Assembly (NCBI GenBank): GCA_002698785.1
Contig: PAAG01000005.1
Span: 1 to 64,000, forward strand
Source of the DNA: Verrucomicrobiales bacterium
GTDB taxonomy: Bacteria; Verrucomicrobiota; Verrucomicrobiia; Verrucomicrobiales; DEV007
DNA: 64,000 bases
Reading direction: 5' to 3'
This document shows, in pieces, positions 1-64,000 of this stretch (the first letter of the stretch is position 1; every line of letters starts with the position of its first letter). A program made the position numbers and the translations under genes. The notes beneath the pieces are model-generated. The model saw only the letters and a list, made by a program, of their open reading frames with translations, did not search any database and was not told the origin of the DNA.

Positions 1-705
1 AAGGGTCCCACTTTTGTTTCCGCCTACGGTAATATCCCCACTGTGATTTCCGGCTCCTGCTGCGAAGAGATAGTTGGATGCCTTGAGTTGAATGTTGCTT
101 TCTTTCAGGTGAATCGACTCGACACCATTGTCTCCTTTCTTGAGACATGCTGTCTCGTTCCAATCGACGAGATAGGTTTCGTCGGCAACGTTGGCTGCAA
201 GCTCACGAATGATGGAAACCGGGTCTACGACGGGTTCGTCGATGCGGAAAAGCTTTCCTTTGTATTCGGGGGAATCGAAGACCGTAGGCCAGTCCGGTTT
301 GGAAATGGTTGAGGAGCGTCCTCGAACTGCTTTGCTGCCAAAGAATCCGACGACCTGGCTCACCACGTTAGGCAGGCTCCACATCACCTGGTGGTCGATC
401 AGAAGTTCGGCGCCGCTTAAATTCACAGGACCACGGCCAGCAATAGCATCCAGCCATCGAGAGGGCATCTCTGCCAAAGCCTCGGAAGCATCGGTGAGCT
501 TCCCGCCTACTGCATATTTCAGTCCTCCATGAATCACGCCTTGTGCAGCGAGGCTCTGCCCTTCTCCCAGCGGCCCGTTGGCAAGAACGACTAAGGAATA
601 GCCTTTTGATTTCAGAACGTTCGCCGTCCACAGAGCCGCAACGCCACCACCAATAATGACGGTGTCGACAGTGACGGTTTCACTGTGGGCAGGCGAGGGT
701 TGCAT
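1..705 (-). CDS. FAD-dependent oxidoreductase, N-terminal part (runs off left edge)
   Basis: The reverse strand is open from an ATG at 705 to base 1, giving 235 residues with no stop, so the gene is cut by the window edge. Residues about 12-37 read VDTVIIGGGVAALWTANVL, a classic FAD-binding Rossmann start (GxGxxG type with a hydrophobic beta strand before it), followed by an ESxxAAQG/H-like stretch (GQSLAAQGVIHGGLKY) as in DAO-type flavoenzymes. There is no signal peptide, so it is probably cytosolic. Substrate cannot be told from this half. It is transcribed away from the efflux genes to its right across a 339-base gap. Confidence 0.75.
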   Translation of the reverse strand, partial: MQPSPAHSETVTVDTVIIGGGVAALWTANVLKSKGYSLVVLANGPLGEGQSLAAQGVIHGGLKYAVGGKLTDASEALAEMPSRWLDAIAGRGPVNLSGAELLIDHQVMWSLPNVVSQVVGFFGSKAVRGRSSTISKPDWPTVFDSPEYKGKLFRIDEPVVDPVSIIRELAANVADETYLVDWNETACLKKGDNGVESIHLKESNIQLKASNYLFAAGAGNHSGDITVGGNKSGTL

Positions 706-1044
706 TGCCGGAACGTTCTTGCTACGCCCTCTGAGTCAATACGAATTTCAAAAGGGCGCAGGCAGATTGCTAAAAAGGAAGATCGTTTTGAGAAATCGTG
801 ACTAATTCCACCTTCTCGGAGAATCAGGCAAGGATCAGGGAGGATCGATCTAACGGATTTTTGATGGTGGGATTACGGTGGTGGAGGGTGAATTCAATTG
901 TCGGTTGAAAGGATTCTTTGAGTCCTTCGTCCTTGGTTGAGCACCCCTCCTTAAAGCTTTCCGGAACGACGCGGAAAGGGGACTCGCTTGTGTTTCTGTT
1001 TCGTGGGCCGTTTGGGCCTGCCTGTTTCAAATTTTAGAAGAACC
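706..1044. promoter_or_regulatory. Divergent intergenic region
   Basis: This 339-base gap separates the leftward flavoenzyme from the rightward efflux operon and must hold both promoters. I see no convincing sigma70 boxes or coding frame. A short perfect hairpin, TTTCCG/CGGAAA with an 8-base loop (958-977), lies about 70 bases before the adaptor start and could be an operator half-site pair or a leader structure. No TetR- or MarR-type regulator gene is next to the pump. Confidence 0.3.
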
Positions 1045-2241
1045 ATGGATAAGAGATCGATATTTCTAGCAATTGCGCTCAGCGGCTTGCTGGTCGGCTG
1101 TGGGGATAAAGGGCAAGCTCCTTCTGAACCGCCGCCGCCCGAGGTTACCGTTGGGAAAGCGATTTCCCGTGATTTGGTAGAGTGGGACGAATATGTGGGC
1201 CGCCTTGCCGCGATTGACGATGTCGAACTGCGCGCTCGGGTCAGCGGCTATCTGGAGAAAACCCATTTCAAAGACGGGCAGATGGTGAAAGCGGGTGATC
1301 TGCTGTTCACAATTGATCCCCGTCCGTATCAAGCTCTGGTCGATCGGGCAAAAGCAAGCGTATCGGAGGCGGAGGCGGCGCTCTCGCTTGCCAATTCAAA
1401 TCTGAAACGCGCGGAAACTCTTTTGAAGTCCAATGCGGTTTCGGAAGAAGAGGTAGATATCCGTCGGGGGAACCAACTGGCGGCTACTGCGGAGCTCGAG
1501 GCTGCCAAGGCCGATCTGGTATCGGCAAATCTGAATCTGGAGTTCACGGAAGTAAAAGCACCCGTGGATGGACGGATCGACCGAGATCTGGTTACTCCAG
1601 GAAACTTGGTGTCCGGCGGTTCGGACGGAGCAACTCTTCTCACCACAATTGTGTCCATCGATCCGATTCATTGCTATTTCGAGGCCGATGAAAGCGATTA
1701 TCTGAAATACACCCGACTCGATCGAGAAGGGAAACGACCGAGCTCTCGCGATACTGCGAATCCTGTCGAACTCGGGTTGGCGGATGAGGAAGGCTTTCCG
1801 CACAAGGGAGAAATGGACTTCGTGGAAAACGCAATCGATCGAGACACCTCGACGATCCAGGGGAGGGCGATCTTTGAGAATACGGACAAGACATTGACGC
1901 CGGGGCTTTTTGCCCGAGTTCGACTTCGGGGAGAGCTCCTGGAGGGAGCGGTGCAGATTCCTGATACCGCAATCGGTCGAGATCAGTCCGAGAACTTCGT
2001 CTGGGTAATTGATAAGGAAAACGTCGCGAACCGAAGAGGAATCCAGACCGGGTCTCTCATCGACGGGCTCCGCGTAATTACGGAAGGACTGGAATCTGGA
2101 GAGCGAGTCGTTACCAACGGGCTTCAGCGAATCCGGCCGGGAATCACCGTGTCTCCCGTCGAAGAAGCGATTATTCCGGTCGGTGTGGAGCAAGCCGAGG
2201 CTGAGGCACCCGAATCTTCAACAGAGAAAGCCGAACAATGA
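1045..2241 (+). CDS. RND efflux periplasmic adaptor (membrane fusion) lipoprotein
   Basis: This is the periplasmic adaptor of a tripartite RND pump, 398 residues. I start it at the ATG at 1045 rather than the in-frame upstream start at 988, because this gives a clean lipoprotein signal: a K/R n-region, a hydrophobic stretch and the lipobox LLVGC with Cys19. The mature protein has the AcrA/MexA order: a first beta strand block, a lipoyl half (ELRARVSGYLEKTHFKDGQ), a coiled-coil hairpin at about residues 100-170 rich in Ala/Glu/Leu, the second lipoyl half (VKAPVDGRIDR), then beta-barrel and membrane-proximal domains. Its stop overlaps the permease start by four bases (ATGA), so the two are translationally coupled. 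Confidence 0.93.
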   Translation: MDKRSIFLAIALSGLLVGCGDKGQAPSEPPPPEVTVGKAISRDLVEWDEYVGRLAAIDDVELRARVSGYLEKTHFKDGQMVKAGDLLFTIDPRPYQALVDRAKASVSEAEAALSLANSNLKRAETLLKSNAVSEEEVDIRRGNQLAATAELEAAKADLVSANLNLEFTEVKAPVDGRIDRDLVTPGNLVSGGSDGATLLTTIVSIDPIHCYFEADESDYLKYTRLDREGKRPSSRDTANPVELGLADEEGFPHKGEMDFVENAIDRDTSTIQGRAIFENTDKTLTPGLFARVRLRGELLEGAVQIPDTAIGRDQSENFVWVIDKENVANRRGIQTGSLIDGLRVITEGLESGERVVTNGLQRIRPGITVSPVEEAIIPVGVEQAEAEAPESSTEKAEQ

Positions 2242-5200
2242 AGTTCTCCCACTTTTTCATCGATCGTCCCATCTTTGCCTGGGTGATTTCGATCATCACG
2301 GTGATTGTGGGTGGATTGGCCTATTTCAATCTGCCGGTGGCTTTGTATCCGGAGATCGCCCCACCAACGATTGTGGTGAGCACCAGCTATCCTGGCGCAG
2401 GGCCACAGGTGATTTCGGATACGGTGGCTACTCCTTTGGAGCAGGAGATCAATGGGGTGGAAAACATGTTGTACATGTCATCCCAGTGTACTTCTGACGG
2501 GGCGATGAGCCTCACGATCACCTTCAAATTGGGCACCGATCTCGACGAAGCACAGGTCCTTGTGCAGAACCGAGTGGCCTTGGCGGAACCTCGATTGCCG
2601 GAAGAGGTGAGGCGAATCGGGGTGAGCACGACGAAGAGTTCGCCGGATCTATTGATGGTGGTTCACCTTCAGTCACCAGACGACACCTACGATCAACTCT
2701 ATATCTCGAACTACGCTTTCCTGAAAGTGCGCGATGTTCTCCGTCGAATTGATGGGGTGGGTCAGTTACAGGTTTTTGGCGGCTCGGAATACAACATGCG
2801 GGTCTGGTTAAATCCAGATCGCCTTTCATCCCTCGGGATGACGCCGGGAGATGTCGTGGCTGCGTTGCAGGAGCAAAATGTCCAGGTAGCGGCGGGAAAA
2901 ATCGCCCAGCAACCACTCGAATCGGAAGCTGCTTTCCAATACACGATCACTACTTTGGGGCGTTTGGAGAATGCCGATCAGTTCAATGATATCGTCGTAA
3001 AAACAGGGGACGACGGTCGAATCGTTAAGCTCAAGGATGTGGCGAGGGTGGAGCTGGGGGCTCTCGAATACTCCAACAAAAGTTATCTCAACGGAAAGCC
3101 GGCTGTCGCAATCCTTGTTTTCCAGCGTCCTGGTTCGAACGCTTTGGAAACGTCTGAAGAGGTGATCGGGACAATGGATGAGTTGACCGAAAATTTTCCG
3201 GCTGGTCTGGAGTATGACGTTGTCTACAACCCAACGGTGGTTGTTGAGGAGTCGATCGATGCAGTGATTCACACGATTTTTGAAGCTGTCGGGCTGGTGA
3301 TTATCGTGGTGCTTGTTTTCCTACAAGGGTGGCGAGCAACGCTGATTCCATTGCTGGCGATTCCTGTTTCTCTCATCGGTACTTTTGCGGTGATGTCAGG
3401 GCTTGGGTATTCATTGAACAACCTCTCTCTGTTCGGACTCGTGCTGGCGATCGGTATCGTGGTCGATGACGCGATCGTTGTTGTGGAAAATATCGAAAGG
3501 AACATCGAGGAGGGATTGTCGCCGCGTGATGCCGCGCGCAAGGCGATGACCGAGGTGGGAGGAGCTGTCATTGCGACCTCTCTGGTCCTCGTCGCGGTCT
3601 TCGTGCCGACGGCTTTCATCTCTGGAATCTCGGGGCAGTTCTACCAGCAGTTTGCGATTACGGTTGCGGTATCGACCGTGATTTCTTCCATCGTTTCTTT
3701 GACTCTCAGCCCGGCAATGGGGGCGGTGATGTTAAAAGGGGAACATGCCAAACGTGATTGGTTTGAGAAGTTTCTCAATGTCGCCTTCGGGTGGTTCTTC
3801 AGGATCTTTAACAAGGGGTTCGATAGCACCACATCCGGGTATCACCGGTTTGTGAAGTTTCTTGTCAGGAGATCCATCGTTGCCCTGACAGTCTTTGCGC
3901 TCTTGATAGGACTGACCGGAGTAATGTTTAAAGCCGTTCCCGGAGGGTTTATTCCTGCGCAGGACCAGGGCTATGCCATTGTGGCGGTGCAGTTGCCTGA
4001 GGCGTCTTCCCTTGAGCGGACCGACGCCGTCGTTAAGGAGGCGACTCGACTCCTCCAGGAAATTCCAGGGGTTTCCGGCGTCGTTTCCTTTGCGGGTTTC
4101 AACGGGGCGACTCGTGCAAGTGCTACCAATGCGGGAGCATTGTTCCCTGTCTTTGATAGCTTCGATGAAAGGGCTGCTCACGGACCTACGGCTCCGGAGC
4201 TCTACTCGGCGATTCGGGAGAAGTTGGCTGGTATTCAGGAAGCATTTATTGTTGTGGTAGAGCCACCACCGGTCCGTGGACTGGGAACAGGCGGTGGATT
4301 CAAGATGTGGGTGCAGGATAACAACTCTGCTGGCCCGCAGGCTTTGGAGCAGGCGACGTGGGCCCTCGCAAACGCGGCCAACGAGCAACTCGGTTTGGTG
4401 GGTGTCTACACTCCGTTCGCCTCGGCGACTCCGCAGTATTTTGCAGAGGTCAATCGGACCAAGGCAAAGATGCTGGATGTTCCCTTGGAGAATGTTTTCA
4501 ATACGATGCAGTACTACCTCGGTTCAGTATTCGTGAACGAGTTCAACCTCTTCGGACGAACCTATCGAGTGACAGCTCAGGCGGACTCCCAATTTCGCGA
4601 CGATCCATCCGATGTTGCAAACTTGAAGACACGAAATCGAAGCGGAGGAATTGTTCCGTTAGGATCATTGATCGACATGAAAGAAGTGGTGGGATCGGAT
4701 CGGGTGACTCGATACAATTTGTACCCTGCTGCCGAATTGAGCGGATCTACATTGCCGAGCATGAGTTCAGGCGAGGCGTTGAGCACGATGGAGGGACTTG
4801 CGGAAGAAATCCTTCCCGCCGGGTTCTCCTTCGAGTGGACAGATATCGCGTATCAGCAACGCGCGGCGGGAAACACTGCGGTGTATATTTTCCCTCTTTG
4901 CGTTCTCTTTGTCTTCCTGATGCTGGCAGCTCAGTATGAGAGCTGGGGCTTGCCTTTTGCGGTCATTCTGATTGTGCCAATGTGTCTGCTCAGCGCGATT
5001 GTAGGAGTATGGTTGCGGGGAAGTGATAACAACATTCTCGTGCAGATTGGCTTCGTCGTGCTTGTCGGGCTGGCGTGTAAGAATGCGATCTTGATCGTGG
5101 AGTTTGCGAAGCAACTCGAAGATCAGGGCATGTCGAGATTTGAGGCCGCCACAGAGGCAGCCCGTCTTCGCCTTCGTCCAATCCTGATGACCAGCTTTGC

Positions 5201-5393
5201 TTTCATCCTCGGTGTTGTGCCGATGATGATCGCAAAAGGTGCGGGCGCAGAGATGCGTAATGCTCTGGGCACCACCGTGTTTTCCGGGATGTTGGGAGTG
5301 ACGTTTTTCGGGCTCCTTCTTACGCCCGTTTTCTACGCCCTGATTCGTAAGTTTGCCCGCGATAAAAAGAAGGAAGCGGAAGCAGGGGAGTAA
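2238..5393 (+). CDS. RND multidrug efflux permease, HAE1 (AcrB-like) family
   Basis: This inner-membrane proton/drug antiporter has 1051 residues, the normal length for AcrB/MexB. The N-terminus (FFIDRPIFAWVISII) is the typical first helix. The proton-relay residues are present: Asp410-Asp411 in GIVVDDAIVVVEN (TM4) and Lys948 in LACKNAILIVEF (TM10). The two large periplasmic porter/docking loops follow TM1 and TM7 (the latter begins after GGFIPAQDQGY). It is coupled to the adaptor upstream. No TolC/OprM-type outer-membrane channel lies in the window, so the pump must borrow one. It ends 9 bases from the convergent uronate isomerase. The family is certain; the exported compounds are unknown. 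Confidence 0.96.
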   Translation: MKFSHFFIDRPIFAWVISIITVIVGGLAYFNLPVALYPEIAPPTIVVSTSYPGAGPQVISDTVATPLEQEINGVENMLYMSSQCTSDGAMSLTITFKLGTDLDEAQVLVQNRVALAEPRLPEEVRRIGVSTTKSSPDLLMVVHLQSPDDTYDQLYISNYAFLKVRDVLRRIDGVGQLQVFGGSEYNMRVWLNPDRLSSLGMTPGDVVAALQEQNVQVAAGKIAQQPLESEAAFQYTITTLGRLENADQFNDIVVKTGDDGRIVKLKDVARVELGALEYSNKSYLNGKPAVAILVFQRPGSNALETSEEVIGTMDELTENFPAGLEYDVVYNPTVVVEESIDAVIHTIFEAVGLVIIVVLVFLQGWRATLIPLLAIPVSLIGTFAVMSGLGYSLNNLSLFGLVLAIGIVVDDAIVVVENIERNIEEGLSPRDAARKAMTEVGGAVIATSLVLVAVFVPTAFISGISGQFYQQFAITVAVSTVISSIVSLTLSPAMGAVMLKGEHAKRDWFEKFLNVAFGWFFRIFNKGFDSTTSGYHRFVKFLVRRSIVALTVFALLIGLTGVMFKAVPGGFIPAQDQGYAIVAVQLPEASSLERTDAVVKEATRLLQEIPGVSGVVSFAGFNGATRASATNAGALFPVFDSFDERAAHGPTAPELYSAIREKLAGIQEAFIVVVEPPPVRGLGTGGGFKMWVQDNNSAGPQALEQATWALANAANEQLGLVGVYTPFASATPQYFAEVNRTKAKMLDVPLENVFNTMQYYLGSVFVNEFNLFGRTYRVTAQADSQFRDDPSDVANLKTRNRSGGIVPLGSLIDMKEVVGSDRVTRYNLYPAAELSGSTLPSMSSGEALSTMEGLAEEILPAGFSFEWTDIAYQQRAAGNTAVYIFPLCVLFVFLMLAAQYESWGLPFAVILIVPMCLLSAIVGVWLRGSDNNILVQIGFVVLVGLACKNAILIVEFAKQLEDQGMSRFEAATEAARLRLRPILMTSFAFILGVVPMMIAKGAGAEMRNALGTTVFSGMLGVTFFGLLLTPVFYALIRKFARDKKKEAEAGE

Positions 5394-5402
5394 TCCCCCT
5401 CC

Positions 5403-6839
5403 TTACGACACTTCCAATCCGAAGAAGTCCGCTGCGTTCTGGAAACAGATGCGGCGGACCATTTCTCCGACCATCTCCATTTCGCGTGGGATTTCGCCCT
5501 TCTCGATGTCTTCGCCGATGACGTTGCAGAGAATGCGGCGGAAATATTCGTGTCGAGTGAAGGAAAGGAAACTCCGGGAGTCAGTCAGCATCCCGTTGAA
5601 GTGGGAAAGCAGGCTCGTGTTGGAGAAAGTGTTGATCTGCCACTCCATGCCTTCTTTTGTATCCATGAACCACCAGGCAGTGCCGAGCTGAAGGGGAGAC
5701 TTGGGAACACCTTCGCCGGTGAACTGGAAGTTCCCGATCATGGTGGCGAGCGCGTAATTGTCCTTCGGGTTCAGGTTGTAGACCATCACCTTTGGTAGGT
5801 GACCGCGGAGGTTCAGGGTGCTGAGGAAACGGCGGAGGGCTCCGGCGTGATCGACATCGGCCATGGAGTCACAACCGACGTCGCGTCCGAGTGTTTCGAA
5901 GAGCTTCGGATTGTTGTTCCGTTCGGCGCCTATGTGGAGCTGCATCGTCCAACCGCGAGCTGCATTCAACTCACCGATGAAAAGCATCAGGTAAGCACCG
6001 AAGGCTTCGGTTTCTGCTGCATCCGCTGAGCTACCGGTGCGAACTTTGTCGAAGATTGCCGCAGCTTTTTCATCTGAACATTCCGCGTCGAAAATGTGGT
6101 GCAAACCATGATCGGAAAGTCGTCCTCCGAGGGAATGGAAGAAGTCATGACGGGCTCGCAGTGCGTCTTTGTAGCCGGCGAGAGTCGAACAGTCCACTCC
6201 GCTGATTTCGCTCAGCTTGTCGGCGTAGGTGTTGAAATGCTCAGCATCGTCGACCCAGAGTGCGGGATCTGGACGGAACGTGGGGTAAACGCCGACATCG
6301 ATGGAGTCGTCTTCGGCTATCGCTTTGTGATGTTCCAAAGTGTGGGTCGGATCATCAGTGGTGCAGAGCGCACGGACCTTGCTGGATTTGAGGAGACCGC
6401 GGCAGGAGTATTCGGGTTTTGCGAGAGCAGCGTTTCCTTTTTCCCAGACCTCGTCTGCCGTGGCGGGGGAGAAGAGCCCTTCGAACCCGAAGTAACGGGA
6501 CAGCTCCAAGTGCGTCCAATGGTAGAGGGCATTGCGGAGGCAGTGAGGGACTGTCTCGGACCAGGCATCAAACTTGTCTCGTGGAGAGGCGTTGCCCGTG
6601 ATGCGGTCTTCGGTGATGCCATTCGCACGCATCGCTCGCCACTTGTAGTGATCGCCCGCGAGCCAGATATCGAAGAGTGTTTCGAACGAACGGTCTGCTG
6701 CGATTTCATCGGGTGGCAGGTGATTGTGAAAATCGAGGATGGGTTCATCCTTCGCGAAGTTGTGATACAACTCCCGCGCTGCCTGGGACTGCAGCATGAA
6801 GTCATCGTGGATAAAGGGCTGAGACGTTGTCGAAGACAT
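5403..6839 (-). CDS. uxaC: Glucuronate/galacturonate isomerase
   Basis: Uronate isomerase converts D-glucuronate to fructuronate and D-galacturonate to tagaturonate, the first cytosolic step of hexuronate catabolism. The protein has 478 residues, matching the family (about 470). The amidohydrolase-fold metal motif DFHNHLPP lies at residues 36-43, and the characteristic N-terminal block ends in WRAMRANGI; further family blocks include YNLNPKDNYALATMIGNF and the C-terminal TRHEYFRRILCN. The ATG at 6839 fits the family N-terminus. The rest of a uxu/uxa pathway (mannonate dehydratase, KDG kinase) is not in the window. An aminotransferase-like gene lies 85 bases upstream on the same strand. Confidence 0.95.
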   Translation of the reverse strand: MSSTTSQPFIHDDFMLQSQAARELYHNFAKDEPILDFHNHLPPDEIAADRSFETLFDIWLAGDHYKWRAMRANGITEDRITGNASPRDKFDAWSETVPHCLRNALYHWTHLELSRYFGFEGLFSPATADEVWEKGNAALAKPEYSCRGLLKSSKVRALCTTDDPTHTLEHHKAIAEDDSIDVGVYPTFRPDPALWVDDAEHFNTYADKLSEISGVDCSTLAGYKDALRARHDFFHSLGGRLSDHGLHHIFDAECSDEKAAAIFDKVRTGSSADAAETEAFGAYLMLFIGELNAARGWTMQLHIGAERNNNPKLFETLGRDVGCDSMADVDHAGALRRFLSTLNLRGHLPKVMVYNLNPKDNYALATMIGNFQFTGEGVPKSPLQLGTAWWFMDTKEGMEWQINTFSNTSLLSHFNGMLTDSRSFLSFTRHEYFRRILCNVIGEDIEKGEIPREMEMVGEMVRRICFQNAADFFGLEVS

Positions 6840-6924
6840 GCCCTGATTGTCGCGAGAATGACGACGATATCAAGTGCGCGCGAGGGGAGTTTTGCGCGCC
6901 GAATGACGATTTTGCGAAACGATC

Positions 6925-8097
6925 CTACGTTTGCTGAGCCAGCGCCGGGCGGCGCTCAAGCGCACCCTTCATGGCCTCAAGGCCCTTCAGCATGTGATCG
7001 CGGGGGCAGCCGAAATTGAAGCGGACGAATTGATCGTTTCCAAAGGGGCCACCGTCAGTGAGGAAGATGTTCGCTTCTTTGAGGAAAAACTGGAAGGGGT
7101 TTTCCATCTCCAGTGCGGTGCAGTCGATCCAGTACAGGTAAGTGGCGGAGTGCTCGTGGATGGTGAGTTCCGGCATCTGGGTGCGGATGAAATCGGCGAG
7201 AACGTCGCGGTTTCCACGCAGGTATTCGACGAGGTCGCGGCGCCAGGGTTCTCCGTATCGATAGGCAGCTTCTCCGGCGACCATGGCGAGGAGATTGATC
7301 TCGGGCAGGGTGCAGCCACGGGCGTTTACAAACTGATTCCGCAAGTTGGGATCTTTGATGACGGCAAAGGCATATCCGAGGCCGGCGATGTTGTAGGTCT
7401 TGCTCGGCGCCATGAGGGTGATGAGGCGCTTGTGAAAATTCTCCGGCAGGCGTAGTGCGCTGTAGTGGGATTGCTCGGGGTCGAGGATGAGATCGCAGTG
7501 GATCTCGTCTGCGACGAGAATGAGATCGTGGCTCTCGCAGTATTCGGCAAGGCGGGTGATTTCTGCCTCGGTGAAGACGCGACCGAGAGGGTTCTGCGGA
7601 TTGCAGAGAATGACCATCCGGGTGTGGGGCGTGACGGCCTTTTCCATCGCCTCCCAGTCGAATCGCCATGTCTCGTCGTCGCGAATGTGGGGGACATCGA
7701 CGGTTTCAGCCTCGGCATCGGCGGCGACTTTGAAAAAAGGATAGTAGACCGGCGAGCTGATCATGACCTCGTCACCTGGTTGGCAAAAGGCACGGCAAGC
7801 GAGGGAGAGGGCCGGCACCATGCCTGAGAGATGGATGATTTCGCGGGAAGTAGCTTCGCAACCGTGAGTGTCGGCGAGGTAATCGATAACGGCTTCGTTG
7901 AGACCCTCATGGGCATTGGCGTAGCCAAATACGCCGTGGTCCACCCGTTTGTGCAGGGCGTCTAGAATGCATGGCGGAGACGCGAAATCCATGTCCGCGA
8001 CCCAGTATGGGGTGGCGTCAGGAAACCGATCCCATTTGATCGATCCCGTTCCTCGGCGTTCGGGAAGATGGTCAAAGTCGAAGTCGGTCTGTGGCAT
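6925..8097 (-). CDS. PatB/MalY-type aminotransferase, putative cystathionine beta-lyase
   Basis: This is a PLP enzyme of fold type I, 390 residues, in the MalY/PatB subgroup, whose members cleave cystathionine or other C-S substrates to pyruvate, ammonia and a thiol. The opening block (RRGTGSIKWD, then YWVADMDFASPP) is diagnostic for this group rather than for aspartate aminotransferases. The PLP residues are visible: CNPQNPLGR with Asn167, ADEIHCD with Asp197, and APSKTYNIAGL with the Schiff-base Lys233. It precedes uxaC on the same strand with an 85-base gap, so co-transcription is possible but no metabolic link is obvious. A plain aminotransferase role cannot be excluded. Confidence 0.88.
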   Translation of the reverse strand: MPQTDFDFDHLPERRGTGSIKWDRFPDATPYWVADMDFASPPCILDALHKRVDHGVFGYANAHEGLNEAVIDYLADTHGCEATSREIIHLSGMVPALSLACRAFCQPGDEVMISSPVYYPFFKVAADAEAETVDVPHIRDDETWRFDWEAMEKAVTPHTRMVILCNPQNPLGRVFTEAEITRLAEYCESHDLILVADEIHCDLILDPEQSHYSALRLPENFHKRLITLMAPSKTYNIAGLGYAFAVIKDPNLRNQFVNARGCTLPEINLLAMVAGEAAYRYGEPWRRDLVEYLRGNRDVLADFIRTQMPELTIHEHSATYLYWIDCTALEMENPFQFFLKEANIFLTDGGPFGNDQFVRFNFGCPRDHMLKGLEAMKGALERRPALAQQT

Positions 8098-8162
8098 GAG
8101 CTAGTGAAGCATTGAACAGTGGTCCGGTCCAGTGACGTTCAGACGCATGACGCAGTCTGTCC

Positions 8163-8639
8163 TTACGAAACGGTTGGCTGCCACTCCTTTGCAATGGAGT
8201 CGAGGACCTTGGTAGGGAGGGAGATGGTTCCGACTTTTGGTCGACCGATGGAGAGTTTTTCGAGCTTTGCGAACAGCAGGTTGACCGTCCTTCTTTCGCT
8301 GATTTCTGACCAGGGGATAAAAAGCGGTTTGTGTCCGACTTTGAAGAGGGGATTCACTTCGACAAAGAAACCTTCCTGATTGAAGTGCAGGATCAACATT
8401 TGATTGTAGTTGGTAAAGCCAACTTTTCCCGAGCTTCCGCTAACGTAGTGCCCGGTGGGTTTGCGGTCACCTCGGGCATAGTGCTGGGCGAGGCGATGCC
8501 AACCTGCCAGACGGCTAAGGAGAAACAAGACTCCGCTCCAAATCGCGATGAAGAATACCGGAAAAGCGACGAGGATGACGACGATCAGCCAAGCAGGGGC
8601 ATCTGCAGTTTGTGGCTCCATAACAACTTGAGGTTCCAT
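8163..8639 (-). CDS. Hypothetical protein with one N-terminal membrane helix
   Basis: The 158-residue product has a single strong transmembrane segment at about residues 16-42 (WLIVVILVAFPVFFIAIWSG and beyond), then a soluble domain with LHFNQEGFFVEVNPLFKVGHKPLFIPWSEI. That stretch resembles a short PH-like or YdbT-like beta domain, where an expected membrane-proximal 'PWxEI' turn occurs, but I do not recognise the family. It starts only 6 bases after the stop of the L7/L12-like gene, so the two form an operon. No enzymatic motif is seen. Confidence 0.7.
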   Translation of the reverse strand: MEPQVVMEPQTADAPAWLIVVILVAFPVFFIAIWSGVLFLLSRLAGWHRLAQHYARGDRKPTGHYVSGSSGKVGFTNYNQMLILHFNQEGFFVEVNPLFKVGHKPLFIPWSEISERRTVNLLFAKLEKLSIGRPKVGTISLPTKVLDSIAKEWQPTVS

Positions 8640-8645
8640 GGGAGA

Positions 8646-9185
8646 CTAACAAATAATCCAAATGGCTGCGATTGCGAACCCGGCCAACAAGAAAACGGAT
8701 GAGCCACAGCCGCCTGTCGAAGTGGCGTGAGGATGCGTGGAGCCGCTTGCGCTGGGCGATGTAGGTTTGCTTACTGTCGGATGGATGGAGCTACTCGTTT
8801 GTTCTCCTTGTGGAGGTGCGCCGGCTTTGAGCGTTTCCACGTATTTTTTTGCCTCTCTCAGGCTGCATCCGGTGGCCAGACGATAAATCTTAATCGCTTC
8901 AATTTTCTTTCCGGAAGAATTGAGATCGATGATCTGCTGGAATACCTCTGGTGAGGGTTCGCGGCTTTGCTCGGGAGTGGGTTCCTGTCTGGTGTTGCGC
9001 TGTGTGAAAGTAGGGAATGCTGGGGGAGTATTACCAAGAGCGATGGCATCGATATACTCCTTGGACTCTTTCAGTCCCCATCCGGTGGCGCCGCGCAGGA
9101 CTTTGATTGCGTTGATTTTCTTTCCTTGGTTCACCAGTGCGGTGACCTGTTCGAGAACCCCGGGGGGCAGGCTGGCTCCATTCAT
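8646..9185 (-). CDS. Membrane-anchored protein with two ribosomal L7/L12 C-terminal-like domains
   Basis: The 179-residue product carries two copies, at about residues 7-50 and 78-124, of the helix-turn motif typical of the ribosomal L7/L12 C-terminal domain: KKINAIKVLRGATGWGLKES, then KKIEAIKIYRLATGCSLREA. A low-complexity Ser/Thr/Pro linker follows and the protein ends in a hydrophobic helix (VFLLAGFAIAAIWII). It is not a ribosomal protein: there is no N-terminal dimerisation domain, and it has a tail anchor. Such L7/L12-like modules occur in scattered bacterial proteins of unknown role. The two copies probably arose by internal duplication. It heads a two-gene operon. Confidence 0.75.
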   Translation of the reverse strand: MNGASLPPGVLEQVTALVNQGKKINAIKVLRGATGWGLKESKEYIDAIALGNTPPAFPTFTQRNTRQEPTPEQSREPSPEVFQQIIDLNSSGKKIEAIKIYRLATGCSLREAKKYVETLKAGAPPQGEQTSSSIHPTVSKPTSPSASGSTHPHATSTGGCGSSVFLLAGFAIAAIWIIC

Positions 9186-9281
9186 CGTTGGTCAATATCT
9201 GGTCGAATCCCCTATATGAAAAGGAAATCCGACGCCAGGTTTTGACGAGTGAGCAACTGGATTATGCTTTGGTAAGGGGTG

Positions 9282-9869
9282 TTACCACCCAAAAGCCAGC
9301 GCACACACGAGAATGATCGCGCCATACACGGCACCGGCGGCAGCACCGATCGTGTAGCGCTTGCTCTCTGCGAGGACCCATTTGATCTGGTCACGCATGA
9401 GGTAGGGCATTCCGACCCAGAACATTCCTTTAATCGCTAAGGCGTAGGCAAAAGCGACGAGAAGGAGGCGAGTCTGAGGATCTTTCAGAAAAGCAGCATC
9501 GAGAATTGGTGCTGCGGCGAGGATCATGAGAAATCCGAGCGACCGAACGGCGATGAATTCCTTCACGTAGATGATCACGCCGACGCACATGGCGATAATG
9601 ATCATCTGGACTGGGCGCTCGATTTTGAAAAATTCACCCAAATCCATGCAGGACCAGATGACCAGTGCCCAAGCGAAGCCGATAATGACGAGTATGACGC
9701 CGAGATTGTCGTTTCGCGGGAATTTCTCCAGCCAGGGCTTCACAATGCCGGGCTTGAACAGGGCGAACCCATGAGAAATGAGGAGCCAGAGGCCGACTAC
9801 GATACCCACAGCTTTCAGGGGCAGGGGGGCGTAGAGAAAATTGTAAATGGGTTGCAGGAGAGACTCCAT
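9282..9869 (-). CDS. Hypothetical polytopic inner-membrane protein
   Basis: The 195-residue product is hydrophobic throughout, with about five or six likely transmembrane helices (for example VGIVVGLWLLISHGFALF, LGVILVIIGFAWALVIW, and a C-terminal AAAGAVYGAIILVCALAFGW). It starts 33 bases after the miaB stop on the same strand and is probably co-transcribed with it. I see no transport or enzyme signature; the conserved-looking feature is WLLISHGFALFKP near the N-terminus. Function unknown. Confidence 0.7.
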   Translation of the reverse strand: MESLLQPIYNFLYAPLPLKAVGIVVGLWLLISHGFALFKPGIVKPWLEKFPRNDNLGVILVIIGFAWALVIWSCMDLGEFFKIERPVQMIIIAMCVGVIIYVKEFIAVRSLGFLMILAAAPILDAAFLKDPQTRLLLVAFAYALAIKGMFWVGMPYLMRDQIKWVLAESKRYTIGAAAGAVYGAIILVCALAFGW

Positions 9870-9902
9870 GGAAAGACTGGCTCAGATTCGGGGAAAATCT
9901 GC

Positions 9903-11282
9903 TTAATGCAACACCGTATCGAGGTGAAGGACCGGGTCGCCGTAGAGGGTGTGGCCAGTGCTTTCTTCGATCTTCACGTTCAGGAGTTCGCCTGACATTC
10001 TCTCCGCATCTCCGTCGAAAATCACGATGCGGTTGGTTCGCGTGCGGCCGCTGAGGCGATCTTTGTTGTAGCGGCTGGGGCCTTCGCAAAGAATTTCCTG
10101 GATGGTGCCTACGTGCGCGGCGTTCTTGCGCTCGACGATTTCGTTCACGAGGGCGAGGAGATCCTGATTCCGCTCTTCTTTGACTCGTTCGGGGAGCTGA
10201 CCCTCCATGGCTGCTGCAGGAGTGTCTTTCCGCTGCGAATACCGGAAAACGTAGGCCTGGTCGAACTGCACGTGTTCGACGGCCTTTTTTGTCTCCAGAT
10301 AGTCTTCTTCCGTCTCGCCGGGGAATCCTACGATGATGTCGGTGGAAATGGCGATATTGGGGCGCGCTTCCTTCATCTTGTCGCAGATATCGATGAATTT
10401 CTGCGCCTTGTAAGGGCGGTGCATCTTTTTCAGGATGCGGTCGGACCCAGACTGCATGGGGAAATGCACGTGGTCGACGAGCTTCGGCAGGTAAGTAAAG
10501 GCTTCGATGACATCCTCTTTGTAGCCGATGGGGTGAGGGGATGTGAAGCGAATGCGCTTGATGTCCTCGATTTCGTGAACGGCTTCGAGAAGCTGAACAA
10601 AGGGGCTTTTCCCGTCTACCTTAGGAAATTCGTGGCGGCCATAGAGGTTCACGATCTGGCCGAGAAGGGTGACTTCGCGAACGCCGAGGTCGGCGAGGCG
10701 CTTGCACTCGTCCACGATTTCAGCGATCGGGCGTGCTCGCTCTCCGCCTCGGGTGTATGGCACGATGCAGAAGGTGCACTTCATGTTGCAGCCCTGCATG
10801 ATGCTGACGAATTCGCTGACTCCGTGGTCTTTCTCGACGTGATCGCGAATGGTGTTTTGAGATTCTTTCTCCTCCTCAATGTCGACGATGGGCTGGCGGA
10901 GGCTGTCCATGCGTGCCTCTTCCTTTGCCTGGATCAGGTCCACGACGTGATCGACGACGCGGTGGTATTTCTGGGTTCCAGCCACGAGGTCGACGTGGGG
11001 GGACTGCTTGAGTAGCTCTTCGCCGCGGCTCTGGGCCATGCAGCCCATGAAGCCATAAACGATGTCGGGATTGCGTTTCCGGTATTTCCCGAGGTGATTC
11101 ATACGCCCGATCGCTTTCTGCTCGGCCTGATCTCGAACGGAGCAGGTGTTCATCAGCATGACGTCAGCGTCATCGGGCTGAGGCGTGATCGTAAAGCCGC
11201 GTTCAACGAACATTTGGGCGACTTGCTCGGAGTCGCGCTCGTTCATCTGGCATCCGTAGGTTTTGAGATACACTTTCGGCAT
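9903..11282 (-). CDS. miaB: tRNA-2-methylthio-N6-dimethylallyladenosine synthase
   Basis: MiaB is the radical-SAM methylthiotransferase that adds the 2-methylthio group to i6A37 in tRNAs reading UNN codons. I start it at the ATG at 11282, which gives MPKVYLKTYGCQMNE, the canonical N-terminus, with AAGGG 7 bases upstream; an in-frame start 60 bases earlier adds an unrelated extension. The UPF0004 domain has Cys11, Cys47 and Cys81 for the auxiliary 4Fe-4S cluster. The radical-SAM cluster is Cys165-x3-Cys169-x2-Cys172 (GCNMKCTFC). A TRAM domain closes the 459-residue protein. Paralogue RimO/MtaB is less likely given the YGCQMNE and PYTRGGE motifs. Confidence 0.94.
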   Translation of the reverse strand: MPKVYLKTYGCQMNERDSEQVAQMFVERGFTITPQPDDADVMLMNTCSVRDQAEQKAIGRMNHLGKYRKRNPDIVYGFMGCMAQSRGEELLKQSPHVDLVAGTQKYHRVVDHVVDLIQAKEEARMDSLRQPIVDIEEEKESQNTIRDHVEKDHGVSEFVSIMQGCNMKCTFCIVPYTRGGERARPIAEIVDECKRLADLGVREVTLLGQIVNLYGRHEFPKVDGKSPFVQLLEAVHEIEDIKRIRFTSPHPIGYKEDVIEAFTYLPKLVDHVHFPMQSGSDRILKKMHRPYKAQKFIDICDKMKEARPNIAISTDIIVGFPGETEEDYLETKKAVEHVQFDQAYVFRYSQRKDTPAAAMEGQLPERVKEERNQDLLALVNEIVERKNAAHVGTIQEILCEGPSRYNKDRLSGRTRTNRIVIFDGDAERMSGELLNVKIEESTGHTLYGDPVLHLDTVLH

Positions 11283-11443
11283 GGCGTGGCCCTTGATCTT
11301 TGAGAGGGGGCGGAATCTAGACGCGAAATGCCCCGGAAACAAGCGGGGGAAGGCGCATTTTCTGCTGGGACCCTAATAACATGGAGGAAAACGCTGTTTT
11401 GGAGGTTGCTGGAGGGAGGCTCAACGTATAGAACCACCCCTCG

Positions 11444-12292
11444 TTGGCCGCTTTATTTACCAATCAATCGTTCCGTAGCTGGTTCGTTCTGTTTTCGGTG
11501 TGGATATCGATTCTACTACTGACGCCTACGGTGATGGCGTTTGTCGGGGACGAGTGGGTCGGTCCGATGGCGACTCTGGGAGTTGTGGCATCGCTTTGCT
11601 CGATTCTTTATGCGCTCGGGCAAGTGTGGTCATGGAGAGAGGTGGTCACCTGCGCGGCGGTCGTGATTTTGGTTACCTGGGCGTGCGAGGCTTTCGGTGT
11701 GAAAACAGGGCTGCCTTTCGGTGCCTATCTGTATACAGATGTTTTGTCCTGGCATGTGATGGATGTGCCCGCTTTGATTCCAGTGGCGTGGCTCACGATG
11801 CTGGTTCCAGCGTGGGCGGTAGCAAGATTGGTAAGCGGCAATGGGGGCCAAGAAAAAACCTGGCGGGAGAAGGTGCGTTTTGCTGCCGTATCTGGTTTGG
11901 CTCTCACGTGCTGGGATTTTTATGTCGATCCCCAGATGGTGGAGTTTGGCGTCTGGGTCTGGAAGAACCCGTCGGGATATTTCGGGACGCCATGGCTCAA
12001 TTTCCTCGGATGGTGGTCGACCGGCTTTACCCTGACGCTGGCCTTGAATCCGGGGAGATTGCCGGTGGTGAAGTTGCTGCTGATTTATTCAGCTACGTGG
12101 ATCTTACAGGCCATTGGATTGGGTGTGATCTGGGGGCAACCGTATCCTGCGATGATCGGATTTTTTGCGATGGGAGTTTTCGCCGTCGGTGGGTGGGTGG
12201 TTCTCGTGAACCGCAACGCCGGATATATCCCCTGGCTCACTTTCGAACAAAACGCGAGAAAGGTCCCCGAAATAGCGCAGGAAGAAGAATGA
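11444..12292 (+). CDS. Carotenoid biosynthesis membrane protein (CruF/DUF422-like)
   Basis: The 282-residue polytopic protein resembles the carotenoid 1',2'-hydratase-type family (CruF, PF04240). Landmarks are WACEAFGVKTGLPFGAYLY, PALIPVAWL, and LALTCWDFYVDPQMV, followed by WKNPSGYFGTPWLNFLGWW; these Asp/Glu/Trp-rich loops between about seven helices are characteristic. It would act on acyclic carotenoids in the inner membrane. The start is a TTG at 11444, the first possible start after an in-frame TAG at 11429; no strong ribosome site is visible. Its 3' end overlaps the convergent exporter gene by 56 bases. No other carotenoid gene is in the window. Confidence 0.82.
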   Translation: MAALFTNQSFRSWFVLFSVWISILLLTPTVMAFVGDEWVGPMATLGVVASLCSILYALGQVWSWREVVTCAAVVILVTWACEAFGVKTGLPFGAYLYTDVLSWHVMDVPALIPVAWLTMLVPAWAVARLVSGNGGQEKTWREKVRFAAVSGLALTCWDFYVDPQMVEFGVWVWKNPSGYFGTPWLNFLGWWSTGFTLTLALNPGRLPVVKLLLIYSATWILQAIGLGVIWGQPYPAMIGFFAMGVFAVGGWVVLVNRNAGYIPWLTFEQNARKVPEIAQEEE

Positions 12293-14405
12293 GGTCACCG
12301 ATGGCGGCAAGGATCAGCACGACGGAGGTAAACATCGCAAATCTTCTCGATGGGCCGAAGTCGCTGAGGAGAAAGGCAAGCATGCCTCCCGCTATGATGA
12401 GCGTGGTCTTAATAATCGCGGCGCCTGACTTCGAAAATGCTTCGCTGACGATTCCGTGAATGGAGTGATCCTTTCGGTATTTATCGTGAGTAAAGGAGTT
12501 GAGAAAGTGAATCGTGTCATCCACAGCGATACCGAATGCGATGCTGGCAATGACCATGGTGGCGATATCGACTTTGATCCCCAGGAAACCGAGGCTTCCG
12601 AAGAAAACGGCGATAGGGAAGATATTTGCGATGGTCGCAACAAGACCGAGTTTGATGTTTCGTAGGAAAAGGATGATGCAAGGTGTGATCAGGAGGAAAG
12701 CTAGGGTGAAGGTGCGAAGTAGTTCGGAAACGAGGAGCTCCTGCGCGTTGCCGAACAGTCGATAAGTGCCGGTCACGAACCAGGAACCCTCGGGATGGTA
12801 TTTTTCGACGGCCTCGATTTGGGCTTCAATTTCTGTATCGATCGGGGAGTTCGCCATTTCCTCGATCGGCTCGTGGTAGACGGTGACAATCCAGTAGTTG
12901 AGTCCGTCCCTGGTTTGAAGTAGGCGTTCCTCCCGCAGGGTTTCTTCGAGTGTCGAAATGGGGACGAGGCCGGCATTTTCTCCCAGCATCATCGTGACAG
13001 GGGAGTAGACTTTGATGTCTTTCGCTTCTTCTTTGAGTTTGGTCTCAAGGTCACGAACCACTTCGTATTGCTTTTCGATCGGAATGCCTTCTTCGAAAGT
13101 GCCGATCAACTGGCTCGCCTGGAGGGAACCGAATACTTTATCGAACCATTGAAAGCTCTGCTGCAGTTCGGATTCGTCGGAGAAAAATGTCTCTGTTCGA
13201 ATTTCGGTTTTTAGGTTTCCGAATCCGAAGAAGCAGGTAACAAGGACTGCCAGTAGCGCGAATGAGATAGGTGTGCGGAATCGGCCCACTCCGCGATCAA
13301 GTCGGGGAATAATCGAGGTGTGAATCCAGTCGTGTTTGGGCCTCCATGGGCGAAGAAGAATCAGTCCTGTCGGAACGACTAACAGAACAATACACATTGT
13401 CAGAAGAACGCTCAAGGAGCCAAAGGTCGAAAAGGAACGGACGACGGGCAGGGAGCTCGTGTGTAGAGAAAGAAATCCAATGACTGTGGTGATCGAGGCG
13501 GCCACCGTGGGTTTCCACCCTTCCCGGAATGCACGTTTCCACGAAGGGACATCATTCGGGTTTGCCTCGGCATCGCAGTAGTATTGGATCAAGTGGATCG
13601 CATTCGAGAGTGCGAGTAGCTGGGCCAGGCTGGGAATGACTGTCAGGAGGTGGCTCAGCGCATTACCAGTGTAATAAACCATTGCGATCGACCCGACGGC
13701 AGCAAGGCCGCTCGTGGCGAGCGCGATGAGTGTGAAGCGCACATTTCCGAGAACAAGAAATGCAAGGATGGAGGATAGGAGAAAAGTGAAGGGCGTGACG
13801 TTGACGAGAGTGTCCTTTGTCTCTCGGTCTGCCATGACTCCCATGAAACCGGGACCGATGACGTGGAGTTTTTCTCTCGGCTCGAACTGGGCAACGATCG
13901 GTTCAAAGATTTCTTCGTAGACCTCCTTGCGATTCCGAAAACCATATTCGGTGGCTTCAGCGAAAACGATGCCTCGCGTTCCGTTCCGGTCGAAGAAAAT
14001 CCCTTTCAGCTTATCGGTGTTCTCGACTTTGGTTTCTTTATCCAGGCCTTTGAGGAAGCTGGACGATTTCTTTATCCGGCGGAGTAAGGGTGGATCGGAG
14101 TTTTGGTTGGCCTCCCGCACAGCTTTCTCTATCTCGTCGATCAGCTCGGAATTCGACTCCGAATCCGTGCAGACGATCCAATAGTCTTCTGGCCCGAAGA
14201 TTTCGTCGTAGAGCTGGTAGTTGGCTCGCTCCTCGGTGCCGTCTGGAAACCAGGGATACACATCGCTGCTCGATGTCGTCGTGTTAAGCAGGCCGTGAAT
14301 CAGAAATGGAACAGCAATGACGATTGCCCCGAGAATAATCCATGCTCCAACGAGACCGCTGCGAATCGGCTGCTTTTCTCGACGAACTTCGGGAGTGGGG
14401 GGCAT
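12237..14405 (-). CDS. MMPL/RND-superfamily exporter
   Basis: This 722-residue permease has two repeats, each with a first helix, a large periplasmic loop and a five-helix sterol-sensing-like bundle, as in MMPL and hopanoid exporter (HpnN) families. The second bundle contains the signature GIAVDDTIHFLNSF and the first LLALSNAIHLIQYY. It likely moves lipids or hydrophobic compounds out of the inner membrane. An in-frame TTG at 14447 would add 14 residues but leaves only 19 bases to the divergent gene, so I prefer the ATG at 14405; the choice is uncertain. Its last 56 bases overlap the convergent carotenoid gene, which encodes through its own stop region. Confidence 0.85.
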   Translation of the reverse strand: MPPTPEVRREKQPIRSGLVGAWIILGAIVIAVPFLIHGLLNTTTSSSDVYPWFPDGTEERANYQLYDEIFGPEDYWIVCTDSESNSELIDEIEKAVREANQNSDPPLLRRIKKSSSFLKGLDKETKVENTDKLKGIFFDRNGTRGIVFAEATEYGFRNRKEVYEEIFEPIVAQFEPREKLHVIGPGFMGVMADRETKDTLVNVTPFTFLLSSILAFLVLGNVRFTLIALATSGLAAVGSIAMVYYTGNALSHLLTVIPSLAQLLALSNAIHLIQYYCDAEANPNDVPSWKRAFREGWKPTVAASITTVIGFLSLHTSSLPVVRSFSTFGSLSVLLTMCIVLLVVPTGLILLRPWRPKHDWIHTSIIPRLDRGVGRFRTPISFALLAVLVTCFFGFGNLKTEIRTETFFSDESELQQSFQWFDKVFGSLQASQLIGTFEEGIPIEKQYEVVRDLETKLKEEAKDIKVYSPVTMMLGENAGLVPISTLEETLREERLLQTRDGLNYWIVTVYHEPIEEMANSPIDTEIEAQIEAVEKYHPEGSWFVTGTYRLFGNAQELLVSELLRTFTLAFLLITPCIILFLRNIKLGLVATIANIFPIAVFFGSLGFLGIKVDIATMVIASIAFGIAVDDTIHFLNSFTHDKYRKDHSIHGIVSEAFSKSGAAIIKTTLIIAGGMLAFLLSDFGPSRRFAMFTSVVLILAAIGDLILLPALFRGPFSRFVRK

Positions 14406-14466
14406 TTCAGGAAAAGGGAACTCTGAATCGGAATTCTGATATGACAAGAGAAGTTCCGATTTCGTT

Positions 14467-14994
14467 GTGGATTCGCAAGGGACTGACTCTATTTTGCTTT
14501 CCGTGGAAGCCGAAGAGAAAAAGCCTGAATCGCCCGGGGTGAAGAACCAAGTCGTGGGGCTACTGATCCTTCTACCAGTTCTCGGTGCATTCTGGTTTCT
14601 AGCTCAGTTTTTGCCACAATTCGGGGACTGGCTCGGAGGCACTGTGGAGAGTGCGGTCGTGGATGATACGCCAATAGAGGGAGCAGAAGCCGAAGTGGAA
14701 AAGCAAGATCTGGAAGAGGAAGCGGTCCCAGAGGAGAAAGATACCAGTGCAGGTGGATCTTTTCGTGACCAGATCGTGGAGCAGCTCGGCGGACCGGATC
14801 GTGCTGAGGTGCGTCACTTGGCTGTTTCTGATGATGAATCCCGAATGGTCGTCGCGTTGAAGATTTTCGACGAGAAAGGGAAGGGGAAACTAATCGAGTT
14901 GTTTTTCGAGCGGGACGAGTTTGGGCGGTATCTCTCCGAGGAAGACTCTCCCGTGGATACAAAAATCACTGTTTGGAAAGATGAAGCCCTCTGA
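14467..14994 (+). CDS. Hypothetical membrane-anchored protein with acidic linker
   Basis: The 175-residue product starts at a GTG at 14467, the only reasonable start in the frame (no internal Met exists). It has one transmembrane helix at about residues 27-50 (VVGLLILLPVLGAFWFLAQFL), then a strongly acidic linker rich in Glu and Ala, and a C-terminal domain of about 80 residues (SFRDQIVEQLGGPDRAEVRHL and onward). I do not recognise the family. Its end overlaps the next gene by 14 bases, so the two are coupled. It is divergent from the MMPL exporter. Confidence 0.65.
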   Translation: MDSQGTDSILLSVEAEEKKPESPGVKNQVVGLLILLPVLGAFWFLAQFLPQFGDWLGGTVESAVVDDTPIEGAEAEVEKQDLEEEAVPEEKDTSAGGSFRDQIVEQLGGPDRAEVRHLAVSDDESRMVVALKIFDEKGKGKLIELFFERDEFGRYLSEEDSPVDTKITVWKDEAL

Positions 14995-15769
14995 TCTTGT
15001 CGAAAATCAATCAGACCGGACCTACCAGTGGGAAGGGCTCGTCTTTAATCTGCTGTGTGGTGTCTACTTTCTCACGCTCGGGCCGGTCGTTACGAATGCT
15101 GCCTACTCAGCAATTCATGCTGAGGCGTGGAATTCTGTGTGGTTGGGTTTCATCATTATTGCGATCATTCTCCTCGAGATCTACGCATTCCCTAAAAAGA
15201 TGCGGTATGTCCGTCACGCAGCGAGAGCACATGGTGACGACCTGGGGACGGGCTTCTGGATGTGGATGTTTCATGCGGTTATCTCGATCATTCTCCTCTT
15301 TACGATGGCCGGGTGTTTCGGCGTTACGATCACAGAGGGAAGTGAAGCAGACCTTCCTTGGTGGCTGATGGTCGCCATTCCGGTGACGGTCATCAAAGAG
15401 TTGGGTTTCATGATGTGTCTCTTGGTGGGAAAGGATGACGAGGAAGACAATGCTGAAGAGCGGGAAAAATATAAGCGGCCAAATCGAAAAGAGTGGGTGC
15501 TCGACCTGATTCTGATTTTTTATGCCTGTATCGGCTACAGCGCGACATGGGCCGCGCTCACCAAAAATATGGCGATGGAGCGAGACAACACCGTGATGTT
15601 CGTGGTGAACATCTTTGTCAGCTTCCTGCTGTTCTTGATCTTCTACATACCGCTGCGCATTCCATACTGGCTTGAGGAGATCGCCCGAATGAAAACGAAA
15701 CGTGATTTTCTGCTCCTGTTTGGGTCAATCCTGATCGCCTACCTGCCGACGATTTGGAGCCTTCGATGA
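14981..15769 (+). CDS. Hypothetical polytopic membrane protein
   Basis: The 262-residue product has about seven predicted membrane helices, including YQWEGLVFNLLCGVYFLTLG, WLGFIIIAIILLEIYAF, and VVNIFVSFLLFLIFYIPLRIP. The start at the ATG at 14981 overlaps the previous coding end by 14 bases and removes an implausible charged N-terminal extension. There is a charged cytoplasmic loop after helix four (GKDDEEDNAEEREKYKRPN). No known transporter motif is visible. Context with the preceding anchored protein suggests a two-protein membrane complex of unknown role. Confidence 0.65.
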   Translation: MKPSDLVENQSDRTYQWEGLVFNLLCGVYFLTLGPVVTNAAYSAIHAEAWNSVWLGFIIIAIILLEIYAFPKKMRYVRHAARAHGDDLGTGFWMWMFHAVISIILLFTMAGCFGVTITEGSEADLPWWLMVAIPVTVIKELGFMMCLLVGKDDEEDNAEEREKYKRPNRKEWVLDLILIFYACIGYSATWAALTKNMAMERDNTVMFVVNIFVSFLLFLIFYIPLRIPYWLEEIARMKTKRDFLLLFGSILIAYLPTIWSLR

Positions 15770-15862
15770 GCTTCCGGGGCAAATCTCACACGGAAAAATT
15801 CACGCTATCAAGGGGTTGATTTCGGGGTTGGAAACGTGGCAGGGTCTCTCCCTCCCGTAATC

Positions 15863-18800
15863 ATGAAGACCCTGGTAACGACATTCAGTGCCCTCTTAGT
15901 TTTGTGTACCGGTTTGGCGCAAGGCGCTGAGCCGACCGCCCAGTATGTTCGAATCTCCCTCACCGGAGAAAACCGAATTCTCACTCTCGCTGAGGTCGAG
16001 GTGATCAGTGACGGAAAGAACATAGCCAAAGAAGGTAAAGCCTCTCAATCCAGCACTGCCAACAATGGTGTCGCCGAGCGCGCCATCGATGGAAACAAGA
16101 GCAGCGACTGGGGTAAAGGAGGGCAGACCCACACGGTAGAGAAAAAAGGAAAAGAAGAGCCGTGGTGGGAGCTCGATCTGGGATCGGCAAAACCAATTGA
16201 GAAGATCGAAATCTGGAACCGATCAGGTCTCTATGAACGATTGCAGGGGTTCAATCTGGAACTCCTTGATGCAGACAAAAATGTCGTCTACGAGCACAAG
16301 AATAACCCTGCTCCCGACGGTTCGATTTCTTTCCAGTTCGGCGAGGGAACAGAAATCGCAATGGCGGATCACGACGGCAAGGCTGTTCCAGTTCCGATTT
16401 TGTTGGAGCCTGTGCCAGAAGGATATCGTGATCCAAGCCCATTTGAATTTCAGAAAGGAGACAAGATCGCGATCATCGGGAACGGGCTCGCAGATCGCAT
16501 GCAGCACGATGGCTGGATGGAGACATACCTGCAGATGGCGAATACGGAAAAGGAACTCGTCTTTCGAAATCTCAGCCTCACTGGCGACCGGGTAGATCAT
16601 TACCCCCGAAGCAAAGGTTTCATGCCGATGGAGGAATACCTTCGTCATGTCGAAGCAGATGTGATTTTCGCCTTTTTCGGCTACAACGAATCGTTCGCCG
16701 GAGCAGCGGGACTGGAGGAGTTCGAGACGAAGCTTGCCGAGATGATTGAAAAGTATCGCGGTGTGATCCCGAACGGAGAGTCGTTTCCTCGCTTGGTAAT
16801 TTTTAGCCCAATTGCTCACGAGAATCTCGAAGATCCCAATCTTCCCGACGGTGAGGAGAACAACAAGCGACTCGCTCTTTACACGGCGGGCATGCAGAAG
16901 GTAGCGCACGACGAAGGCGTGACTTTTGTCGATCTTTTCGGGCCGACGAAGAAGCTCTACGAGGAAATTGATGAGCCTCTCACTATCAATGGTGTCCACT
17001 TGAATGAACTGGGTAACAAGCATCTCGGCGACATCATTACTCAGGCTCTTTGCGAAACGGAAATTGTGGAAGCTGCTGGTCAGTTTGAGTTGATGCGAGG
17101 TGCGATTCTCGACAAGAACTGGCACTGGCACAATCGCTATCGTGCTGTCGATGGAAACGACATCTGGGGCGGTCGATCGACTCTCAAGTTCGTCAACGAT
17201 CAGACGAACGCCGAAGTTCTTCAGCACGAGTTGACAATGCTCGATGTAATGACGGCAAACCGAGACCCTCTCATCTGGGCGCGTGCGAATGGAAGCGACT
17301 GGAAAGTCGACGACAGCAACGTTCCTGAACCGGTAAAAGTGATTTCCAACGTCGGAGGCGGAAGCAAGAGTTCCAGTGCCGAGAAAGAAGGAAACCTCGA
17401 TTACATCAGTGGAGAAGAGGGGATCGCTCACATGACGATGCCGGAGGGCTTCGAAGTGAACCTTTTCGCTGATGAGAAAATGTTTCCGGAACTGGTAAAT
17501 CCAGTGCAAATGCAGGTCGACACAAAAGGCCGTCTCTGGGTGGCCGCCTGGAAAACTTATCCGAAATGGGAGCCTCTCAAAGAGATGGACGATGCTCTCT
17601 TGATTCTCACGGATACGGATGGAGACGGGAAAGCTGACTCCTGCAAGGAGTTCGCCCGCGTTCACAATCCTCTCGGTTTTGAGTTTTGGAATGGTGGAGT
17701 GATCGTCACTTCTCAGCCCGATATCCTTTTCTTGAAGGACACCGACGGTGATGATGTGGCTGATGAGCGTTATGTGATTTTCCAGGGAATTGGCAGCAGC
17801 GATACTCACCACTCAGCAAATAATCTCATCATGGGCCCTGATGGTGGGATCTACTGGCAGAGCGGAGTCTTTCTTCAGCACAACCACGAGCACCCTTGGG
17901 GACCATCGCTTGAGGCAAGTGCTTCGGCGATGTATCGCTTCGATCCTCGCCGATACACCATTGCTTTCCACGCGCCGAATTCACCGAATCCCCATGGGAT
18001 TGCTTTCGACCGGTGGGGCTACCACTACGCAAACGACGGAACAGGTGGGCGCTCCTATCAAGTGCGTCCCAGTGAAGATGGTTTCGATATGCACCAGTTG
18101 CTGGTGAAAGAAGTCCGTCCTGTGCCAGCGGACGAAATCGTTTCCAGCACCAACTTTCCAGACGAGATGCAGCAGAATTTTCTCGTCTGCAATACCATCG
18201 GTTTCCTGGGGATTAAGAACTACAAGCTTCACCGCGATGGATACAAGACAACCATCACAGAAAAGCGTGGGCAGAATGTAACCGAGAAGGAACTCGAGTT
18301 CGCTCTCGGAGAAGTCTGGGGGACTCCCGAAGAGGACTTGTTAGTCAGTGATGACAAGAATTTCCGTCCCACCGATGCGGTCTTCGGTGAAGACGGTGCC
18401 TTGTATGTGAGCGACTGGCATAACGTCATCATCGGCCACATGCAGCACAATATCCGCGATCCCAATCGCGATCACAAGCACGGCCGTGTTTACCGTATGG
18501 TTTACACAAAGAACGATCTGCAGAAGCCTGTCGCTATTGATGGGCAGCCGGTTGCTGCTTTGCTGGAAAACTTCAAGAGTCCGGTCGATGGCGTTCGCCA
18601 CCGTACGCGAGTCGAATTGAGCGAGCGTGATGCTGAAGAAGTGATCGATCAGACTAAGAAATGGGTGGCGACTCTCGATCCAAAAAGCGAGGGCGATGCC
18701 ATTCCTCTTCTGGAAGCTCTCTGGGTTCACCAGCAGTTCAATATTCGTGACCGGGAACTGCTGGATACTGTTCTGAACTCACCGAACCCACACGTTGCGA

Positions 18801-19342
18801 TCGCCGCCAAGACGGTGAAGCATCATTGGGATGTTGCTGACCCGGCGAAGAACGTCCAGACCACTCCCATCGAGCAGGAGGAAGAAAAGATCGAGATTGA
18901 TATCCCCGAGCACTTCACCAAAGCAGAGGCAGAAGTTTACAAACTCGGAGCGGAGGTTTTTCACCGCGACGCCCACTGCGTGACCTGCCACCAGGCGACG
19001 GGGCAGGGGATCGTGAATATTTACCCGCCTCTGATCGAAAGTTCGTGGGTAACTGGCAGTGAAGAGCGTCTCATCAAGATTGCTCTTCACGGTCTCTGGG
19101 GGCCCATAGAAGTAAATGGGAAACACTATGATCCGTCGAAAGGCGTTCCTCCGATGACGGCATTCAAAGCCTTGCTCGACGACAAAGAGATGGCGGCTGT
19201 CTTGACCTTTGTCAGGAATTCTTGGGGGAACAAAGCCTCCATAGTGAAACCTGAAACGGTGAAGAAGGTTCGCGAAGAAACTGCGTCACAGCAGATATTC
19301 TACAAGCCTGAGGAACTATTGAAAGACCACCCGTTGGAGTGA
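15863..19342 (+). CDS. Secreted PVC-type dehydrogenase fused to discoidin-like, pseudo-SGNH and cytochrome c domains
   Basis: This 1159-residue exported protein is a mosaic. Order: signal peptide ([22 protein letters not shown]), an F5/8-type (discoidin-like) carbohydrate-binding domain at about 25-160 ([19 protein letters not shown]), an SGNH-hydrolase-like domain at about 200-400, the 'membrane-bound dehydrogenase' beta-propeller typical of Planctomycetes and Verrucomicrobia ([22 protein letters not shown] through [18 protein letters not shown]), and a C-terminal cytochrome c with Cys1039-x2-Cys1042-His1043. Such proteins probably oxidise sugars in the periplasm and pass electrons to the haem. 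The SGNH block I serine is replaced (IGNGLADRM). An in-frame GTG at 15836 gives a worse signal. It ends one base before a convergent channel gene. Confidence 0.88.
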
Positions 19343-19343
19343 T

Positions 19344-20402
19344 CTATTTCAGCCGGGCGCCTCGATATTGCACTTCACTTTTCACTTGGAATAGTCGTGC
19401 AAATTCGGGGGGCTGATCGGAGTGGCTGATTGAGATAAGAATATCTCCTACGATCAATTTGGTCTCAAGGGTGGGTTGCTTCACCACGTCTCCGCTGGCT
19501 CGCACGATGGCGACGATGAGAAATGCGCTGCTACCTCTGGTTTCCAGGTCGGCAAGGGTCAGGCCCGCAATGTTGGAACCCTCGGGGATAGAAAACTCCT
19601 CCACGTTCAGTCCCATCTCATCCAGGTCTGCGACAAGGTGGCTTCCAATGACTCCGTCACTGATCAGTGAACTGGCGGTAGGGCGAAGAATAAGACTCGC
19701 AATTCTCTCGGCCCCGATATGTTCGGGAAGTACTACCTGATTCGCTCCTGCCTGCTTCAGCTTTGGCTCCGTAGTAGTAGCCATACCGCGTGCGATGATA
19801 AACAGATCCGGATTCAGGTTTCGTGCGCTGAGGGTAATGAAAACGTTGGCGGCATCGTCCGGGAGAACGACGGCTACTTGAGCAGCCTTTTTGATTCCCG
19901 CTTCTTTCAGAGCCTTTTCATCGGTTGCTTCTCCGAACACATAGAGGAAACCCTTTTGCTCCAACGCTCCTTTGTGAGATTCGTTTCGGTCGAGAACTAC
20001 GAACGGTTGGTTTGCTTCGTTGAGTTCAGTTGCGAGCATTCGCCCGACTCTTCCGTATCCACAAACTATTGTGTGGCCTGTTAGGTTTTGAATCGACTTC
20101 GACATACGCCTGTTTCCCATTGCGGTTTCAATTTGTCCTTCGATCAGGAATTGTACGAGTGCACCACCGATGTAAAGATAGCCAGTGCATCCCAAAATTA
20201 TAAAGACCATTGTCATGATCCGCAGGCCGTCGGATTCGATCATGTTGACCTCTCCGTAGCCGACAGAGAAAACGGTGATCACCGCCATGTAGCAGGATTC
20301 AATGAGTGACCAACCTGCAATGACGTATCCTGCGACGGCGAACAGGCTCACTACGGCGAGAAAGATCGCGCCGTTGCGAAGATGTTTGACCGACGTGCTC
20401 AT
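19344..20402 (-). CDS. Potassium channel with TrkA-type regulatory domains
   Basis: This Kch-type channel of 352 residues has two transmembrane helices flanking a pore loop; the selectivity filter TVFSVGYGEV lies at residues 43-52 (the K+ filter consensus TVGYG with a one-residue variation in spacing, FSVGYGE). A TrkA-N/RCK Rossmann domain begins at about 109 (HTIVCGYGRVGRMLA) and a TrkA-C domain follows at about 260-345, with a ligand-type SDxx end. Likely role: K+ flux at the inner membrane controlled by NAD(H) or nucleotides. It is convergent with the PVC dehydrogenase, one base apart. The neighbouring gene upstream is unrelated. Confidence 0.9.
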   Translation of the reverse strand: MSTSVKHLRNGAIFLAVVSLFAVAGYVIAGWSLIESCYMAVITVFSVGYGEVNMIESDGLRIMTMVFIILGCTGYLYIGGALVQFLIEGQIETAMGNRRMSKSIQNLTGHTIVCGYGRVGRMLATELNEANQPFVVLDRNESHKGALEQKGFLYVFGEATDEKALKEAGIKKAAQVAVVLPDDAANVFITLSARNLNPDLFIIARGMATTTEPKLKQAGANQVVLPEHIGAERIASLILRPTASSLISDGVIGSHLVADLDEMGLNVEEFSIPEGSNIAGLTLADLETRGSSAFLIVAIVRASGDVVKQPTLETKLIVGDILISISHSDQPPEFARLFQVKSEVQYRGARLK

Positions 20403-20483
20403 GGGGGTGGCCGAAACCGAAACGTTAGGAAATTGCTTTCAGTCTGGCTCGAGGTGGATGCAAGATTAATGCCTTAGCTGTGT

Positions 20484-21347
20484 CTAATTATTCAAGACGT
20501 TCTTCTTCCAGTTTTCAACGTAGCCTTCGACCGTAGGAACAAGATCGGGAGCATCTTCGTGAATCTGTTCCAGTAAAGGAATGTTGAGTGTGGTGATAGA
20601 AATCCACTGCCTGTTCTCTTCCGTTCTCGGCTCGAACGGCCCCCAAGTCAGGGAAACTTTGCTCTTATCATCGGACCATTCCCACCCTTCCTCCGGCTCA
20701 AGCATAACGAGGTCAGGGCGAACCGTCTTGTCGAACGTGACATCAGCAGTGAGCTTCTCGATTTTGCCTTTCCAGGCGCCGCCGGTCCGAGTTTCGTAAA
20801 TGAAGAAAGAATCCCAATTCGTCGATCCTCCGGAAGGGCAGCTGTATTCGCGCTCGACAATCACTTCTTCACCAACAGGGAACTCCACATCGATCACATA
20901 CCATGCGTGGCGCTCTGATTCATCTGCGCCTTCTTCGACCTTCTCATATTCTTCCGAGCCGTCTTCATTGATCTTGTAGTGGTAGTGGCCTTCTACCAGC
21001 TCGGATTTCACTTCCTTGCCATTCACTCGCGTAATGAGGTTCTTGATCGGGCCGCTGACGTCTCCTTCCTGATAGGAGCGGGAGGCGTCAGGAAAGCCGA
21101 GTTTCTGGAGGGCTGGCCCACTCTTCTTATGGCTGATGAAAGTGAACGCCACTTTTACCTTCGTAGTCTCGACACCGAAGTGGATGTCGAGATGCTCGGA
21201 CTTCATCTGGATGATGCTCTCCTCGCCACTTCTCCACCCAAGCGGCTCCGGGCCCTGGCTTCCGTCGTTCATGGCAGCATCGTTTGGAATGACAAAACAG
21301 GTGATTCCAAAAAGTAAAAATAGAATGATGAGCAGGTGAGATTTCAT
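20484..21347 (-). CDS. Hypothetical secreted protein (DUF4424-like)
   Basis: The 287-residue product starts at an ATG at 21347 with a clear Sec signal (MKSHLLIILFLLFGITCFVIP). The mature part is rich in beta-strand patterns: IQMKSEHLDIHFGVETTKVKVAFTF near the start, and later WYVIDVEFPVGEEVIVEREYSC. This alternation of 'SEHL.I' and 'V.V.F.F' resembles secreted DUF4424-type proteins, but the match is by eye. No catalytic motif is seen. It stands alone between the K+ channel and a membrane protein on the same strand. Confidence 0.65.
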   Translation of the reverse strand: MKSHLLIILFLLFGITCFVIPNDAAMNDGSQGPEPLGWRSGEESIIQMKSEHLDIHFGVETTKVKVAFTFISHKKSGPALQKLGFPDASRSYQEGDVSGPIKNLITRVNGKEVKSELVEGHYHYKINEDGSEEYEKVEEGADESERHAWYVIDVEFPVGEEVIVEREYSCPSGGSTNWDSFFIYETRTGGAWKGKIEKLTADVTFDKTVRPDLVMLEPEEGWEWSDDKSKVSLTWGPFEPRTEENRQWISITTLNIPLLEQIHEDAPDLVPTVEGYVENWKKNVLNN

Positions 21348-21440
21348 CGAAAGAATTTTTACACAAACCTGGGACATCCGAAAGGCAGTTGTATGAAAAT
21401 CCTTGTGATGGCCAACTCGTGATGAGCGCGCTTCTTTCCC

Positions 21441-22127
21441 CTACATGTCATTCTCCCATTTCCACCACGGGCCAGATATGTGTTGATGGTAGTAGACCGA
21501 CTCGGGGGCGGTCGGTGGTGTTCCTTCCCCCGTAAAATAAAGAACTCCGGCTCTATCTCGTCCTCCAAAAACGGTCTCGAAAAGAATACAGTCTGATCTC
21601 AGGACCTGTGTAGACCGTATCCGGAATAGTCCGATCACCTTGAATACATCGTCAGGATTTCTTTGTTCTATTTCTTGATCATTTTGAAGGAAAAATGGTG
21701 CTAGAACTTGATCGGTCCATTCTTGGTATTGAATGTGCAAAGGCTCACCATCGAAGCTATCAAGTTGCTCTTGAGCTTCTTTTTTCAGAAAGGGAATGCT
21801 TGCAAAGAACCGCAAGTGAAAAAGTGAGTTGGTTGCTACGAGGCCATATAGAGCCAAGGCGACTACGGGTTCAATACTCCAGCGCACAATGCATTCCTTG
21901 TGATTCCAATTCCTCCGCGAGCGAATTCTGATTACGAAAACAATCAGTCTTGTAAACCATGCTAGCGCCCACAAACCGAGGATGTGGGGAAGGAACACGA
22001 CGAAGAGGAAATTACTGAATGCCCAGGTTACGTCGCTAAACAGGTAGAGGGCGAAGGCGACAGCAAGTGTGCTGAAAACGGCGGGTGCGAAATATGGCTT
22101 CCGAAAACTGGAGAGGAAACGCTTCAT
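21441..22127 (-). CDS. Hypothetical membrane protein
   Basis: The 228-residue product has about three N-terminal membrane helices (PAVFSTLAVAFALYLFSDV, FSNFLFVVFLPHILGLWALAWF, VVALALYGLVATNSLFHLRFF) and a C-terminal soluble domain of about 110 residues with QVLRSDCILFETVFGGRDRAGVLYF. I do not recognise it. It starts 16 bases after the stop of the short-chain dehydrogenase gene, so it may be the last gene of that operon. Confidence 0.65.
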   Translation of the reverse strand: MKRFLSSFRKPYFAPAVFSTLAVAFALYLFSDVTWAFSNFLFVVFLPHILGLWALAWFTRLIVFVIRIRSRRNWNHKECIVRWSIEPVVALALYGLVATNSLFHLRFFASIPFLKKEAQEQLDSFDGEPLHIQYQEWTDQVLAPFFLQNDQEIEQRNPDDVFKVIGLFRIRSTQVLRSDCILFETVFGGRDRAGVLYFTGEGTPPTAPESVYYHQHISGPWWKWENDM

Positions 22128-22143
22128 TGAATAGATGCTTGGC

Positions 22144-22923
22144 TCAACTATGCATCACCTGACCACCATCAATATTGATGGTCTGGCCGGTCATATTTTT
22201 TCCATATTCGCTGGCCAGATAGGCTGCCATGGCTCCGAACTCTTCTGGCTCCTGCCATCGACCGAGTGGAGCAATCTTTTCGATTTTTGCCTTGGCCCAG
22301 TCCTCGTAGGTCTGTTCGGTGTTTTCTCGATTGGCTTCGAAAACAGAGCGGTTGAGGTCAGTTTTCACCATGCCGGGAGAAAGGCAGTTTACCCGTATGC
22401 CATCGGGAGCAAAGTCCTTCGCAGCGCACTGGGCAAAATTGATGATCGCAGCTTTGCAGGCACTATAGGGAGGGTCGGTTTGAGATCCAATTTGTCCGGC
22501 AACCGAAGACAGTAGAGTGATCGACTTACGTTGCGTGTCTCCCGTTCGAAGCGCGGGAACAAAGGCATGTAGTAGATTCACCGTTCCCATCAGCGAGACT
22601 TCGATGACGCGATTCCAATCGCTGGGGTCAAGATTCCAAAAGGGAAAGCCACCGATGCCCGAGCCGATCGCCGCCGCGCAAATGATGTGATCTACGGTTT
22701 GGTCCTTTGCGATTTGCTGTAGCTGATCGTAGTCGGTGATGTCTGCTTCTTTTGTCGTCAGGGTATTCGACCATTGCTCTGAAAATGTTGTCGATTCCGG
22801 TTTGTTCAGATCAAGAATCAGAACGTGTGCTCCCGCTTCCAGAAACGCTTTCGTAATGGCAAGGCCAATACCTTGTGCCCCTCCTGCCACAACTGCGTGG
22901 TGTCCTGTTAGGTCGATTTTCAT
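22144..22923 (-). CDS. Short-chain dehydrogenase/reductase (SDR)
   Basis: This classical SDR of 259 residues is a cytosolic NAD(P)-dependent oxidoreductase. The cofactor motif is GGAQGIG at residues 14-20, and the catalytic set is Ser139/140 (LLSSVAGQIG), Tyr153 and Lys157 (PYSACKAAI). The acidic residue after the second strand (ILDLN) suggests NAD(H). The C-terminus GQTINIDGGQVM is the usual SDR ending. The ATG at 22923 overlaps the DUF2752 gene stop by four bases (ATGA). Substrate is unknown; many such enzymes act on sugars or 3-oxoacyl groups. Confidence 0.9.
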   Translation of the reverse strand: MKIDLTGHHAVVAGGAQGIGLAITKAFLEAGAHVLILDLNKPESTTFSEQWSNTLTTKEADITDYDQLQQIAKDQTVDHIICAAAIGSGIGGFPFWNLDPSDWNRVIEVSLMGTVNLLHAFVPALRTGDTQRKSITLLSSVAGQIGSQTDPPYSACKAAIINFAQCAAKDFAPDGIRVNCLSPGMVKTDLNRSVFEANRENTEQTYEDWAKAKIEKIAPLGRWQEPEEFGAMAAYLASEYGKNMTGQTINIDGGQVMHS

Positions 22924-23333
22924 TCGAGAAATAGAATCAGGTAGATCCAATTGAGAACGAGAATTCCGAACACGGAGATAACAACCGTTTTGACTTTCTT
23001 GCTGTGTTCGGATGGTGGAAGCAGGTCGTCACCTCGACGGAAACGAATCCATCCATGAAACATCCAGCCGAAAGCCGCAACGATTCCAATGACTACTGCC
23101 GGATTGTATTGAAAAGCCTCGACGAATTTTCCGTGTGCAAGGGCCTGCATGGAACGTGTGCCTCCGCATCCGGCACACGGTATTCCGAGAGCCCTTTTGA
23201 AATTACACTCAGGAGCTTTAACAGGCAGGCGATCGTAGATTCGAGCAATGCCGATCAGCACCATTACAGTGGCAAAGGTGACGATTGGTGCCACGAGAAC
23301 TTCTGGGTGCTGCTGTCTGGAAGGCTCGCTCAC
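22920..23333 (-). CDS. DUF2752 membrane protein
   Basis: The 137-residue product carries the DUF2752 hallmark CNFKRALGIPCAGCGGTRS at about residues 43-61 between an N-terminal helix (VLVAPIVTFATVMVLIGIA) and two further helices. The conserved Cys and CGGTR motif suggests a structural or redox role, but the family is uncharacterised. It is coupled on both sides: its start overlaps the preceding gene by four bases and its stop overlaps the SDR start by four bases, so 23.3-24.3 kb forms a tight three-gene operon. Confidence 0.85.
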   Translation of the reverse strand: MSEPSRQQHPEVLVAPIVTFATVMVLIGIARIYDRLPVKAPECNFKRALGIPCAGCGGTRSMQALAHGKFVEAFQYNPAVVIGIVAAFGWMFHGWIRFRRGDDLLPPSEHSKKVKTVVISVFGILVLNWIYLILFLE

Positions 23334-24319
23334 GAAGCCGGAGAGGGAATCAATTTCAAGTGAACGGTGGATTCCTCACTGCCGGCCGCTTCCAGGGGAA
23401 GGTCGGGATAAAAACGATCTGGTTTAATGTGGGGGTATCCGGTGAGTTGCTCGCGAATGAAATCCAGTTCGAGGGAAAGCTCTTTCAGTGAGGCTCCGGC
23501 GACTTCCAACTGGATGCGGGGAAGGGGAATATTCGACTTCTTAGCGACCTCATCGTAGTCCGTTAGCAGCCTCGCAATGCGGTCCAGGTGAACAAGGTTG
23601 CCGTCGAGATCTTTGGAAAGCAGGTTAGGGCTTTCAATCTGGTGGCGCAGTGATGATCCGAGTGTTTCTGTCAGGTTTTTGAGATGCGAAAAGTCGAGTT
23701 CACCTTCGACGATGTATTCGGGAGCTGCTTCGACAAAGGTTTCATGTTCCGGCCCGTACAATTCACCTTTCACGAACCACGAACCGCCTTTCCACTCTAT
23801 GTCTACCGTTTCCATGGCCTTGGGGAAACGAGCTTCAAAGAGCATTTGAGTGATCTTCTCAAGGTCAGCTTCGCGCTTTTTGTTCACGGATTCGGTGAAC
23901 TCAGAAAGGGCTTTCAGAAATTCTTCCTTGGCCCGCTCCACGTGAGCGTCCTGATTATCCGCACGCTGCTCGGCGTATTTTGTATTGAGGGAATGATATT
24001 CAGTCAGGACAACTTCTGCCGCATGTGGGCCGATATTGTGTTTGAGAAGAATGGATTCCGCCGAAGGGGCCAAAGGATCACGCAGACCAAGTAAGCGCTT
24101 TTTGAAGAAACCAGATCTCTCAACGCTGAGAATTTCGATCCCTGGTTCGGCGCGAAGGTCAGCGAGTGCACCGCGCCATTGAAAGCCTCGAAGCAGCAGA
24201 AAGATGGTCAAACCGAGGATAACCGCTGCGATTGTTGCTGAGGACGCAACATAGAGAAGCGATCTTGGCTCACGGTCCGGAGCGGCTCCGGCGGAAGATG
24301 AAGCGGCGGCATCGTTCAT
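23330..24319 (-). CDS. Membrane-anchored OmpA-associated-type envelope protein
   Basis: The 329-residue product has an N-terminal membrane helix at about residues 22-46 (LYVASSATIAAVILGLTIFLLL) and a periplasmic region with PGIEILSVERSGFFKKRLLGLRDPLA, a stretch that resembles the domain found before OmpA domains in several phyla (PGI.V...E..G...V.GLRDPLA). A middle coiled-coil (about 130-180) is rich in Glu/Lys/Ala. The typical C-terminal OmpA peptidoglycan-binding motif is not obvious (the end contains LEVAGASLKELSLELDFI). The ATG at 24319 is preferred to a GTG at 24340. It heads the DUF2752-SDR operon. Likely an envelope structural protein. Confidence 0.7.
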   Translation of the reverse strand: MNDAAASSSAGAAPDREPRSLLYVASSATIAAVILGLTIFLLLRGFQWRGALADLRAEPGIEILSVERSGFFKKRLLGLRDPLAPSAESILLKHNIGPHAAEVVLTEYHSLNTKYAEQRADNQDAHVERAKEEFLKALSEFTESVNKKREADLEKITQMLFEARFPKAMETVDIEWKGGSWFVKGELYGPEHETFVEAAPEYIVEGELDFSHLKNLTETLGSSLRHQIESPNLLSKDLDGNLVHLDRIARLLTDYDEVAKKSNIPLPRIQLEVAGASLKELSLELDFIREQLTGYPHIKPDRFYPDLPLEAAGSEESTVHLKLIPSPAS

Positions 24320-24382
24320 CGGTTGAGAATGGTAGATCACTCTAGCCCGGTGTTCGAGCGGTTTCTGCGACGGAATTTCCTG

Positions 24383-26122
24383 TCAGAAAATATCGGGTTC
24401 AGGTGAGTCCGGGCCCGCATGGAGGAAGCGGAAGTCACATCCCTCAGGCGCCTGAGTGATTTCTTCGGCGTAAAGTTTTCCGTATCCCCGGCGATGACGG
24501 TCAGGTCGGGGTGCCCAGGCGGCTCGACGCGTTTCTAATTCCTCATCCGTAACATCGAGGTGGAGTTTTCTCTCATCTACATCGACTTCGATAAAATCGC
24601 CGGTTTGAACCAAGGCGAGCGGCCCGCCGATTGCTGACTCTGGGGATACGTGGAGAACGCAGGCTCCGTAGCTCGTCCCGCTCATCCGGGCGTCAGAAAT
24701 ACGCAGCATGTCCCGAACTCCCTGTTTCAGGAGATAGTTCGGTATCGGCAGCATTCCCCATTCTGGGATACCGGGAGCGCCAATGGGACCCGCGTTTTGC
24801 AGAACGATGATGTGATCCGGTGTGAGAGCGAGCGACTCGTCGTTGATGCGGGCTTTCAGGTCTGCGTAGTCAGAAAATACGACGGCAGGCCCTTTGTGCT
24901 TCAACAGGTGCGGTTCTGCTGCGGTTGGTTTCATGACCGCTCCGTCTGGAGCGAGATTTCCTCGCAGAACAAAGGTTCCTCCCGCCTTGGAAACGGATCG
25001 GTCGAGTGGACGAATGACGTCATCGTTGAAAACTTCGGCGCCTTCGAGGTTTTCGCCGAGTGTTTTGCCAGAAACCGTTGAGCAATCGAGGTGAAGATGC
25101 TCTTTGATCTGTGAGAGTAGCGCGAGAATACCTCCCGCATCGTAGAAATCCTCCATCACATATTCACCGCAGGGGCGGATATTGGCGATCACTTTCACTT
25201 GCTGGGAAATCTCATCAAATTTTTCCAAAGTCAGCTTTATCCCGGCCCGACCTGCCATGGCGATGAGGTGGATGATCGCATTGGTCGATCCTCCAAGCGC
25301 CATATCAGTAACGATGGCGTTGTGAAAAGCGTTCCCGGTGAGGAGGTCGCGGGGAGTGATGTTTTCCCACGCGAGTTCCACGATCTGTCTCCCGCAGGAG
25401 GAAGCCATCCGGGCGTGTGTCGAGTGAACGGCTGGAATGGACGTAGACCCGGGCAGGCAAAGTCCCAGCACCTCAGCAATGGCTGTCATTGTCGAAGCAG
25501 TTCCCATTGTCATGCAGTGGCCGGGCGAACGCGCGATGCCGTCTTCCAGTTCCGCCCAGGAATCGTCGCAGAGGTTTCCGGCCTGTTTCTCGGCCCAATA
25601 TTTCCACATGTCGGTGCCGGATCCGAGCGTCTCTCCGCGCCAGCAGCCTTTCAGCATGGGGCCAGCAGGTAGGAAAATACTGGGAATATTCGCCGAGGTG
25701 GCTCCCATGATGAGAGCGGGTACCGTTTTGTCACAGCCACCCATGAGCACTGCTCCGTCGACAGGGTAGCAGCGGAGAGTCTCCTCGACTTCCAAGGCGA
25801 GCAGATTGCGATAATACATGCTCGTCGGCTTCATAAAGCTCTCAGAGAGAGACATTACGGGGATTTCTACGGGAAAACCGCCAGCCTGCCAGACGCCACG
25901 CTTTACTTCTTCTGCACGATCGCGGAAGTGAGTATGGCAATTGTTCATGTCCGACCACGTATTGAGAATTGCGATCGTCGGCTTTGCCTTGAAGTCCTCA
26001 GAATTAAATCCCATCTGCTTCAGTCTTGAGCGATGGCCGAAGCTGCGTTGATCGTCTGGTGCCCACCAGCGTGCGCTACGGAGGGTGGACGGATCTCGTT
26101 CCTTGGATTCGGGGGTAGACAT
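24383..26122 (-). CDS. Sugar-acid dehydratase, IlvD/Edd family (L-arabinonate dehydratase-like)
   Basis: This cytosolic Fe-S dehydratase of 579 residues belongs to the sugar-acid branch of the IlvD/Edd family. The cluster cysteines lie in NTWSDMNNCHTHF, GGCDKTVPA and GHCMTMGTAST, and the substrate/Mg site in GGSTNAIIHLIAMA. The RSARWWAPDDQRSFGHRSRL opening is typical of the L-arabinonate/other pentonate and hexonate dehydratases rather than of biosynthetic IlvD. It would give a 2-keto-3-deoxy acid. There is no direct operon partner (60 bases to the envelope operon downstream), but a second family member lies at 31.0-32.9 kb. Confidence 0.87.
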   Translation of the reverse strand: MSTPESKERDPSTLRSARWWAPDDQRSFGHRSRLKQMGFNSEDFKAKPTIAILNTWSDMNNCHTHFRDRAEEVKRGVWQAGGFPVEIPVMSLSESFMKPTSMYYRNLLALEVEETLRCYPVDGAVLMGGCDKTVPALIMGATSANIPSIFLPAGPMLKGCWRGETLGSGTDMWKYWAEKQAGNLCDDSWAELEDGIARSPGHCMTMGTASTMTAIAEVLGLCLPGSTSIPAVHSTHARMASSCGRQIVELAWENITPRDLLTGNAFHNAIVTDMALGGSTNAIIHLIAMAGRAGIKLTLEKFDEISQQVKVIANIRPCGEYVMEDFYDAGGILALLSQIKEHLHLDCSTVSGKTLGENLEGAEVFNDDVIRPLDRSVSKAGGTFVLRGNLAPDGAVMKPTAAEPHLLKHKGPAVVFSDYADLKARINDESLALTPDHIIVLQNAGPIGAPGIPEWGMLPIPNYLLKQGVRDMLRISDARMSGTSYGACVLHVSPESAIGGPLALVQTGDFIEVDVDERKLHLDVTDEELETRRAAWAPRPDRHRRGYGKLYAEEITQAPEGCDFRFLHAGPDSPEPDIF

Positions 26123-26208
26123 GACGGAAGTGTTAGCGTGCTGGAAGCGTTTGGGAAGGGGAAAATTGGGTGGGATGTTTTCGGGAAATCGTGTATTTTG
26201 TGGCAGTG

Positions 26209-26790
26209 ATGGAAGCCGAAAACGTTGTCCTGATTTCTCCAGAGGAATATCTGGAGTCCGAGAAGGAAAGTGAGATCAAGCATGAATATCTCGGAGGGAC
26301 TGTTCATGCCATGAGCGGCGCTTCGAAGCAGCATAATCGTATTGCTGGATCAATATACCGGCTCTTGGCATCGAAAATTGGTGCTGGCCCGTGTGAGCCA
26401 TTCATTGGAGATGTGAAAGTTCACCTCAAAACTGCAATCAGTGAGTTCTTCTATTATCCGGATGTCGTTGTTGGATGCGATCCAGAGGACAATAACGAAT
26501 ACTACCTTGAGAATCCGGCGATTATTTTCGAAGTTCTTTCGCCTTCAACGGAGAATATCGATCGGCGAGAAAAGCTCCTGGCTTATCAATCTATCGAATC
26601 GCTCGAGCACTACGTAATCGTATCGCAGGAGAAGATGGAAATCGAATGGCTTCACCGCTCAGGAGAGGGATGGAAGGTCTCAAAGCTCATTCGGCCTGCG
26701 GATGCGCTGGAGTTTTCAGAACAGGGCGCAACGTTATTGCTTTCTGAGATCTACGAAGGAATCGACTTTCCTGCTGAGAACGAAGGATAA
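26209..26790 (+). CDS. Uma2 family (DUF820) putative restriction-endonuclease-fold protein
   Basis: The 193-residue product shows the Uma2 pattern: SPEEYLESEKESEIKHEYLGG, then VVVGCDPEDNNEYYLENPAIIFEVLSPSTENIDRREKL split over the family blocks (D-...-EVLSPST and a conserved DR..K). This is a PD-(D/E)XK-like fold common in cyanobacteria and PVC bacteria, with no proven function. I chose the ATG at 26209, which opens with MEAENVVLISPEEYL, over an upstream start. It lies between a divergent dehydratase and the SGNH/dehydrogenase pair. Uma2 genes are often patchily inherited. Confidence 0.88.
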   Translation: MEAENVVLISPEEYLESEKESEIKHEYLGGTVHAMSGASKQHNRIAGSIYRLLASKIGAGPCEPFIGDVKVHLKTAISEFFYYPDVVVGCDPEDNNEYYLENPAIIFEVLSPSTENIDRREKLLAYQSIESLEHYVIVSQEKMEIEWLHRSGEGWKVSKLIRPADALEFSEQGATLLLSEIYEGIDFPAENEG

Positions 26791-26811
26791 TAAGGCGTTT
26801 TTCCGCACTTG

Positions 26812-27816
26812 ATGCGAGGCCGAGTGTTCCCGACACTGCCGGCCATGTGGAAACAGATTGCTGTATATTTATCCATTCCCTGGATCGCGTTGAGTTTCGA
26901 TCCAGCTTCGCAGGACGATTCACAAGCTCTGGCGAGGCATTTTGCGGAACAGGAGAGCCCAAAAGGGCCTGCTTTTGAACGAGGCGAATACGTTCCAGTT
27001 CAGGGCGAAACCATTTCCATCATGGGCGGGGCGATGGTCTTCGAAATGCAGAAATTCGGATTTCTGGAGGCAGTTATGCAGCAGGCGCATCCGGATAAGC
27101 AGCTCAAGTTTCGGAATCTAGGTTGGGCAGGTGACACGGTATATAATCAACAGCGGCCTATGTATTTTTATACCGAGAAAGGGGATACACGAGAAGGGAG
27201 CATTCCCGATCAGAGACAAAAGATCGAGCCGGGAACTTTCATTCTCTGCTTTGGGAAAATGGAGAGCCTTGACGGGGAAGAAGCGCTCCCCGCCTTCGAA
27301 AAATCCTACGAGGGACTCATCGAGAATCTGGGGAAATACACCTCTCGTATGATTCTGGTAGAGCCCTTTCCATTTTCCGATGTCGGCCCTGCTAAGGATT
27401 TATCGCCTGAGCGAAATGAGGTCCTCGCGATGTATTCCGAAACGATCAAAGACCTCGCAAAGCGACATAGTGCGATCTTCGTGAGGTCAGAGGAATTTCC
27501 TCCAGATAATTTTGAAAGTAATGGTCTCTACCTGACTGAATCCGGGCAGAAGGAATTGGCTAGGCAGATCGCCACTGGATTGGGTATCGAGTTTGAGCCG
27601 AAGCCCTATGTCTTGGAGGCAGTCCAAAAGAAGAACGTCTTGTGGGACCAGTATTACCGCCCGACGAACTGGGCTTTCCTTTTTGGCGATCGCCAGTGGG
27701 TTCCCAGTTCAAGGGATCATAAAGATGAGTCGAAGCGATGGTTCGTGGAGGAACTGGAAGTGATTCCTGGATTGGTGGCAGAAGCAGATCAGAAAATCTG
27801 GGAGGTGGCGAAATGA
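26812..27816 (+). CDS. Secreted SGNH-like protein with degenerate catalytic blocks
   Basis: The 334-residue product aligns by eye with the SGNH-like domain of the PVC dehydrogenase at 15.9 kb: RFRNLGWAGDTV-type block II (KFRNLGWAGDTVYNQQRPM) matches, and order of blocks is the same. The hydrolase residues are lost: block I reads IMGGAMVFEM (no GDS serine), block III CFGKMESL (no Asn) and block V SNGLYLTESG (no Asp or His). It is therefore probably a non-catalytic partner. A hydrophobic N-terminus (MWKQIAVYLSIPWIAL, from an alternative ATG at 26845) suggests export. Its stop overlaps the next gene by four bases, so the two proteins are made together. Confidence 0.75.
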   Translation: MRGRVFPTLPAMWKQIAVYLSIPWIALSFDPASQDDSQALARHFAEQESPKGPAFERGEYVPVQGETISIMGGAMVFEMQKFGFLEAVMQQAHPDKQLKFRNLGWAGDTVYNQQRPMYFYTEKGDTREGSIPDQRQKIEPGTFILCFGKMESLDGEEALPAFEKSYEGLIENLGKYTSRMILVEPFPFSDVGPAKDLSPERNEVLAMYSETIKDLAKRHSAIFVRSEEFPPDNFESNGLYLTESGQKELARQIATGLGIEFEPKPYVLEAVQKKNVLWDQYYRPTNWAFLFGDRQWVPSSRDHKDESKRWFVEELEVIPGLVAEADQKIWEVAK

Positions 27817-30500
27817 AGAATTTGTTTACTACATTTGTTGGGTTGTTGCTCGTGGTGGCTACGGTTGGAATTTCCCATGCTGTATCCGTTGGTGACAAAG
27901 AGGCCGATAATTCCGTGGAGGCACAACTAGAGGCGTTCAAAGTCCACGAAGACTTTGCGGTGAACCTGTTCGCGGACGAGTCGATGGGAATCGCCAATCC
28001 AGTGGCGATGCATTGGGATGATCGAGGAAGGCTCTGGGTGCTGACTACACTGACTTATGCACAACTGAAGCCCGGCGAGAAACCAAACGATACCCTCGTC
28101 ATCCTCGAAGACACTGATGGAGATGGTAAAGCAGATAAGTCTTCCACTTTTGTAGATGGGCTGAACATGCCAATGGGATTCGCCATCGGTGATGGTGGTG
28201 TGTATGTCGGTGAAGGACCTGATCTGCTTTTCTTCCACGATGAAGACGGGGATGGAAAAGCGGACTCACGCGAAGTGGTTTTGACAGGGTTTGGAACAGG
28301 GGATACTCACCAGAATATTTCCAACTTCACTTGGGGACCGGACGGCTGTTTGTATTTTGCTCAGGGGTTGCACTGCTACTCATTGGTGGAAACACCATGG
28401 GGAATTGTGCGAGGAGACACCGCGGGCTTCTGGAAATTCGATCCCGAAACCTTACGTCTGACTCCCTACGGCTTTCCAAGCAACACGAGCCAGAATCCCT
28501 GCGGTATCGTTTTCGACAAAAAAGGATCAATATTTATTAAGTCAAACAACCGGGAGCTGATCTACGCGACACCTGCTCTCATTCCCACCACCCACCAGAA
28601 TAACCTCGTACCGATTGCATCGATCGGAGTCACCCCAGGCAAATCGATGGGGGGCGAGTACGTCGATTCGCCGCATCTTCCAGACTGGATTCAGAACAAT
28701 ATTCTGATCGCCGGATACTATTCGAACAGAGTATCCGCTTTTCCTTTGGTGGAAGACGGGGCTGGTTACGCAGCGGTAGAGCCTGTCGAAGTGCTCGCGT
28801 CGGAGCACACCAGTTTTCGCCCCGTGGAAATTCGAATCGGTCCGGACGGCGCCATCTATGTCGCAGACTGGTTCAATCCGATCATCGGCCACTATCAGGC
28901 TTCCTTGCGCCACCCTGACCGTGATAAGGAACATGGCAGAGTGTGGCGTGTCTCTGCAAAAGGTCGCGAGAAAGCCAGTCCGACCTATCATTTTCACAGA
29001 CCAGGTACGAGCGATATCATAGATAAACACCCTCCAGGCGCCGAGACGATGCTTCTGGAGGATGAGGATCCTTACACCAGGTTGAGAGGGATCGTGCTCG
29101 CAGCAAATCACTCTCCCAAGAAGGGATTGGTATCGATACTGACAGCTCTAGATCATCCTCGCGACCGCTTCATTGATTACGCCCTTGAGCAGTCTGTTCA
29201 TGCGCTTGCTTCTCATTGGGTTCCGGCTGCGAAGGCAGGGGAGCTGAAATTCGAGAAGCCGGAGCATCTCGGTTACGCGTTGAATATCCTAGGCGGCGAA
29301 GACGCACTCGAAATCGCTAAATCTAGACTATCCGCCCCTGACGCAACACCAGAAGGTCGTGCGCAAATGGCCACAGTGATCGCCGCAAACGGATCATCCG
29401 AAGATCTGGGCGCTCTGTTGAAATCAGGTCCGATAACAGAAGACGTTTTCACCGCAATGGCTGACAGCTGGCCTAAGCGAAAAGTGAAGCCGGCGGGAGG
29501 TGTCGCGGGAACATTGAAGTCTCTTCTCGCCGATTCTAATGTGGGAATTCAATACCAGGCCGTTCGACTCGCAGGTCTATGGCAGATCAACGCAGTGGCT
29601 CCTGATATCCTTGCTTTGGCACAGGACAGCTCGGGGGAAATTGAAATGCGTGGCGAGGCTGCCAAGTCTTATGCGCGAATCGCAAGAGCCGAGGCCATCC
29701 CGGCATTGGCAGAAATGACAGAGAGCGAGAATACCTTCGTTCGTGCCGCCGCAATCGATGCGCTCGCTTCCATTGCTCCCCAAAAAGCGGCGACGATCGC
29801 AGCACCACTTCTCGGTTCTGTTTCAAACAAGGAGGAAGCGACAGGATTGCTGAGACCGTTCCTGAGTCGTAAAGGCGCTTCTGAGATACTTGCTGGCGCA
29901 CTGGAAACTGTTAGCCTCGAAGCAGATGCGGCAGGCCATCTCGCCACTGGAATGAGCGAAATGGGGCGTAGCGACGAAAAACTGCTCTCCATTATCCAAG
30001 GCGCGATGGGTGTCCAATCCGGAGCACAGGCATACGATACGGAATACGTCGCTGCCTTGGCGAAAGAAGTAGTGGATGCCGGAAATGCCGAGGCTGGAAA
30101 AGAGATCTATCATCGAGCACAACTCACCTGTGTTGCCTGTCACCAGGTGGGTGGGCAAGGCGGAATTCTCGGGCCATCTCTAGATGCGGTTGGTGCAGGA
30201 TTGCCTGTAAATCTCCTGATCGAATCCGTCCTCTGGCCGGATCGACAGCTCAAAGAAGGCTACTTTTCTATCGCTGTGAGTACCAAAGGCGGAGACACCT
30301 TTTCTGGTTACAAGGACAAAGAAGAAGAGGACTATCTATACCTGCGCGACACAGCCTCGGGTGAAGTGAAAGCAATCCAGAAACGCGAAATCACAAATCT
30401 GCAGAACCTCGGGACGATCATGCCGCCGAGCCTGACCAATTCCCTCAGCCGCGAAGAGCTTCGGGATTTGATTGCGTATCTCGCGAGTTTGAAAGGTTAA
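27813..30500 (+). CDS. Secreted PVC-type dehydrogenase with HEAT-like repeats and cytochrome c domain
   Basis: The 895-residue protein starts at an ATG at 27813 preceded by GGGAGG, overlapping the SGNH-like gene by ATGA. Order: signal peptide (LFTTFVGLLLVVATVGISHA), beta-propeller dehydrogenase domain at about 30-400 ([30 protein letters not shown] Ca-binding-like loops; AIYVADWFNPIIGHYQAS), an alpha-helical HEAT-like region at about 440-720 rich in Ala/Leu, and a C-terminal c-type cytochrome with Cys773-x2-Cys776-His777 (GGQGGILGPSLDAVG follows). Likely a periplasmic sugar or alcohol dehydrogenase passing electrons to its own haem. It is the split-gene counterpart of the fused protein at 15.9 kb. 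Confidence 0.88.
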   Translation: MKNLFTTFVGLLLVVATVGISHAVSVGDKEADNSVEAQLEAFKVHEDFAVNLFADESMGIANPVAMHWDDRGRLWVLTTLTYAQLKPGEKPNDTLVILEDTDGDGKADKSSTFVDGLNMPMGFAIGDGGVYVGEGPDLLFFHDEDGDGKADSREVVLTGFGTGDTHQNISNFTWGPDGCLYFAQGLHCYSLVETPWGIVRGDTAGFWKFDPETLRLTPYGFPSNTSQNPCGIVFDKKGSIFIKSNNRELIYATPALIPTTHQNNLVPIASIGVTPGKSMGGEYVDSPHLPDWIQNNILIAGYYSNRVSAFPLVEDGAGYAAVEPVEVLASEHTSFRPVEIRIGPDGAIYVADWFNPIIGHYQASLRHPDRDKEHGRVWRVSAKGREKASPTYHFHRPGTSDIIDKHPPGAETMLLEDEDPYTRLRGIVLAANHSPKKGLVSILTALDHPRDRFIDYALEQSVHALASHWVPAAKAGELKFEKPEHLGYALNILGGEDALEIAKSRLSAPDATPEGRAQMATVIAANGSSEDLGALLKSGPITEDVFTAMADSWPKRKVKPAGGVAGTLKSLLADSNVGIQYQAVRLAGLWQINAVAPDILALAQDSSGEIEMRGEAAKSYARIARAEAIPALAEMTESENTFVRAAAIDALASIAPQKAATIAAPLLGSVSNKEEATGLLRPFLSRKGASEILAGALETVSLEADAAGHLATGMSEMGRSDEKLLSIIQGAMGVQSGAQAYDTEYVAALAKEVVDAGNAEAGKEIYHRAQLTCVACHQVGGQGGILGPSLDAVGAGLPVNLLIESVLWPDRQLKEGYFSIAVSTKGGDTFSGYKDKEEEDYLYLRDTASGEVKAIQKREITNLQNLGTIMPPSLTNSLSREELRDLIAYLASLKG

Positions 30501-30510
30501 TCAAGGAAGA

Positions 30511-30765
30511 TTACTTAAGGAGTTCATCATACTCTGCGTGAGTTCCAATCCAGAACCATACGAAAGTGTCTTCCCTGAAAATCGCCAATGCACGGTAGTT
30601 TCGCGTGACGCGAACTGACCAGAGATTGCCGATTTGCTTGAAGTGCAGCGAAGGGTGCCGCGAGTCCTCTTTCCAGAGAGCATACTTCTCTCGGGCTACT
30701 CGTTGAATTTGTTCAGGTAAATCCTCGAATAGCTTTCGAAATCGGCTAGTCGTCGAGGAGTTCAT
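30511..30765 (-). CDS. RelE/ParE-like toxin
   Basis: The 84-residue product has the fold pattern of RelE/ParE toxins: FEDLPEQIQRVAREKYALW, then HPSLHFKQIGNLWSVRVTRNYRAL and the C-terminal FVWFWIGTHAEYDELL. The conserved Arg/Tyr positions (VTRNYRALA) fit an mRNA-interferase or gyrase-type inhibitor. Its start lies 20 bases inside the antitoxin gene, the usual order and coupling for a type II module (antitoxin first). Toxicity cannot be read from sequence. Confidence 0.82.
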   Translation of the reverse strand: MNSSTTSRFRKLFEDLPEQIQRVAREKYALWKEDSRHPSLHFKQIGNLWSVRVTRNYRALAIFREDTFVWFWIGTHAEYDELLK

Positions 30766-30964
30766 TCAAACTCTTGGTTTTGTTTCCGTAAATCTCCGCC
30801 TCTGCCTCGCCGACTAAAGCATCGAGCTTCCCGCTTTTTTGATCCGCTTCGATTTGATGATCCCACTTTTCCCACATCGCATCTTCGAATCGTGAAAGTA
30901 GCTTCCATCGATCTTCATCAGGTAGCTGCGATATTGCCTCTTCGATCTCGGAAACCGAACTCAT
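30746..30964 (-). CDS. Addiction-module antitoxin
   Basis: The 72-residue product matches the common antitoxin layout of small 'addiction module' proteins: an N-terminal helix (EIEEAISQLPDEDRWKLLSRF), then WDHQIEADQKSGKLDALVGE and a Glu/Lys-rich tail that presumably wraps the toxin. The WDxQIExDxxxGKLDxL signature recurs widely in PVC and cyanobacterial antitoxins. It overlaps the toxin by 20 bases. No inverted repeat operator was identified in the 46 bases upstream. Confidence 0.8.
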   Translation of the reverse strand: MSSVSEIEEAISQLPDEDRWKLLSRFEDAMWEKWDHQIEADQKSGKLDALVGEAEAEIYGNKTKSLNELLDD

Positions 30965-31010
30965 GTAGGTAATGTAGCCTTTGGGGCGGTGGAAGCAAGT
31001 CTACCGAAAT

Positions 31011-32933
31011 TTAGGAGGTCAACTTCTCGATAATCGCATCAACATCATACACGCATCCACCCCACGTTCCGCCGCTGACATTCTGTAGAGCAGCCCAGAG
31101 ACGGGTGTCGTCTGGAACATTGGGGAGTCGATGGAGTTTTTCGTTCGTGTCACGTGCGAGGAGTTCATCGACATCTCCCGCATAGTCGACTGTTCCGGTC
31201 ATATTCCGGCAGTCAATGCGAATCCTAACCGTATCACCATCCCTTACTTTCCCGATGGGGCCACCTGCCCAGGCTTCTGGTGAAATGTGACCGACGCAGG
31301 CACCTGTCGATACTCCGGAAAATCTTCCATCAGTAATCAGCGCGACGTGCTTGCCCCACGGAAGGTGTTTCAAAGCAATCGTGAGCTGAGCCGTCTCAGG
31401 CATGCCGCAGCCAATCGGGCCAAGCCCGATCAAAACGATCACGTCACCTTCTTGAATGCGATCATCGCCCTTGGATTTTACGGCGGCGATGGCATCCGGT
31501 TCCGAGGCAAAAACGCGAGCAGGTCCTTCGTGGAGGTAGATCCCATTCTCGTCGATCTTGGATGGATCGATTGCCGTCGACTTAATTATCGATCCCTCAG
31601 GAGTCAGGTTGCCACCCGGGAAAGTAACGGTCGAAGTGAGCCCGCGCGAAGCGGCCACCTTTGGCGACATGATCACATTGTCAGGATCGATGCCGTCCAG
31701 CTGTGTGAGCTTTTCACGAAGTCGCTGACGTCGTTCGGATTTCTCCCACCACTCCAGATTCTCACCGACGGTCTTGCCGGAAACCGTGAGGGCATCGAGC
31801 TGCAACATTCCTGCCTCGCGCAAGTGAAGCATCACCTCAGGCACTCCACCAGCGAGGAACACCTGGACGGTGGCGAAGTGCACCGGTCCATTCGGGAGGG
31901 CATCCACGAGCCGTGGAATCTCTGCGTTGAAACGCCGCCAGTCATCAACCGTCGGACGACGAACACCCGCCTGATGGGCAATCGCTGGCAGATGCATGAT
32001 CAAATTCGTGGAGCCACCGAAAGCGGTGTGCACCGCTAGGGCATTTTCAAAAGCAGCCTCTGTCAGGATATCTTTCGTGGTGATCCCGTTTTTCTCCATC
32101 GTGACGACTGCGGCACCAGTTCTCCGAGCCATGTCGCGCCAGATATCGGCACCTGACGGAGCGAGAGCAGAATGAGGTAATGTCAGCCCCAGCCCTTCCG
32201 CGATCACCTGACTGGTGGCAGCCGTTCCGAGAAACTGGCATCCTCCACCTGGCGAAGCACACGCTCGACATCCTGCCTCTGCCGCGTCAGCATAAGTCAT
32301 TGTTCCTTGAGAATACCGTGCTCCGATCGTCTGGATTCGACCCAGGTCCTCGTCAGTGTCCTCACTCAACAAAGTGACACCGCCAGGGATCAGCGCGGTC
32401 GGAAGGTCATGACACGATGCCAAAGCCATCATCATCGCGGGTAAACCCTTATCACATGTAGCAACACCCACGACTCCCTTTCGCGTCGGATGAGATCGAA
32501 TCAACCGGCGAAAAACCGTCGATGCATCGTTTCGATAGGGAAGGGAATCCATCATTCCGTCCGTGCCCTGTGTTCTTCCATCACACGGATCGCTGACAAA
32601 ACCAGCAAAGGGAACACCACCCAAAGAAGTAATCGTCTTCGCAGCTTCCTCCATGAGCAAGCCAACCTCAAAGTGCCCAGTGTGATATCCCAGCGCGACA
32701 GGCGTTCCATCCGGCTGACGGATACCTCCCTGGGTCGACAGGATCAAGTAATCACCTCCAGAGACCTTGTCAGCGTCCCAGCCCATGCCCACATTCTGGG
32801 TCCAGCCGAAGAGGTTTCCACTGGGGTGTGTGGCAAGCTGCTCTTGTGTGAAAGGCAGGACACCGGTTGGGCCTGGCGCCTTGGTCTTGAGTGTGAAAAT
32901 GGATTCGTCTCCCGAATCGAGTAAGGGGTTCAT
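31011..32933 (-). CDS. D-xylonate dehydratase-type IlvD/Edd protein (YjhG/YagF-like)
   Basis: The 640-residue product belongs to the long YjhG/YagF branch, whose members dehydrate D-xylonate (and L-arabinonate) to 2-keto-3-deoxypentonate. Fe-S and substrate residues are seen in [25 protein letters not shown] and [32 protein letters not shown] is the substrate loop, and the C-terminal lid [20 protein letters not shown] is conserved. It lies 28 bases after an FAH-family gene on the same strand, which would use its product. It shares only the family with the arabinonate-type paralogue at 24.4 kb. Confidence 0.9.
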
Positions 32934-32961
32934 AAAAAGGTCGGAGGTAAGAAATGAAAGA

Positions 32962-33813
32962 TCAGATTTTTTCCACAGTGTTAGTCAATGTCCCGGCACC
33001 TTCAATGGAAATGGAAATAACGTCTCCCGGCTGGAGCGTAAAATCGGAGTCAGGCACGATACCGGTTCCTGTCATGAGATAGGCGCCATGCTTGTACTCA
33101 TTGCTGCGAAAGAGAAAGCCTGCCAACTCATCGAAACCCCGCTTGATCTGCGAAACAGTCGTATCACCGGAAAAAACCACTTCACCACCTCTTGATATTT
33201 CTATCGCAATGGTCGTGTCAGGCCCTGGGGCATCTCCCACCACGAGGCACGGACCGATCGAACATGACCCCGTGTAAACTTTCGCCTGGGGGAGGTAGAG
33301 CGGATTCTCACCCTCAATGGATCGCGAACTCATGTCGTTCCCGATGGTAAATCCAAATACCTTTCCGCTATCGGTAATCGCCAAAGTGAGTTCTGGCTCA
33401 GGCACATCCCAAGTGGAATCGCTGCGAATTGCCACGTTGTCGAGATGCCCCCGAGTCCTCGGTGCCGTGGCTTTGAAGAACAGCTCTGGCCGATCGGCAT
33501 CATACACTTTGTCGTAGAAAATATCACCTCCCGCAGACTCTGCTTCTTCCATTCGTGCAGTCCGGCTGCGAAAGTAAGTCACCCCGGCAGCCCAGACTTC
33601 TTGATCGCCGATAGGCGGCTGATAGGGGATCTCAGGATCGAACGATTCTCCTTCCGAGGCGTCTGAATAAATAGATTCGATATACCCGACAGGATCCTCA
33701 GACGTAAATAAATCGTTGAAAGAGAAACTTTCGGAGACGTGTCGGAATAAACCCGGAGCCTCTGAGCTCTCGATAAAAATTGACTGGTGAGACCGAAAAA
33801 TTCGATATGGCAT
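32962..33813 (-). CDS. FAH-family hydrolase/dehydratase, likely 2-keto-3-deoxypentonate dehydratase
   Basis: The 283-residue product has the fumarylacetoacetate hydrolase fold: metal ligands Glu-Glu-Asp in [10 protein letters not shown] and later [27 protein letters not shown], and the closing [20 protein letters not shown]-fold enzymes such as Caulobacter XylX and AraD1/GguC dehydrate 2-keto-3-deoxypentonates to alpha-ketoglutarate semialdehyde. Its tight operon with a xylonate dehydratase supports that role here. I start at the ATG at 33813 ([10 protein letters not shown]) because the longer frame is a spurious extension into the divergent NlpC promoter. It is shorter than XylX (about 385). 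Confidence 0.85.
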
Positions 33814-33908
33814 GGCGCGAGCATAGAGAAAAAGGGGAGGGTTGCCAGCCCATATCCGCGGAAGACTTGTCTGCTCCCGGAATGCGGCTACCTTCGGGCC
33901 GCTTCGCG

Positions 33909-34634
33909 ATGATACGCATATTCTCCATTCTCGTGATTTGTGGATTCTCCGTTCTTTCAGCGGGGGCAAAACCTGCGTCGGTGGCATCAATCGACCCGGA
34001 AGATATCGCGGAGTATGAGACGGCAAATCCCGCCGTTCGCGCTTTGATCGAGAATGCTCTCAAGCTCACCGATAAAAAACTCACCTATCAATTCGGCTCA
34101 AACTCGCCTTCCAACAAAGGCATGGACTGTTCAGGAACCGTTCAGCATACCCTGCAAACGATGGGGCTTGAAAGCGTCCCTCGTTCATCCTATGCAATGT
34201 ATCACTGGGCGGAAGAGCAAAGCGAACTCACACATACACCGGGGGTTACCTCGACAGATGATGATGTTTTTGAGGGCCTCAAACCCGGTGATCTTCTTTT
34301 CTGGGAAGGGACATACGAAACGGGAGACCGAAACCCACCGATATCACATGTCATGATATTTCTGGGAACTTTGAAAAAAGACGGGGAGGGAGTCGTGTTC
34401 GGTGCCAGCGATGGTCGGCGTTACCGCGGGAAGAAGATCTGCGGAGTCAGCGTTTTTGATTGGAAAGTTCCCTCCAAAGGTTCTTCGTCGAAGTTTGTGG
34501 CCTACGGTCCAATTCCCGGTTTTCCTGATCAAACCGAGGAGGAAGAGGTCGAAAAAGAAAGCGCAAATGTGGCTGGCGAACTAAAAACAGTGCTTGAATT
34601 ACTATTCAAAAAAAGGCAACCTTCCACCCGATGA
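33909..34634 (+). CDS. Secreted NlpC/P60 peptidoglycan hydrolase
   Basis: The 241-residue product starts at an ATG at 33909 with a signal peptide ([20 protein letters not shown]). It has the NlpC/P60 core: [23 protein letters not shown] with catalytic Cys74, and ISHVMIFLG with catalytic His147. The tail (about 205-241) is charged and may be cytosolic-like or a linker, ending in basic residues. It would cut D-glutamyl-diaminopimelate peptides in the periplasm. Stop and next start overlap by ATGA, coupling it to a small glycine-zipper lipoprotein. Confidence 0.87.
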
Positions 34635-34885
34635 AAACCAAGCTCATTGTCCTAATCCTCTTTATCACCACGTCACTGACTTTTGTCGGTTGCACACCCA
34701 CTCAGCGGGGTGCGGCTGGAGGCGCTGCAGCGGGAGCTGCGATTGGCGCACTTGCTGGCGGACGCGGTAACCGTGCTGAAGGCGCCTTGATTGGCGGTGC
34801 AATTGGCGGCCTTGCAGGCGGCGCAATTGGATCCTCTAACGAGCGCAAATACTACGGCCCACCGCCTCCAGGATACGGCTACTAA
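34631..34885 (+). CDS. Glycine-zipper lipoprotein
   Basis: The 84-residue product has a lipoprotein signal ending LTFVGC and then a glycine-zipper segment of repeated GxxxG steps (AAGGAAAGAAIGALAGG and GALIGGAIGGLAGGAIG), followed by a short Pro/Gly/Tyr tail. This is the OsmB/17-kDa-antigen-like type, an outer-membrane or membrane-inserted small lipoprotein. Translation is coupled to the NlpC/P60 hydrolase, and a strong terminator follows, so this is a two-gene cell-wall unit. Confidence 0.85.
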   Translation: MKTKLIVLILFITTSLTFVGCTPTQRGAAGGAAAGAAIGALAGGRGNRAEGALIGGAIGGLAGGAIGSSNERKYYGPPPPGYGY

Positions 34886-34925
34886 GATTCATCAAAGAAT
34901 TTTCATCTAACTTGATAGTTATCAG

Positions 34926-34956
34926 CCGGGTGCTCGCAAGGGCACCCGGTTTTTTT
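34926..34956 (+). terminator. Rho-independent terminator after the NlpC/glycine-zipper operon
   Basis: A perfect 8-base stem, CCGGGTGC (34926-34933) paired with GCACCCGG (34942-34949), with an 8-base loop, is followed by seven T residues (34950-34956). It lies 41 bases after the lipoprotein stop and is the clearest intrinsic terminator in the window. Confidence 0.95.
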
Positions 34957-35006
34957 GTGGGCGTTTGGAGCTTGGTTGTAATTTTCTTTCCTGCTAGAAG
35001 ATAAGA

Positions 35007-35555
35007 ATGGGAAAAGCAATTGTTGGAATTCTTCTCGGAGCTGTGTTCGCTTTCGCGTGGAGTTTTGTGTCTTGGTCTATACTGCCCTACCATGATGCTA
35101 CTCTGAAGCAGTTCTCAAATGAGGCTGCTGTCACGGAGGCAATCAAGTCCGGTGCAGACGAGCAGGGGATTTACCTGATTCCTGGCGATACCACGATGGC
35201 TCCGGATGAACGTATGGAGCTTTCGAAGAAAGGCCCGGCGGTCTTTGTCTCGGTTCGCCCTGGCCCAAATGAAGACCGTTCTATGAATTCGCTCATTCTT
35301 CGAGGTTTTCTCTCTACCCTCGTTTGTTCCCTTCTGATGGGGATCATGCTTTCCGCAGCGGCCCCGCGATTAAACTATATTGGGCGTGTTTTCTTCGTTA
35401 CACTGGGCGGACTTTTTGCCGGGCTCGCGGCTGCTTATCCGAACAATATCTGGTGGGAGTTCTCTACAGGCTTCACAGGCCTGGCCATCCTCGATCTCGT
35501 TGTTGGCTGGTTTTTTGCAGGACTCGTGATGGCGGGGATAATCAACGGAAAGTGA
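35007..35555 (+). CDS. Hypothetical membrane protein
   Basis: The 182-residue product has an N-terminal helix (VGILLGAVFAFAWSFVSWSIL), a periplasmic segment of about 70 residues (GIYLIPGDTTMAPDERMELS), and three C-terminal helices ending in LVMAGIINGK. The exported segment rises between helix 1 and helix 2 and carries no recognised motif. It stands alone after the terminator and is convergent with the DksA-type gene 3 bases away. Function unknown. Confidence 0.68.
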   Translation: MGKAIVGILLGAVFAFAWSFVSWSILPYHDATLKQFSNEAAVTEAIKSGADEQGIYLIPGDTTMAPDERMELSKKGPAVFVSVRPGPNEDRSMNSLILRGFLSTLVCSLLMGIMLSAAAPRLNYIGRVFFVTLGGLFAGLAAAYPNNIWWEFSTGFTGLAILDLVVGWFFAGLVMAGIINGK

Positions 35556-35558
35556 CCT

Positions 35559-35894
35559 TTACCCTGCGCAGGCGCTGCAACGCACCGCCTCGGGAGTGAC
35601 CTTCAGTCTCTCGAATTCAATATCCTCTCCGCATCCCTCGCACCGGCCGTAGGTGCCTTCGTCGAGTCGGTCGAGTGCGAGTTCCAGTTTCCCGATGCGT
35701 TCTTCCCGTCGGCGTTCTGCTTCTTTCGCCACTTCCTGCATCTGCATGGAGTCGAGGCGCGAAAGTCGCCCGATGGAGACATCGGGCGAAATGGCTTCAC
35801 GTTCTGTTTTGCTCTTTTCCGACTCCTCACGAATTCGATCGATCTCTTCAGAGATAATCTCCTCAAGATCGATGAGCTCGTCGGCGGTCAGCAT
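35559..35894 (-). CDS. DksA/TraR-type C4 zinc-finger protein
   Basis: The 111-residue product has a long N-terminal coiled-coil (ELIDLEEIISEEIDRIREESEKSK) and a C-terminal DksA-type zinc finger with Cys85, Cys88, Cys106 and Cys109 (GRCEGCGEDIEF and VRCSACAG). It resembles YbiI/TraR-type short DksA relatives, which bind the RNA polymerase secondary channel. The Ldh-family gene ends 9 bases before its start, so the two are co-transcribed. The conserved Asp-Ala tip of true DksA is not obvious, so activity as a ppGpp partner is unsure. Confidence 0.87.
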   Translation of the reverse strand: MLTADELIDLEEIISEEIDRIREESEKSKTEREAISPDVSIGRLSRLDSMQMQEVAKEAERRREERIGKLELALDRLDEGTYGRCEGCGEDIEFERLKVTPEAVRCSACAG

Positions 35895-35903
35895 GGGAAC
35901 GTA

Positions 35904-37016
35904 TCAGGTTGTGTAGGTCGGTAGAGTCTCACTATTCCAAGCGGACGCGTCGAGACCACACTCTTCAGCAAGTTCGCGGAATCCGCCTACTTCTGCTGTG
36001 GTGAAAAGCAATCCACCCGCATCCAAGCTGAGCTTCGCGTTGTTCGCCTCAATTGTTCCCGGGAGCATGCAGCTCTCGTTTCCGTGGCCGAGAATGTCTT
36101 TCACCACTGCGGTGATGTTTTCTGCCTGGTTGCGTCCGTTGGAGAAATCTCCTCCGGAGATCGCATCAGGATGAACAATCTGGAAGTAGAAAGCGGAAGT
36201 GGTTTTCTCTCCCGTTCCCTCAGCTTTTGCTGCGCGACCACGCAGGGTGGGGAGGGAACCTCCGATCGCTCCACCGTAGAGCTCGTTCAAGAGTCCGAGG
36301 CCGTAGCCCTTGTGGCGACCGAAAGGAAGAAGCGCCTTCACTGCAAAAGGATCGTCGGTAGGATTGCCGTTCTCATCCACACCAAAAGGAGCTTCCAGTT
36401 TCTTGTTCTCGCGCTTGTATTGCTCAACCTTGCCCATGGCGATCTCGGAAGTCGCCCAGTCGATCACCACAGGGTATCCGACAGCATCGGTAGTTGGGAA
36501 GCCCCAACTGTGCGGGTTGGTTCCCAGGGTAGGGAATTTACCGCCAAATGGTACTACTTCAGAAAGAGTCGACGTGCAGTTCGTATAGGCGATGTAGCCA
36601 CGCTTCGCAGCATCCATCACGTATCCGCCGCCCCAGAGGTAGTGAAACGCGTTATCGATCGCGACCGTCCCAGATCCGTACTGATCCGCGAGTTTGATAC
36701 ACGTCTCGATAGCTTCACAGGCGACAGCCTGGCCGAGTTTCTTATGGGCATTCCATGCCTGAACTGCGGGGAAACGAGTCTCCAGCACTTCGATCTCCGC
36801 TCCGGGAACACAACCGCCGGATCCACTCCCGAAAAGCTCATCCAAGTGAAGTGCCTTCAGCGCGTTGTGCGTGCGGATACCGTGCCAAGAGGCTTCAGAG
36901 CACATCCGGGCAGCGGCAGCGGCTTCTTCCTGGCCGTATCCACGGTGGACGTAGGCTGCTGTGACAAGTTCCTCGTGTTGCTCACGGGAGACGACAAAAT
37001 ATTCCTGGCTCGACAT
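35904..37016 (-). CDS. Ldh-family (malate/L-lactate/ureidoglycolate-type) NAD(P)-dependent dehydrogenase
   Basis: The 370-residue product is an Ldh_2-family oxidoreductase of the type that includes YiaK (2,3-diketo-L-gulonate reductase), AllD and malate dehydrogenases. Landmarks: ASWHGIRTHNALKALHL near the start, FHYLWGGGYVMDAAKRGYI, and FGGKFPTLGTNPHSWGFPT, the family cofactor-binding block. In this sugar-acid context a reductase acting on a 2-keto acid such as diketogulonate is plausible, but the substrate cannot be fixed. The DksA-type gene follows after 9 bases. There is a gap of about 80 bases to the next gene upstream. Confidence 0.85.
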   Translation of the reverse strand: MSSQEYFVVSREQHEELVTAAYVHRGYGQEEAAAAARMCSEASWHGIRTHNALKALHLDELFGSGSGGCVPGAEIEVLETRFPAVQAWNAHKKLGQAVACEAIETCIKLADQYGSGTVAIDNAFHYLWGGGYVMDAAKRGYIAYTNCTSTLSEVVPFGGKFPTLGTNPHSWGFPTTDAVGYPVVIDWATSEIAMGKVEQYKRENKKLEAPFGVDENGNPTDDPFAVKALLPFGRHKGYGLGLLNELYGGAIGGSLPTLRGRAAKAEGTGEKTTSAFYFQIVHPDAISGGDFSNGRNQAENITAVVKDILGHGNESCMLPGTIEANNAKLSLDAGGLLFTTAEVGGFRELAEECGLDASAWNSETLPTYTT

Positions 37017-37099
37017 GGCTCCTCTTATGGCGTGAATTTACTCCGCTTGCCAGCGGAAATTCACGTAAGACTACTGTGCGGAAAAATGCAGAAAACCAC

Positions 37100-37441
37100 T
37101 CAGGATTCCCTTTTTCCGTTCCAAGCACCGCCATTTGTCTCGGAATTCGCACCTCCCCATGTCCCGGTCAACGTGTTGCCATCTTCGGAAACTGTAAAGA
37201 CACCGGAACCCCATTCACCGTTTGGCTGCACCCACTTGTAGTGGAGCTTTCCTTCTTTCACCGTTCCTTCGATCGTTCCGCTGAATTTTCCCGAATACTT
37301 GCCGGTCAGTTTTTCCTCACCCTGTTTGATGATCAGCAGACCCCAGTTGGTACTCCAAGTACCGATAAAAGACGAATCATCAGCAAGAAGGGAACTGGCA
37401 GAAAGGGCGAAAACAGTCAGGCAAAGGGCGATAAATTTCAT
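37100..37441 (-). CDS. Small secreted beta-rich protein, unknown
   Basis: The 113-residue product begins at an ATG at 37441 with a signal peptide (MKFIALCLTVFALSASSLLA). The mature part is a series of Gly/Trp-rich strands (SFIGTWSTNWGLLIIKQGE, TGKYSGKFSGTIEGTVKEG, TLTGTWGGANSETNGGAW) resembling the repeated beta hairpins of small lipocalin-like or avidin-like secreted proteins. The longer frame to 37663 overlaps the divergent gene region and lacks a signal, so I reject it. It is divergent from the gene at 37546. Confidence 0.6.
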   Translation of the reverse strand: MKFIALCLTVFALSASSLLADDSSFIGTWSTNWGLLIIKQGEEKLTGKYSGKFSGTIEGTVKEGKLHYKWVQPNGEWGSGVFTVSEDGNTLTGTWGGANSETNGGAWNGKRES

Positions 37442-37545
37442 CCCGAAACAGTATCGGACTGGGCCGGAGATACAATCCACATTTCCGTGATTCCGGATTT
37501 CAATTCCATTGTCTCTCCAGGCGTAAATCGCTACTACTTCGCGAT

Positions 37546-38127
37546 ATGAAAAAGGTCTTACTATTCGCAGTTGTTTTCTCTGGCGCAATGGCTCTCGCAT
37601 TTGCGGGAGAAAACAAAGAAGATTTCTCCAGCGAAGCCATGCCGGAGAACTGGAGCGCCGCAAAAGGGGAGTGGGCTGTCGCTGACGGATCTCTCGCTGG
37701 AAAAGAACTCGCTACCGACAAGCACGCAGCAGTCCTGACATTGCCAGATTCGCATGCTGACTCGACGATTACATTTCGCTTCCAGAACACAGGAGCCAAA
37801 GCATTTCATCTCAGCTACAACCATTCGAAAGGTCACCTCTTCCGCATCAAGATGGACGGCGTGAAGGCAGACCTCATCCTCGATAAGAATAAGAAAGATC
37901 CCACTTCTAAGCCCGTCGTTCTCGCATCGGGTGAATTCTCCCTGGACAGAGGCGAATGGTATACCGTCACCTGTACCGTAAAAGGCGACACCGTTGAGGC
38001 CAAATGTGGAGACACAGAACTGAAGGGAAGTCACCCTAACCTTACCAAAGAGAAAACAGGTTATCGTTTCATTGTCCAGGGAGACGGAGTGCTGATCGAC
38101 GACGTTTCCTACAGCAGTTCGAAGTAA
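37546..38127 (+). CDS. Secreted jelly-roll (DUF1080-like) protein
   Basis: The 193-residue product has a signal peptide (MKKVLLFAVVFSGAMALAFA) and a single domain with EDFSSEAMPENWSAAKGEW near the start and FHLSYNHSKGHLFRIKMDG in the middle, the pattern of secreted concanavalin-like jelly-roll domains such as DUF1080, common in PVC bacteria for sugar binding or hydrolysis. It lacks an obvious catalytic pair and is shorter than typical 3-keto-disaccharide hydrolases. It is convergent with the D-2-hydroxyacid dehydrogenase (5 bases). Confidence 0.7.
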   Translation: MKKVLLFAVVFSGAMALAFAGENKEDFSSEAMPENWSAAKGEWAVADGSLAGKELATDKHAAVLTLPDSHADSTITFRFQNTGAKAFHLSYNHSKGHLFRIKMDGVKADLILDKNKKDPTSKPVVLASGEFSLDRGEWYTVTCTVKGDTVEAKCGDTELKGSHPNLTKEKTGYRFIVQGDGVLIDDVSYSSSK

Positions 38128-38132
38128 ACAAC

Positions 38133-39086
38133 CTACACGGGGTACAACAAATCCTCGCCCCGAAAGAAACGGGCGACGTTTTCGGCAGCTTCGAGGCGTC
38201 CTCGTTTTCTCTCCTCCCGAGTTGCCCCGGCGATGTGGGGAGTGAGAACGACGTTGGACATGGAGAAAAGTTCTTCATTCACGATAGGTTCTTCTTCAAA
38301 GACATCGAAAGCTGCTCCGGCCAGGTGACCATTCTTGAGCGCTTCGACGACAGCTGCCTCATCCATCACCTTCCCGCGAGCAACGTTGATAAGAAAGCTG
38401 CCCGACTTCATTTTTGAGAGCGATTCCCGATTAACCAGGTGCTTCGTCCTCTCCGTCAAAGGGACTAGGACAATCACAAAATCGGATTCAGACAACAGAT
38501 CGTCGAGGGAGCGGAAATTTGGATCGTCGCTGGGCTGACTTCGAGTATGGATCACGTTCATGTCGAATGCCTGCGCACGGCGCTCCACCATTTTTGCGAT
38601 GCGCCCGTATCCGATGATCCCCAGCGTCTTTCCGCCAGCGAGTGTGCTTTCCCATCGCAACGGTTCCATCCCTCGTTTCGCCCATTCACCCGTGCGAACA
38701 AACTTGTCCGTTTCCACAAGGCGTCGAGTCACTGCGAGTAGCAGCCCCATCGTGTGATCCGCTGTTGATTGGGCAAACGCATCAGGTGTATTCGAGGCTA
38801 CAATGTTTCTTTTTCTCAATTCGCCGAGGTCGAGGTTGTCGATACCCATCGCTGCGTTGGCAACCATCTTCAATTTCGGTGCGGCATCGAGAAGTTCCGC
38901 GTCCACCCTCAATTCACCTTGAGAAATCAGCGCTTCGCAATCGCTGATCCGTTCCAGAACTTCAGCGCGTGACATCGGCGCTACTCCGGTATCTGGCCTC
39001 ACGAACTCCACCATATCCTCAAGAGGGGCGAGATGACTGACGGGAAAAGGCAGCGTGACGAGCACTTTCGGGAGTATTGAAGGCAT
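38133..39086 (-). CDS. D-2-hydroxyacid dehydrogenase (glyoxylate/hydroxypyruvate or 2-ketogluconate reductase type)
   Basis: The 317-residue product is a D-isomer-specific 2-hydroxyacid dehydrogenase. The NAD motif is GKTLGIIGYGRIA, and the catalytic triad is seen in the NVARGKVMDE (Arg), FDVFEEEP (Glu) and LTPHIAGATREERKR (His) blocks. The ATG at 39086 gives MPSILPKVLVTLP; the frame is open further but lacks a matching start. It resembles GhrB/GyaR more than SerA (no ACT domain). With the Ldh gene it fits reduction of sugar-derived 2-keto acids, though the substrate is not fixed. Confidence 0.88.
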   Translation of the reverse strand: MPSILPKVLVTLPFPVSHLAPLEDMVEFVRPDTGVAPMSRAEVLERISDCEALISQGELRVDAELLDAAPKLKMVANAAMGIDNLDLGELRKRNIVASNTPDAFAQSTADHTMGLLLAVTRRLVETDKFVRTGEWAKRGMEPLRWESTLAGGKTLGIIGYGRIAKMVERRAQAFDMNVIHTRSQPSDDPNFRSLDDLLSESDFVIVLVPLTERTKHLVNRESLSKMKSGSFLINVARGKVMDEAAVVEALKNGHLAGAAFDVFEEEPIVNEELFSMSNVVLTPHIAGATREERKRGRLEAAENVARFFRGEDLLYPV

Positions 39087-39181
39087 GACGTAGATTGATT
39101 TGGCTGAGACGCCAAACAAGCGGAAAGTGATTGCAAATTGAATTGCGTAAATCCGGAAAAATCCGATGATCGTGGAATAAG

Positions 39182-40021
39182 ATGAAACCGCGTTTCCTGC
39201 TCACTCTTGCTGTTCTTTTTTCCGTTTCCTCAATTATCGCGAGTGATATCATTCCCCTTCGGTTAGAAAATCGTTCAACAGAAAAGGTAGCGCTATTGCG
39301 AGGGAACAACCCGGGAAAAGGAAACGAAAATGGAACTCTCGCCCCTGGACAGAGTAGAACGGTAAATTCAGTCAGGGGGCGGATCTGGTCTTTCATGGTG
39401 GATGGAAAACTCGTCGAGCACTACCGAACCACCGGTAGCCAGGACCAGGTTTTCTCGTTTACGAACGAAATGGTGAGGTCCGCATTCCCAGGAACCGGCC
39501 GAGGGAAAAAGACCGCCGCACCAGCCACATCGAATTCTCAAAGTCGTGGAGTCGATATGATCGGAGACGAAACGGGTTCTCGTTTGTCAGTAGAAGAGGC
39601 GACTCAATACGTGAACCTCCACAACACAGCTCGCGCCAAAGTAGGTGTGAATCCGGTGAAGTGGTCACAGGAGTTGGCCGAATGGGCGCAGAAGCAGGCG
39701 ACTGGAATGGCGCGTTCTGGAGAGATTGGACATACTCCCAACTCACCCTATGGAGAAAACCTGGCATTCGGATCAGGGCCTTACTCGGCAATCATGGCAG
39801 TTCGTGATTGGAATTCTGAAGAACAGTTTTTTAAGCGGGGTGAAGCGGCACGAATCTCGGGAAATCGAGTCACAGGGCATTACACTCAAATGGTCTGGAA
39901 TCAGACCCGTGAGGTAGGGGCGGGAATCGCCACGATTCAGAAAGGCGCGTACAAAGGTTGGACCATCGTGGTCGGAGTCTACGATCCGCCGGGGAATATG
40001 AATGGCCGCCCTCCGTATTGA
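39182..40021 (+). CDS. Secreted CAP (SCP/PR-1) protein with an N-terminal VHL-beta-like domain
   Basis: The 279-residue product has a signal peptide (MKPRFLLTLAVLFSVSSIIA), then a domain of about 70 residues (PLRLENRSTEKVALLRGNNPG, ATLAPGQSRTV-like GTLAPGQSRTVNSVRGRIW) that resembles the von Hippel-Lindau beta domain. A linker follows, and the C-terminal 145 residues form a CAP domain (YVNLHNTARAKVGVNPVKWS, GHTPNSPYGENLAFGSG, TGHYTQMVWNQTREVGAG), with the HNxxR and GHYTQMVW motifs intact. CAP proteins are secreted and of varied role. It has no evident operon partners; a new transcription unit begins downstream. Confidence 0.88.
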   Translation: MKPRFLLTLAVLFSVSSIIASDIIPLRLENRSTEKVALLRGNNPGKGNENGTLAPGQSRTVNSVRGRIWSFMVDGKLVEHYRTTGSQDQVFSFTNEMVRSAFPGTGRGKKTAAPATSNSQSRGVDMIGDETGSRLSVEEATQYVNLHNTARAKVGVNPVKWSQELAEWAQKQATGMARSGEIGHTPNSPYGENLAFGSGPYSAIMAVRDWNSEEQFFKRGEAARISGNRVTGHYTQMVWNQTREVGAGIATIQKGAYKGWTIVVGVYDPPGNMNGRPPY

Positions 40022-40110
40022 TGTGATGTAACGTATTTGTTTACAGGTTGTTGCGTGGATTAATTTGAGTGTTTTGATAGTCTTCCGAGGGGGCTTTTCT
40101 GAGAAAAGTC

Positions 40111-40137
40111 TTGGAGAAGTGCCTTTTCGGGTATACT
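40111..40137 (+). promoter_or_regulatory. Putative promoter and structured leader before the RRM gene
   Basis: TTGGAG (40111-40116) and TATACT (40132-40137) look like -35 and -10 boxes, with a spacer of only 15 bases (the optimum is 17). A CTTTTC/GAAAAG hairpin (40094-40108) lies immediately before and could end the CAP transcript. The resulting leader of about 135 bases before the RRM start contains a G/C-rich GCCC...GGGC stem; long leaders are typical of RNA-binding, cold-shock-type genes. The call is by eye and tentative. Confidence 0.35.
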
Positions 40138-40278
40138 CTGAACACGTTAACTGATGTCGAGAAGCCCGGCCCGGTGGGCAGGTGCTTGTTAGGTCTCTGA
40201 TTGTTCTTTTGCTCTTCGGCCTTCCAACGCCCCTCTGTTCCTGGTACCGGGGTTGTCTGTTGAAGTTGATTGAGATCT

Positions 40279-40641
40279 ATGAAGTTATTTGTTGGAAATT
40301 TATCAAAAGACGCAACTGAGCCTGAAGTACGAGAACTGTTTTCCCCGTATGAACCGGTTCTGGAATTACACCGACCCCGTGACCGCGAGACGGGAAGCCC
40401 CCGAGGATTTGCCTTTGTTACCTTGGCAGATCGAGATGTGGGAGAAAAAGCAATCGAAGCACTCAACGATTCGGAATTTGCCGGACGGAAGCTTAGTGTG
40501 AACGAAGCTGAGGACCGAGGTTTCAGAAGACCTGCTCCTCGTATCCACGAAGAGGACGATATTACCTCTGGAAAGACGAAGCCGGTCGATGACCGCCCCA
40601 CGGACCGCACTGGTAAGAAAGTGCGATACAAGTCCATCTAG
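40279..40641 (+). CDS. RNA-binding protein with one RRM domain
   Basis: The 120-residue product has a single RNA recognition motif: RNP2 LFVGNL at residues 3-8 and RNP1 RGFAFVTL at 42-49, followed by a short charged tail (GFRRPAPRIHEEDDITSGK). It is of the bacterial Rbp type known in cyanobacteria and Verrucomicrobia, thought to act on mRNA stability or cold adaptation. The ATG at 40279 fits the family start (MKLFVGNLS). No operon partner is evident; a new unit begins about 90 bases later. Confidence 0.93.
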   Translation: MKLFVGNLSKDATEPEVRELFSPYEPVLELHRPRDRETGSPRGFAFVTLADRDVGEKAIEALNDSEFAGRKLSVNEAEDRGFRRPAPRIHEEDDITSGKTKPVDDRPTDRTGKKVRYKSI

Positions 40642-40731
40642 CCTCGCGCTCGCCTTTACAGGTCAATCTCTGGGTGTTTGGACCTTTGACCGCTTGAGAC
40701 AAACGAAAACACACCGCTACTGAATCGACCT

Positions 40732-41181
40732 GTGATTCGGACAAAATCCCCATTTCTGTTTTCTCTTTTTTGGATCGCAGCCTGTATAGGCAGCTTTCTC
40801 AACGCAGCGGAAGAGTCTGTCACCTTCACTGTTCCGCCAGGTGAGGAGATGCTGACGTCAGCAGACGGCGTCCTTTCGCTGAGTTGGGAAAGCGCAGGAG
40901 ACGGGGTCATCTACGAGCTGGAACAGTCTGTCGATGACAGTTTCACTAATCCCACCATGCGCTACTCGGGGCCGGATGTGGGATCTTACCTCACCGGCCT
41001 CGCCGAGGGAGACTATTTTTTCCGAGTTCGAGCGAAAGGTGGAGAGTGGTCCGAACCGCTGCGTGCAAAAGTGACTTTCATTGATCGGCGAGTGCTCTGG
41101 ATCTTATTAGTGTCCGGTTTCGTCGTAGTTGCCGCGACGGTGGGAACAATTTTGACTGGATGGAGGAAAACGGAGTCATGA
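40732..41181 (+). CDS. Membrane-anchored fibronectin-III-like protein
   Basis: The 149-residue product starts at a GTG at 40732 and opens with a signal (FLFSLFWIAACIGSFLNAAEE). The middle is a fibronectin-type-III-like fold (LSLSWESAGDGVIYELEQS, then GDYFFRVRAKGGEWSEPL), and a C-terminal helix anchors it (VLWILLVSGFVVVAATVGTIL). It is probably displayed in the periplasm and held in the inner membrane. Its stop overlaps the symporter start by ATGA, so it is likely a partner of that transporter. Confidence 0.75.
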   Translation: MIRTKSPFLFSLFWIAACIGSFLNAAEESVTFTVPPGEEMLTSADGVLSLSWESAGDGVIYELEQSVDDSFTNPTMRYSGPDVGSYLTGLAEGDYFFRVRAKGGEWSEPLRAKVTFIDRRVLWILLVSGFVVVAATVGTILTGWRKTES

Positions 41182-42608
41182 CAATTTTTGCCTCCATATC
41201 TTCTACCACTGCCTGGGCGACAGTGATCGGCCTCGGTGCCTTATGGGTCCTCTTGGGATACTACTGGGGAAAGAAAGCAAAGGATGGCGAGGGATTCATG
41301 CTTGCCGGGAGGAACGTGGGGTTGGCCCTCGGTTCCGCGACAGCCATGGCTACCTGGGTGACGTCAAACACCATGATGGTAGCTCCTGTTCTCGCCCTGG
41401 AAAAGGGCGTCTGGGGAATGCTCGCGTATTCCAGTGCAGCCTTCGGGCTCATGCTCTTTGCTCCACTTGCCATCCGGATCAAGAAACTACTTCCGGAAGG
41501 CTTCACCGCTGGTGACTTCTTTTTGAAAAAATATGGGAGGCCCGGGTGGGCTATCTTCATGTTGATCACTTTACTCTACTCGATCACCTGGTTGGTCACG
41601 ATGGCTATCGCCGGGGGGAAATTGCTGGAGGCACTAGGGGGTATTCCTTACATGCAGGGCATGACGCTGATCATGGTGGTCTGCGTGGCCTACACACTGT
41701 TTGGTGGCTTGTTTGCCGTCATCGGAACAGACTTTATCCAAAGTTTAATCATTCTGATTGGCGTCGTTTTCATCGGTGTCATGATCGTGTTGAAACTCGA
41801 TTTCGGAGAGACCTATGAATATGTCTCCGTAAACCAGCCTTCACTTGTCAGCGTGATGATGCCCGCGGCGTTATTGGCGTTCTTCAACAACATGCTCTTC
41901 GGATTTGGTGAAGTCTTCCACAACAACGTGTGGTGGAGTCGGGCATTCGCCATGCGGGACGATGTCGCCCCGAAAGCCTTTTTTGTTTCAGGATTGCTTT
42001 GGTTTCCTATTCCGATCGCAGCAGGATTTCTGGCTTTGGCGGCAGGTCCTCTGGGAATCAACGTTACAGATGCAAGTAAGGTGGGCCCCATGGTCGCCGA
42101 GCACGTGCTCAACGAATCAGGGATGGGGTCCTTTGCTTCCATCCTCATACTCGTGGTACTCTTTTGCTCGATTGCGTCTTCGATTGACTCGCTGCTTGCC
42201 GCGACTTCCGATCTGCTCGTGAAAGATCTGTATCTCGGCCTTGGTAAGAAGAAGCTGACCGATCATGGCTTTCGTAAAGTAGCTGCCGTCGCCATTATCG
42301 GAGTTGCTGTTCTCGCATGGACCATGGCAAAATTTGAGTGGAACGTCGGCCTCGTTCTTTACAGTGCCGGTGGCCTTGTAGCTGCGCTGATTTGGCCCGT
42401 CATCGCCGGGCTTTTCTGGAAAACTTACAATCGTAACATCGTCTTGGCCGGAATTGTGCTCGGTTGTATCACCGGATACGTAACATTCTTTAAAATCGAG
42501 CCTTACATAGGAGCTCTATGCGGTGCGACGGTGTCTATGGTGTTCACTGTCATTTCCCGATTTGTGGGAGCGACGCCGCAGGAGAACTACACGGGCCAAA
42601 CAACTTAA
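41178..42608 (+). CDS. Sodium:solute symporter (SSS family)
   Basis: The 476-residue inner-membrane protein has about 13 helices. Typical SSS landmarks are the early GEGFMLAGRNVGLALGSATAMAT (substrate/Na+ region), QALF-like LLALFNNMLFGFGEVF, and the SIASSIDSLLAATSDLLVKDLYL block for the Na+ site. I choose the ATG at 41178 that overlaps the previous stop (ATGA) over one 18 bases earlier, with GGAGG just upstream. Substrate is unknown; the neighbouring carbamoyltransferase-like gene suggests a ureido or amino-acid solute, but this is inference. Confidence 0.9.
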   Translation: MTIFASISSTTAWATVIGLGALWVLLGYYWGKKAKDGEGFMLAGRNVGLALGSATAMATWVTSNTMMVAPVLALEKGVWGMLAYSSAAFGLMLFAPLAIRIKKLLPEGFTAGDFFLKKYGRPGWAIFMLITLLYSITWLVTMAIAGGKLLEALGGIPYMQGMTLIMVVCVAYTLFGGLFAVIGTDFIQSLIILIGVVFIGVMIVLKLDFGETYEYVSVNQPSLVSVMMPAALLAFFNNMLFGFGEVFHNNVWWSRAFAMRDDVAPKAFFVSGLLWFPIPIAAGFLALAAGPLGINVTDASKVGPMVAEHVLNESGMGSFASILILVVLFCSIASSIDSLLAATSDLLVKDLYLGLGKKKLTDHGFRKVAAVAIIGVAVLAWTMAKFEWNVGLVLYSAGGLVAALIWPVIAGLFWKTYNRNIVLAGIVLGCITGYVTFFKIEPYIGALCGATVSMVFTVISRFVGATPQENYTGQTT

Positions 42609-42612
42609 ACCC

Positions 42613-42732
42613 ATGTTTACTCAGATTTTTTTTCAGGCACTTATCTTTGTGGGACTTATCTGGTCGGCCATCGGATCGATCGCCCTCATCGTGCTTCTGG
42701 TAAGAGATTGGAAAAACAAGAGGCTCTGGTAA
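42613..42732 (+). CDS. 39-residue single-span membrane peptide, candidate symporter subunit
   Basis: The short frame from the ATG at 42613 encodes MFTQIFFQALIFVGLIW and on to WKNKRLW: one hydrophobic helix of about 23 residues followed by a basic tail, an arrangement expected of a small inner-membrane subunit with its C-terminus in the cytosol. It lies 4 bases after the symporter stop and 14 bases before the next gene. Some SSS transporters have small partner proteins (the pantothenate permease family has YhdT). It is below the length most gene callers accept. Confidence 0.6.
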   Translation: MFTQIFFQALIFVGLIWSAIGSIALIVLLVRDWKNKRLW

Positions 42733-42746
42733 CTCGAAGGAGATGA

Positions 42747-43844
42747 ATGGATAAAAACTTGCCGAAAAACAAAGTATCAAAATTTTTAGAACCGCCTTCC
42801 GATTCGGAATCGTTGCGGCCAGAAGCAAACAAGCTTTTTCTCGATCACAAATTAGACTTATCGCTCCTTCGTGGACTGGTTGGGAGGTCGATTATTGGAG
42901 TGGAAGACTTCACTCGTGAGCAGGTCATCGAGGTCTGCAAACTCGCAGCGGTGCTGGAAGAACTCGAGATTGCACGTTACCACCCGCTCGACGGTAAACT
43001 GATCATTACCGCCTTTTTTGAAGCTAGCACACGCACTCGCCTTTCATTCGAAAGCGCCATACTGCGGCTGGATGGCAAAATCATCTCAATCGCAGATGGG
43101 AAGACCACTGGTCAGGCAAAAGGGGAGTCGCTTCATGATATCGGCGAAATGTTCAATGCCTACGCCGACATGGTCGTGATGCGGCACACCGAGACCAGCG
43201 CTCCGGTAGAACTGCTCGAAAGCTTGAGGATCCCCTTGATCAACGCAGGAAACGGCACCGGGGAACACCCTACCCAGGCCTTGGCCGACTGGTATGCCTT
43301 ACTCAAATGGAACAACCACCTCCTCGACACTGCGCCGAAAGGGGAGAAGACAAACCGTTTTCACCTCGGGATACTTGGGACACCAGGGTCGATGCGTGCG
43401 GTGAAGAGCTTTCTCTTCATGGCATTGCTGTTCCAGTCGAACATCGAAAAAGTGACCGTCATTTCCGAAATGGCAGATCCATTCGGAGACGATGTGAAGG
43501 AACGCCTCTCAGAAGCTGACATCGATTACGAAGTAACCATCGAATTCGAAGATGCCCTCCCAACGCTGGACGTCATTTACATGAACTCCATCGCCCTCTT
43601 GGGGGGAACCTATCAAAATCTCGATGCGCGTTTCCAACTCAACAGCGAAAGCAATCTGAAAAAGGGAGCAGTCATTCTCCACCCACTTGCAAGGAACGAA
43701 GAACTCGACATGTCACTCGATAAGACAGCGCATAACCTGTATTTCTCTCAGGCCCACGGAGCCGTCTTTATCCGACAGGCATTACTTATGGCCGTTTTCA
43801 ATAGACTGGACTCACTCGTCGAGCAGGTCGAAATAACAGAGTAA
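42747..43844 (+). CDS. Aspartate/ornithine carbamoyltransferase family protein (PyrB-like, divergent substrate site)
   Basis: The 365-residue product has a carbamoyl-phosphate domain nearly identical in motif to E. coli PyrB: FFEASTRTRLSFES, VVMRHTETSAP and GEHPTQALADWY. In the second domain, where PyrB has the aspartate-binding MTRVQKER, this protein has MNSIALLG, so the Arg and Gln that bind the aspartate carboxylates appear to be missing; the HPLPR motif is HPLAR. An extension of about 45 residues precedes the domain. The ribosome site AAGGAG lies at 42736-42742. It may be a true but divergent ATCase, or another carbamoyltransferase. It follows the symporter operon by 14 bases. Confidence 0.8.
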   Translation: MDKNLPKNKVSKFLEPPSDSESLRPEANKLFLDHKLDLSLLRGLVGRSIIGVEDFTREQVIEVCKLAAVLEELEIARYHPLDGKLIITAFFEASTRTRLSFESAILRLDGKIISIADGKTTGQAKGESLHDIGEMFNAYADMVVMRHTETSAPVELLESLRIPLINAGNGTGEHPTQALADWYALLKWNNHLLDTAPKGEKTNRFHLGILGTPGSMRAVKSFLFMALLFQSNIEKVTVISEMADPFGDDVKERLSEADIDYEVTIEFEDALPTLDVIYMNSIALLGGTYQNLDARFQLNSESNLKKGAVILHPLARNEELDMSLDKTAHNLYFSQAHGAVFIRQALLMAVFNRLDSLVEQVEITE

Positions 43845-43909
43845 GCTGACTCGGATATCCTATCATTTTCCATCATTTTAGAAATCCCCTAACGAAAAAA
43901 TAATATATC

Positions 43910-45859
43910 ATGTGCGGTATTGCTGGCTTTTTCAGCGCAGACGAATTCGAAGATCAATTGAGTGGCGACATTCTTGAAGGAATGCTCGAAACGATCCATC
44001 ACCGTGGGCCCGATGGCCGCGGCCGTCACATCGACGGAAAAAAAGGACTCGCTCTTGGTCACACACGTCTTTCCATTAACGACCTCGCCGGTGGCTGGCA
44101 GCCACTCTATTCCCGCGACCGGAAGATTGTGCAGACGATCAACGGCGAGTTCTACGATTTTAAACGTTATCGCTCCCTGCTCATGGCAGACGGAGAGCGA
44201 ATGGTCACCAAGTCCGATTCCGAAATCGCCTTGGGGCTATACAAAAAACACGGCCTAGATTTCACCAAATATCTGAGAGGGGAGTTCGCCTTCGTTTTGT
44301 ACGACGATGAAAAAGACGAATTAATTCTTGTCCGCGACCGATTCGGCATCCGTCCACTCTTCTTTTCCGTTCAGGGCGATACCCTCGTCTACGGCAGTGA
44401 AGTAAAAGCAGTTCTCGCTCACCCTAAGGTAGAGCCAAAACTCAGTTCGACTGGTGTTCTCCACCAGCTCATGCAGACCATCGTGCCAGGATCCAGCGCG
44501 TTTGAAGGCGTTCACGCCATCGAGCCCGGACATCTCCTTCGCGTGAAGCGAAACGGAAAAAGCCTATCCGTCGAGCAGCATCGCTACTGGGATATGGACT
44601 TTCCGCTGGAAGCCGATCGTCCCGAAAAAGTCGACCCGCAGGAGCACATCGACCGGATCCGTGACGAGCTCATCCGCGCCATCGTCTTCCGTCTCGAAGC
44701 CGACGTCGACGTTGGCTGCTACCTCTCCGGCGGTATCGACAGTTGCTGTATTCTCGGTCTTGCCACCGGTGCCATGCAGAGTGCCGTAAAGGCATTCACC
44801 ATCAGCTTTGACAACGACGACTACGACGAGGCCAGCATCGCCCGCGAAATGGCCGAGAGCATGGGCGCCGATCAGGAAATGATCCACCTCAAAGCCGAGG
44901 ATCTCTACGGCGACAACTACGTCAAGACCGTCTGGCACGCCGAGCGAAGCTTTTACAATACACTCGGTGTCGCGAAATACCTCATGTCGAAACGGGTGAA
45001 CGAATGCGGTTACAAGACCGTCATCACTGGCGAAGGCTCCGACGAACTTTTTGCCGGCTATCCCGCCCTCAAGCGAGACATGTTCCAGCACGGACTGTCT
45101 CACGAGTCCGACGAAGTCAAAGCCGAGCTTCACGCCGCCTTGGAGAAGTCTAACAAGCTCTTCAAAGGAGCCATCCTTTCCGAAGACCACCACACCCATT
45201 CCGCATGGGATGCGAAGTGCGGATTCACCCCGTCGTGGATTCAGCCTTGGATGGCCACCCTCGAACTGGCGAAACCACTCCTCGCACCCGAATTGCGCGA
45301 AGAGTTGAAAGACTACGACCCCATCGGCGCCATCGCCGAGAAAGTTGACCAGTCACAGATGGAAGGCCGTCACCCTCTCGATATCGCCCAGTATACTTGG
45401 AGTAAGTGTCAGCTTGAAGGCCAGATCCTCAACTGGGGTGGCGACCGCGTCGACATGGCCAACTCCATGGAGTCCCGCCCCGCTTTCCTCGATCACCATC
45501 TCGCCGCTGCGGCAGTAGACGTTCCGCCGAGCTTGCGAATCAAAGGAAACATCGAGAAGTGGGTACTGCGCGAAGCCGTCAAAGGAGTCCTTCCTGAAGT
45601 CCTCTACAAGCGCGAGAAATTTGCCTTCATGGCACCGCCGGCACACACCGACGAGAAGAAGAAAGCCAAAGTCGAAGAACTCATCGACGAATACCTTTCC
45701 GAATCGAAAGTGAAGAATGCCGGTGCCCTCGACGAGAAAGCAGTCACTTCATTCGTGGAAGGCTGGAGAACCGACACCGATCCCGTTTCATTGGTCCGGA
45801 AAGACACCCTTCTCAACCACCTCCTCTGCGTCCAGATATTACACTCGCAGTTTTGTTAG
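43910..45859 (+). CDS. asnB: Asparagine synthase (glutamine-hydrolysing)
   Basis: The 649-residue product converts aspartate, ATP and glutamine to asparagine. The glutaminase domain begins with Cys2 (MCGIAGFFS) as nucleophile, followed by HRGPDGRG and RLSINDLAGG, and the synthetase domain has the PP-loop SGGIDS (residues 273-278), with GEGSDELFAGYPALKRDMF. The length and a C-terminal extension point to the AsnB group used for asparagine or for amidation in secondary products. No peptide-biosynthesis neighbours are seen; it may simply serve amino-acid supply, though it could belong to the operon at 40.7 kb. It is 65 bases from the carbamoyltransferase gene. Confidence 0.92.
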   Translation: MCGIAGFFSADEFEDQLSGDILEGMLETIHHRGPDGRGRHIDGKKGLALGHTRLSINDLAGGWQPLYSRDRKIVQTINGEFYDFKRYRSLLMADGERMVTKSDSEIALGLYKKHGLDFTKYLRGEFAFVLYDDEKDELILVRDRFGIRPLFFSVQGDTLVYGSEVKAVLAHPKVEPKLSSTGVLHQLMQTIVPGSSAFEGVHAIEPGHLLRVKRNGKSLSVEQHRYWDMDFPLEADRPEKVDPQEHIDRIRDELIRAIVFRLEADVDVGCYLSGGIDSCCILGLATGAMQSAVKAFTISFDNDDYDEASIAREMAESMGADQEMIHLKAEDLYGDNYVKTVWHAERSFYNTLGVAKYLMSKRVNECGYKTVITGEGSDELFAGYPALKRDMFQHGLSHESDEVKAELHAALEKSNKLFKGAILSEDHHTHSAWDAKCGFTPSWIQPWMATLELAKPLLAPELREELKDYDPIGAIAEKVDQSQMEGRHPLDIAQYTWSKCQLEGQILNWGGDRVDMANSMESRPAFLDHHLAAAAVDVPPSLRIKGNIEKWVLREAVKGVLPEVLYKREKFAFMAPPAHTDEKKKAKVEELIDEYLSESKVKNAGALDEKAVTSFVEGWRTDTDPVSLVRKDTLLNHLLCVQILHSQFC

Positions 45860-45930
45860 AGGCAAAGTGTTGGAGTGAGGCCTTTAGGCCTTCTCAAGGA
45901 ATCCGGGGCAGCCGACTCAGAGGCTTACCA

Positions 45931-46575
45931 CTATTTCTTCCGACTTTTTTCTCGGTTGCTATTCGGAATTTTCACCCGGCCTTTCCTAACGGAAACGCCG
46001 GGGTGATCTTTCGCTAAAAACCGCCACGGCAAATCCACCGCCCGCGAAATCCCCACGCGAATATCCGTCTCTACCTCCCATGCATCATTGTTGGGTGTCC
46101 GTGTTAGTATAGGTCCGCCCCGTTCCGTATAGCGCGTTTCATGATGCTCCTGCGTAATGCCTAACGCAGCAGTCAGCTTTCCCGGTCCCGAACACAACTG
46201 CACTCGTTTCTCAGTTCCCCGGCGCTCCTCCATATCCTCAATCCCGAGCACCGGCTCCAGCGCCCGGAACAGCACCAACCCCACCTCACCCGATTCCGGA
46301 TCGCGGCACAGCACATTCGCCAGCCAGTGGACTCCATAATTCAGATACACATACGCAGTGCCCGGAGGATTCTTTTCCGCAAACGCCCGCGCCGAAGGCC
46401 GCGAGAAGAGATGACAAGCCTCATCCCCAAATTCACGATACGCCTCCGTTTCGATCAGCACGCCCGAACATCCCTTGAACTCCAGCGTCACACCAATCAA
46501 GTCGCGAGCACAACTCAGCGCATCCTTCTCAAAGAAAGAACGATCAAGCGGGGCAGGGGACTTCACATTCGGCAT
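45931..46575 (-). CDS. mpg: DNA-3-methyladenine glycosylase (MPG/AAG family)
   Basis: The 214-residue product removes 3-methyladenine and other alkylated purines from DNA. Motifs of the AAG/MPG family are visible: SFFEKDALSCARDLIGVTLEF, ETEAYREFGDEACH (with the Glu that activates water and the Tyr that intercalates), and GTAYVYLNYGVHWL. I start it at the ATG at 46575; a TTG two codons upstream is less likely. The C-terminus has basic residues. It is not adjacent to other repair genes; the accessory island begins just beyond its start. Confidence 0.93.
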   Translation of the reverse strand: MPNVKSPAPLDRSFFEKDALSCARDLIGVTLEFKGCSGVLIETEAYREFGDEACHLFSRPSARAFAEKNPPGTAYVYLNYGVHWLANVLCRDPESGEVGLVLFRALEPVLGIEDMEERRGTEKRVQLCSGPGKLTAALGITQEHHETRYTERGGPILTRTPNNDAWEVETDIRVGISRAVDLPWRFLAKDHPGVSVRKGRVKIPNSNREKSRKK

Positions 46576-47263
46576 CCCCAAAACCTAAAACGCCTCCAAC
46601 ACCCCCGTCCACCCGATTCCTGCTGCAGTCTGGAGTATAATTACGGGAACGACCCACGACGCCCGGACCGTCGGTAGCTGCGTGCGGCTCGCACGCAGAT
46701 CGAAGCCTATCCCGCTATAGGCTGGCCCCACCGAACTCAGCTCTGCGAGGCCGGATCGTCCGAAATTCCAAAGACTTCCGAAAGGTAACTACGCGCAGCC
46801 TAAAACCGATCAACCAAACCCCACTAGGTAGCAGATCTGATCTTTTACATTCCAACCTTTCACATCACGAATAGCCTCATCTTTCGACTTCTCGCGGCAG
46901 CGGTGCAGCGAGCGCCTACCCAGGCCAAGATTCGTGTAAATTCATTTCATTCTTGTAGCGATCCCGCGGATGCGGGAGAAGCGCATTCGTGTTCCAACGC
47001 AAGAAGGCTTCCGATGTTTCGGATCCGATAGTATTACCGAAATGCGAACCCCCCGAACCCCTGCCCTCCCGATTCCTCCTATGGTTGTGGACCTTGTATC
47101 AGATGATCCCAACTGCTGACGTCTAGAAAAGAAAGGGTAAGAACTAACTCTCTGGGTTCAAGAGAATAGTGAGAAATCGGAAATTGTCGGTTGGACATTT
47201 TAAGATTCTTCGTTTTTGAGTAATAATTTCGAGTAAGATCCGAGATCAGGAAGATTAATACGC
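46576..47263. other. 688-base non-coding stretch before the accessory island gene
   Basis: I find no credible gene here on either strand; the frames have no family-like motifs and the sequence is mixed. It contains two perfect hairpins at 46678-46723 (listed separately). The promoter of the island gene must lie in its right half, where a low-GC tract (from 47190) precedes the start; I see no clear -35/-10 pair. Non-coding stretches this long are unusual in this gene-dense window. Confidence 0.5.
46678..46723. repeat. Tandem perfect hairpins (REP/BIME-like)
   Basis: Two back-to-back inverted repeats: CTGCGTGC/GCACGCAG (46678-46685 and 46691-46698, 5-base loop) and AGCCTAT/ATAGGCT (46704-46710 and 46717-46723, 6-base loop), 5 bases apart. 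Neither is followed by a T run, so they are not terminators. The arrangement recalls REP or BIME elements or a structured RNA. No Y1 transposase gene is adjacent. Confidence 0.55.
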
Positions 47264-50200
47264 ATGCCACCCGCGAAACAGCTTTCGAATCCTTTTTCTA
47301 CCGGCGGTGGAGGCGCAATATTTGAGTCGCATGTTCAAGCTTCGTTTGTTGCTTTGATGCTTACGAGAGGAGTTTGCCCGTGTTTTCCTGATTTAGTTAT
47401 CGAAAAGGTTAAGTTGCAGGGAAAGCATGCCGGGTTTGAAACGGACGACTTTATCGTTTTCGGTCGAAGTGTTGCATCCAGCCAGGAGAAAAAACTGTTA
47501 GCTCAGATCAAGCACAGAATCAGTTTCACAAAAGGAGACAAAGTTTTCTCAGAAGTCGTCCAAGCGGCATGGAGCGACTTTAATAACTCCAAGGTCTTTA
47601 CGGAAGGATCCGATGCTCTTGCGCTAATCACTGGACCGCTGAGTGCCACAGATATTCACGATTTTCGGGAACTGCTTGAATGGGCTCGAAGTCAGGAGGA
47701 AAAGGAATTGTTTCAGAATATAAAAACCGCGAAATTTAGCAGCGAAGCGAAACGCCGTAAGCTGCATGGGTTGATTCATCAACTCACTGGAGCGAACGGA
47801 GGTCAGCGCCCAAGCGACAATCAGATCTGGCGTTTTATGAAGAGCTTTCACTTGCTGGGATATGATCTGGATGTGAAATACAGCTCGACTGTCGCGCTTT
47901 TGCAGTCCTTGATCGGGTTAGCGTCGAAGAGTGAAGTTCACACCGTCTGGCGAGCCATCGTTTCGGAAGTACAGGCCAGAAATGTACGAGCCGGTACGAT
48001 TTCTCTGGACGATCTAACCGAAGAACTCCTCGAAATATTTCGGATAGAACGGACACCTCCACCACCAGAGATTCCTGTAGACTCTATTCGGGAAATGGTG
48101 ATCGCAAACCTGCTCGGTGGTTGGTCTGAGAATTCGGTCGCCGACAGGGAAGCTATCGTAACGCTATACGGGAATAGTTTCGAAAGATGGCAGGACAAAG
48201 TTCGGAATCTTTTATTACAAGACTCAAACCTTTTTAGCCAAAAAGACGGCGTCTGGAGAGTTCGGGACCGAAAATCTTTCTGGTATGCTATTGGTCAGCG
48301 GGTGTCAGATGCAGATCTCGACAAACTGCACACAGTCATCGTCTCCATCCTCGGCGAAAGAGATCCAGCACTTGATCTATCGCCGGAGGACAGGTATGCA
48401 GCTAATATTCACGGCAAGGCTCGTAAACACTCGACTATTATTAGAAAAGGTGTTGCTGAGACATTGGCCCTCTGCGGAGCGAAAGGAGGTGAGTTGGCTA
48501 CAAGTTCGAGTGAAAAACCCCAAACGGTCGCACACCAAGTCGTTCGAGAAATCTTATCAGAGAATGATTGGGAAACTTGGGCCAGTCTAGACGACGTTTT
48601 GGCACTTCTTGCTGAAGCTGCGCCAGAAGCGTTTCTGGGTGCGATCGAAAACACATTGATCTCGGAGACGGGGGCGTTCGGCAAAATCTTCGAGCAAGAG
48701 ACTTCTGGTTTCGCCGGTCGAACGTATATGACAGGAGTGCTTTGGGGGTTGGAGGCACTCGCCTGGTCTCCCGCCTACCTCGTGCAAGTTTGTCGCATTC
48801 TCGGCGACCTCGCAACAGTGGATCCTGGTGGGAATTGGGGAAATCGCCCCTCGAACTCGCTGACGACCATTCTTTTGCCGTGGCTCCCCCAAACAAGCGC
48901 GGATTCGTCGAAACGACATGCCGCAGTTCAAGGTGTGATAAAGTCTCAGCCAGAATCTGGTTGGAAACTTTTGGTCAGCCTTTTGCCGGAGATGCATTCC
49001 TCGTCTTCTGGAACCCACAAACCGAAGTGGCGGTCGTATGTACCCGCTGATTGGAAGGACGGAGTGACCCATGGGCAAAAGTGGGCAGATGAACGCTTCT
49101 ACGCAGAGCTCGCATTGAAAAATGCAGGAGTAAATGCACAGAAACTAGAACAACTAATACGTAGGTATTTTCGATTGGCCCCAGAGGTTCGAGATGCGCT
49201 GCGAGAACACCTTACCTCGGAAAATGTCTTGGCCCTCCAAGCGAATGATCGATATTCACTTTGGAACGCTCTTGCAACCCTAACATCCAACCATCGAAAG
49301 TTTGCTGATAGCGATAATTGGAAAGTGCCCGAGAAAGCGCTTGAGGATTTGGATGAAGTCGCAGATCAACTGATGCCACGAGCACTAGAAGTGAAACATC
49401 GGCGATTGTTTTGCGAAACCAATGTCGAACTGTACGACGGTATCGGAAATTACAAGGAGCAATGGGAGAGGTTGGAACAATTGAGAAGAAATGCCATTCG
49501 AGAAATCTATCAAGAGGGTGGGATCAAGCTCGTGTACGACTTTGCTGCTGATTCTAGTGCGCCTTGGCAAGTGGGATATTCATTGGGCACCCAGGAGCAG
49601 GTCGCAAGTGACGATGAGGTTTTGCCCAAACAAGTGGTGTCTGACACTGAATGCAACCGCCGTTTTGCGGACGGTTATGTCTTGGGAAGGTTTCGGTTAG
49701 GGAGTTGGGATTGGGTTGATTCGATCGATATGACTAACTGGAATGGAGAAGCAAAGGGTAGGTTCTTTTCGTTTCTACCATTTCATCCGGAAGTTTGGAC
49801 TCGAGTTGAAGCTTCTTTAGGATCGTTTGAGTCAGAATATTGGTTGCGTGCGCGTGCCGACTCTTTCGATTCTGAAGGATTCGATATTTCCCATGCATTG
49901 GAGAAGCTGATCGAATTCGGACGGCCAGACGAAGCGCTAAATGCAATGCGGTGGTTACTCAAAGAGAAGAAGCTCGGACCAGAAATCGTTCTAAGGGCTT
50001 TGGAATCTTTGACAGCAGATCAAACTCTTGATCCGGTCGAGATCGGGGAATCGATCCGTTTTCTTCAAGGTGACAACTCAGTTGATGAAGCGCGGCTCAG
50101 GCGTGTTGAGTGGAAGTTTCTACCATTTTTGGGCGATTTTCGACAGGCTCGACCGACGAAACTTTCTCAAGCACTCGCCGACGATCCTGAATTTTTCGTT

Positions 50201-50740
50201 AGTGTGATTGCGACAGTCTTTAGGTCTGACAAAGAAGAAGAGGCTTCAGAGACAACAAATGAGCAAGTCGATCTCGCTAGAAGCGCTTATCGACTTCTGT
50301 ATGAGTGGAAAACCCCTCCTGGAACAAGAGTAGATGGGGCGTTTGATCCGGGGGCTTTGATCGATTGGGTAGCAGTTGTAAAGGAAAAATGTAAAGAATC
50401 GGGGCACTGGGATTCTGCTGCAAATCAAATTGGCGAGGTATTGTTTTACTCCCCACGAGACACTTCTGGACTCTGGCTCGATCCCGTCTGCGAAATTCTC
50501 GATATCCCTGATCACGATGAAATGAGAACTGGATTTTCTACTCAGATCTTCAATTCCAGAGGATGCTACACGGGAGATGGAGGAGTCTCTACGAGAAGAC
50601 TGAGCGAGGAGCATGATCAACTTGCATCTCTAGCCGAAGACAAGGGTTACACTAGACTCGGTGTAGAGTTCAGAAGACTTGCAGAAACCTACAAAAGGGA
50701 TGCTAGACGTGAAGCTGCTGAGGAAAGAGTAATCGAGTAA
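47264..50740 (+). CDS. Large nuclease-like accessory protein, candidate defence effector
   Basis: This 1158-residue protein stands alone. Residues 1-100 look like a PD-(D/E)XK-type nuclease: GGGGAIFESHVQASFVAL (Glu21), FETDDFIVF (Asp61-Asp62) and, 19 residues on, LLAQIKHRI (Gln81-x-Lys83), the spacing seen in Mrr/Cap4-type nucleases. A possible winged-helix block lies at about 310-350 (LFSQKDGVWRVRDRKSFWYA), and the rest is mainly alpha-helical, solenoid-like sequence without a Walker A motif or other named domain. It begins at an ATG close to a purine-rich tract. Its base composition and isolation suggest acquisition. Function as an anti-phage or anti-plasmid nuclease is inference; it might instead be a repair or restriction-like enzyme. 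Confidence 0.65.
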   Translation: MPPAKQLSNPFSTGGGGAIFESHVQASFVALMLTRGVCPCFPDLVIEKVKLQGKHAGFETDDFIVFGRSVASSQEKKLLAQIKHRISFTKGDKVFSEVVQAAWSDFNNSKVFTEGSDALALITGPLSATDIHDFRELLEWARSQEEKELFQNIKTAKFSSEAKRRKLHGLIHQLTGANGGQRPSDNQIWRFMKSFHLLGYDLDVKYSSTVALLQSLIGLASKSEVHTVWRAIVSEVQARNVRAGTISLDDLTEELLEIFRIERTPPPPEIPVDSIREMVIANLLGGWSENSVADREAIVTLYGNSFERWQDKVRNLLLQDSNLFSQKDGVWRVRDRKSFWYAIGQRVSDADLDKLHTVIVSILGERDPALDLSPEDRYAANIHGKARKHSTIIRKGVAETLALCGAKGGELATSSSEKPQTVAHQVVREILSENDWETWASLDDVLALLAEAAPEAFLGAIENTLISETGAFGKIFEQETSGFAGRTYMTGVLWGLEALAWSPAYLVQVCRILGDLATVDPGGNWGNRPSNSLTTILLPWLPQTSADSSKRHAAVQGVIKSQPESGWKLLVSLLPEMHSSSSGTHKPKWRSYVPADWKDGVTHGQKWADERFYAELALKNAGVNAQKLEQLIRRYFRLAPEVRDALREHLTSENVLALQANDRYSLWNALATLTSNHRKFADSDNWKVPEKALEDLDEVADQLMPRALEVKHRRLFCETNVELYDGIGNYKEQWERLEQLRRNAIREIYQEGGIKLVYDFAADSSAPWQVGYSLGTQEQVASDDEVLPKQVVSDTECNRRFADGYVLGRFRLGSWDWVDSIDMTNWNGEAKGRFFSFLPFHPEVWTRVEASLGSFESEYWLRARADSFDSEGFDISHALEKLIEFGRPDEALNAMRWLLKEKKLGPEIVLRALESLTADQTLDPVEIGESIRFLQGDNSVDEARLRRVEWKFLPFLGDFRQARPTKLSQALADDPEFFVSVIATVFRSDKEEEASETTNEQVDLARSAYRLLYEWKTPPGTRVDGAFDPGALIDWVAVVKEKCKESGHWDSAANQIGEVLFYSPRDTSGLWLDPVCEILDIPDHDEMRTGFSTQIFNSRGCYTGDGGVSTRRLSEEHDQLASLAEDKGYTRLGVEFRRLAETYKRDARREAAEERVIE

Positions 50741-51260
50741 GGGAAGTCAGAGGGGGCAAGCGAGAGCAAGATCTTTCATAACACCATCTCATGCTGGAAA
50801 GTTCTTGTATCTATGTTAGAGTATAACAACTCACCCGGGAAAGACCGGTTGACGCAAAACGATCTTTACCAACCGGTTTCGGCAGAGTTGCTGGGCTCCG
50901 AAGAAACACTCTCCGGGTTCACCAAAACCGCAGCCTCATCTGCGGTCACTTTTATTCGAACGAAAGAGACAATTTCGTCCCAAAATGCATCAAATGAGGG
51001 GAAATGCAGCAAAATGATAGACTCCCATCATTTCCCCAATATAGGCAACTCCCTTAGAAACATAACATTACAACAAAAACACCCCGTTTTTCGCCCAGAA
51101 AACGGAAACACCCTCGTTTCTTAACATTTTGCGAGGACTATGCTTCCTGCATCATTGCGGGAGGTGTGTATCACCTCCCATAACCTGAAATCTGAACCAC
51201 GTCGGCGCGCTCGCGGCTATCCGTGACTCATGACCTCTGACCCTTGACCCGTTCTTCCCC
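50741..51260. other. 520-base non-coding stretch after the accessory island gene
   Basis: No supported gene. A short open frame (50813-51124, TTG start) encodes unstructured, Thr/Ser-rich sequence with no homology signature, and I reject it. A perfect hairpin, CCGTTTT/AAAACGG with an 8-base loop (51084-51105), lies near the right end; it lacks a T run. The stretch is noticeably richer in A/T than the flanking genes, in line with an acquired island or a decayed gene. Confidence 0.45.
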
Positions 51261-52019
51261 TCACGCCGCCGACTCGGACTCATCAATTGCATGAGGGCCG
51301 GTAACGCGCTGACGAATCTCAGCGAGTGCTTGATCGGCTTCGACCACGCGAGCGTATCGATCGCGTAGCGTCTTCACGGAAGCTTCGTGCAACTCGGGAG
51401 TGACCGTCGTGCAGGCGTCTTCAATCATAGTAACGAAGTAACCCAGGTCGCAGGCGTCACGAATGGTCGTGTCGACACACTCATTGGTGTAAACGCCGGT
51501 CACAAACAGGGACTGGATGCCCATGTTCTTCAGGATGTAGTTGAGGTTCGTTGAAGAGAACACGCCGCTCGCGGTCTTGTTGATGATGATCTCATCGCCC
51601 TGCGGGGCAATCTCGGGAAGAAATTCGGCTTCTTTCGATCCGGGTGCCGCGAGAATGTTCAAGCGGCGATGACCTGCACTACGATCTCGCCCGTCCATGG
51701 TGAGAGACTGGATGCGAACGTGGATTACCTCAAGATCGGCATCACGAAAAGCATCCTGAAGCGCACGGACGTTCGGCAAAACCCATTCTTTCAAGCTGCT
51801 GAAATAGTAGCGGCGGCCTGCACTGGATACGCCTGACATCTCAGGATTGGCGAAAATGCCGTGCCCGTCGGCCGCATCCAGATATTGCATGTCGATACAG
51901 AGAAGGGCGACATTGTGTTGAGCCAGTAGCTCAAGTTGTCTCTTCTGGTCGATGACGTGGGCCAAATAAGCGCTTTTCAAAGGATCTTCAGGGGTGCTCA
52001 TGGGGGTGAACGGCATCAT
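51261..52019 (-). CDS. Isochorismatase-family cysteine hydrolase
   Basis: The 252-residue product has the catalytic triad of the family: Asp43 (LLCIDMQYLDAADG), Lys148 (IINKTASGVF) and Cys181 (TNECVDTTIRDACDLGY). Members include N-carbamoylsarcosine amidase, ureidoacrylate hydrolase (RutB) and biuret hydrolases. Its partner upstream, 46 bases away, is an N-carbamoyl-type amidohydrolase; together they suggest breakdown of a ureido compound. I start it at the ATG at 52019 (MMPFTP); starts at 52016 and 52001 remain possible. The exact substrate is not determined. Confidence 0.88.
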   Translation of the reverse strand: MMPFTPMSTPEDPLKSAYLAHVIDQKRQLELLAQHNVALLCIDMQYLDAADGHGIFANPEMSGVSSAGRRYYFSSLKEWVLPNVRALQDAFRDADLEVIHVRIQSLTMDGRDRSAGHRRLNILAAPGSKEAEFLPEIAPQGDEIIINKTASGVFSSTNLNYILKNMGIQSLFVTGVYTNECVDTTIRDACDLGYFVTMIEDACTTVTPELHEASVKTLRDRYARVVEADQALAEIRQRVTGPHAIDESESAA

Positions 52020-52065
52020 GGTTTTTACAACACAGCATGATGCGTACCGTTTTCTTTCGTGATGG

Positions 52066-53319
52066 TTATGTAGTAGCCGCTTCGCGAACGGATTGATAGA
52101 GCAGATTTGCGCCAGCTTCAATATCTGTCCAATCTGTCCACTCTGCGGGTGTATGACTTTGTCCGTCCCGGCTGGGAACGAATATCATTACGATCGGCGC
52201 GATTTGCGCGACGATCTGGGCATCGTGAGCCGCTCCACTGGGCATCCGACGGTAGGAAAGGTCGAGTTTCCTGGCTTGAGCTTCCATCCGGTCGACAAGG
52301 AGGTCGCTGCACTGCACGGGACGAATCTGGCTTTGCTCCTCAAATTCCATCATCAGCCCTCGGCGGCGGGCGATTGCTGAAAGGGCTTTTCTCAGGGCGT
52401 GTCGCAGTTCGTAAAGGATTTCGGGATTCGTGTCTCGAACATCGAGACTGAATTCGACCTCACCGGGTACCGTGTTCGGTGCACCAGGGAGAATCTGGGC
52501 TTTACCGATCGTGGCGCGGCTGACTTCGCTTCCGTTTTCCTCTAGAATCCGTGGAAGTTCGTTGGCGAACTCTGCAAGACCACCAAACGCATCGTGCCGC
52601 ATATCCATGGGTGTCGTCCCGGCGTGATTGGCTTCGCCAAGAAACCGGACCAGCCATTTGAAGAGCCCGGTGATATTTTCGACGATTCCGACCGACTCCT
52701 TGGCTGTATCGAGAACGGGACCCTGCTCGATGTGAAGCTCATAGTAAGCTTCGATACTCGAGGAAGGACGCCTGGCGTCGAGTGCCCCGATGGGATTCAT
52801 CCCCCGGCGTTCCATTTCGTCACGAAGTATCACTCCGTCCAGGTCGGTCGCATGGAGTGATTCGGGGGAAATCATACCGCAGAAGGCTTCTGATCCAAGC
52901 ATTCCTCCAAATCGGCCTTCTTCGTCGGAGAAGGAAATCATTTCGACTGGTCGTTTCAGCTCCACGCCTTCTTCTTTCAAACGCCTTAGGCATTCGAGGC
53001 CACAGAGAACACCGAGGGCACCGTCGAGCATGCCGGCTTTCGGGACGGTGTCGGTATGGGAGCCCACAATCACGGAAGGCTCTTCAAGATCTGATCCGAC
53101 GACGCCAATGACGTTTCCAGCGCCATCCATCTTGTTCTCAATATCAAAATCGTCCAACCGATCCTGTAGCCACTTTTTGGCTGCCATATCGGCTTCTGTA
53201 AAGGCCATTCGGTAAATGCCCCTGTCTTCCGGGTTCCTGCCGATCTGGCCCAGTTCGAGAATGTCGTGCTTGAGTCGCTCCAGATCGACACCCGTTGGTC
53301 TTTCTAGGGTGTCCTGCAT
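52066..53319 (-). CDS. M20-type N-carbamoyl amidohydrolase (allantoate/beta-ureidopropionate hydrolase family)
   Basis: The 417-residue product belongs to the Zn/Mn-dependent M20 amidohydrolases that cleave N-carbamoyl amino acids, allantoate or beta-ureidopropionate. Metal residues are seen in VGSHTDTVPKAGMLDGALGVL and SFSDEEGRFGGMLGSE; the C-terminal block is SGAAHDAQIVAQIAPIVMIFVPS. The start at an ATG at 53319 (MQDTLERPTG) removes an unlikely N-terminal extension. It precedes the isochorismatase-family gene on the same strand. A pyrimidine or purine (allantoate) degradation role is plausible; no hydantoinase is nearby. Confidence 0.9.
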   Translation of the reverse strand: MQDTLERPTGVDLERLKHDILELGQIGRNPEDRGIYRMAFTEADMAAKKWLQDRLDDFDIENKMDGAGNVIGVVGSDLEEPSVIVGSHTDTVPKAGMLDGALGVLCGLECLRRLKEEGVELKRPVEMISFSDEEGRFGGMLGSEAFCGMISPESLHATDLDGVILRDEMERRGMNPIGALDARRPSSSIEAYYELHIEQGPVLDTAKESVGIVENITGLFKWLVRFLGEANHAGTTPMDMRHDAFGGLAEFANELPRILEENGSEVSRATIGKAQILPGAPNTVPGEVEFSLDVRDTNPEILYELRHALRKALSAIARRRGLMMEFEEQSQIRPVQCSDLLVDRMEAQARKLDLSYRRMPSGAAHDAQIVAQIAPIVMIFVPSRDGQSHTPAEWTDWTDIEAGANLLYQSVREAATT

Positions 53320-53453
53320 ATTCCTATCGTCGCCGAAGAGTTGAAATTCGTCGAGAGAGAATCGGACAATAATACGCCAAGAGACTCCCCGATCGGCAGA
53401 ATTCGCTGGCATCCGGCGACTGCTTCGACGAACAACCCTTGGGAAACCTTGTA

Positions 53454-54701
53454 ATGACCGTATTCGAAGTTGCTGCCATCATTCTCTTTGCCACAGCGGT
53501 CGTGGCACTACTGAATCGCAGGTTCTTACATTGGCCGGAGACAATCGGGGTGATGGCCATTTCGATGGTGTTTTCCTTTCTTATTCTGGCATTATCGCCT
53601 TTTCTGCCAGAATTCGTTGAGAAGACGTGTTCTAGCGTTGCAAAGTTCGACTTTTCCGAATTCGTTTTGGAAGTAGCGCTTTCTTTCCTGATTTTTGCCG
53701 GAGCCTTTTCTGTTGATATTAAGGCGCTTACTCGTGAGCGGATTCCGGTCCTGATATTTGCGACCCTCGGTATACTGGTATCTACCGCAGTGGTAGGTTT
53801 TGCTTCATGGTGGTTGATCGGGCTCTTTGGAATCGAAGGAATTCGCATCATCGATTGCCTGGTTTTTGGGGCCCTGATTTCTCCGACGGATCCTGTTGCT
53901 GTGTTGGCGATTTTGCAAAAGGCTGGTGTATCTGAGGATCTCAATGCCGATATTACCGGAGAGTCGCTGCTCAACGACGGAGTAGCGGTGGTTCTTTTTA
54001 CCGTGCTGACCCATTTGGCTACGGGGCAGGAGCAAATGGGTGTCCCGGAAGTATCGATTCTCTTAGGCAAAGAAGTAGGAGGTGGCGTCCTGCTGGGGAT
54101 CGTAATTGCGATTCTGGGAAGATTTGCCTTAAAGCTGGGCCACGACCCGTTTCTCGACGTGCTGGTGACGCTTGGCCTTGTCGTAGGTGGGTACGCGATG
54201 GCCTCGTCCATGGAGTTTTCAGGCCCACTCGCGATGGTCGTGTCCGGGCTTTGGCTGGGAACAGTGGTGCGAAGCCGTGAGATCGGTCCCGATGAGAAAC
54301 AACACATCACCATTTTCTGGGAGGTCCTGGACCGCGTGTTTAATATGGTGATCTTCGTCCTTCTTGGTGTAGTTTTTGTCGGACTCTTCCACGAATGGGA
54401 ACTCCGGTTTCTTCCACTTGGCGGCCTGATTATCCTGGTGGTCCTGATTGCCAGGGCTTTATCGCTCTCGCTGACGATTCCGATGACACCGCTTCGAAAC
54501 TCGAAACCCTTGGCCAAGATCACACTTTTGACTTGGGGTGGGCTTCGAGGAGCCGTCTCGGTAGCCCTTGCCCTGAGTTTGTTGCACGAACAATGGCGCG
54601 ACCTTTTCTTTCAACTCACCTACATTGTGGTGGTCTTTTCCGTCCTCGTCCAGGGACTGACGGTCGGAAGAGTCGCGAGAAAGCTCGGATTTGGGAGATA
54701 G
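53454..54701 (+). CDS. NhaP-type Na+/H+ antiporter (CPA1)
   Basis: The 415-residue inner-membrane protein has about 12 helices with the CPA1 signatures: FAGAFSVDIKALTRERIPVL, ISPTDPVAVLAIL and GESLLNDGVAVVLF (ion-binding Asp/Asn pair region). The C-terminal half ends in VVFSVLVQGLTVGRVA. Likely role: pH and Na+ homeostasis, sensible in a marine organism. I start it at the ATG at 53454. Its gene is divergent from the amidohydrolase and convergent with the alcohol dehydrogenase 6 bases away. Confidence 0.92.
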   Translation: MTVFEVAAIILFATAVVALLNRRFLHWPETIGVMAISMVFSFLILALSPFLPEFVEKTCSSVAKFDFSEFVLEVALSFLIFAGAFSVDIKALTRERIPVLIFATLGILVSTAVVGFASWWLIGLFGIEGIRIIDCLVFGALISPTDPVAVLAILQKAGVSEDLNADITGESLLNDGVAVVLFTVLTHLATGQEQMGVPEVSILLGKEVGGGVLLGIVIAILGRFALKLGHDPFLDVLVTLGLVVGGYAMASSMEFSGPLAMVVSGLWLGTVVRSREIGPDEKQHITIFWEVLDRVFNMVIFVLLGVVFVGLFHEWELRFLPLGGLIILVVLIARALSLSLTIPMTPLRNSKPLAKITLLTWGGLRGAVSVALALSLLHEQWRDLFFQLTYIVVVFSVLVQGLTVGRVARKLGFGR

Positions 54702-54707
54702 TGCCGC

Positions 54708-55745
54708 TCAGCCTTGCGGCTTGAGGATGACTTTCATTAAGCCGTCCTTGTTCTCATGGAGGCGGTGAAACCATTCGTTACCATCCTTGAGGTCTGCGAC
54801 AGCAGAAATGAGAGGCTCGACTTTGATTTTTCCAGACGCTACAGCTTCAACGGCGTCGGCGTATTCACCAGCTGAGGCACAACTGCCAAAAACGCTCAGC
54901 TCCCGCGTAACTACGGCCTGGAGAGGGAAGGGGACTTCGGCTTTCAGGTTGCCTACACAACTGATGCTGCCGCCTTTTCGAACCGATTCGATGGCAAGTT
55001 GGATGGTAGGTCCAAAACCGACGACTTCGACAGCGACATCGGCACCATCCGGGTTGCCTACTAGTTCTCGGATCTTGTCGGCTGCGTTCTCGTCTGAGTA
55101 AACCGATGCATCGGCTCCGAGTTCCTTCGCCAGTTCGAGGCGTTTTTCATCAATATCGACAGCTACAACGGTGCCTGCTCCTTTTGCTTTCAGTGCTTGA
55201 ACGACCAGCAACCCGATCAGGCCTGCGCCTACGACGACGGCAGAATCACCCTCTTTCAGGGGAAGTCGGTTCACTCCGTGAAGGGCGATGGAAACGGGCT
55301 CGGCAAAGGCGGCTTGTTCGAAAGCGACTTCGTCCGGAATGGAATAGAGGATGTGTTCGGGAACTTTGACCAAATCAGCAAAAGCCCCATGGCGTCGATA
55401 GTCACCGCAGGAGACACCGAGAACATTTCGTTCGGGGCAGAGATTGATCTGTCCGCTCTGGCACGCTTCGCATTTTCCGCAGTAGACAGTGGAATCGAAA
55501 GTAACCCGGTCGCCAGCCTTCCATTTGGAAACAGCGGAGCCTACAGCGGTGATTTCCCCGGCAGCTTCATGGCCCATAATGATGGGAGGAATACGCCGTC
55601 CAGAACTCCCGTCCATGCCATGAATATCCGATCCACAGATCCCACACGCCTTGACTGCAATGAGAACTTCGTTGTCTGCGATATCCGGATCTGGCGCATC
55701 GCCGTATTCAAATTGATTGTATGCTGTGAGAGTCAGGGCTTTCAT
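54708..55745 (-). CDS. Zinc-dependent MDR alcohol/polyol dehydrogenase
   Basis: The 345-residue product is a zinc alcohol dehydrogenase: catalytic zinc Cys37 and His59-Glu60 (ACGICGSDIHG and IIMGHEAAGE), structural zinc Cys89, Cys92, Cys95 and Cys103 (YCGKCEACQSGQINLC), and a Rossmann NAD domain (VVVGAGLIGLLVVQALK). It is close to the sorbitol/threonine/galactitol-phosphate dehydrogenase group, which suits sugar-acid or polyol use here. The ATG at 55745 (MKALTLT) replaces an extension of about 23 residues. Convergent with the antiporter gene. Confidence 0.9.
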   Translation of the reverse strand: MKALTLTAYNQFEYGDAPDPDIADNEVLIAVKACGICGSDIHGMDGSSGRRIPPIIMGHEAAGEITAVGSAVSKWKAGDRVTFDSTVYCGKCEACQSGQINLCPERNVLGVSCGDYRRHGAFADLVKVPEHILYSIPDEVAFEQAAFAEPVSIALHGVNRLPLKEGDSAVVVGAGLIGLLVVQALKAKGAGTVVAVDIDEKRLELAKELGADASVYSDENAADKIRELVGNPDGADVAVEVVGFGPTIQLAIESVRKGGSISCVGNLKAEVPFPLQAVVTRELSVFGSCASAGEYADAVEAVASGKIKVEPLISAVADLKDGNEWFHRLHENKDGLMKVILKPQG

Positions 55746-55843
55746 AAACGATAGAATTTCGGGGAAGAATTCAGACTTGATGGCACCGGTAAGCTCAACA
55801 AGGTTTCCGTTCAATCTGAAAACCCCACCCGGTCTCCGGTGAA

Positions 55844-56251
55844 ATGAAATTTTTTTTCCAGACTCTTATGCTGGTTTCGATCATCCTATTGCTAACGCAA
55901 TGCGAGACGATGGAGACCACCAGTTCTGATCCGGCTTTGCCTTCAGCAAATGGCGGCACTGTAAATGTGGATGGAACGATCTTTTATCCAGATACCGCGG
56001 ATACCATTTATGTCGTCGGCGATGGAGACCAGATCATTGGAGCTGGTGGCAAAAATTGCAAATACGTTGTCGAGAATGGTGGGTCAATGACGGCTCACTC
56101 CGGCGACAGCAACCAATACCTGATCAAGAGCGGTGGGCAATTTCGGGGATTCACTCATCCAGCGACGAATTGTGTCATCACGTTTGAGGCGGGCGCTGTT
56201 GTAGAGCAGGAGCAAATGGGGGCTGGGACGGTTTTTAAACCTGCGATGTGA
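55844..56251 (+). CDS. Small lipoprotein with glycine-rich beta repeats
   Basis: The 135-residue product has a lipoprotein signal (FFFQTLMLVSIILLLTQC) and a mature part of short repeated strands (IYVVGDGDQIIGAGGKNCKY, YLIKSGGQFRGFTHPATNC) that suggest a small right-handed beta helix or adhesin-like fold. I do not recognise the family. A near-palindrome CACCCGG...CCGGTG covers the region just before the start (55825-55840) and may fold over the ribosome site. It lies in a 98-base divergent gap from the zinc dehydrogenase. Confidence 0.6.
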   Translation: MKFFFQTLMLVSIILLLTQCETMETTSSDPALPSANGGTVNVDGTIFYPDTADTIYVVGDGDQIIGAGGKNCKYVVENGGSMTAHSGDSNQYLIKSGGQFRGFTHPATNCVITFEAGAVVEQEQMGAGTVFKPAM

Positions 56252-56261
56252 ACTGAGCGAC

Positions 56262-56876
56262 TCAGCTCATTCGCCGCATGCAGAGAACGCGCTCACGTTT
56301 CTCTCGACCTGGATAACTTTTCTTCGGCGTATATTCTTCTTCTTTCCGGAACATTCCGCTCTTGATGAAGAAACTTTCCAATTCCTTTCGACTTACTCCA
56401 TGAGGAGGCCCGCCGCCGGGTTGGTGCTCATCGTCGTAGGGATTGAGGTAGAAAACTCCGAGGAGCAGGCCTGATGGCTTCAGGGCCGTCCAAACTGCTT
56501 CGACATAGTCTTCGCGTCGATCCGGCGAGATTGCGCAAAAGCATGTGTGTTCCCAGACCCAATCATAGGCGCCTACGTGATTTGCTTTGAGGTTGAAAAT
56601 GTCACCCTGATCGTAAGTCGCTTTCTTCTCAGAAGTAGAGTTCTTTCGTGCCAATTCTATGGCGCTGTTGGAGATATCCAAACCGACCGCTAGCTCTGCG
56701 CTGCTCTTTTCTGCGAGGGCTTCCACATCATATCCTGCTCCGCAGCCGGGCACGAGTATTGTGCCTCGAATCGTTCGTGGATTCGATTCGAGCCATTCGA
56801 GCAGTGGGGGAGCTGGAGCGCCCTTGTCCCACGGCGTTTCACAAATCTGGTATTGGTGTTCCCAATCGAGACTCAT
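56262..56876 (-). CDS. TPMT-like SAM-dependent methyltransferase
   Basis: The 204-residue product is a class I methyltransferase with the thiopurine/tellurite methyltransferase layout: WDKGAPAPPLLEWLE at the front, motif I VPGCGAGYDVEALA, then LAVGLDISNSAIELA, and a late Trp/Asp-rich loop DWVWEHTCFCAISPDRREDY. Homologues methylate halides, thiopurines, selenium or tellurium compounds. An ATG at 56876 is chosen over a TTG 12 bases upstream. It is convergent with the lipoprotein gene 10 bases away. No partner gene is evident. Confidence 0.85.
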   Translation of the reverse strand: MSLDWEHQYQICETPWDKGAPAPPLLEWLESNPRTIRGTILVPGCGAGYDVEALAEKSSAELAVGLDISNSAIELARKNSTSEKKATYDQGDIFNLKANHVGAYDWVWEHTCFCAISPDRREDYVEAVWTALKPSGLLLGVFYLNPYDDEHQPGGGPPHGVSRKELESFFIKSGMFRKEEEYTPKKSYPGREKRERVLCMRRMS

Positions 56877-56986
56877 GGGGGTAATCAAAAGGAGAGGGTT
56901 TACTGTAATTTCGTATGAAATTCTTCAAGTGGAAACCGAAATTTGATGCTGGAAGTTTTTTAAGAGAATGAGAGGGTTTGGCGAGT

Positions 56987-57469
56987 ATGAGCACTGCAAA
57001 ATCCCTCACTGAAGAGCAAATCGCGACGATCAAGGCCTGGGCCGATGATGGGGACGGTCTTTCAGACATCCAGCGGAAGCTCGCTGATGAGCTGGAGGTG
57101 AAGATTACTTATCTCGAAACAAGATTTCTTCTCGAAGATCTGAAAATCGAGATCAAACCAGTCGAAGTACCTGAACCTGAGGCGAATGAAGAGGAAGAGC
57201 CGGAAGAGGAAGAGACTGTATCAGAAGAAGAAGAAGCTGAGCCAGCCGGAGAAGGAAGTGTGTCTGTTACGGTGGACAAGGTGCAGCGGCCCGGTGCTAT
57301 CGTCAGCGGAAAGGTGAGCTTTGGGTTCGGGAAATCCGCTTCCTGGTGGCTCGACCAGATGGGGCGTTTGGGATTTGAGCCCGATCAGGAAGGCTTCACT
57401 CCCTCCGAAGAGGAAGCGATTGCCTTTCAGCAGCAACTGCAGCAGGTCCTGCAACAGCAGCAATTTTAA
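56987..57469 (+). CDS. Hypothetical acidic protein with Gln-rich tail
   Basis: The 160-residue product has an N-terminal helical part (LTEEQIATIKAWADDGDGLSDIQRKL), then an extremely acidic low-complexity stretch of about 45 residues made of Glu and Pro, a short folded-looking domain (GAIVSGKVSFGFGKSASWWLDQMGRLGF), and a Gln-rich end (QQLQQVLQQQQF). Cytosolic by lack of a signal. I do not recognise it, and the helix-acid-domain-Gln order is unusual. The ATG at 56987 follows GAGGG at 56971-56975. Convergent with the Gfo/Idh gene (6 bases). Confidence 0.6.
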   Translation: MSTAKSLTEEQIATIKAWADDGDGLSDIQRKLADELEVKITYLETRFLLEDLKIEIKPVEVPEPEANEEEEPEEEETVSEEEEAEPAGEGSVSVTVDKVQRPGAIVSGKVSFGFGKSASWWLDQMGRLGFEPDQEGFTPSEEEAIAFQQQLQQVLQQQQF

Positions 57470-57475
57470 CGATAT

Positions 57476-58765
57476 TTATCCTTCAATACTGAAGCCTTCA
57501 CGGTATTCGGATCGTGCCCAGAGTTTTTCGCCCTCGGGGTTGTTAATCAGTTTGCCCGTTTTCGGATCGATATCTACGGCTCCGCTGGTGCGGTAGGCGA
57601 TGTTTCCTAGATGACAGAGCTGGGCGCTGATCTGTCCGTTGGAGATGGGTTGGTTGAGCGTTTCTCCTTCACGGATCGCGTTGGCAAAGTTGGTAAAGTG
57701 CGGGACATCGCTTGGCGGATCAGTGTTTTTTTCCACCTCCTTACCGTCTTTGTCGTAAATCACGTAGTTGGCGCTCGGGATGTCCATTTTTCCGTCCTCG
57801 CCGTAGACAATCACAAATTTGTTCTCCTCTGGCTTGCGGCGGTGGCAGGAACTTGTCTCCCAACTGATCCCGACGTCGCCGTAGTCGTAGACTGCGTAGG
57901 CCGTGTCGGGAGTTTCCTGATCATCGTCGTAATGGTAGCGGCCACCGTTGCAGGTGACTCGCTTCGGTAAATCGACGCCCATGGCCCAGCGGGCGATGTC
58001 GAGAGAGTGCACTCCGTTGTTCGCCAGCTCTCCTCCCCCGTAGAGCCAGTGCCAGTGCCAGTTGTAGTGGACGAGGTTGTCCTTGAAAGGATGGTCGGGC
58101 ACCGGACCCTGCCACAACACCCAATCGAGCTCCGCTGGTGGGTCTGCCGGTTTTCCCACTCCAATCGAGGGGCGGGTATTGGTATACCAGCAGCGAGCGT
58201 AGAGCGGTTTGCCGATAGCGCCGTCTTTGATTTTCTGTATCGCTTCGATCATCGCAGGGTAGGAGCGGCGCTGTGTGCCCATCTGCACAAGTCGCTGTGT
58301 CTGATCCGCTACTTCGACGACGCGCTCGGCTTCGCGTGCACACCAACTCCCGGGTTTTTCGACATAGACATGTTTTCCCGCCTGGCATGCCATAATGGTG
58401 GCCGGGGTGTGCCAGTAGTTGCCTGCTGCGATGGAAAGTGCATCAATATCGGGGTCGTCGAGAATACGGCGGAAATCGCCGACAAGCTCTGGAGCTTTCT
58501 CCTGCTTCTCGCCCATGGTATTGGCACCGTTGGCGAGGCGTTTTTCATCCACATCCGAGAGGTAGGCAATCTCAACATTCGGGACGTCGAGAAAGGCTTT
58601 GATGTGACCGCGGCCTCTTCCCAACCCCATGACACCAACCCGGAGTCGGGAGTTTGCCCCTTTTGCCTGACCGAGGAGCAAATTGGGACCGTAAGCCGTA
58701 GCCGCAGCTCCTGCGGCGAGAGTGGTTCCTAGGAAGTTTCTACGGGATGCTGCGGGTTTTTCCAT
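57476..58765 (-). CDS. Tat-exported Gfo/Idh/MocA-family oxidoreductase
   Basis: The 429-residue product starts at an ATG at 58765 with a twin-arginine signal (ASRRNFLGTTLAAGAAATAYG) and then the Gfo/Idh/MocA Rossmann domain (GVMGLGRGRGHIKAFLD) with the conserved EKPGSW (Lys in EKP) and a C-terminal half with a YNWHWHWLYGGGELANNGVHSLD block. It would be exported folded with its NAD(P) cofactor, a pattern common in Verrucomicrobia and Planctomycetes. Acts on sugars or inositols; substrate unknown. It is co-directional with the gene at 58951 but 185 bases apart. Confidence 0.92.
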   Translation of the reverse strand: MEKPAASRRNFLGTTLAAGAAATAYGPNLLLGQAKGANSRLRVGVMGLGRGRGHIKAFLDVPNVEIAYLSDVDEKRLANGANTMGEKQEKAPELVGDFRRILDDPDIDALSIAAGNYWHTPATIMACQAGKHVYVEKPGSWCAREAERVVEVADQTQRLVQMGTQRRSYPAMIEAIQKIKDGAIGKPLYARCWYTNTRPSIGVGKPADPPAELDWVLWQGPVPDHPFKDNLVHYNWHWHWLYGGGELANNGVHSLDIARWAMGVDLPKRVTCNGGRYHYDDDQETPDTAYAVYDYGDVGISWETSSCHRRKPEENKFVIVYGEDGKMDIPSANYVIYDKDGKEVEKNTDPPSDVPHFTNFANAIREGETLNQPISNGQISAQLCHLGNIAYRTSGAVDIDPKTGKLINNPEGEKLWARSEYREGFSIEG

Positions 58766-58950
58766 ACGTTGAGGATAGGCAACCGCAACGTTGTCAGGCA
58801 AAGATGAATGCGGCGCAATTGCGGGCTTCCCGGTCGAAACGGAGGCTCAGTCAGGGATGGGAAAAGTGCTTGTCTTAGTTGCGAATATTTTCTCCACATC
58901 GAAGAAATCGATGTTGGGGACGTCGGTGTTTCGAACTGGAGTAACTCTCG

Positions 58951-59382
58951 TCACTTCGCTGTGTAGTAAGTAGCGGGGGAGGCTACAACTTTCCATTTGC
59001 CACTTCTCTGGTGCAATGTGATCCCTCCGAGAAGAAGGGGCCTACCAAGTCTCCACTCTGACCAGCCGTCGTTCGTATTGTAGGTTCTCCACGCTGATGT
59101 TTTGATGGAAAAGAGAAGCTTCCGTTCGAGACCTTTGTTTTTTTCGAACTTGGTAAGGGGGAGTTCGCGGGGGCCAATGTATTCGAAGTCTTTTAGTTCG
59201 TAGGGGATGTTCCTTTCTCCGGCGATTTTTTGAGTGAACGCCGAATCTTCTTTGAAGAGAATGACATTCGACATATGTGCTTTCATCACCTCTCTTGCTT
59301 TCGGTATGCTAGACTCATCAGCCTGGATTAGAAATGGCAGGATTGATGATATCGTAATCAGTAGGCGGAGTCGGGCGTTCAT
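58951..59382 (-). CDS. Small secreted protein, unknown
   Basis: The 143-residue product has a signal peptide (MNARLRLLITISSILPFLIQA) and a mature part with FEYIGPRELPLTKFEKNKGLE and WRTYNTNDGWSEWRLGRPLLLGG. No family or motif is recognised. The ATG at 59382 is preferred over a TTG three codons earlier. It lies between the exported oxidoreductase and the NHL-repeat gene on the same strand; no ribosome site stands out. Confidence 0.55.
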   Translation of the reverse strand: MNARLRLLITISSILPFLIQADESSIPKAREVMKAHMSNVILFKEDSAFTQKIAGERNIPYELKDFEYIGPRELPLTKFEKNKGLERKLLFSIKTSAWRTYNTNDGWSEWRLGRPLLLGGITLHQRSGKWKVVASPATYYTAK

Positions 59383-59516
59383 CTGAATCAAAGATACGCT
59401 AACTTACCTCTTGTTTCTATTACCTGTAATATAACATGGGGAAAAATATTCCCGAGTTTGTTCTAACGAATGTAAAAAATGTGTTGTGGACGCGGTGTGT
59501 CTTTGATAGAGAAAGT

Positions 59517-59546
59517 CGGAGGGCACTCATGGATGAGCGACCTCCG
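59517..59546 (-). terminator. Putative terminator after the NHL-repeat gene
   Basis: A hairpin, CGGAGG/CCTCCG outer stem with an inner CTCAT/ATGAG stem separated by 3-base mismatched loops, begins 24 bases after the stop of the 59571-61313 gene (minus strand). Reading leftward it is followed by GACTTTCTCTAT, only a weak U-rich tail, so termination is plausible but not certain. Confidence 0.5.
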
Positions 59547-59570
59547 GCAGGTTTCAGGAGTGAGCTTCGA

Positions 59571-61313
59571 TTAGTCGACGAAGTCCAAAAGGGTGCTTAC
59601 TCCTTCCGATCCGGAATCTGGCTGTTTTTTCTTCTTTTCCTTCTTGGGTTTCGCCTTCACGAATGTTTGCGCTGTGTCGACAGCGATTGAGGCCGGGTCT
59701 TTTGCCCTGACATAGCCCTTGTATTTTGCTTTCCTGTCTTTCGCTCTAGAAGTAGGCTTGACGTCGACTCGGAAAAAGTGGGAGTCGCCGGTGTCCTGCT
59801 CTCTGCTGGTGAGTGTTCCGGTAATCATGCTGGATGTTACGTTTCCGGCTACAGGACCTGTGAATGAAATGTATTTCACCTTGAAGAGACGGTTTCTCTT
59901 CGATCCCAGAAACTTAGTAGGGTGAATGGCCCAGCCATCGTTTTCCTGTTTGAGGAATATGCGAGCTCTTTTACTGCCTACGATTTTTGCTTTACCGCGC
60001 TGGCCGATACCGGATGCGGTATAGGCGTTGTTGCCGTTCAAGCGAAATAGCTTTGGCCCGATGGAGAGGTCGGGCTGAACGACAGGTGGTGCGTCGATGG
60101 GATCGTAGCGAAGGATTCGGTGGTTCAAAAAGTCCGCCAGCCAAAGACGCCCATCGGAGTCGGTTGTCATGCCTCTTGGTTGGTTTGTCTGCTGTGCGCT
60201 GGAGCCAGTGCCATTTGCGAGCCCTGTATTTCCGAAATACGTGTTGGGACTTACTCTACCGTTGATTCCTGTAGCATTTTGGAACACGAGAATACGATGG
60301 TAACCGATGTCGCTGACGAAGAGCGTATTGTTTCTGGAGTCCCAAGTCATTCCATAGCAGCTGTTGATGGCGTAGTCTGAGGAACCATAATTGGTGTTGC
60401 TTGTCAGGTTGTTTTGACCAAGTAAGGCATCGGCATTTGCTCCGTCGGATTTCGTCTTTGCACTGTTGAAGCGAAGGACCCGCAAGTTTCCGGTATCTGA
60501 AACCCAGAGGGTTCCGCTGTCGTTAATGGCGAGGCAGGACGGGGTGTTGAATTCGTCAGCAACAGGAGAGGTCGAGGAGGATGAGGAAACGAAGTCATCC
60601 TGACCGAGCACGCCATCGGCATTTGCTCCATTCAACTTCATGCGAGCGTTATCGAACCGAAGTACGCGGTGATCGTCGATGTCTGCCACCCAAAGCGTGC
60701 CGTCACTTTCTACAACGCAGTCGTTCGGATTATCCATACTGGACTGTGTCGAGGTGCTGGGGTTGTTTGCAGTGGTGAACATGCTCTGACCAAGAACACC
60801 GGAAGCGGGAGGGTCAAACTCAGGAAGCTCTGCGGCATCATCAAACCAGAGGACGCGACTGTTCCCTGAGTCGCAGACCCAGAGAGTTCCTTCGTTGTCC
60901 ACGAAGATACCGCGGGGGAACCTGAGGTTTATCCGCGTAGCTGAGAACGATGCATTCGAGTAGTTCCCCTGGCCGATTACTGCTTCGGCTTGTCCTCCGT
61001 TCTGGACGGCTTCGTAGGAAGCGAACCGGAGAATTCGGTGATTGGATACCTCGGAAATGAAGACCTTTTTTGTGATTGGACAGATCGCAACATCGTCTGG
61101 GGCCTGGATGTTAGACTGAGATCTTCCTGCCGAATTTGGACCAAAGTCTGTTTGTCCAATGACGCTACTTGCCGCCTGGCTTTGTTCGTAGTTGGGAGGG
61201 CTTGGTGGGACGATGAGAATCCCGTAGGAATGTGTTGTTAGGCACAGGCCTAGGAAGGCTGTTGCCGCAATCGTTCGTAGTAGTCCTCTACGTGAAAGGA
61301 GTTTTTGTCTCAT
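59571..61313 (-). CDS. Secreted NHL-repeat (six-bladed propeller) protein
   Basis: The 580-residue product has an RR-type signal (SRRGLLRTIAATAFLGLCLTTH, possibly Tat) and repeated NHL blades of about 60 residues: VFISEVSNHRILRF, LWVCDSGNSRVLWF, LWVADIDDHRVLRF, LWVSDTGNLRVLRF, and LWLADFLNHRILRY, each in the same phase. The last 150 residues leave the propeller and end in a basic Lys-rich stretch and an acidic tail (SGSEGVSTLLDFVD). Likely a periplasmic or surface carbohydrate-binding or structural protein. It is divergent from a second NHL protein at 61613. Confidence 0.88.
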   Translation of the reverse strand: MRQKLLSRRGLLRTIAATAFLGLCLTTHSYGILIVPPSPPNYEQSQAASSVIGQTDFGPNSAGRSQSNIQAPDDVAICPITKKVFISEVSNHRILRFASYEAVQNGGQAEAVIGQGNYSNASFSATRINLRFPRGIFVDNEGTLWVCDSGNSRVLWFDDAAELPEFDPPASGVLGQSMFTTANNPSTSTQSSMDNPNDCVVESDGTLWVADIDDHRVLRFDNARMKLNGANADGVLGQDDFVSSSSSTSPVADEFNTPSCLAINDSGTLWVSDTGNLRVLRFNSAKTKSDGANADALLGQNNLTSNTNYGSSDYAINSCYGMTWDSRNNTLFVSDIGYHRILVFQNATGINGRVSPNTYFGNTGLANGTGSSAQQTNQPRGMTTDSDGRLWLADFLNHRILRYDPIDAPPVVQPDLSIGPKLFRLNGNNAYTASGIGQRGKAKIVGSKRARIFLKQENDGWAIHPTKFLGSKRNRLFKVKYISFTGPVAGNVTSSMITGTLTSREQDTGDSHFFRVDVKPTSRAKDRKAKYKGYVRAKDPASIAVDTAQTFVKAKPKKEKKKKQPDSGSEGVSTLLDFVD

Positions 61314-61327
61314 AGGTTCGCTAGTTA

Positions 61328-61373
61328 GTGTGTTAGAGGGACTCCCGTTTTATTTGGGGAGCGCCTAACACAC
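61328..61373. promoter_or_regulatory. Long palindrome in the divergent NHL control region
   Basis: The arms GTGTGTTAG (61328-61336) and CTAACACAC (61365-61373) pair perfectly; inside, CTCCC (61342-61346) and GGGAG (61357-61361) pair around a T-rich 10-base loop. The structure begins 15 bases before the minus-strand start at 61313, in the 299-base gap to the divergent NHL gene at 61613. It may be an operator for a dimeric regulator or a leader hairpin that affects translation of the left gene. Confidence 0.55.
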
Positions 61374-61612
61374 GAAGCGAGCCTGACTCGTTTCTGATTG
61401 AAGATTTTTTTGAAACTGAATCGAGGGAGAGACGGTTGGATGACGGGTTTATGCAGAAAAGTATTTAATTTTTGAAGCGGACAGCAAGAGTTTCATTGGG
61501 GGGAGCATTGTGTGGAGCTGTGCCGATTTGATGTAAGGGGTGGTGAGGAAATTATCCTTAGTAACTTATCGAAAGGGGAGTATTTTGCTCCGTTCTATCA
61601 ATCCGTGCCCTA

Positions 61613-62818
61613 ATGAGATCTACTTTCACTGCTGCTGTATTCGCCTTCATTGCTCTGGTTTCTTTGTCTTCAGTGCTGCATGCCGATACATTTGAGGCCA
61701 AGTTCCTCTTTCGGTTTGGAGGGAGTGGTAGTGGTGATGGGCTCTTTGTCCTTCCTGGCGGGGCAGCAATTGATAGCGTTCGGGGGCGGATTTATGTCAC
61801 GGATTTCCATGGGCACGATCTTCAGATTTTCGATTTGAATGGAAATTTTATCGCAAAGATTGGTTCTATGGGTTCGGGCGATGGACAGTTCATTTCGCCT
61901 TCTACAATCGTGGTGCGGCAGTCAACCGGGACAGTGTATGTGACAGACGGCGGGAATAATCGAGTGCAGTATTTCACGCCATCGGGGAACAGCGTGGTCT
62001 TTGCGGGAAAGTGGGGCAGTTCCGGAACGGGGGACGGGCAATTTCAAAATCCCAGTGGCATTGATATCGACGAGGAGACTGGTAATGTGTATGTCGGTGA
62101 GTTTGGTGGAGACCGTGTGCAGTATTTCAGCTCCACCGGAAGTTTTATTGGCAAATGGGGAGGTCTTAGCGATGTGACCGATGTCGCAGTCAGTGAAACG
62201 GCGGGCTTGGTGTATGTGACGGAATACAACGACAGTCGATATAGTATTTTCGAGTTGGATGGTACTGCCGTGGATGTAGTGAACGAAATTACTCCGATGC
62301 GCGATTTTAATCAGCCTGCTGGTGTCGCTGTTACGCAAGGTGGGCGGGTAGTCGTGACAGATCGTACAGCTCCTGTTCCCATCTTTGAGGGGGATGGGAC
62401 TCTCTCTCCTTTTGAATTTTCTTCCTTTGGAGACGGTGATGGAGAGTTGTTTTTACCCTATGGTATCGATATTGATGAAGCTTCCGGGCTGACGGTGATT
62501 ACGGAGGGGAATGATTTTGTTTCGGTGTGGTCGGTTCGATGGTTTAATCAGGCTCCGATTGTGAAAGTGAAAGGAAAAAAACGGATTACGACGAAGCGGG
62601 GGCGAATTCGACTGAAGGGTATTGCATTCGATGCAGACAGTGTTTTGACGAAGGTCGAGGCAAAGGTGGGGCGTAAGCGTTATCGCCCGGTGAAGGGGCT
62701 GAGCCCATGGAAGTATCGAGCACGGCTGAAGCCAGGCATGAACCGAATCAAAGTCCGAGCATTTGATGATGAGGGTGGACTCTCAAGGGGCACTAAGGTT
62801 AAGGTGAAGCGGGAGTAA
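61613..62818 (+). CDS. Secreted NHL-repeat protein with basic C-terminal domain
   Basis: The 401-residue product has a signal peptide (AAVFAFIALVSLSSVLHA) and NHL blades (RIYVTDFHGHDLQIFDLNG, TVYVTDGGNNRVQYFTPSG, NVYVGEFGGDRVQYFSSTG). The C-terminal 90 residues form an Ig-like domain with a remarkable excess of Lys and Arg (KVKGKKRITTKRGRIRLKG, YRPVKGLSPWKYRARLKPG). The basic face could bind acidic polysaccharide or nucleic acid. A strong start context is not evident; the gap of 24 bases to the methyltransferase gene allows one transcript. Confidence 0.87.
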   Translation: MRSTFTAAVFAFIALVSLSSVLHADTFEAKFLFRFGGSGSGDGLFVLPGGAAIDSVRGRIYVTDFHGHDLQIFDLNGNFIAKIGSMGSGDGQFISPSTIVVRQSTGTVYVTDGGNNRVQYFTPSGNSVVFAGKWGSSGTGDGQFQNPSGIDIDEETGNVYVGEFGGDRVQYFSSTGSFIGKWGGLSDVTDVAVSETAGLVYVTEYNDSRYSIFELDGTAVDVVNEITPMRDFNQPAGVAVTQGGRVVVTDRTAPVPIFEGDGTLSPFEFSSFGDGDGELFLPYGIDIDEASGLTVITEGNDFVSVWSVRWFNQAPIVKVKGKKRITTKRGRIRLKGIAFDADSVLTKVEAKVGRKRYRPVKGLSPWKYRARLKPGMNRIKVRAFDDEGGLSRGTKVKVKRE

Positions 62819-62842
62819 GTCCTGAATAGTAATCGGGTTCGG

Positions 62843-63685
62843 ATGAGCGTTTTTCTTTCTAGTGAAATTCCTTTGCAGCCGAATCCGGCTGAGACTGGTG
62901 AGAGGTGCCGTCTGTGCGGTGGGGGTGACTTTGCTCTCCATCGGCAGTGGGATGTGGGTGATTACTGGAACCAGACTTCGATTCCGTTGACTCTGTGGGC
63001 TTGCCGCGATTGTGAATTGGTGATGCTGTGGCCGGTTCCGACGGCGGAAGAGTATCCGGGGGGCGGGGACTGGTATTCTTCGCAGCGGGTGAGTAAGGGG
63101 AGGAAGTATTGGTTCAAAACGTTTCGTCGGCGGGTGCAGAACAAGTTGATCGGAACGAAGACGGAGCGTTTTTATAAGCAGTGTAAGCAGGCGACTTCTT
63201 CGGGGCGGTTTCTTGATGTGGGTTGTGGTGTGGGGCCACTGCTGGAGTTGGCCGCTGGTGATTTTGATGAGGTGGTAGGAATTGAGCCTTCTCCGATTGC
63301 CTGTGAGGAGGTGCGGAAGAAGGGCTTTCGGGTGTTTGAGGGAATGCTGGACGAGGTGGAGGTGGAGCAAGACTACTACGATTTGATCACGATGGATGCG
63401 GTGATCGAGCATGTCCTGGATCCGATTGCTACGATTCGACAACTCTATGATGCGCTGGCTCCGGGTGGATACCTGGGGATGGTGACGGTGAAGTTGGAAG
63501 GACCGACCAATCGAAAACGCGGTGGAGGGTGGAACGGTTACCGGCATGGGTGGCACACGATTCTTTTTACCCAGGATACGCTTCAGCAATGCCTGACAAA
63601 GGTGGGGTTCGAGGAAGTGAAGCGGCCACGGCGAGCGAGACCGTTCGATGATATCCTTATTCTCTGGGGCCGGAAGCCGTTGTAA
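62843..63685 (+). CDS. SAM-dependent methyltransferase with N-terminal zinc-ribbon-like part
   Basis: The 280-residue product has two CxxC pairs (CRLCGGGDFAL and CRDCELVML) near the start, then motif I GRFLDVGCGVGPLLELAAG, and later IEHVLDPIATIRQLYDALAPGGYLGMV, the class I Methyltransf_23 layout. Such proteins, often named after sugar-methyl or cell-wall loci, methylate small metabolites or glycans. It lies 24 bases after the NHL protein stop, so it may modify the same surface material. No signal is present; cytosolic. Confidence 0.85.
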   Translation: MSVFLSSEIPLQPNPAETGERCRLCGGGDFALHRQWDVGDYWNQTSIPLTLWACRDCELVMLWPVPTAEEYPGGGDWYSSQRVSKGRKYWFKTFRRRVQNKLIGTKTERFYKQCKQATSSGRFLDVGCGVGPLLELAAGDFDEVVGIEPSPIACEEVRKKGFRVFEGMLDEVEVEQDYYDLITMDAVIEHVLDPIATIRQLYDALAPGGYLGMVTVKLEGPTNRKRGGGWNGYRHGWHTILFTQDTLQQCLTKVGFEEVKRPRRARPFDDILILWGRKPL

Positions 63686-63733
63686 GCATTTGCTATTCTC
63701 ACTGGTTTCTAATAGTAGGTGTGGGTTATCCGT

Positions 63734-64000
63734 ATGATTTTCTTGATGCGTTCTGTGTGTGTTCTTTTTGTCGCGGTCGTTCTGGCCGGGTGTCGTGTTT
63801 CCGAAGATGAGTCCGGGCCTACTGCCGGTGCCTCGGTGGGGTCTGGTGGTGGAATGCAGCAAATCATCAATGTCTCGTCGTATGATCCGAAAGAGCAGCA
63901 GCGGGGTGGGCGGAGTTATTCGCAGCATGATGTTTCGGCATTGAGGAGCAATGGGGCGAAGGGGCTGATTGCTCGTGCCGGGAAGGGTGGAGAGCTGGAT
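63734..64000 (+). CDS. Lipoprotein, N-terminal part (runs off right edge)
   Basis: The open frame from the ATG at 63734 encodes 89 residues to the window edge. A lipoprotein signal (SVCVLFVAVVLAGC; Cys20) is followed by a Gly/Ser linker and the start of a domain, QQIINVSSYDP and GAKGLIARAGKGGEL, whose INVSSYD and GLIARAG segments faintly resemble GH25-type lysozyme folds. The end is missing, so this is a guess. It lies 48 bases after the methyltransferase gene. Confidence 0.55.
   Translation, partial: MIFLMRSVCVLFVAVVLAGCRVSEDESGPTAGASVGSGGGMQQIINVSSYDPKEQQRGGRSYSQHDVSALRSNGAKGLIARAGKGGELD

Follow-up and report, generated by a model that had tools for sequence, protein, structure and literature searches.

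The propeller fold of the proteins described here is shared with the AA12 enzyme CcPDH and with the bacterial soluble PQQ glucose dehydrogenase, sGDH (Z about 24–28). CcPDH also has its propeller joined to a cytochrome, in what excerpts of its description present as a three-domain protein. The third domain of CcPDH is carbohydrate-binding. The position of the carrier differs, however, as a cytochrome b stands before the propeller in CcPDH, whereas a cytochrome c or a cupredoxin follows it in our proteins. SGNH/GDSL acetylxylan and sialate O-acetylesterases, such as Axe2, share their fold with the SGNH-like protein B1 of this work (Foldseek E about 1e-7 and weaker), but the modules studied here are without the catalytic triad and have a C-terminal extension that is common to loci A and B.

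Lac161_ORF7 (AGW45552), which combines TIGR02604, HEAT and cytochrome c and comes from a Chthoniobacter-assigned clone, has been reported as a β-galactosidase, and the purified protein is described as releasing glucose from lactose with a Km of 1.8 mM (excerpts of PMC5342196). Its TIGR02604, HEAT and cytochrome c parts and the Verrucomicrobia-assigned clone are as for our protein B2; the likeness is one of domain description, and those excerpts mention no SGNH part. The PSCyt proteins of He et al. 2017 come from the same superphylum and are likewise modular, with cytochrome c and binding domains (sections of PMC5615132); the main text of that paper contains neither ‘GDSL’ nor ‘lipase’.

Here we compare these systems with two loci in one window, by which we mean the whole 64-kb stretch of DNA analysed: a fused gene, A, and a split gene pair, B1 and B2. 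A and B2 exceed the cut-offs of both TIGR02604 (‘PVC-type heme-binding CxxCH protein’) and DUF7133 (PF23500), and differ from typical members of those families in that their subfamily has a triad-less SGNH partner and, in part, a blue-copper domain instead of heme. The reading that we prefer, with moderate confidence, is that the SGNH-like module is a non-catalytic subunit of an exported sugar-oxidising enzyme, and that A and B belong to an ancient and little-studied three-part redox family of Verrucomicrobiota and Planctomycetota.

A fused gene and a split pair in one window

Table 1. Positions of loci A and B and of the genes that flank B.
Feature	Positions	Strand	Basis
Gene A, fused, 1159 aa	15863–19342	+	start ATG 15863; Pfam and NCBIfam
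A signal sequence	N-terminal	+	by eye
A F5/8 type C (galactose-binding-like) domain, residues 60–162	16040–16348	+	Pfam PF00754 60–143, PF22633 73–162
A SGNH-like module and C-terminal extension	16421–17326	+	Pfam Lipase_GDSL_2 216–386, BLASTP, predicted structure
A propeller	17387–18532	+	DUF7133 from residue 518, TIGR02604 529–882, predicted structure
A cytochrome c domain, CVTCH motif	18944–19225	+	Pfam Cytochrom_C 1028–1121
L-arabinonate dehydratase gene	24383–26122	-	960.8 bits, cut-off 882
Gene B1, SGNH-like protein alone, 323 aa	26845–27816	+	start ATG 26845; BLASTP, predicted fold
B1 stop / B2 start overlap, ATGA	27813–27816	+	sequence
Gene B2, 895 aa: propeller, HEAT repeats, cytochrome c	27813–30500	+	Pfam, NCBIfam, BLASTP
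B2 propeller	27900–28985	+	NCBIfam, propeller profile
B2 HEAT repeats, best stretch residues 568–652	29514–29768	+	Pfam
B2 heme-binding domain, TIGR02603, residues 757–892, CVACH	30081–30488	+	NCBIfam, motif
YjhG/YagF D-xylonate dehydratase gene	31011–32933	-	1082.1 bits, cut-off 808.15

The single chain of A carries, in this order, an F5/8-type domain, an SGNH-like module, a TIGR02604/DUF7133 propeller and a cytochrome c domain. The propeller models score 184.6 bits for TIGR02604 (NCBIfam cut-off 122.2) and 219 bits for DUF7133 (Pfam cut-off 27), and the Lipase_GDSL_2 and Cytochrom_C matches are also above their Pfam cut-offs, with the CxxCH motif present as CVTCH. For B2 the same two models give 222.3 and 255.7 bits, and Cytochrom_C is again above its cut-off, with the motif present as CVACH; B1 reaches 23.2 bits against Lipase_GDSL_2, below the Pfam cut-off of 32.9. 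Signal-like N-termini are seen by eye on A, B1 and B2 alike, and the proteins of the family are probably exported. A preliminary description of this DNA had presented A as SGNH-like protein, dehydrogenase and cytochrome c in one chain, and B as an SGNH-like gene coupled by ATGA to a dehydrogenase-cytochrome gene. The domains, coordinates and coupling are as it described them; the label ‘dehydrogenase’ is as yet unproven, its basis being the fold and the attached electron carriers.

BLASTP finds 25% identity between B1 and the SGNH module of A across 296 columns (E 1e-18), and the alignment extends past the SGNH blocks through the C-terminal extension. The propellers of A and B2 align over 398 columns at 35% identity (E 6e-60), and the stretches with the heme motif can be aligned as well (E 3e-4). 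On these alignments, the likeness of A and B in both modules is far above chance. The preliminary description had noted the same block order in A and B (its example was FRNLGWAGDTV) and had proposed that both pairs be aligned, naming a failure of the SGNH-like proteins to align as evidence against it; both module types proved homologous.

This genome has 22 single matches above the TIGR02604 cut-off, and five of these proteins have the SGNH module, fused in A, L055 and L057 and split in B and L054. The best matches of the A and B2 propellers among the fetched regions are the other four module-linked propellers of the same genome. A propeller tree was made by a quick method from 95 propellers, with eight propellers without a module as outgroup, some of these on long branches (L161, whose start is cut off, was omitted). 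In this tree A and B fall in separate parts, A in a fused clade and B in a clade of four split members whose sister group consists of seven fused ones. Because the two loci fall in different clades, a recent fission or fusion of one gene within the window is ruled out, and A and B are not two states of a single unit but deep paralogues. Thus, of the earlier proposal that one unit occurs once fused and once split, the presence of both states stands, while the count for the genome is three fused and two split. A further TIGR02604 frame, at L052:5421–10064 (G000:C50:657905), has one in-frame TAA and is possibly a broken copy or a sequencing error.

The two dehydratase genes beside B are both on the strand opposite to it. 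Sugar acids such as arabinonate and xylonate are products of the C1 oxidation of pentoses, which is chemistry of the PQQ sugar dehydrogenase fold family. Since an L-arabinonate and a D-xylonate dehydratase gene flank B, a pentose is a reasonable guess for its substrate. Elsewhere in the window, a possible FAH-like gene (32962–34026; by eye, no NCBIfam match at 1e-10) follows the D-xylonate dehydratase gene, and a glucuronate isomerase above cut-off (5403–6839, minus strand) adds further sugar-acid catabolism. Two NHL-repeat-like proteins of 580 and 401 aa, seen by eye on opposite strands at 59571–62818, represent another propeller-like family, and 47264–50740 (plus strand) encodes an 1158-aa protein with no Pfam match at 0.001, no NCBIfam match at 1e-10 and only a negligible PADLOC match.

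Propeller fold, electron carriers and cofactor

The best fold match of the A propeller is 3a9g (Z 28.0, rmsd 2.8, 282 aligned), followed among the top matches by the AA12 structure 6h7t (Z 27.8) and CcPDH itself (6jt5, Z 26.6); lactonases and other propellers lie at Z about 23–24. A sequence link from the propeller to an enzyme in the PDB was also sought, and a profile search of PDB sequences gave only weak matches, to NHL-type propellers and others. Neither A nor B2 matches the Pfam model GSDH at E up to 1. Another TIGR02604 protein of the same genome, at C2:275920 and outside the subfamily, is above the GSDH cut-off with 33.8 bits.

Behind the propeller, a single kind of carrier motif per protein is found in all 73 proteins of the sample: CxxCH in 52, a blue-copper motif of the CTFPGHxxM type in 21, and both in none. 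Of 39 scanned fusions (25 with the heme and 14 with the copper motif), Pfam at E up to 1e-5 detects Cytochrom_C in 19 and Copper-bind in 13, and the H, C, H and M residues are invariant in 20 aligned copper domains. The carrier can differ between close relatives, with heme in A, L102 and L103 and copper in L106 and L115, and the stretch of about 120 aa ahead of the exchange is common to them. On the propeller tree the carrier changes six times, and at least four of these changes are forced. Because two unrelated one-electron carriers have been exchanged at the same place, this is good evidence for electron transfer. Heme predominates in the best 80 of at least 578 named relatives (see below), where CxxCH is present in 45 of the 47 adjacent proteins that end inside a contig and in the one fused protein; the two exceptions are L236, whose frame ends behind masked bases, and L246, whose frame is only 188 aa. 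It is also present in all 19 other TIGR02604 proteins checked in this genome. Since 21 of 73 carry the blue-copper motif, the name ‘heme-binding CxxCH’ does not fit the copper members.

The conserved carriers argue for net oxidation, and this bears on an alternative to our preferred reading, in which the propeller cleaves glycosides, either directly or via a transient oxidation, for example to a 3-keto sugar, while the carrier only resets the site and the SGNH module is the sugar-binding part. Some fusions have extra domains that point in this direction: among the 39 scanned (E up to 1e-5), six have ThuA and two have a 3-keto-disaccharide hydrolase model, with the ThuA match of L057 just below its cut-off, and ThuA is also the commonest family among 70 scanned neighbouring genes, although it occurs in only four. 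Such domains would fit the 3-keto sugar chemistry that is described for DUF1080 in sections of PMC9007349. He et al. 2017 further suggest, in the sections of PMC5615132 concerned, that PSCyt genes mirror glycoside hydrolase genes. Also in its favour is the glucose release reported for Lac161_ORF7, a protein likened to ours by its domain description, at the level of TIGR02604 rather than of the SGNH-linked subfamily. The expression strain E. coli BL21(DE3)pLysS has its own lacZ. It was in this strain that Lac161_ORF7 was produced, and the paper itself likens its Km to that of LacZ (excerpts of PMC5342196). Weighing these points, we consider glycoside cleavage by the propeller unlikely.

With regard to the cofactor, a search for PqqC was negative in all 22 genomes that have the module; with the same search, S. 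meliloti pSymB gave 428 bits as a positive control and 14 built-in control genomes were silent. PqqE likewise had no match above cut-off, in a search run without a positive control. Parts of PMC6881789 place His363, Arg430 and Asn431 of CcPDH at PQQ, with the catalytic His common to sGDH and Arg430 common to bacterial enzymes. By motif alignment alone, all 95 sequences of our subfamily share the Asp and His of a DTH motif and an Asn, and none of the 95 shows the PQQ-site Arg; among the module-less TIGR02604 proteins of this genome, 5 of the 18 that were aligned have Arg-Asn. A and B2 differ from CcPDH and sGDH in the apparently missing Arg and in the genomes, in which no PqqC was found, as well as in having no direct sequence match to them. 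With no PqqC found and the Arg absent by motif, the cofactor of the subfamily may be PQQ that is scavenged and bound in an altered site, or a different one.

These two negative results, together with the matches to NHL-like and lactonase-like folds, are also what one might expect if the propeller were a binding scaffold without redox chemistry of its own. Against this stand the carrier motif on every propeller of the sample, the repeated exchange of heme and copper, and the invariant Asp, His and Asn residues, and we regard a pure scaffold as quite unlikely.

The SGNH-like module and its partner

To follow the pairing across genomes, a profile built from the five modules was run against 288 genomes of the phylum, with up to eight module and six propeller first-look candidates scored per genome; module counts are accordingly lower bounds, and absence from the other 266 genomes refers to those candidates. 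At least 81 modules score above 100 bits, in 22 of the 288 genomes, and the next match has 75 bits. By frame length, 66 are long (at least 831 aa), 14 are short (at most 519 aa) and one, of 648 aa, lies at a contig edge. The fetched regions contain 77 module ORFs, 63 fused to a propeller and 14 split, with a propeller gene adjoining 10 of the 14; four loci without a module ORF (L154, L162, L166, L175) are left out of this count. In the 22 genomes all propeller candidates were scored, and 80 reach 295 bits or more (all at least 299), the next having 279 bits and below.

We see a near one-to-one relation between the two parts. Fused or adjacent to their partner are 76 of the listed 81 modules and 76 of the 80 propellers. 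Of the five remaining modules one is at a contig edge, and four are non-adjacent (no partner within 1.5 kb) and occur in the same four genomes that hold one non-adjacent propeller each. Every propeller of at least 295 bits therefore has a module beside it or one spare in its genome (80/80). Propellers with E up to 1e-78 are found in the same 22 of 288 genomes as the module and nowhere else among the candidates scored, and a script check of the next nine propellers in the 22 genomes (254–279 bits) found a module beside none of them. The preliminary description had called for such a survey and had named failure to co-occur as the outcome that would speak against it; what the genomes contain is consistent co-occurrence.

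Named genomes, scanned with the split type as the starting point, contain at least 578 confirmed relatives, with Planctomycetota among those listed. The best 80 of the 578 were used, so that the ratio of fused to split loci in this set is meaningless: the propeller is adjacent in 60 and fused in one, three loci are at a contig edge and 16 have no propeller in the locus. The 16 genomes behind these last loci contain 86 modules of at least 100 bits and 80 propellers of at least 285 bits; 65 modules have a listed propeller within 1.5 kb and 21 do not, and three propellers below 285 bits, with short matches, do have a module. A non-adjacent propeller is present elsewhere in 15 of the 16, the exception being G293, in which a partner propeller was searched for and none was found. 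Since the positions obtained for G292 coincide with those for G234 of the first set, the new genomes number 15, and 14 of these 15 have a non-adjacent propeller as well as a non-adjacent module. The two numbers are equal in 13 of the 16 genomes, with some cases at contig edges, and modules exceed propellers by one in G293, G298 (4 to 3) and G300 (2 to 1). In G290, G295 and G296 the non-adjacent partners share a contig, about 81, 16 and 6 kb apart. The genomes are partly related, so the non-adjacent cases are not independent. In a sample of the phylum of the Schlesneria genome G302, surveyed for module and frame lengths only, the module is present in 39 of 199 genomes; of 103 listed pieces, 79 belong to long frames and 24 to short frames, with two of the latter coming from one and the same frame.

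A gene neighbourhood common to the family is not supported by the neighbours scanned. Of 77 close same-strand neighbours (within 300 bases, less than 900 aa, window excluded), 70 were scanned, the other seven being those of L137, L140, L142 and L144; 64 families were matched and the commonest occurs in only 4 of 70, so no shared operon is seen. Among non-adjacent modules, that of L137 is preceded by a PSCyt1/PSCyt2/PSD1 gene, of a different family from the propellers studied here, and a DUF1501 gene; those of L140 and L142 have similar-sized genes upstream. The non-adjacent module of L144:6351–8126 is directly followed by a second SGNH gene (117.2 bits, Pfam cut-off 32.9).

On the propeller tree, the module-linked propellers are all on one side of a branch with an SH-aLRT of 99. 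Fused and split states change five times, and at least four of the changes are forced by starred branches. Module and propeller distances are correlated, with r 0.84 for the 95 pairs, a value reached in 0 of 999 shuffles, and r 0.95 for the 32 split pairs, and nearest partners agree in 1063 of 1549 comparisons against 420 expected, or 353 of 534 against 145 for split queries; relatedness inflates all of these values. Judged from such comparisons, free swapping of partners between modules and propellers is not the rule. Residues 187–890 of A (704 aa, module plus propeller) were modelled with a pLDDT of 92.5 and a pTM of 0.92. As the pTM is high over two domains, the model predicts a confident mutual placement of module and propeller, which may partly reflect their covalent link in one chain.

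It has to be asked whether the module might be a loose carbohydrate-binding add-on, which travels with the gene without any fixed contact. Other domains of the same proteins do come and go in this way, F5/8C being present in 4 and ThuA in 6 of the 39 fusions. The SGNH-like module, by comparison, is beside or spare for every high-scoring propeller, both parts are mostly retained even when apart, and the model of A places them together, all of which makes a loose add-on distinctly improbable. We conclude that the SGNH-like module is the constant partner of one propeller subfamily. As for the claim of the preliminary description that fused and split forms reveal modules that work together physically, it gains from the retention, from the repeated changes between fused and split and from the confident model of A, which folds as one body with help from the covalent link; the contact itself is a prediction.

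The constant partner is not a conventional esterase. A fold search with B1 as the query (model pLDDT 81, pTM 0.80) returned GDSL esterases, acetylxylan and sialate esterases among them. The catalytic Ser, Asp and His, however, are together in 0 of 75 aligned modules of the first set, after two gapped rows were dropped, and in 0 of the best 80 named modules; the two sets share at least two loci, since L177 and L186 resemble L141 and L144. At the Ser position most modules have Thr or Gly, and Ser is present in 9 of 75 rows; at the Asp of DxxH most have Asn. His is common, the block II Gly is often kept, and so is the block III Asn in fused modules. In A, Gly replaces the Ser of GDS and Asn the Asp of DxxH, with the block III Asn and the His retained; in B1, Ser has become Ala, the block III Asn Met, the Asp Asn and the His Tyr. 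The columns were checked against L064, an SGNH protein of the same genome whose GDSIT motif is normal and whose 16-kb region contains no propeller of this kind; its Ser, Gly, Asn and His fall in place and its Asp does not. Invariant residues of the module are instead one Glu, two Arg and two Gly (in all rows that have a residue at the position, 156 or 157 of the 157). By its sequence the module would be dead as a hydrolase, and because residues other than the triad are strictly kept, it appears to be under selection for something other than the usual catalysis. The earlier label ‘pseudo-SGNH’ is thus apt, and a module that still removes acyl groups from the sugar before oxidation is highly improbable, since the esterase-like fold, the occasional Ser and the common His are outweighed by the broken triad, by B1 with none of the four residues and by invariant positions that lie elsewhere.

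A predicted three-part redox family

Under the preferred reading, three parts would make up an exported enzyme that oxidises sugars: a module of SGNH fold without its former hydrolase triad, a propeller folded like the PQQ-type sugar dehydrogenases and, behind the propeller, an electron carrier, either cytochrome c or blue copper. The SGNH module would pack on the propeller as a fixed non-catalytic subunit and help to form or recognise the substrate site. The propeller would oxidise a sugar or glycoside outside the cytoplasm, and electrons would pass to the tethered carrier and on to the respiratory chain.

No report of the SGNH partner or of the exchange of heme and copper was found in the open-licence literature, which does not prove that there is none. 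The phrase ‘PVC-type heme-binding CxxCH’ was in no open-licence paper found, and of the family names looked for, TIGR02604 alone turned up, in PMC5342196; sections of PMC8567305 contain nothing on these proteins. As far as this literature shows, three features are new: a dead esterase as constant partner, the retention of this partner where it lies apart from its propeller, and the exchange of heme and copper.

A bolder proposal, which we offer tentatively and think somewhat unlikely as a whole, is that PVC bacteria have a class of redox enzymes whose propeller attacks sugars, perhaps with oxidative cleavage of glycosides, and does so without PQQ of the cell's own making; a former SGNH esterase, now dead, would be its obligatory subunit, and heme and copper would be interchangeable outlets. 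With 22 TIGR02604 matches in this one genome, the sole function that we found for such proteins in the open-licence literature is the one reported β-galactosidase. The pairing described here offers a handle on them: a split pair, closely related proteins that naturally carry either heme or copper, and a well-defined cofactor question.
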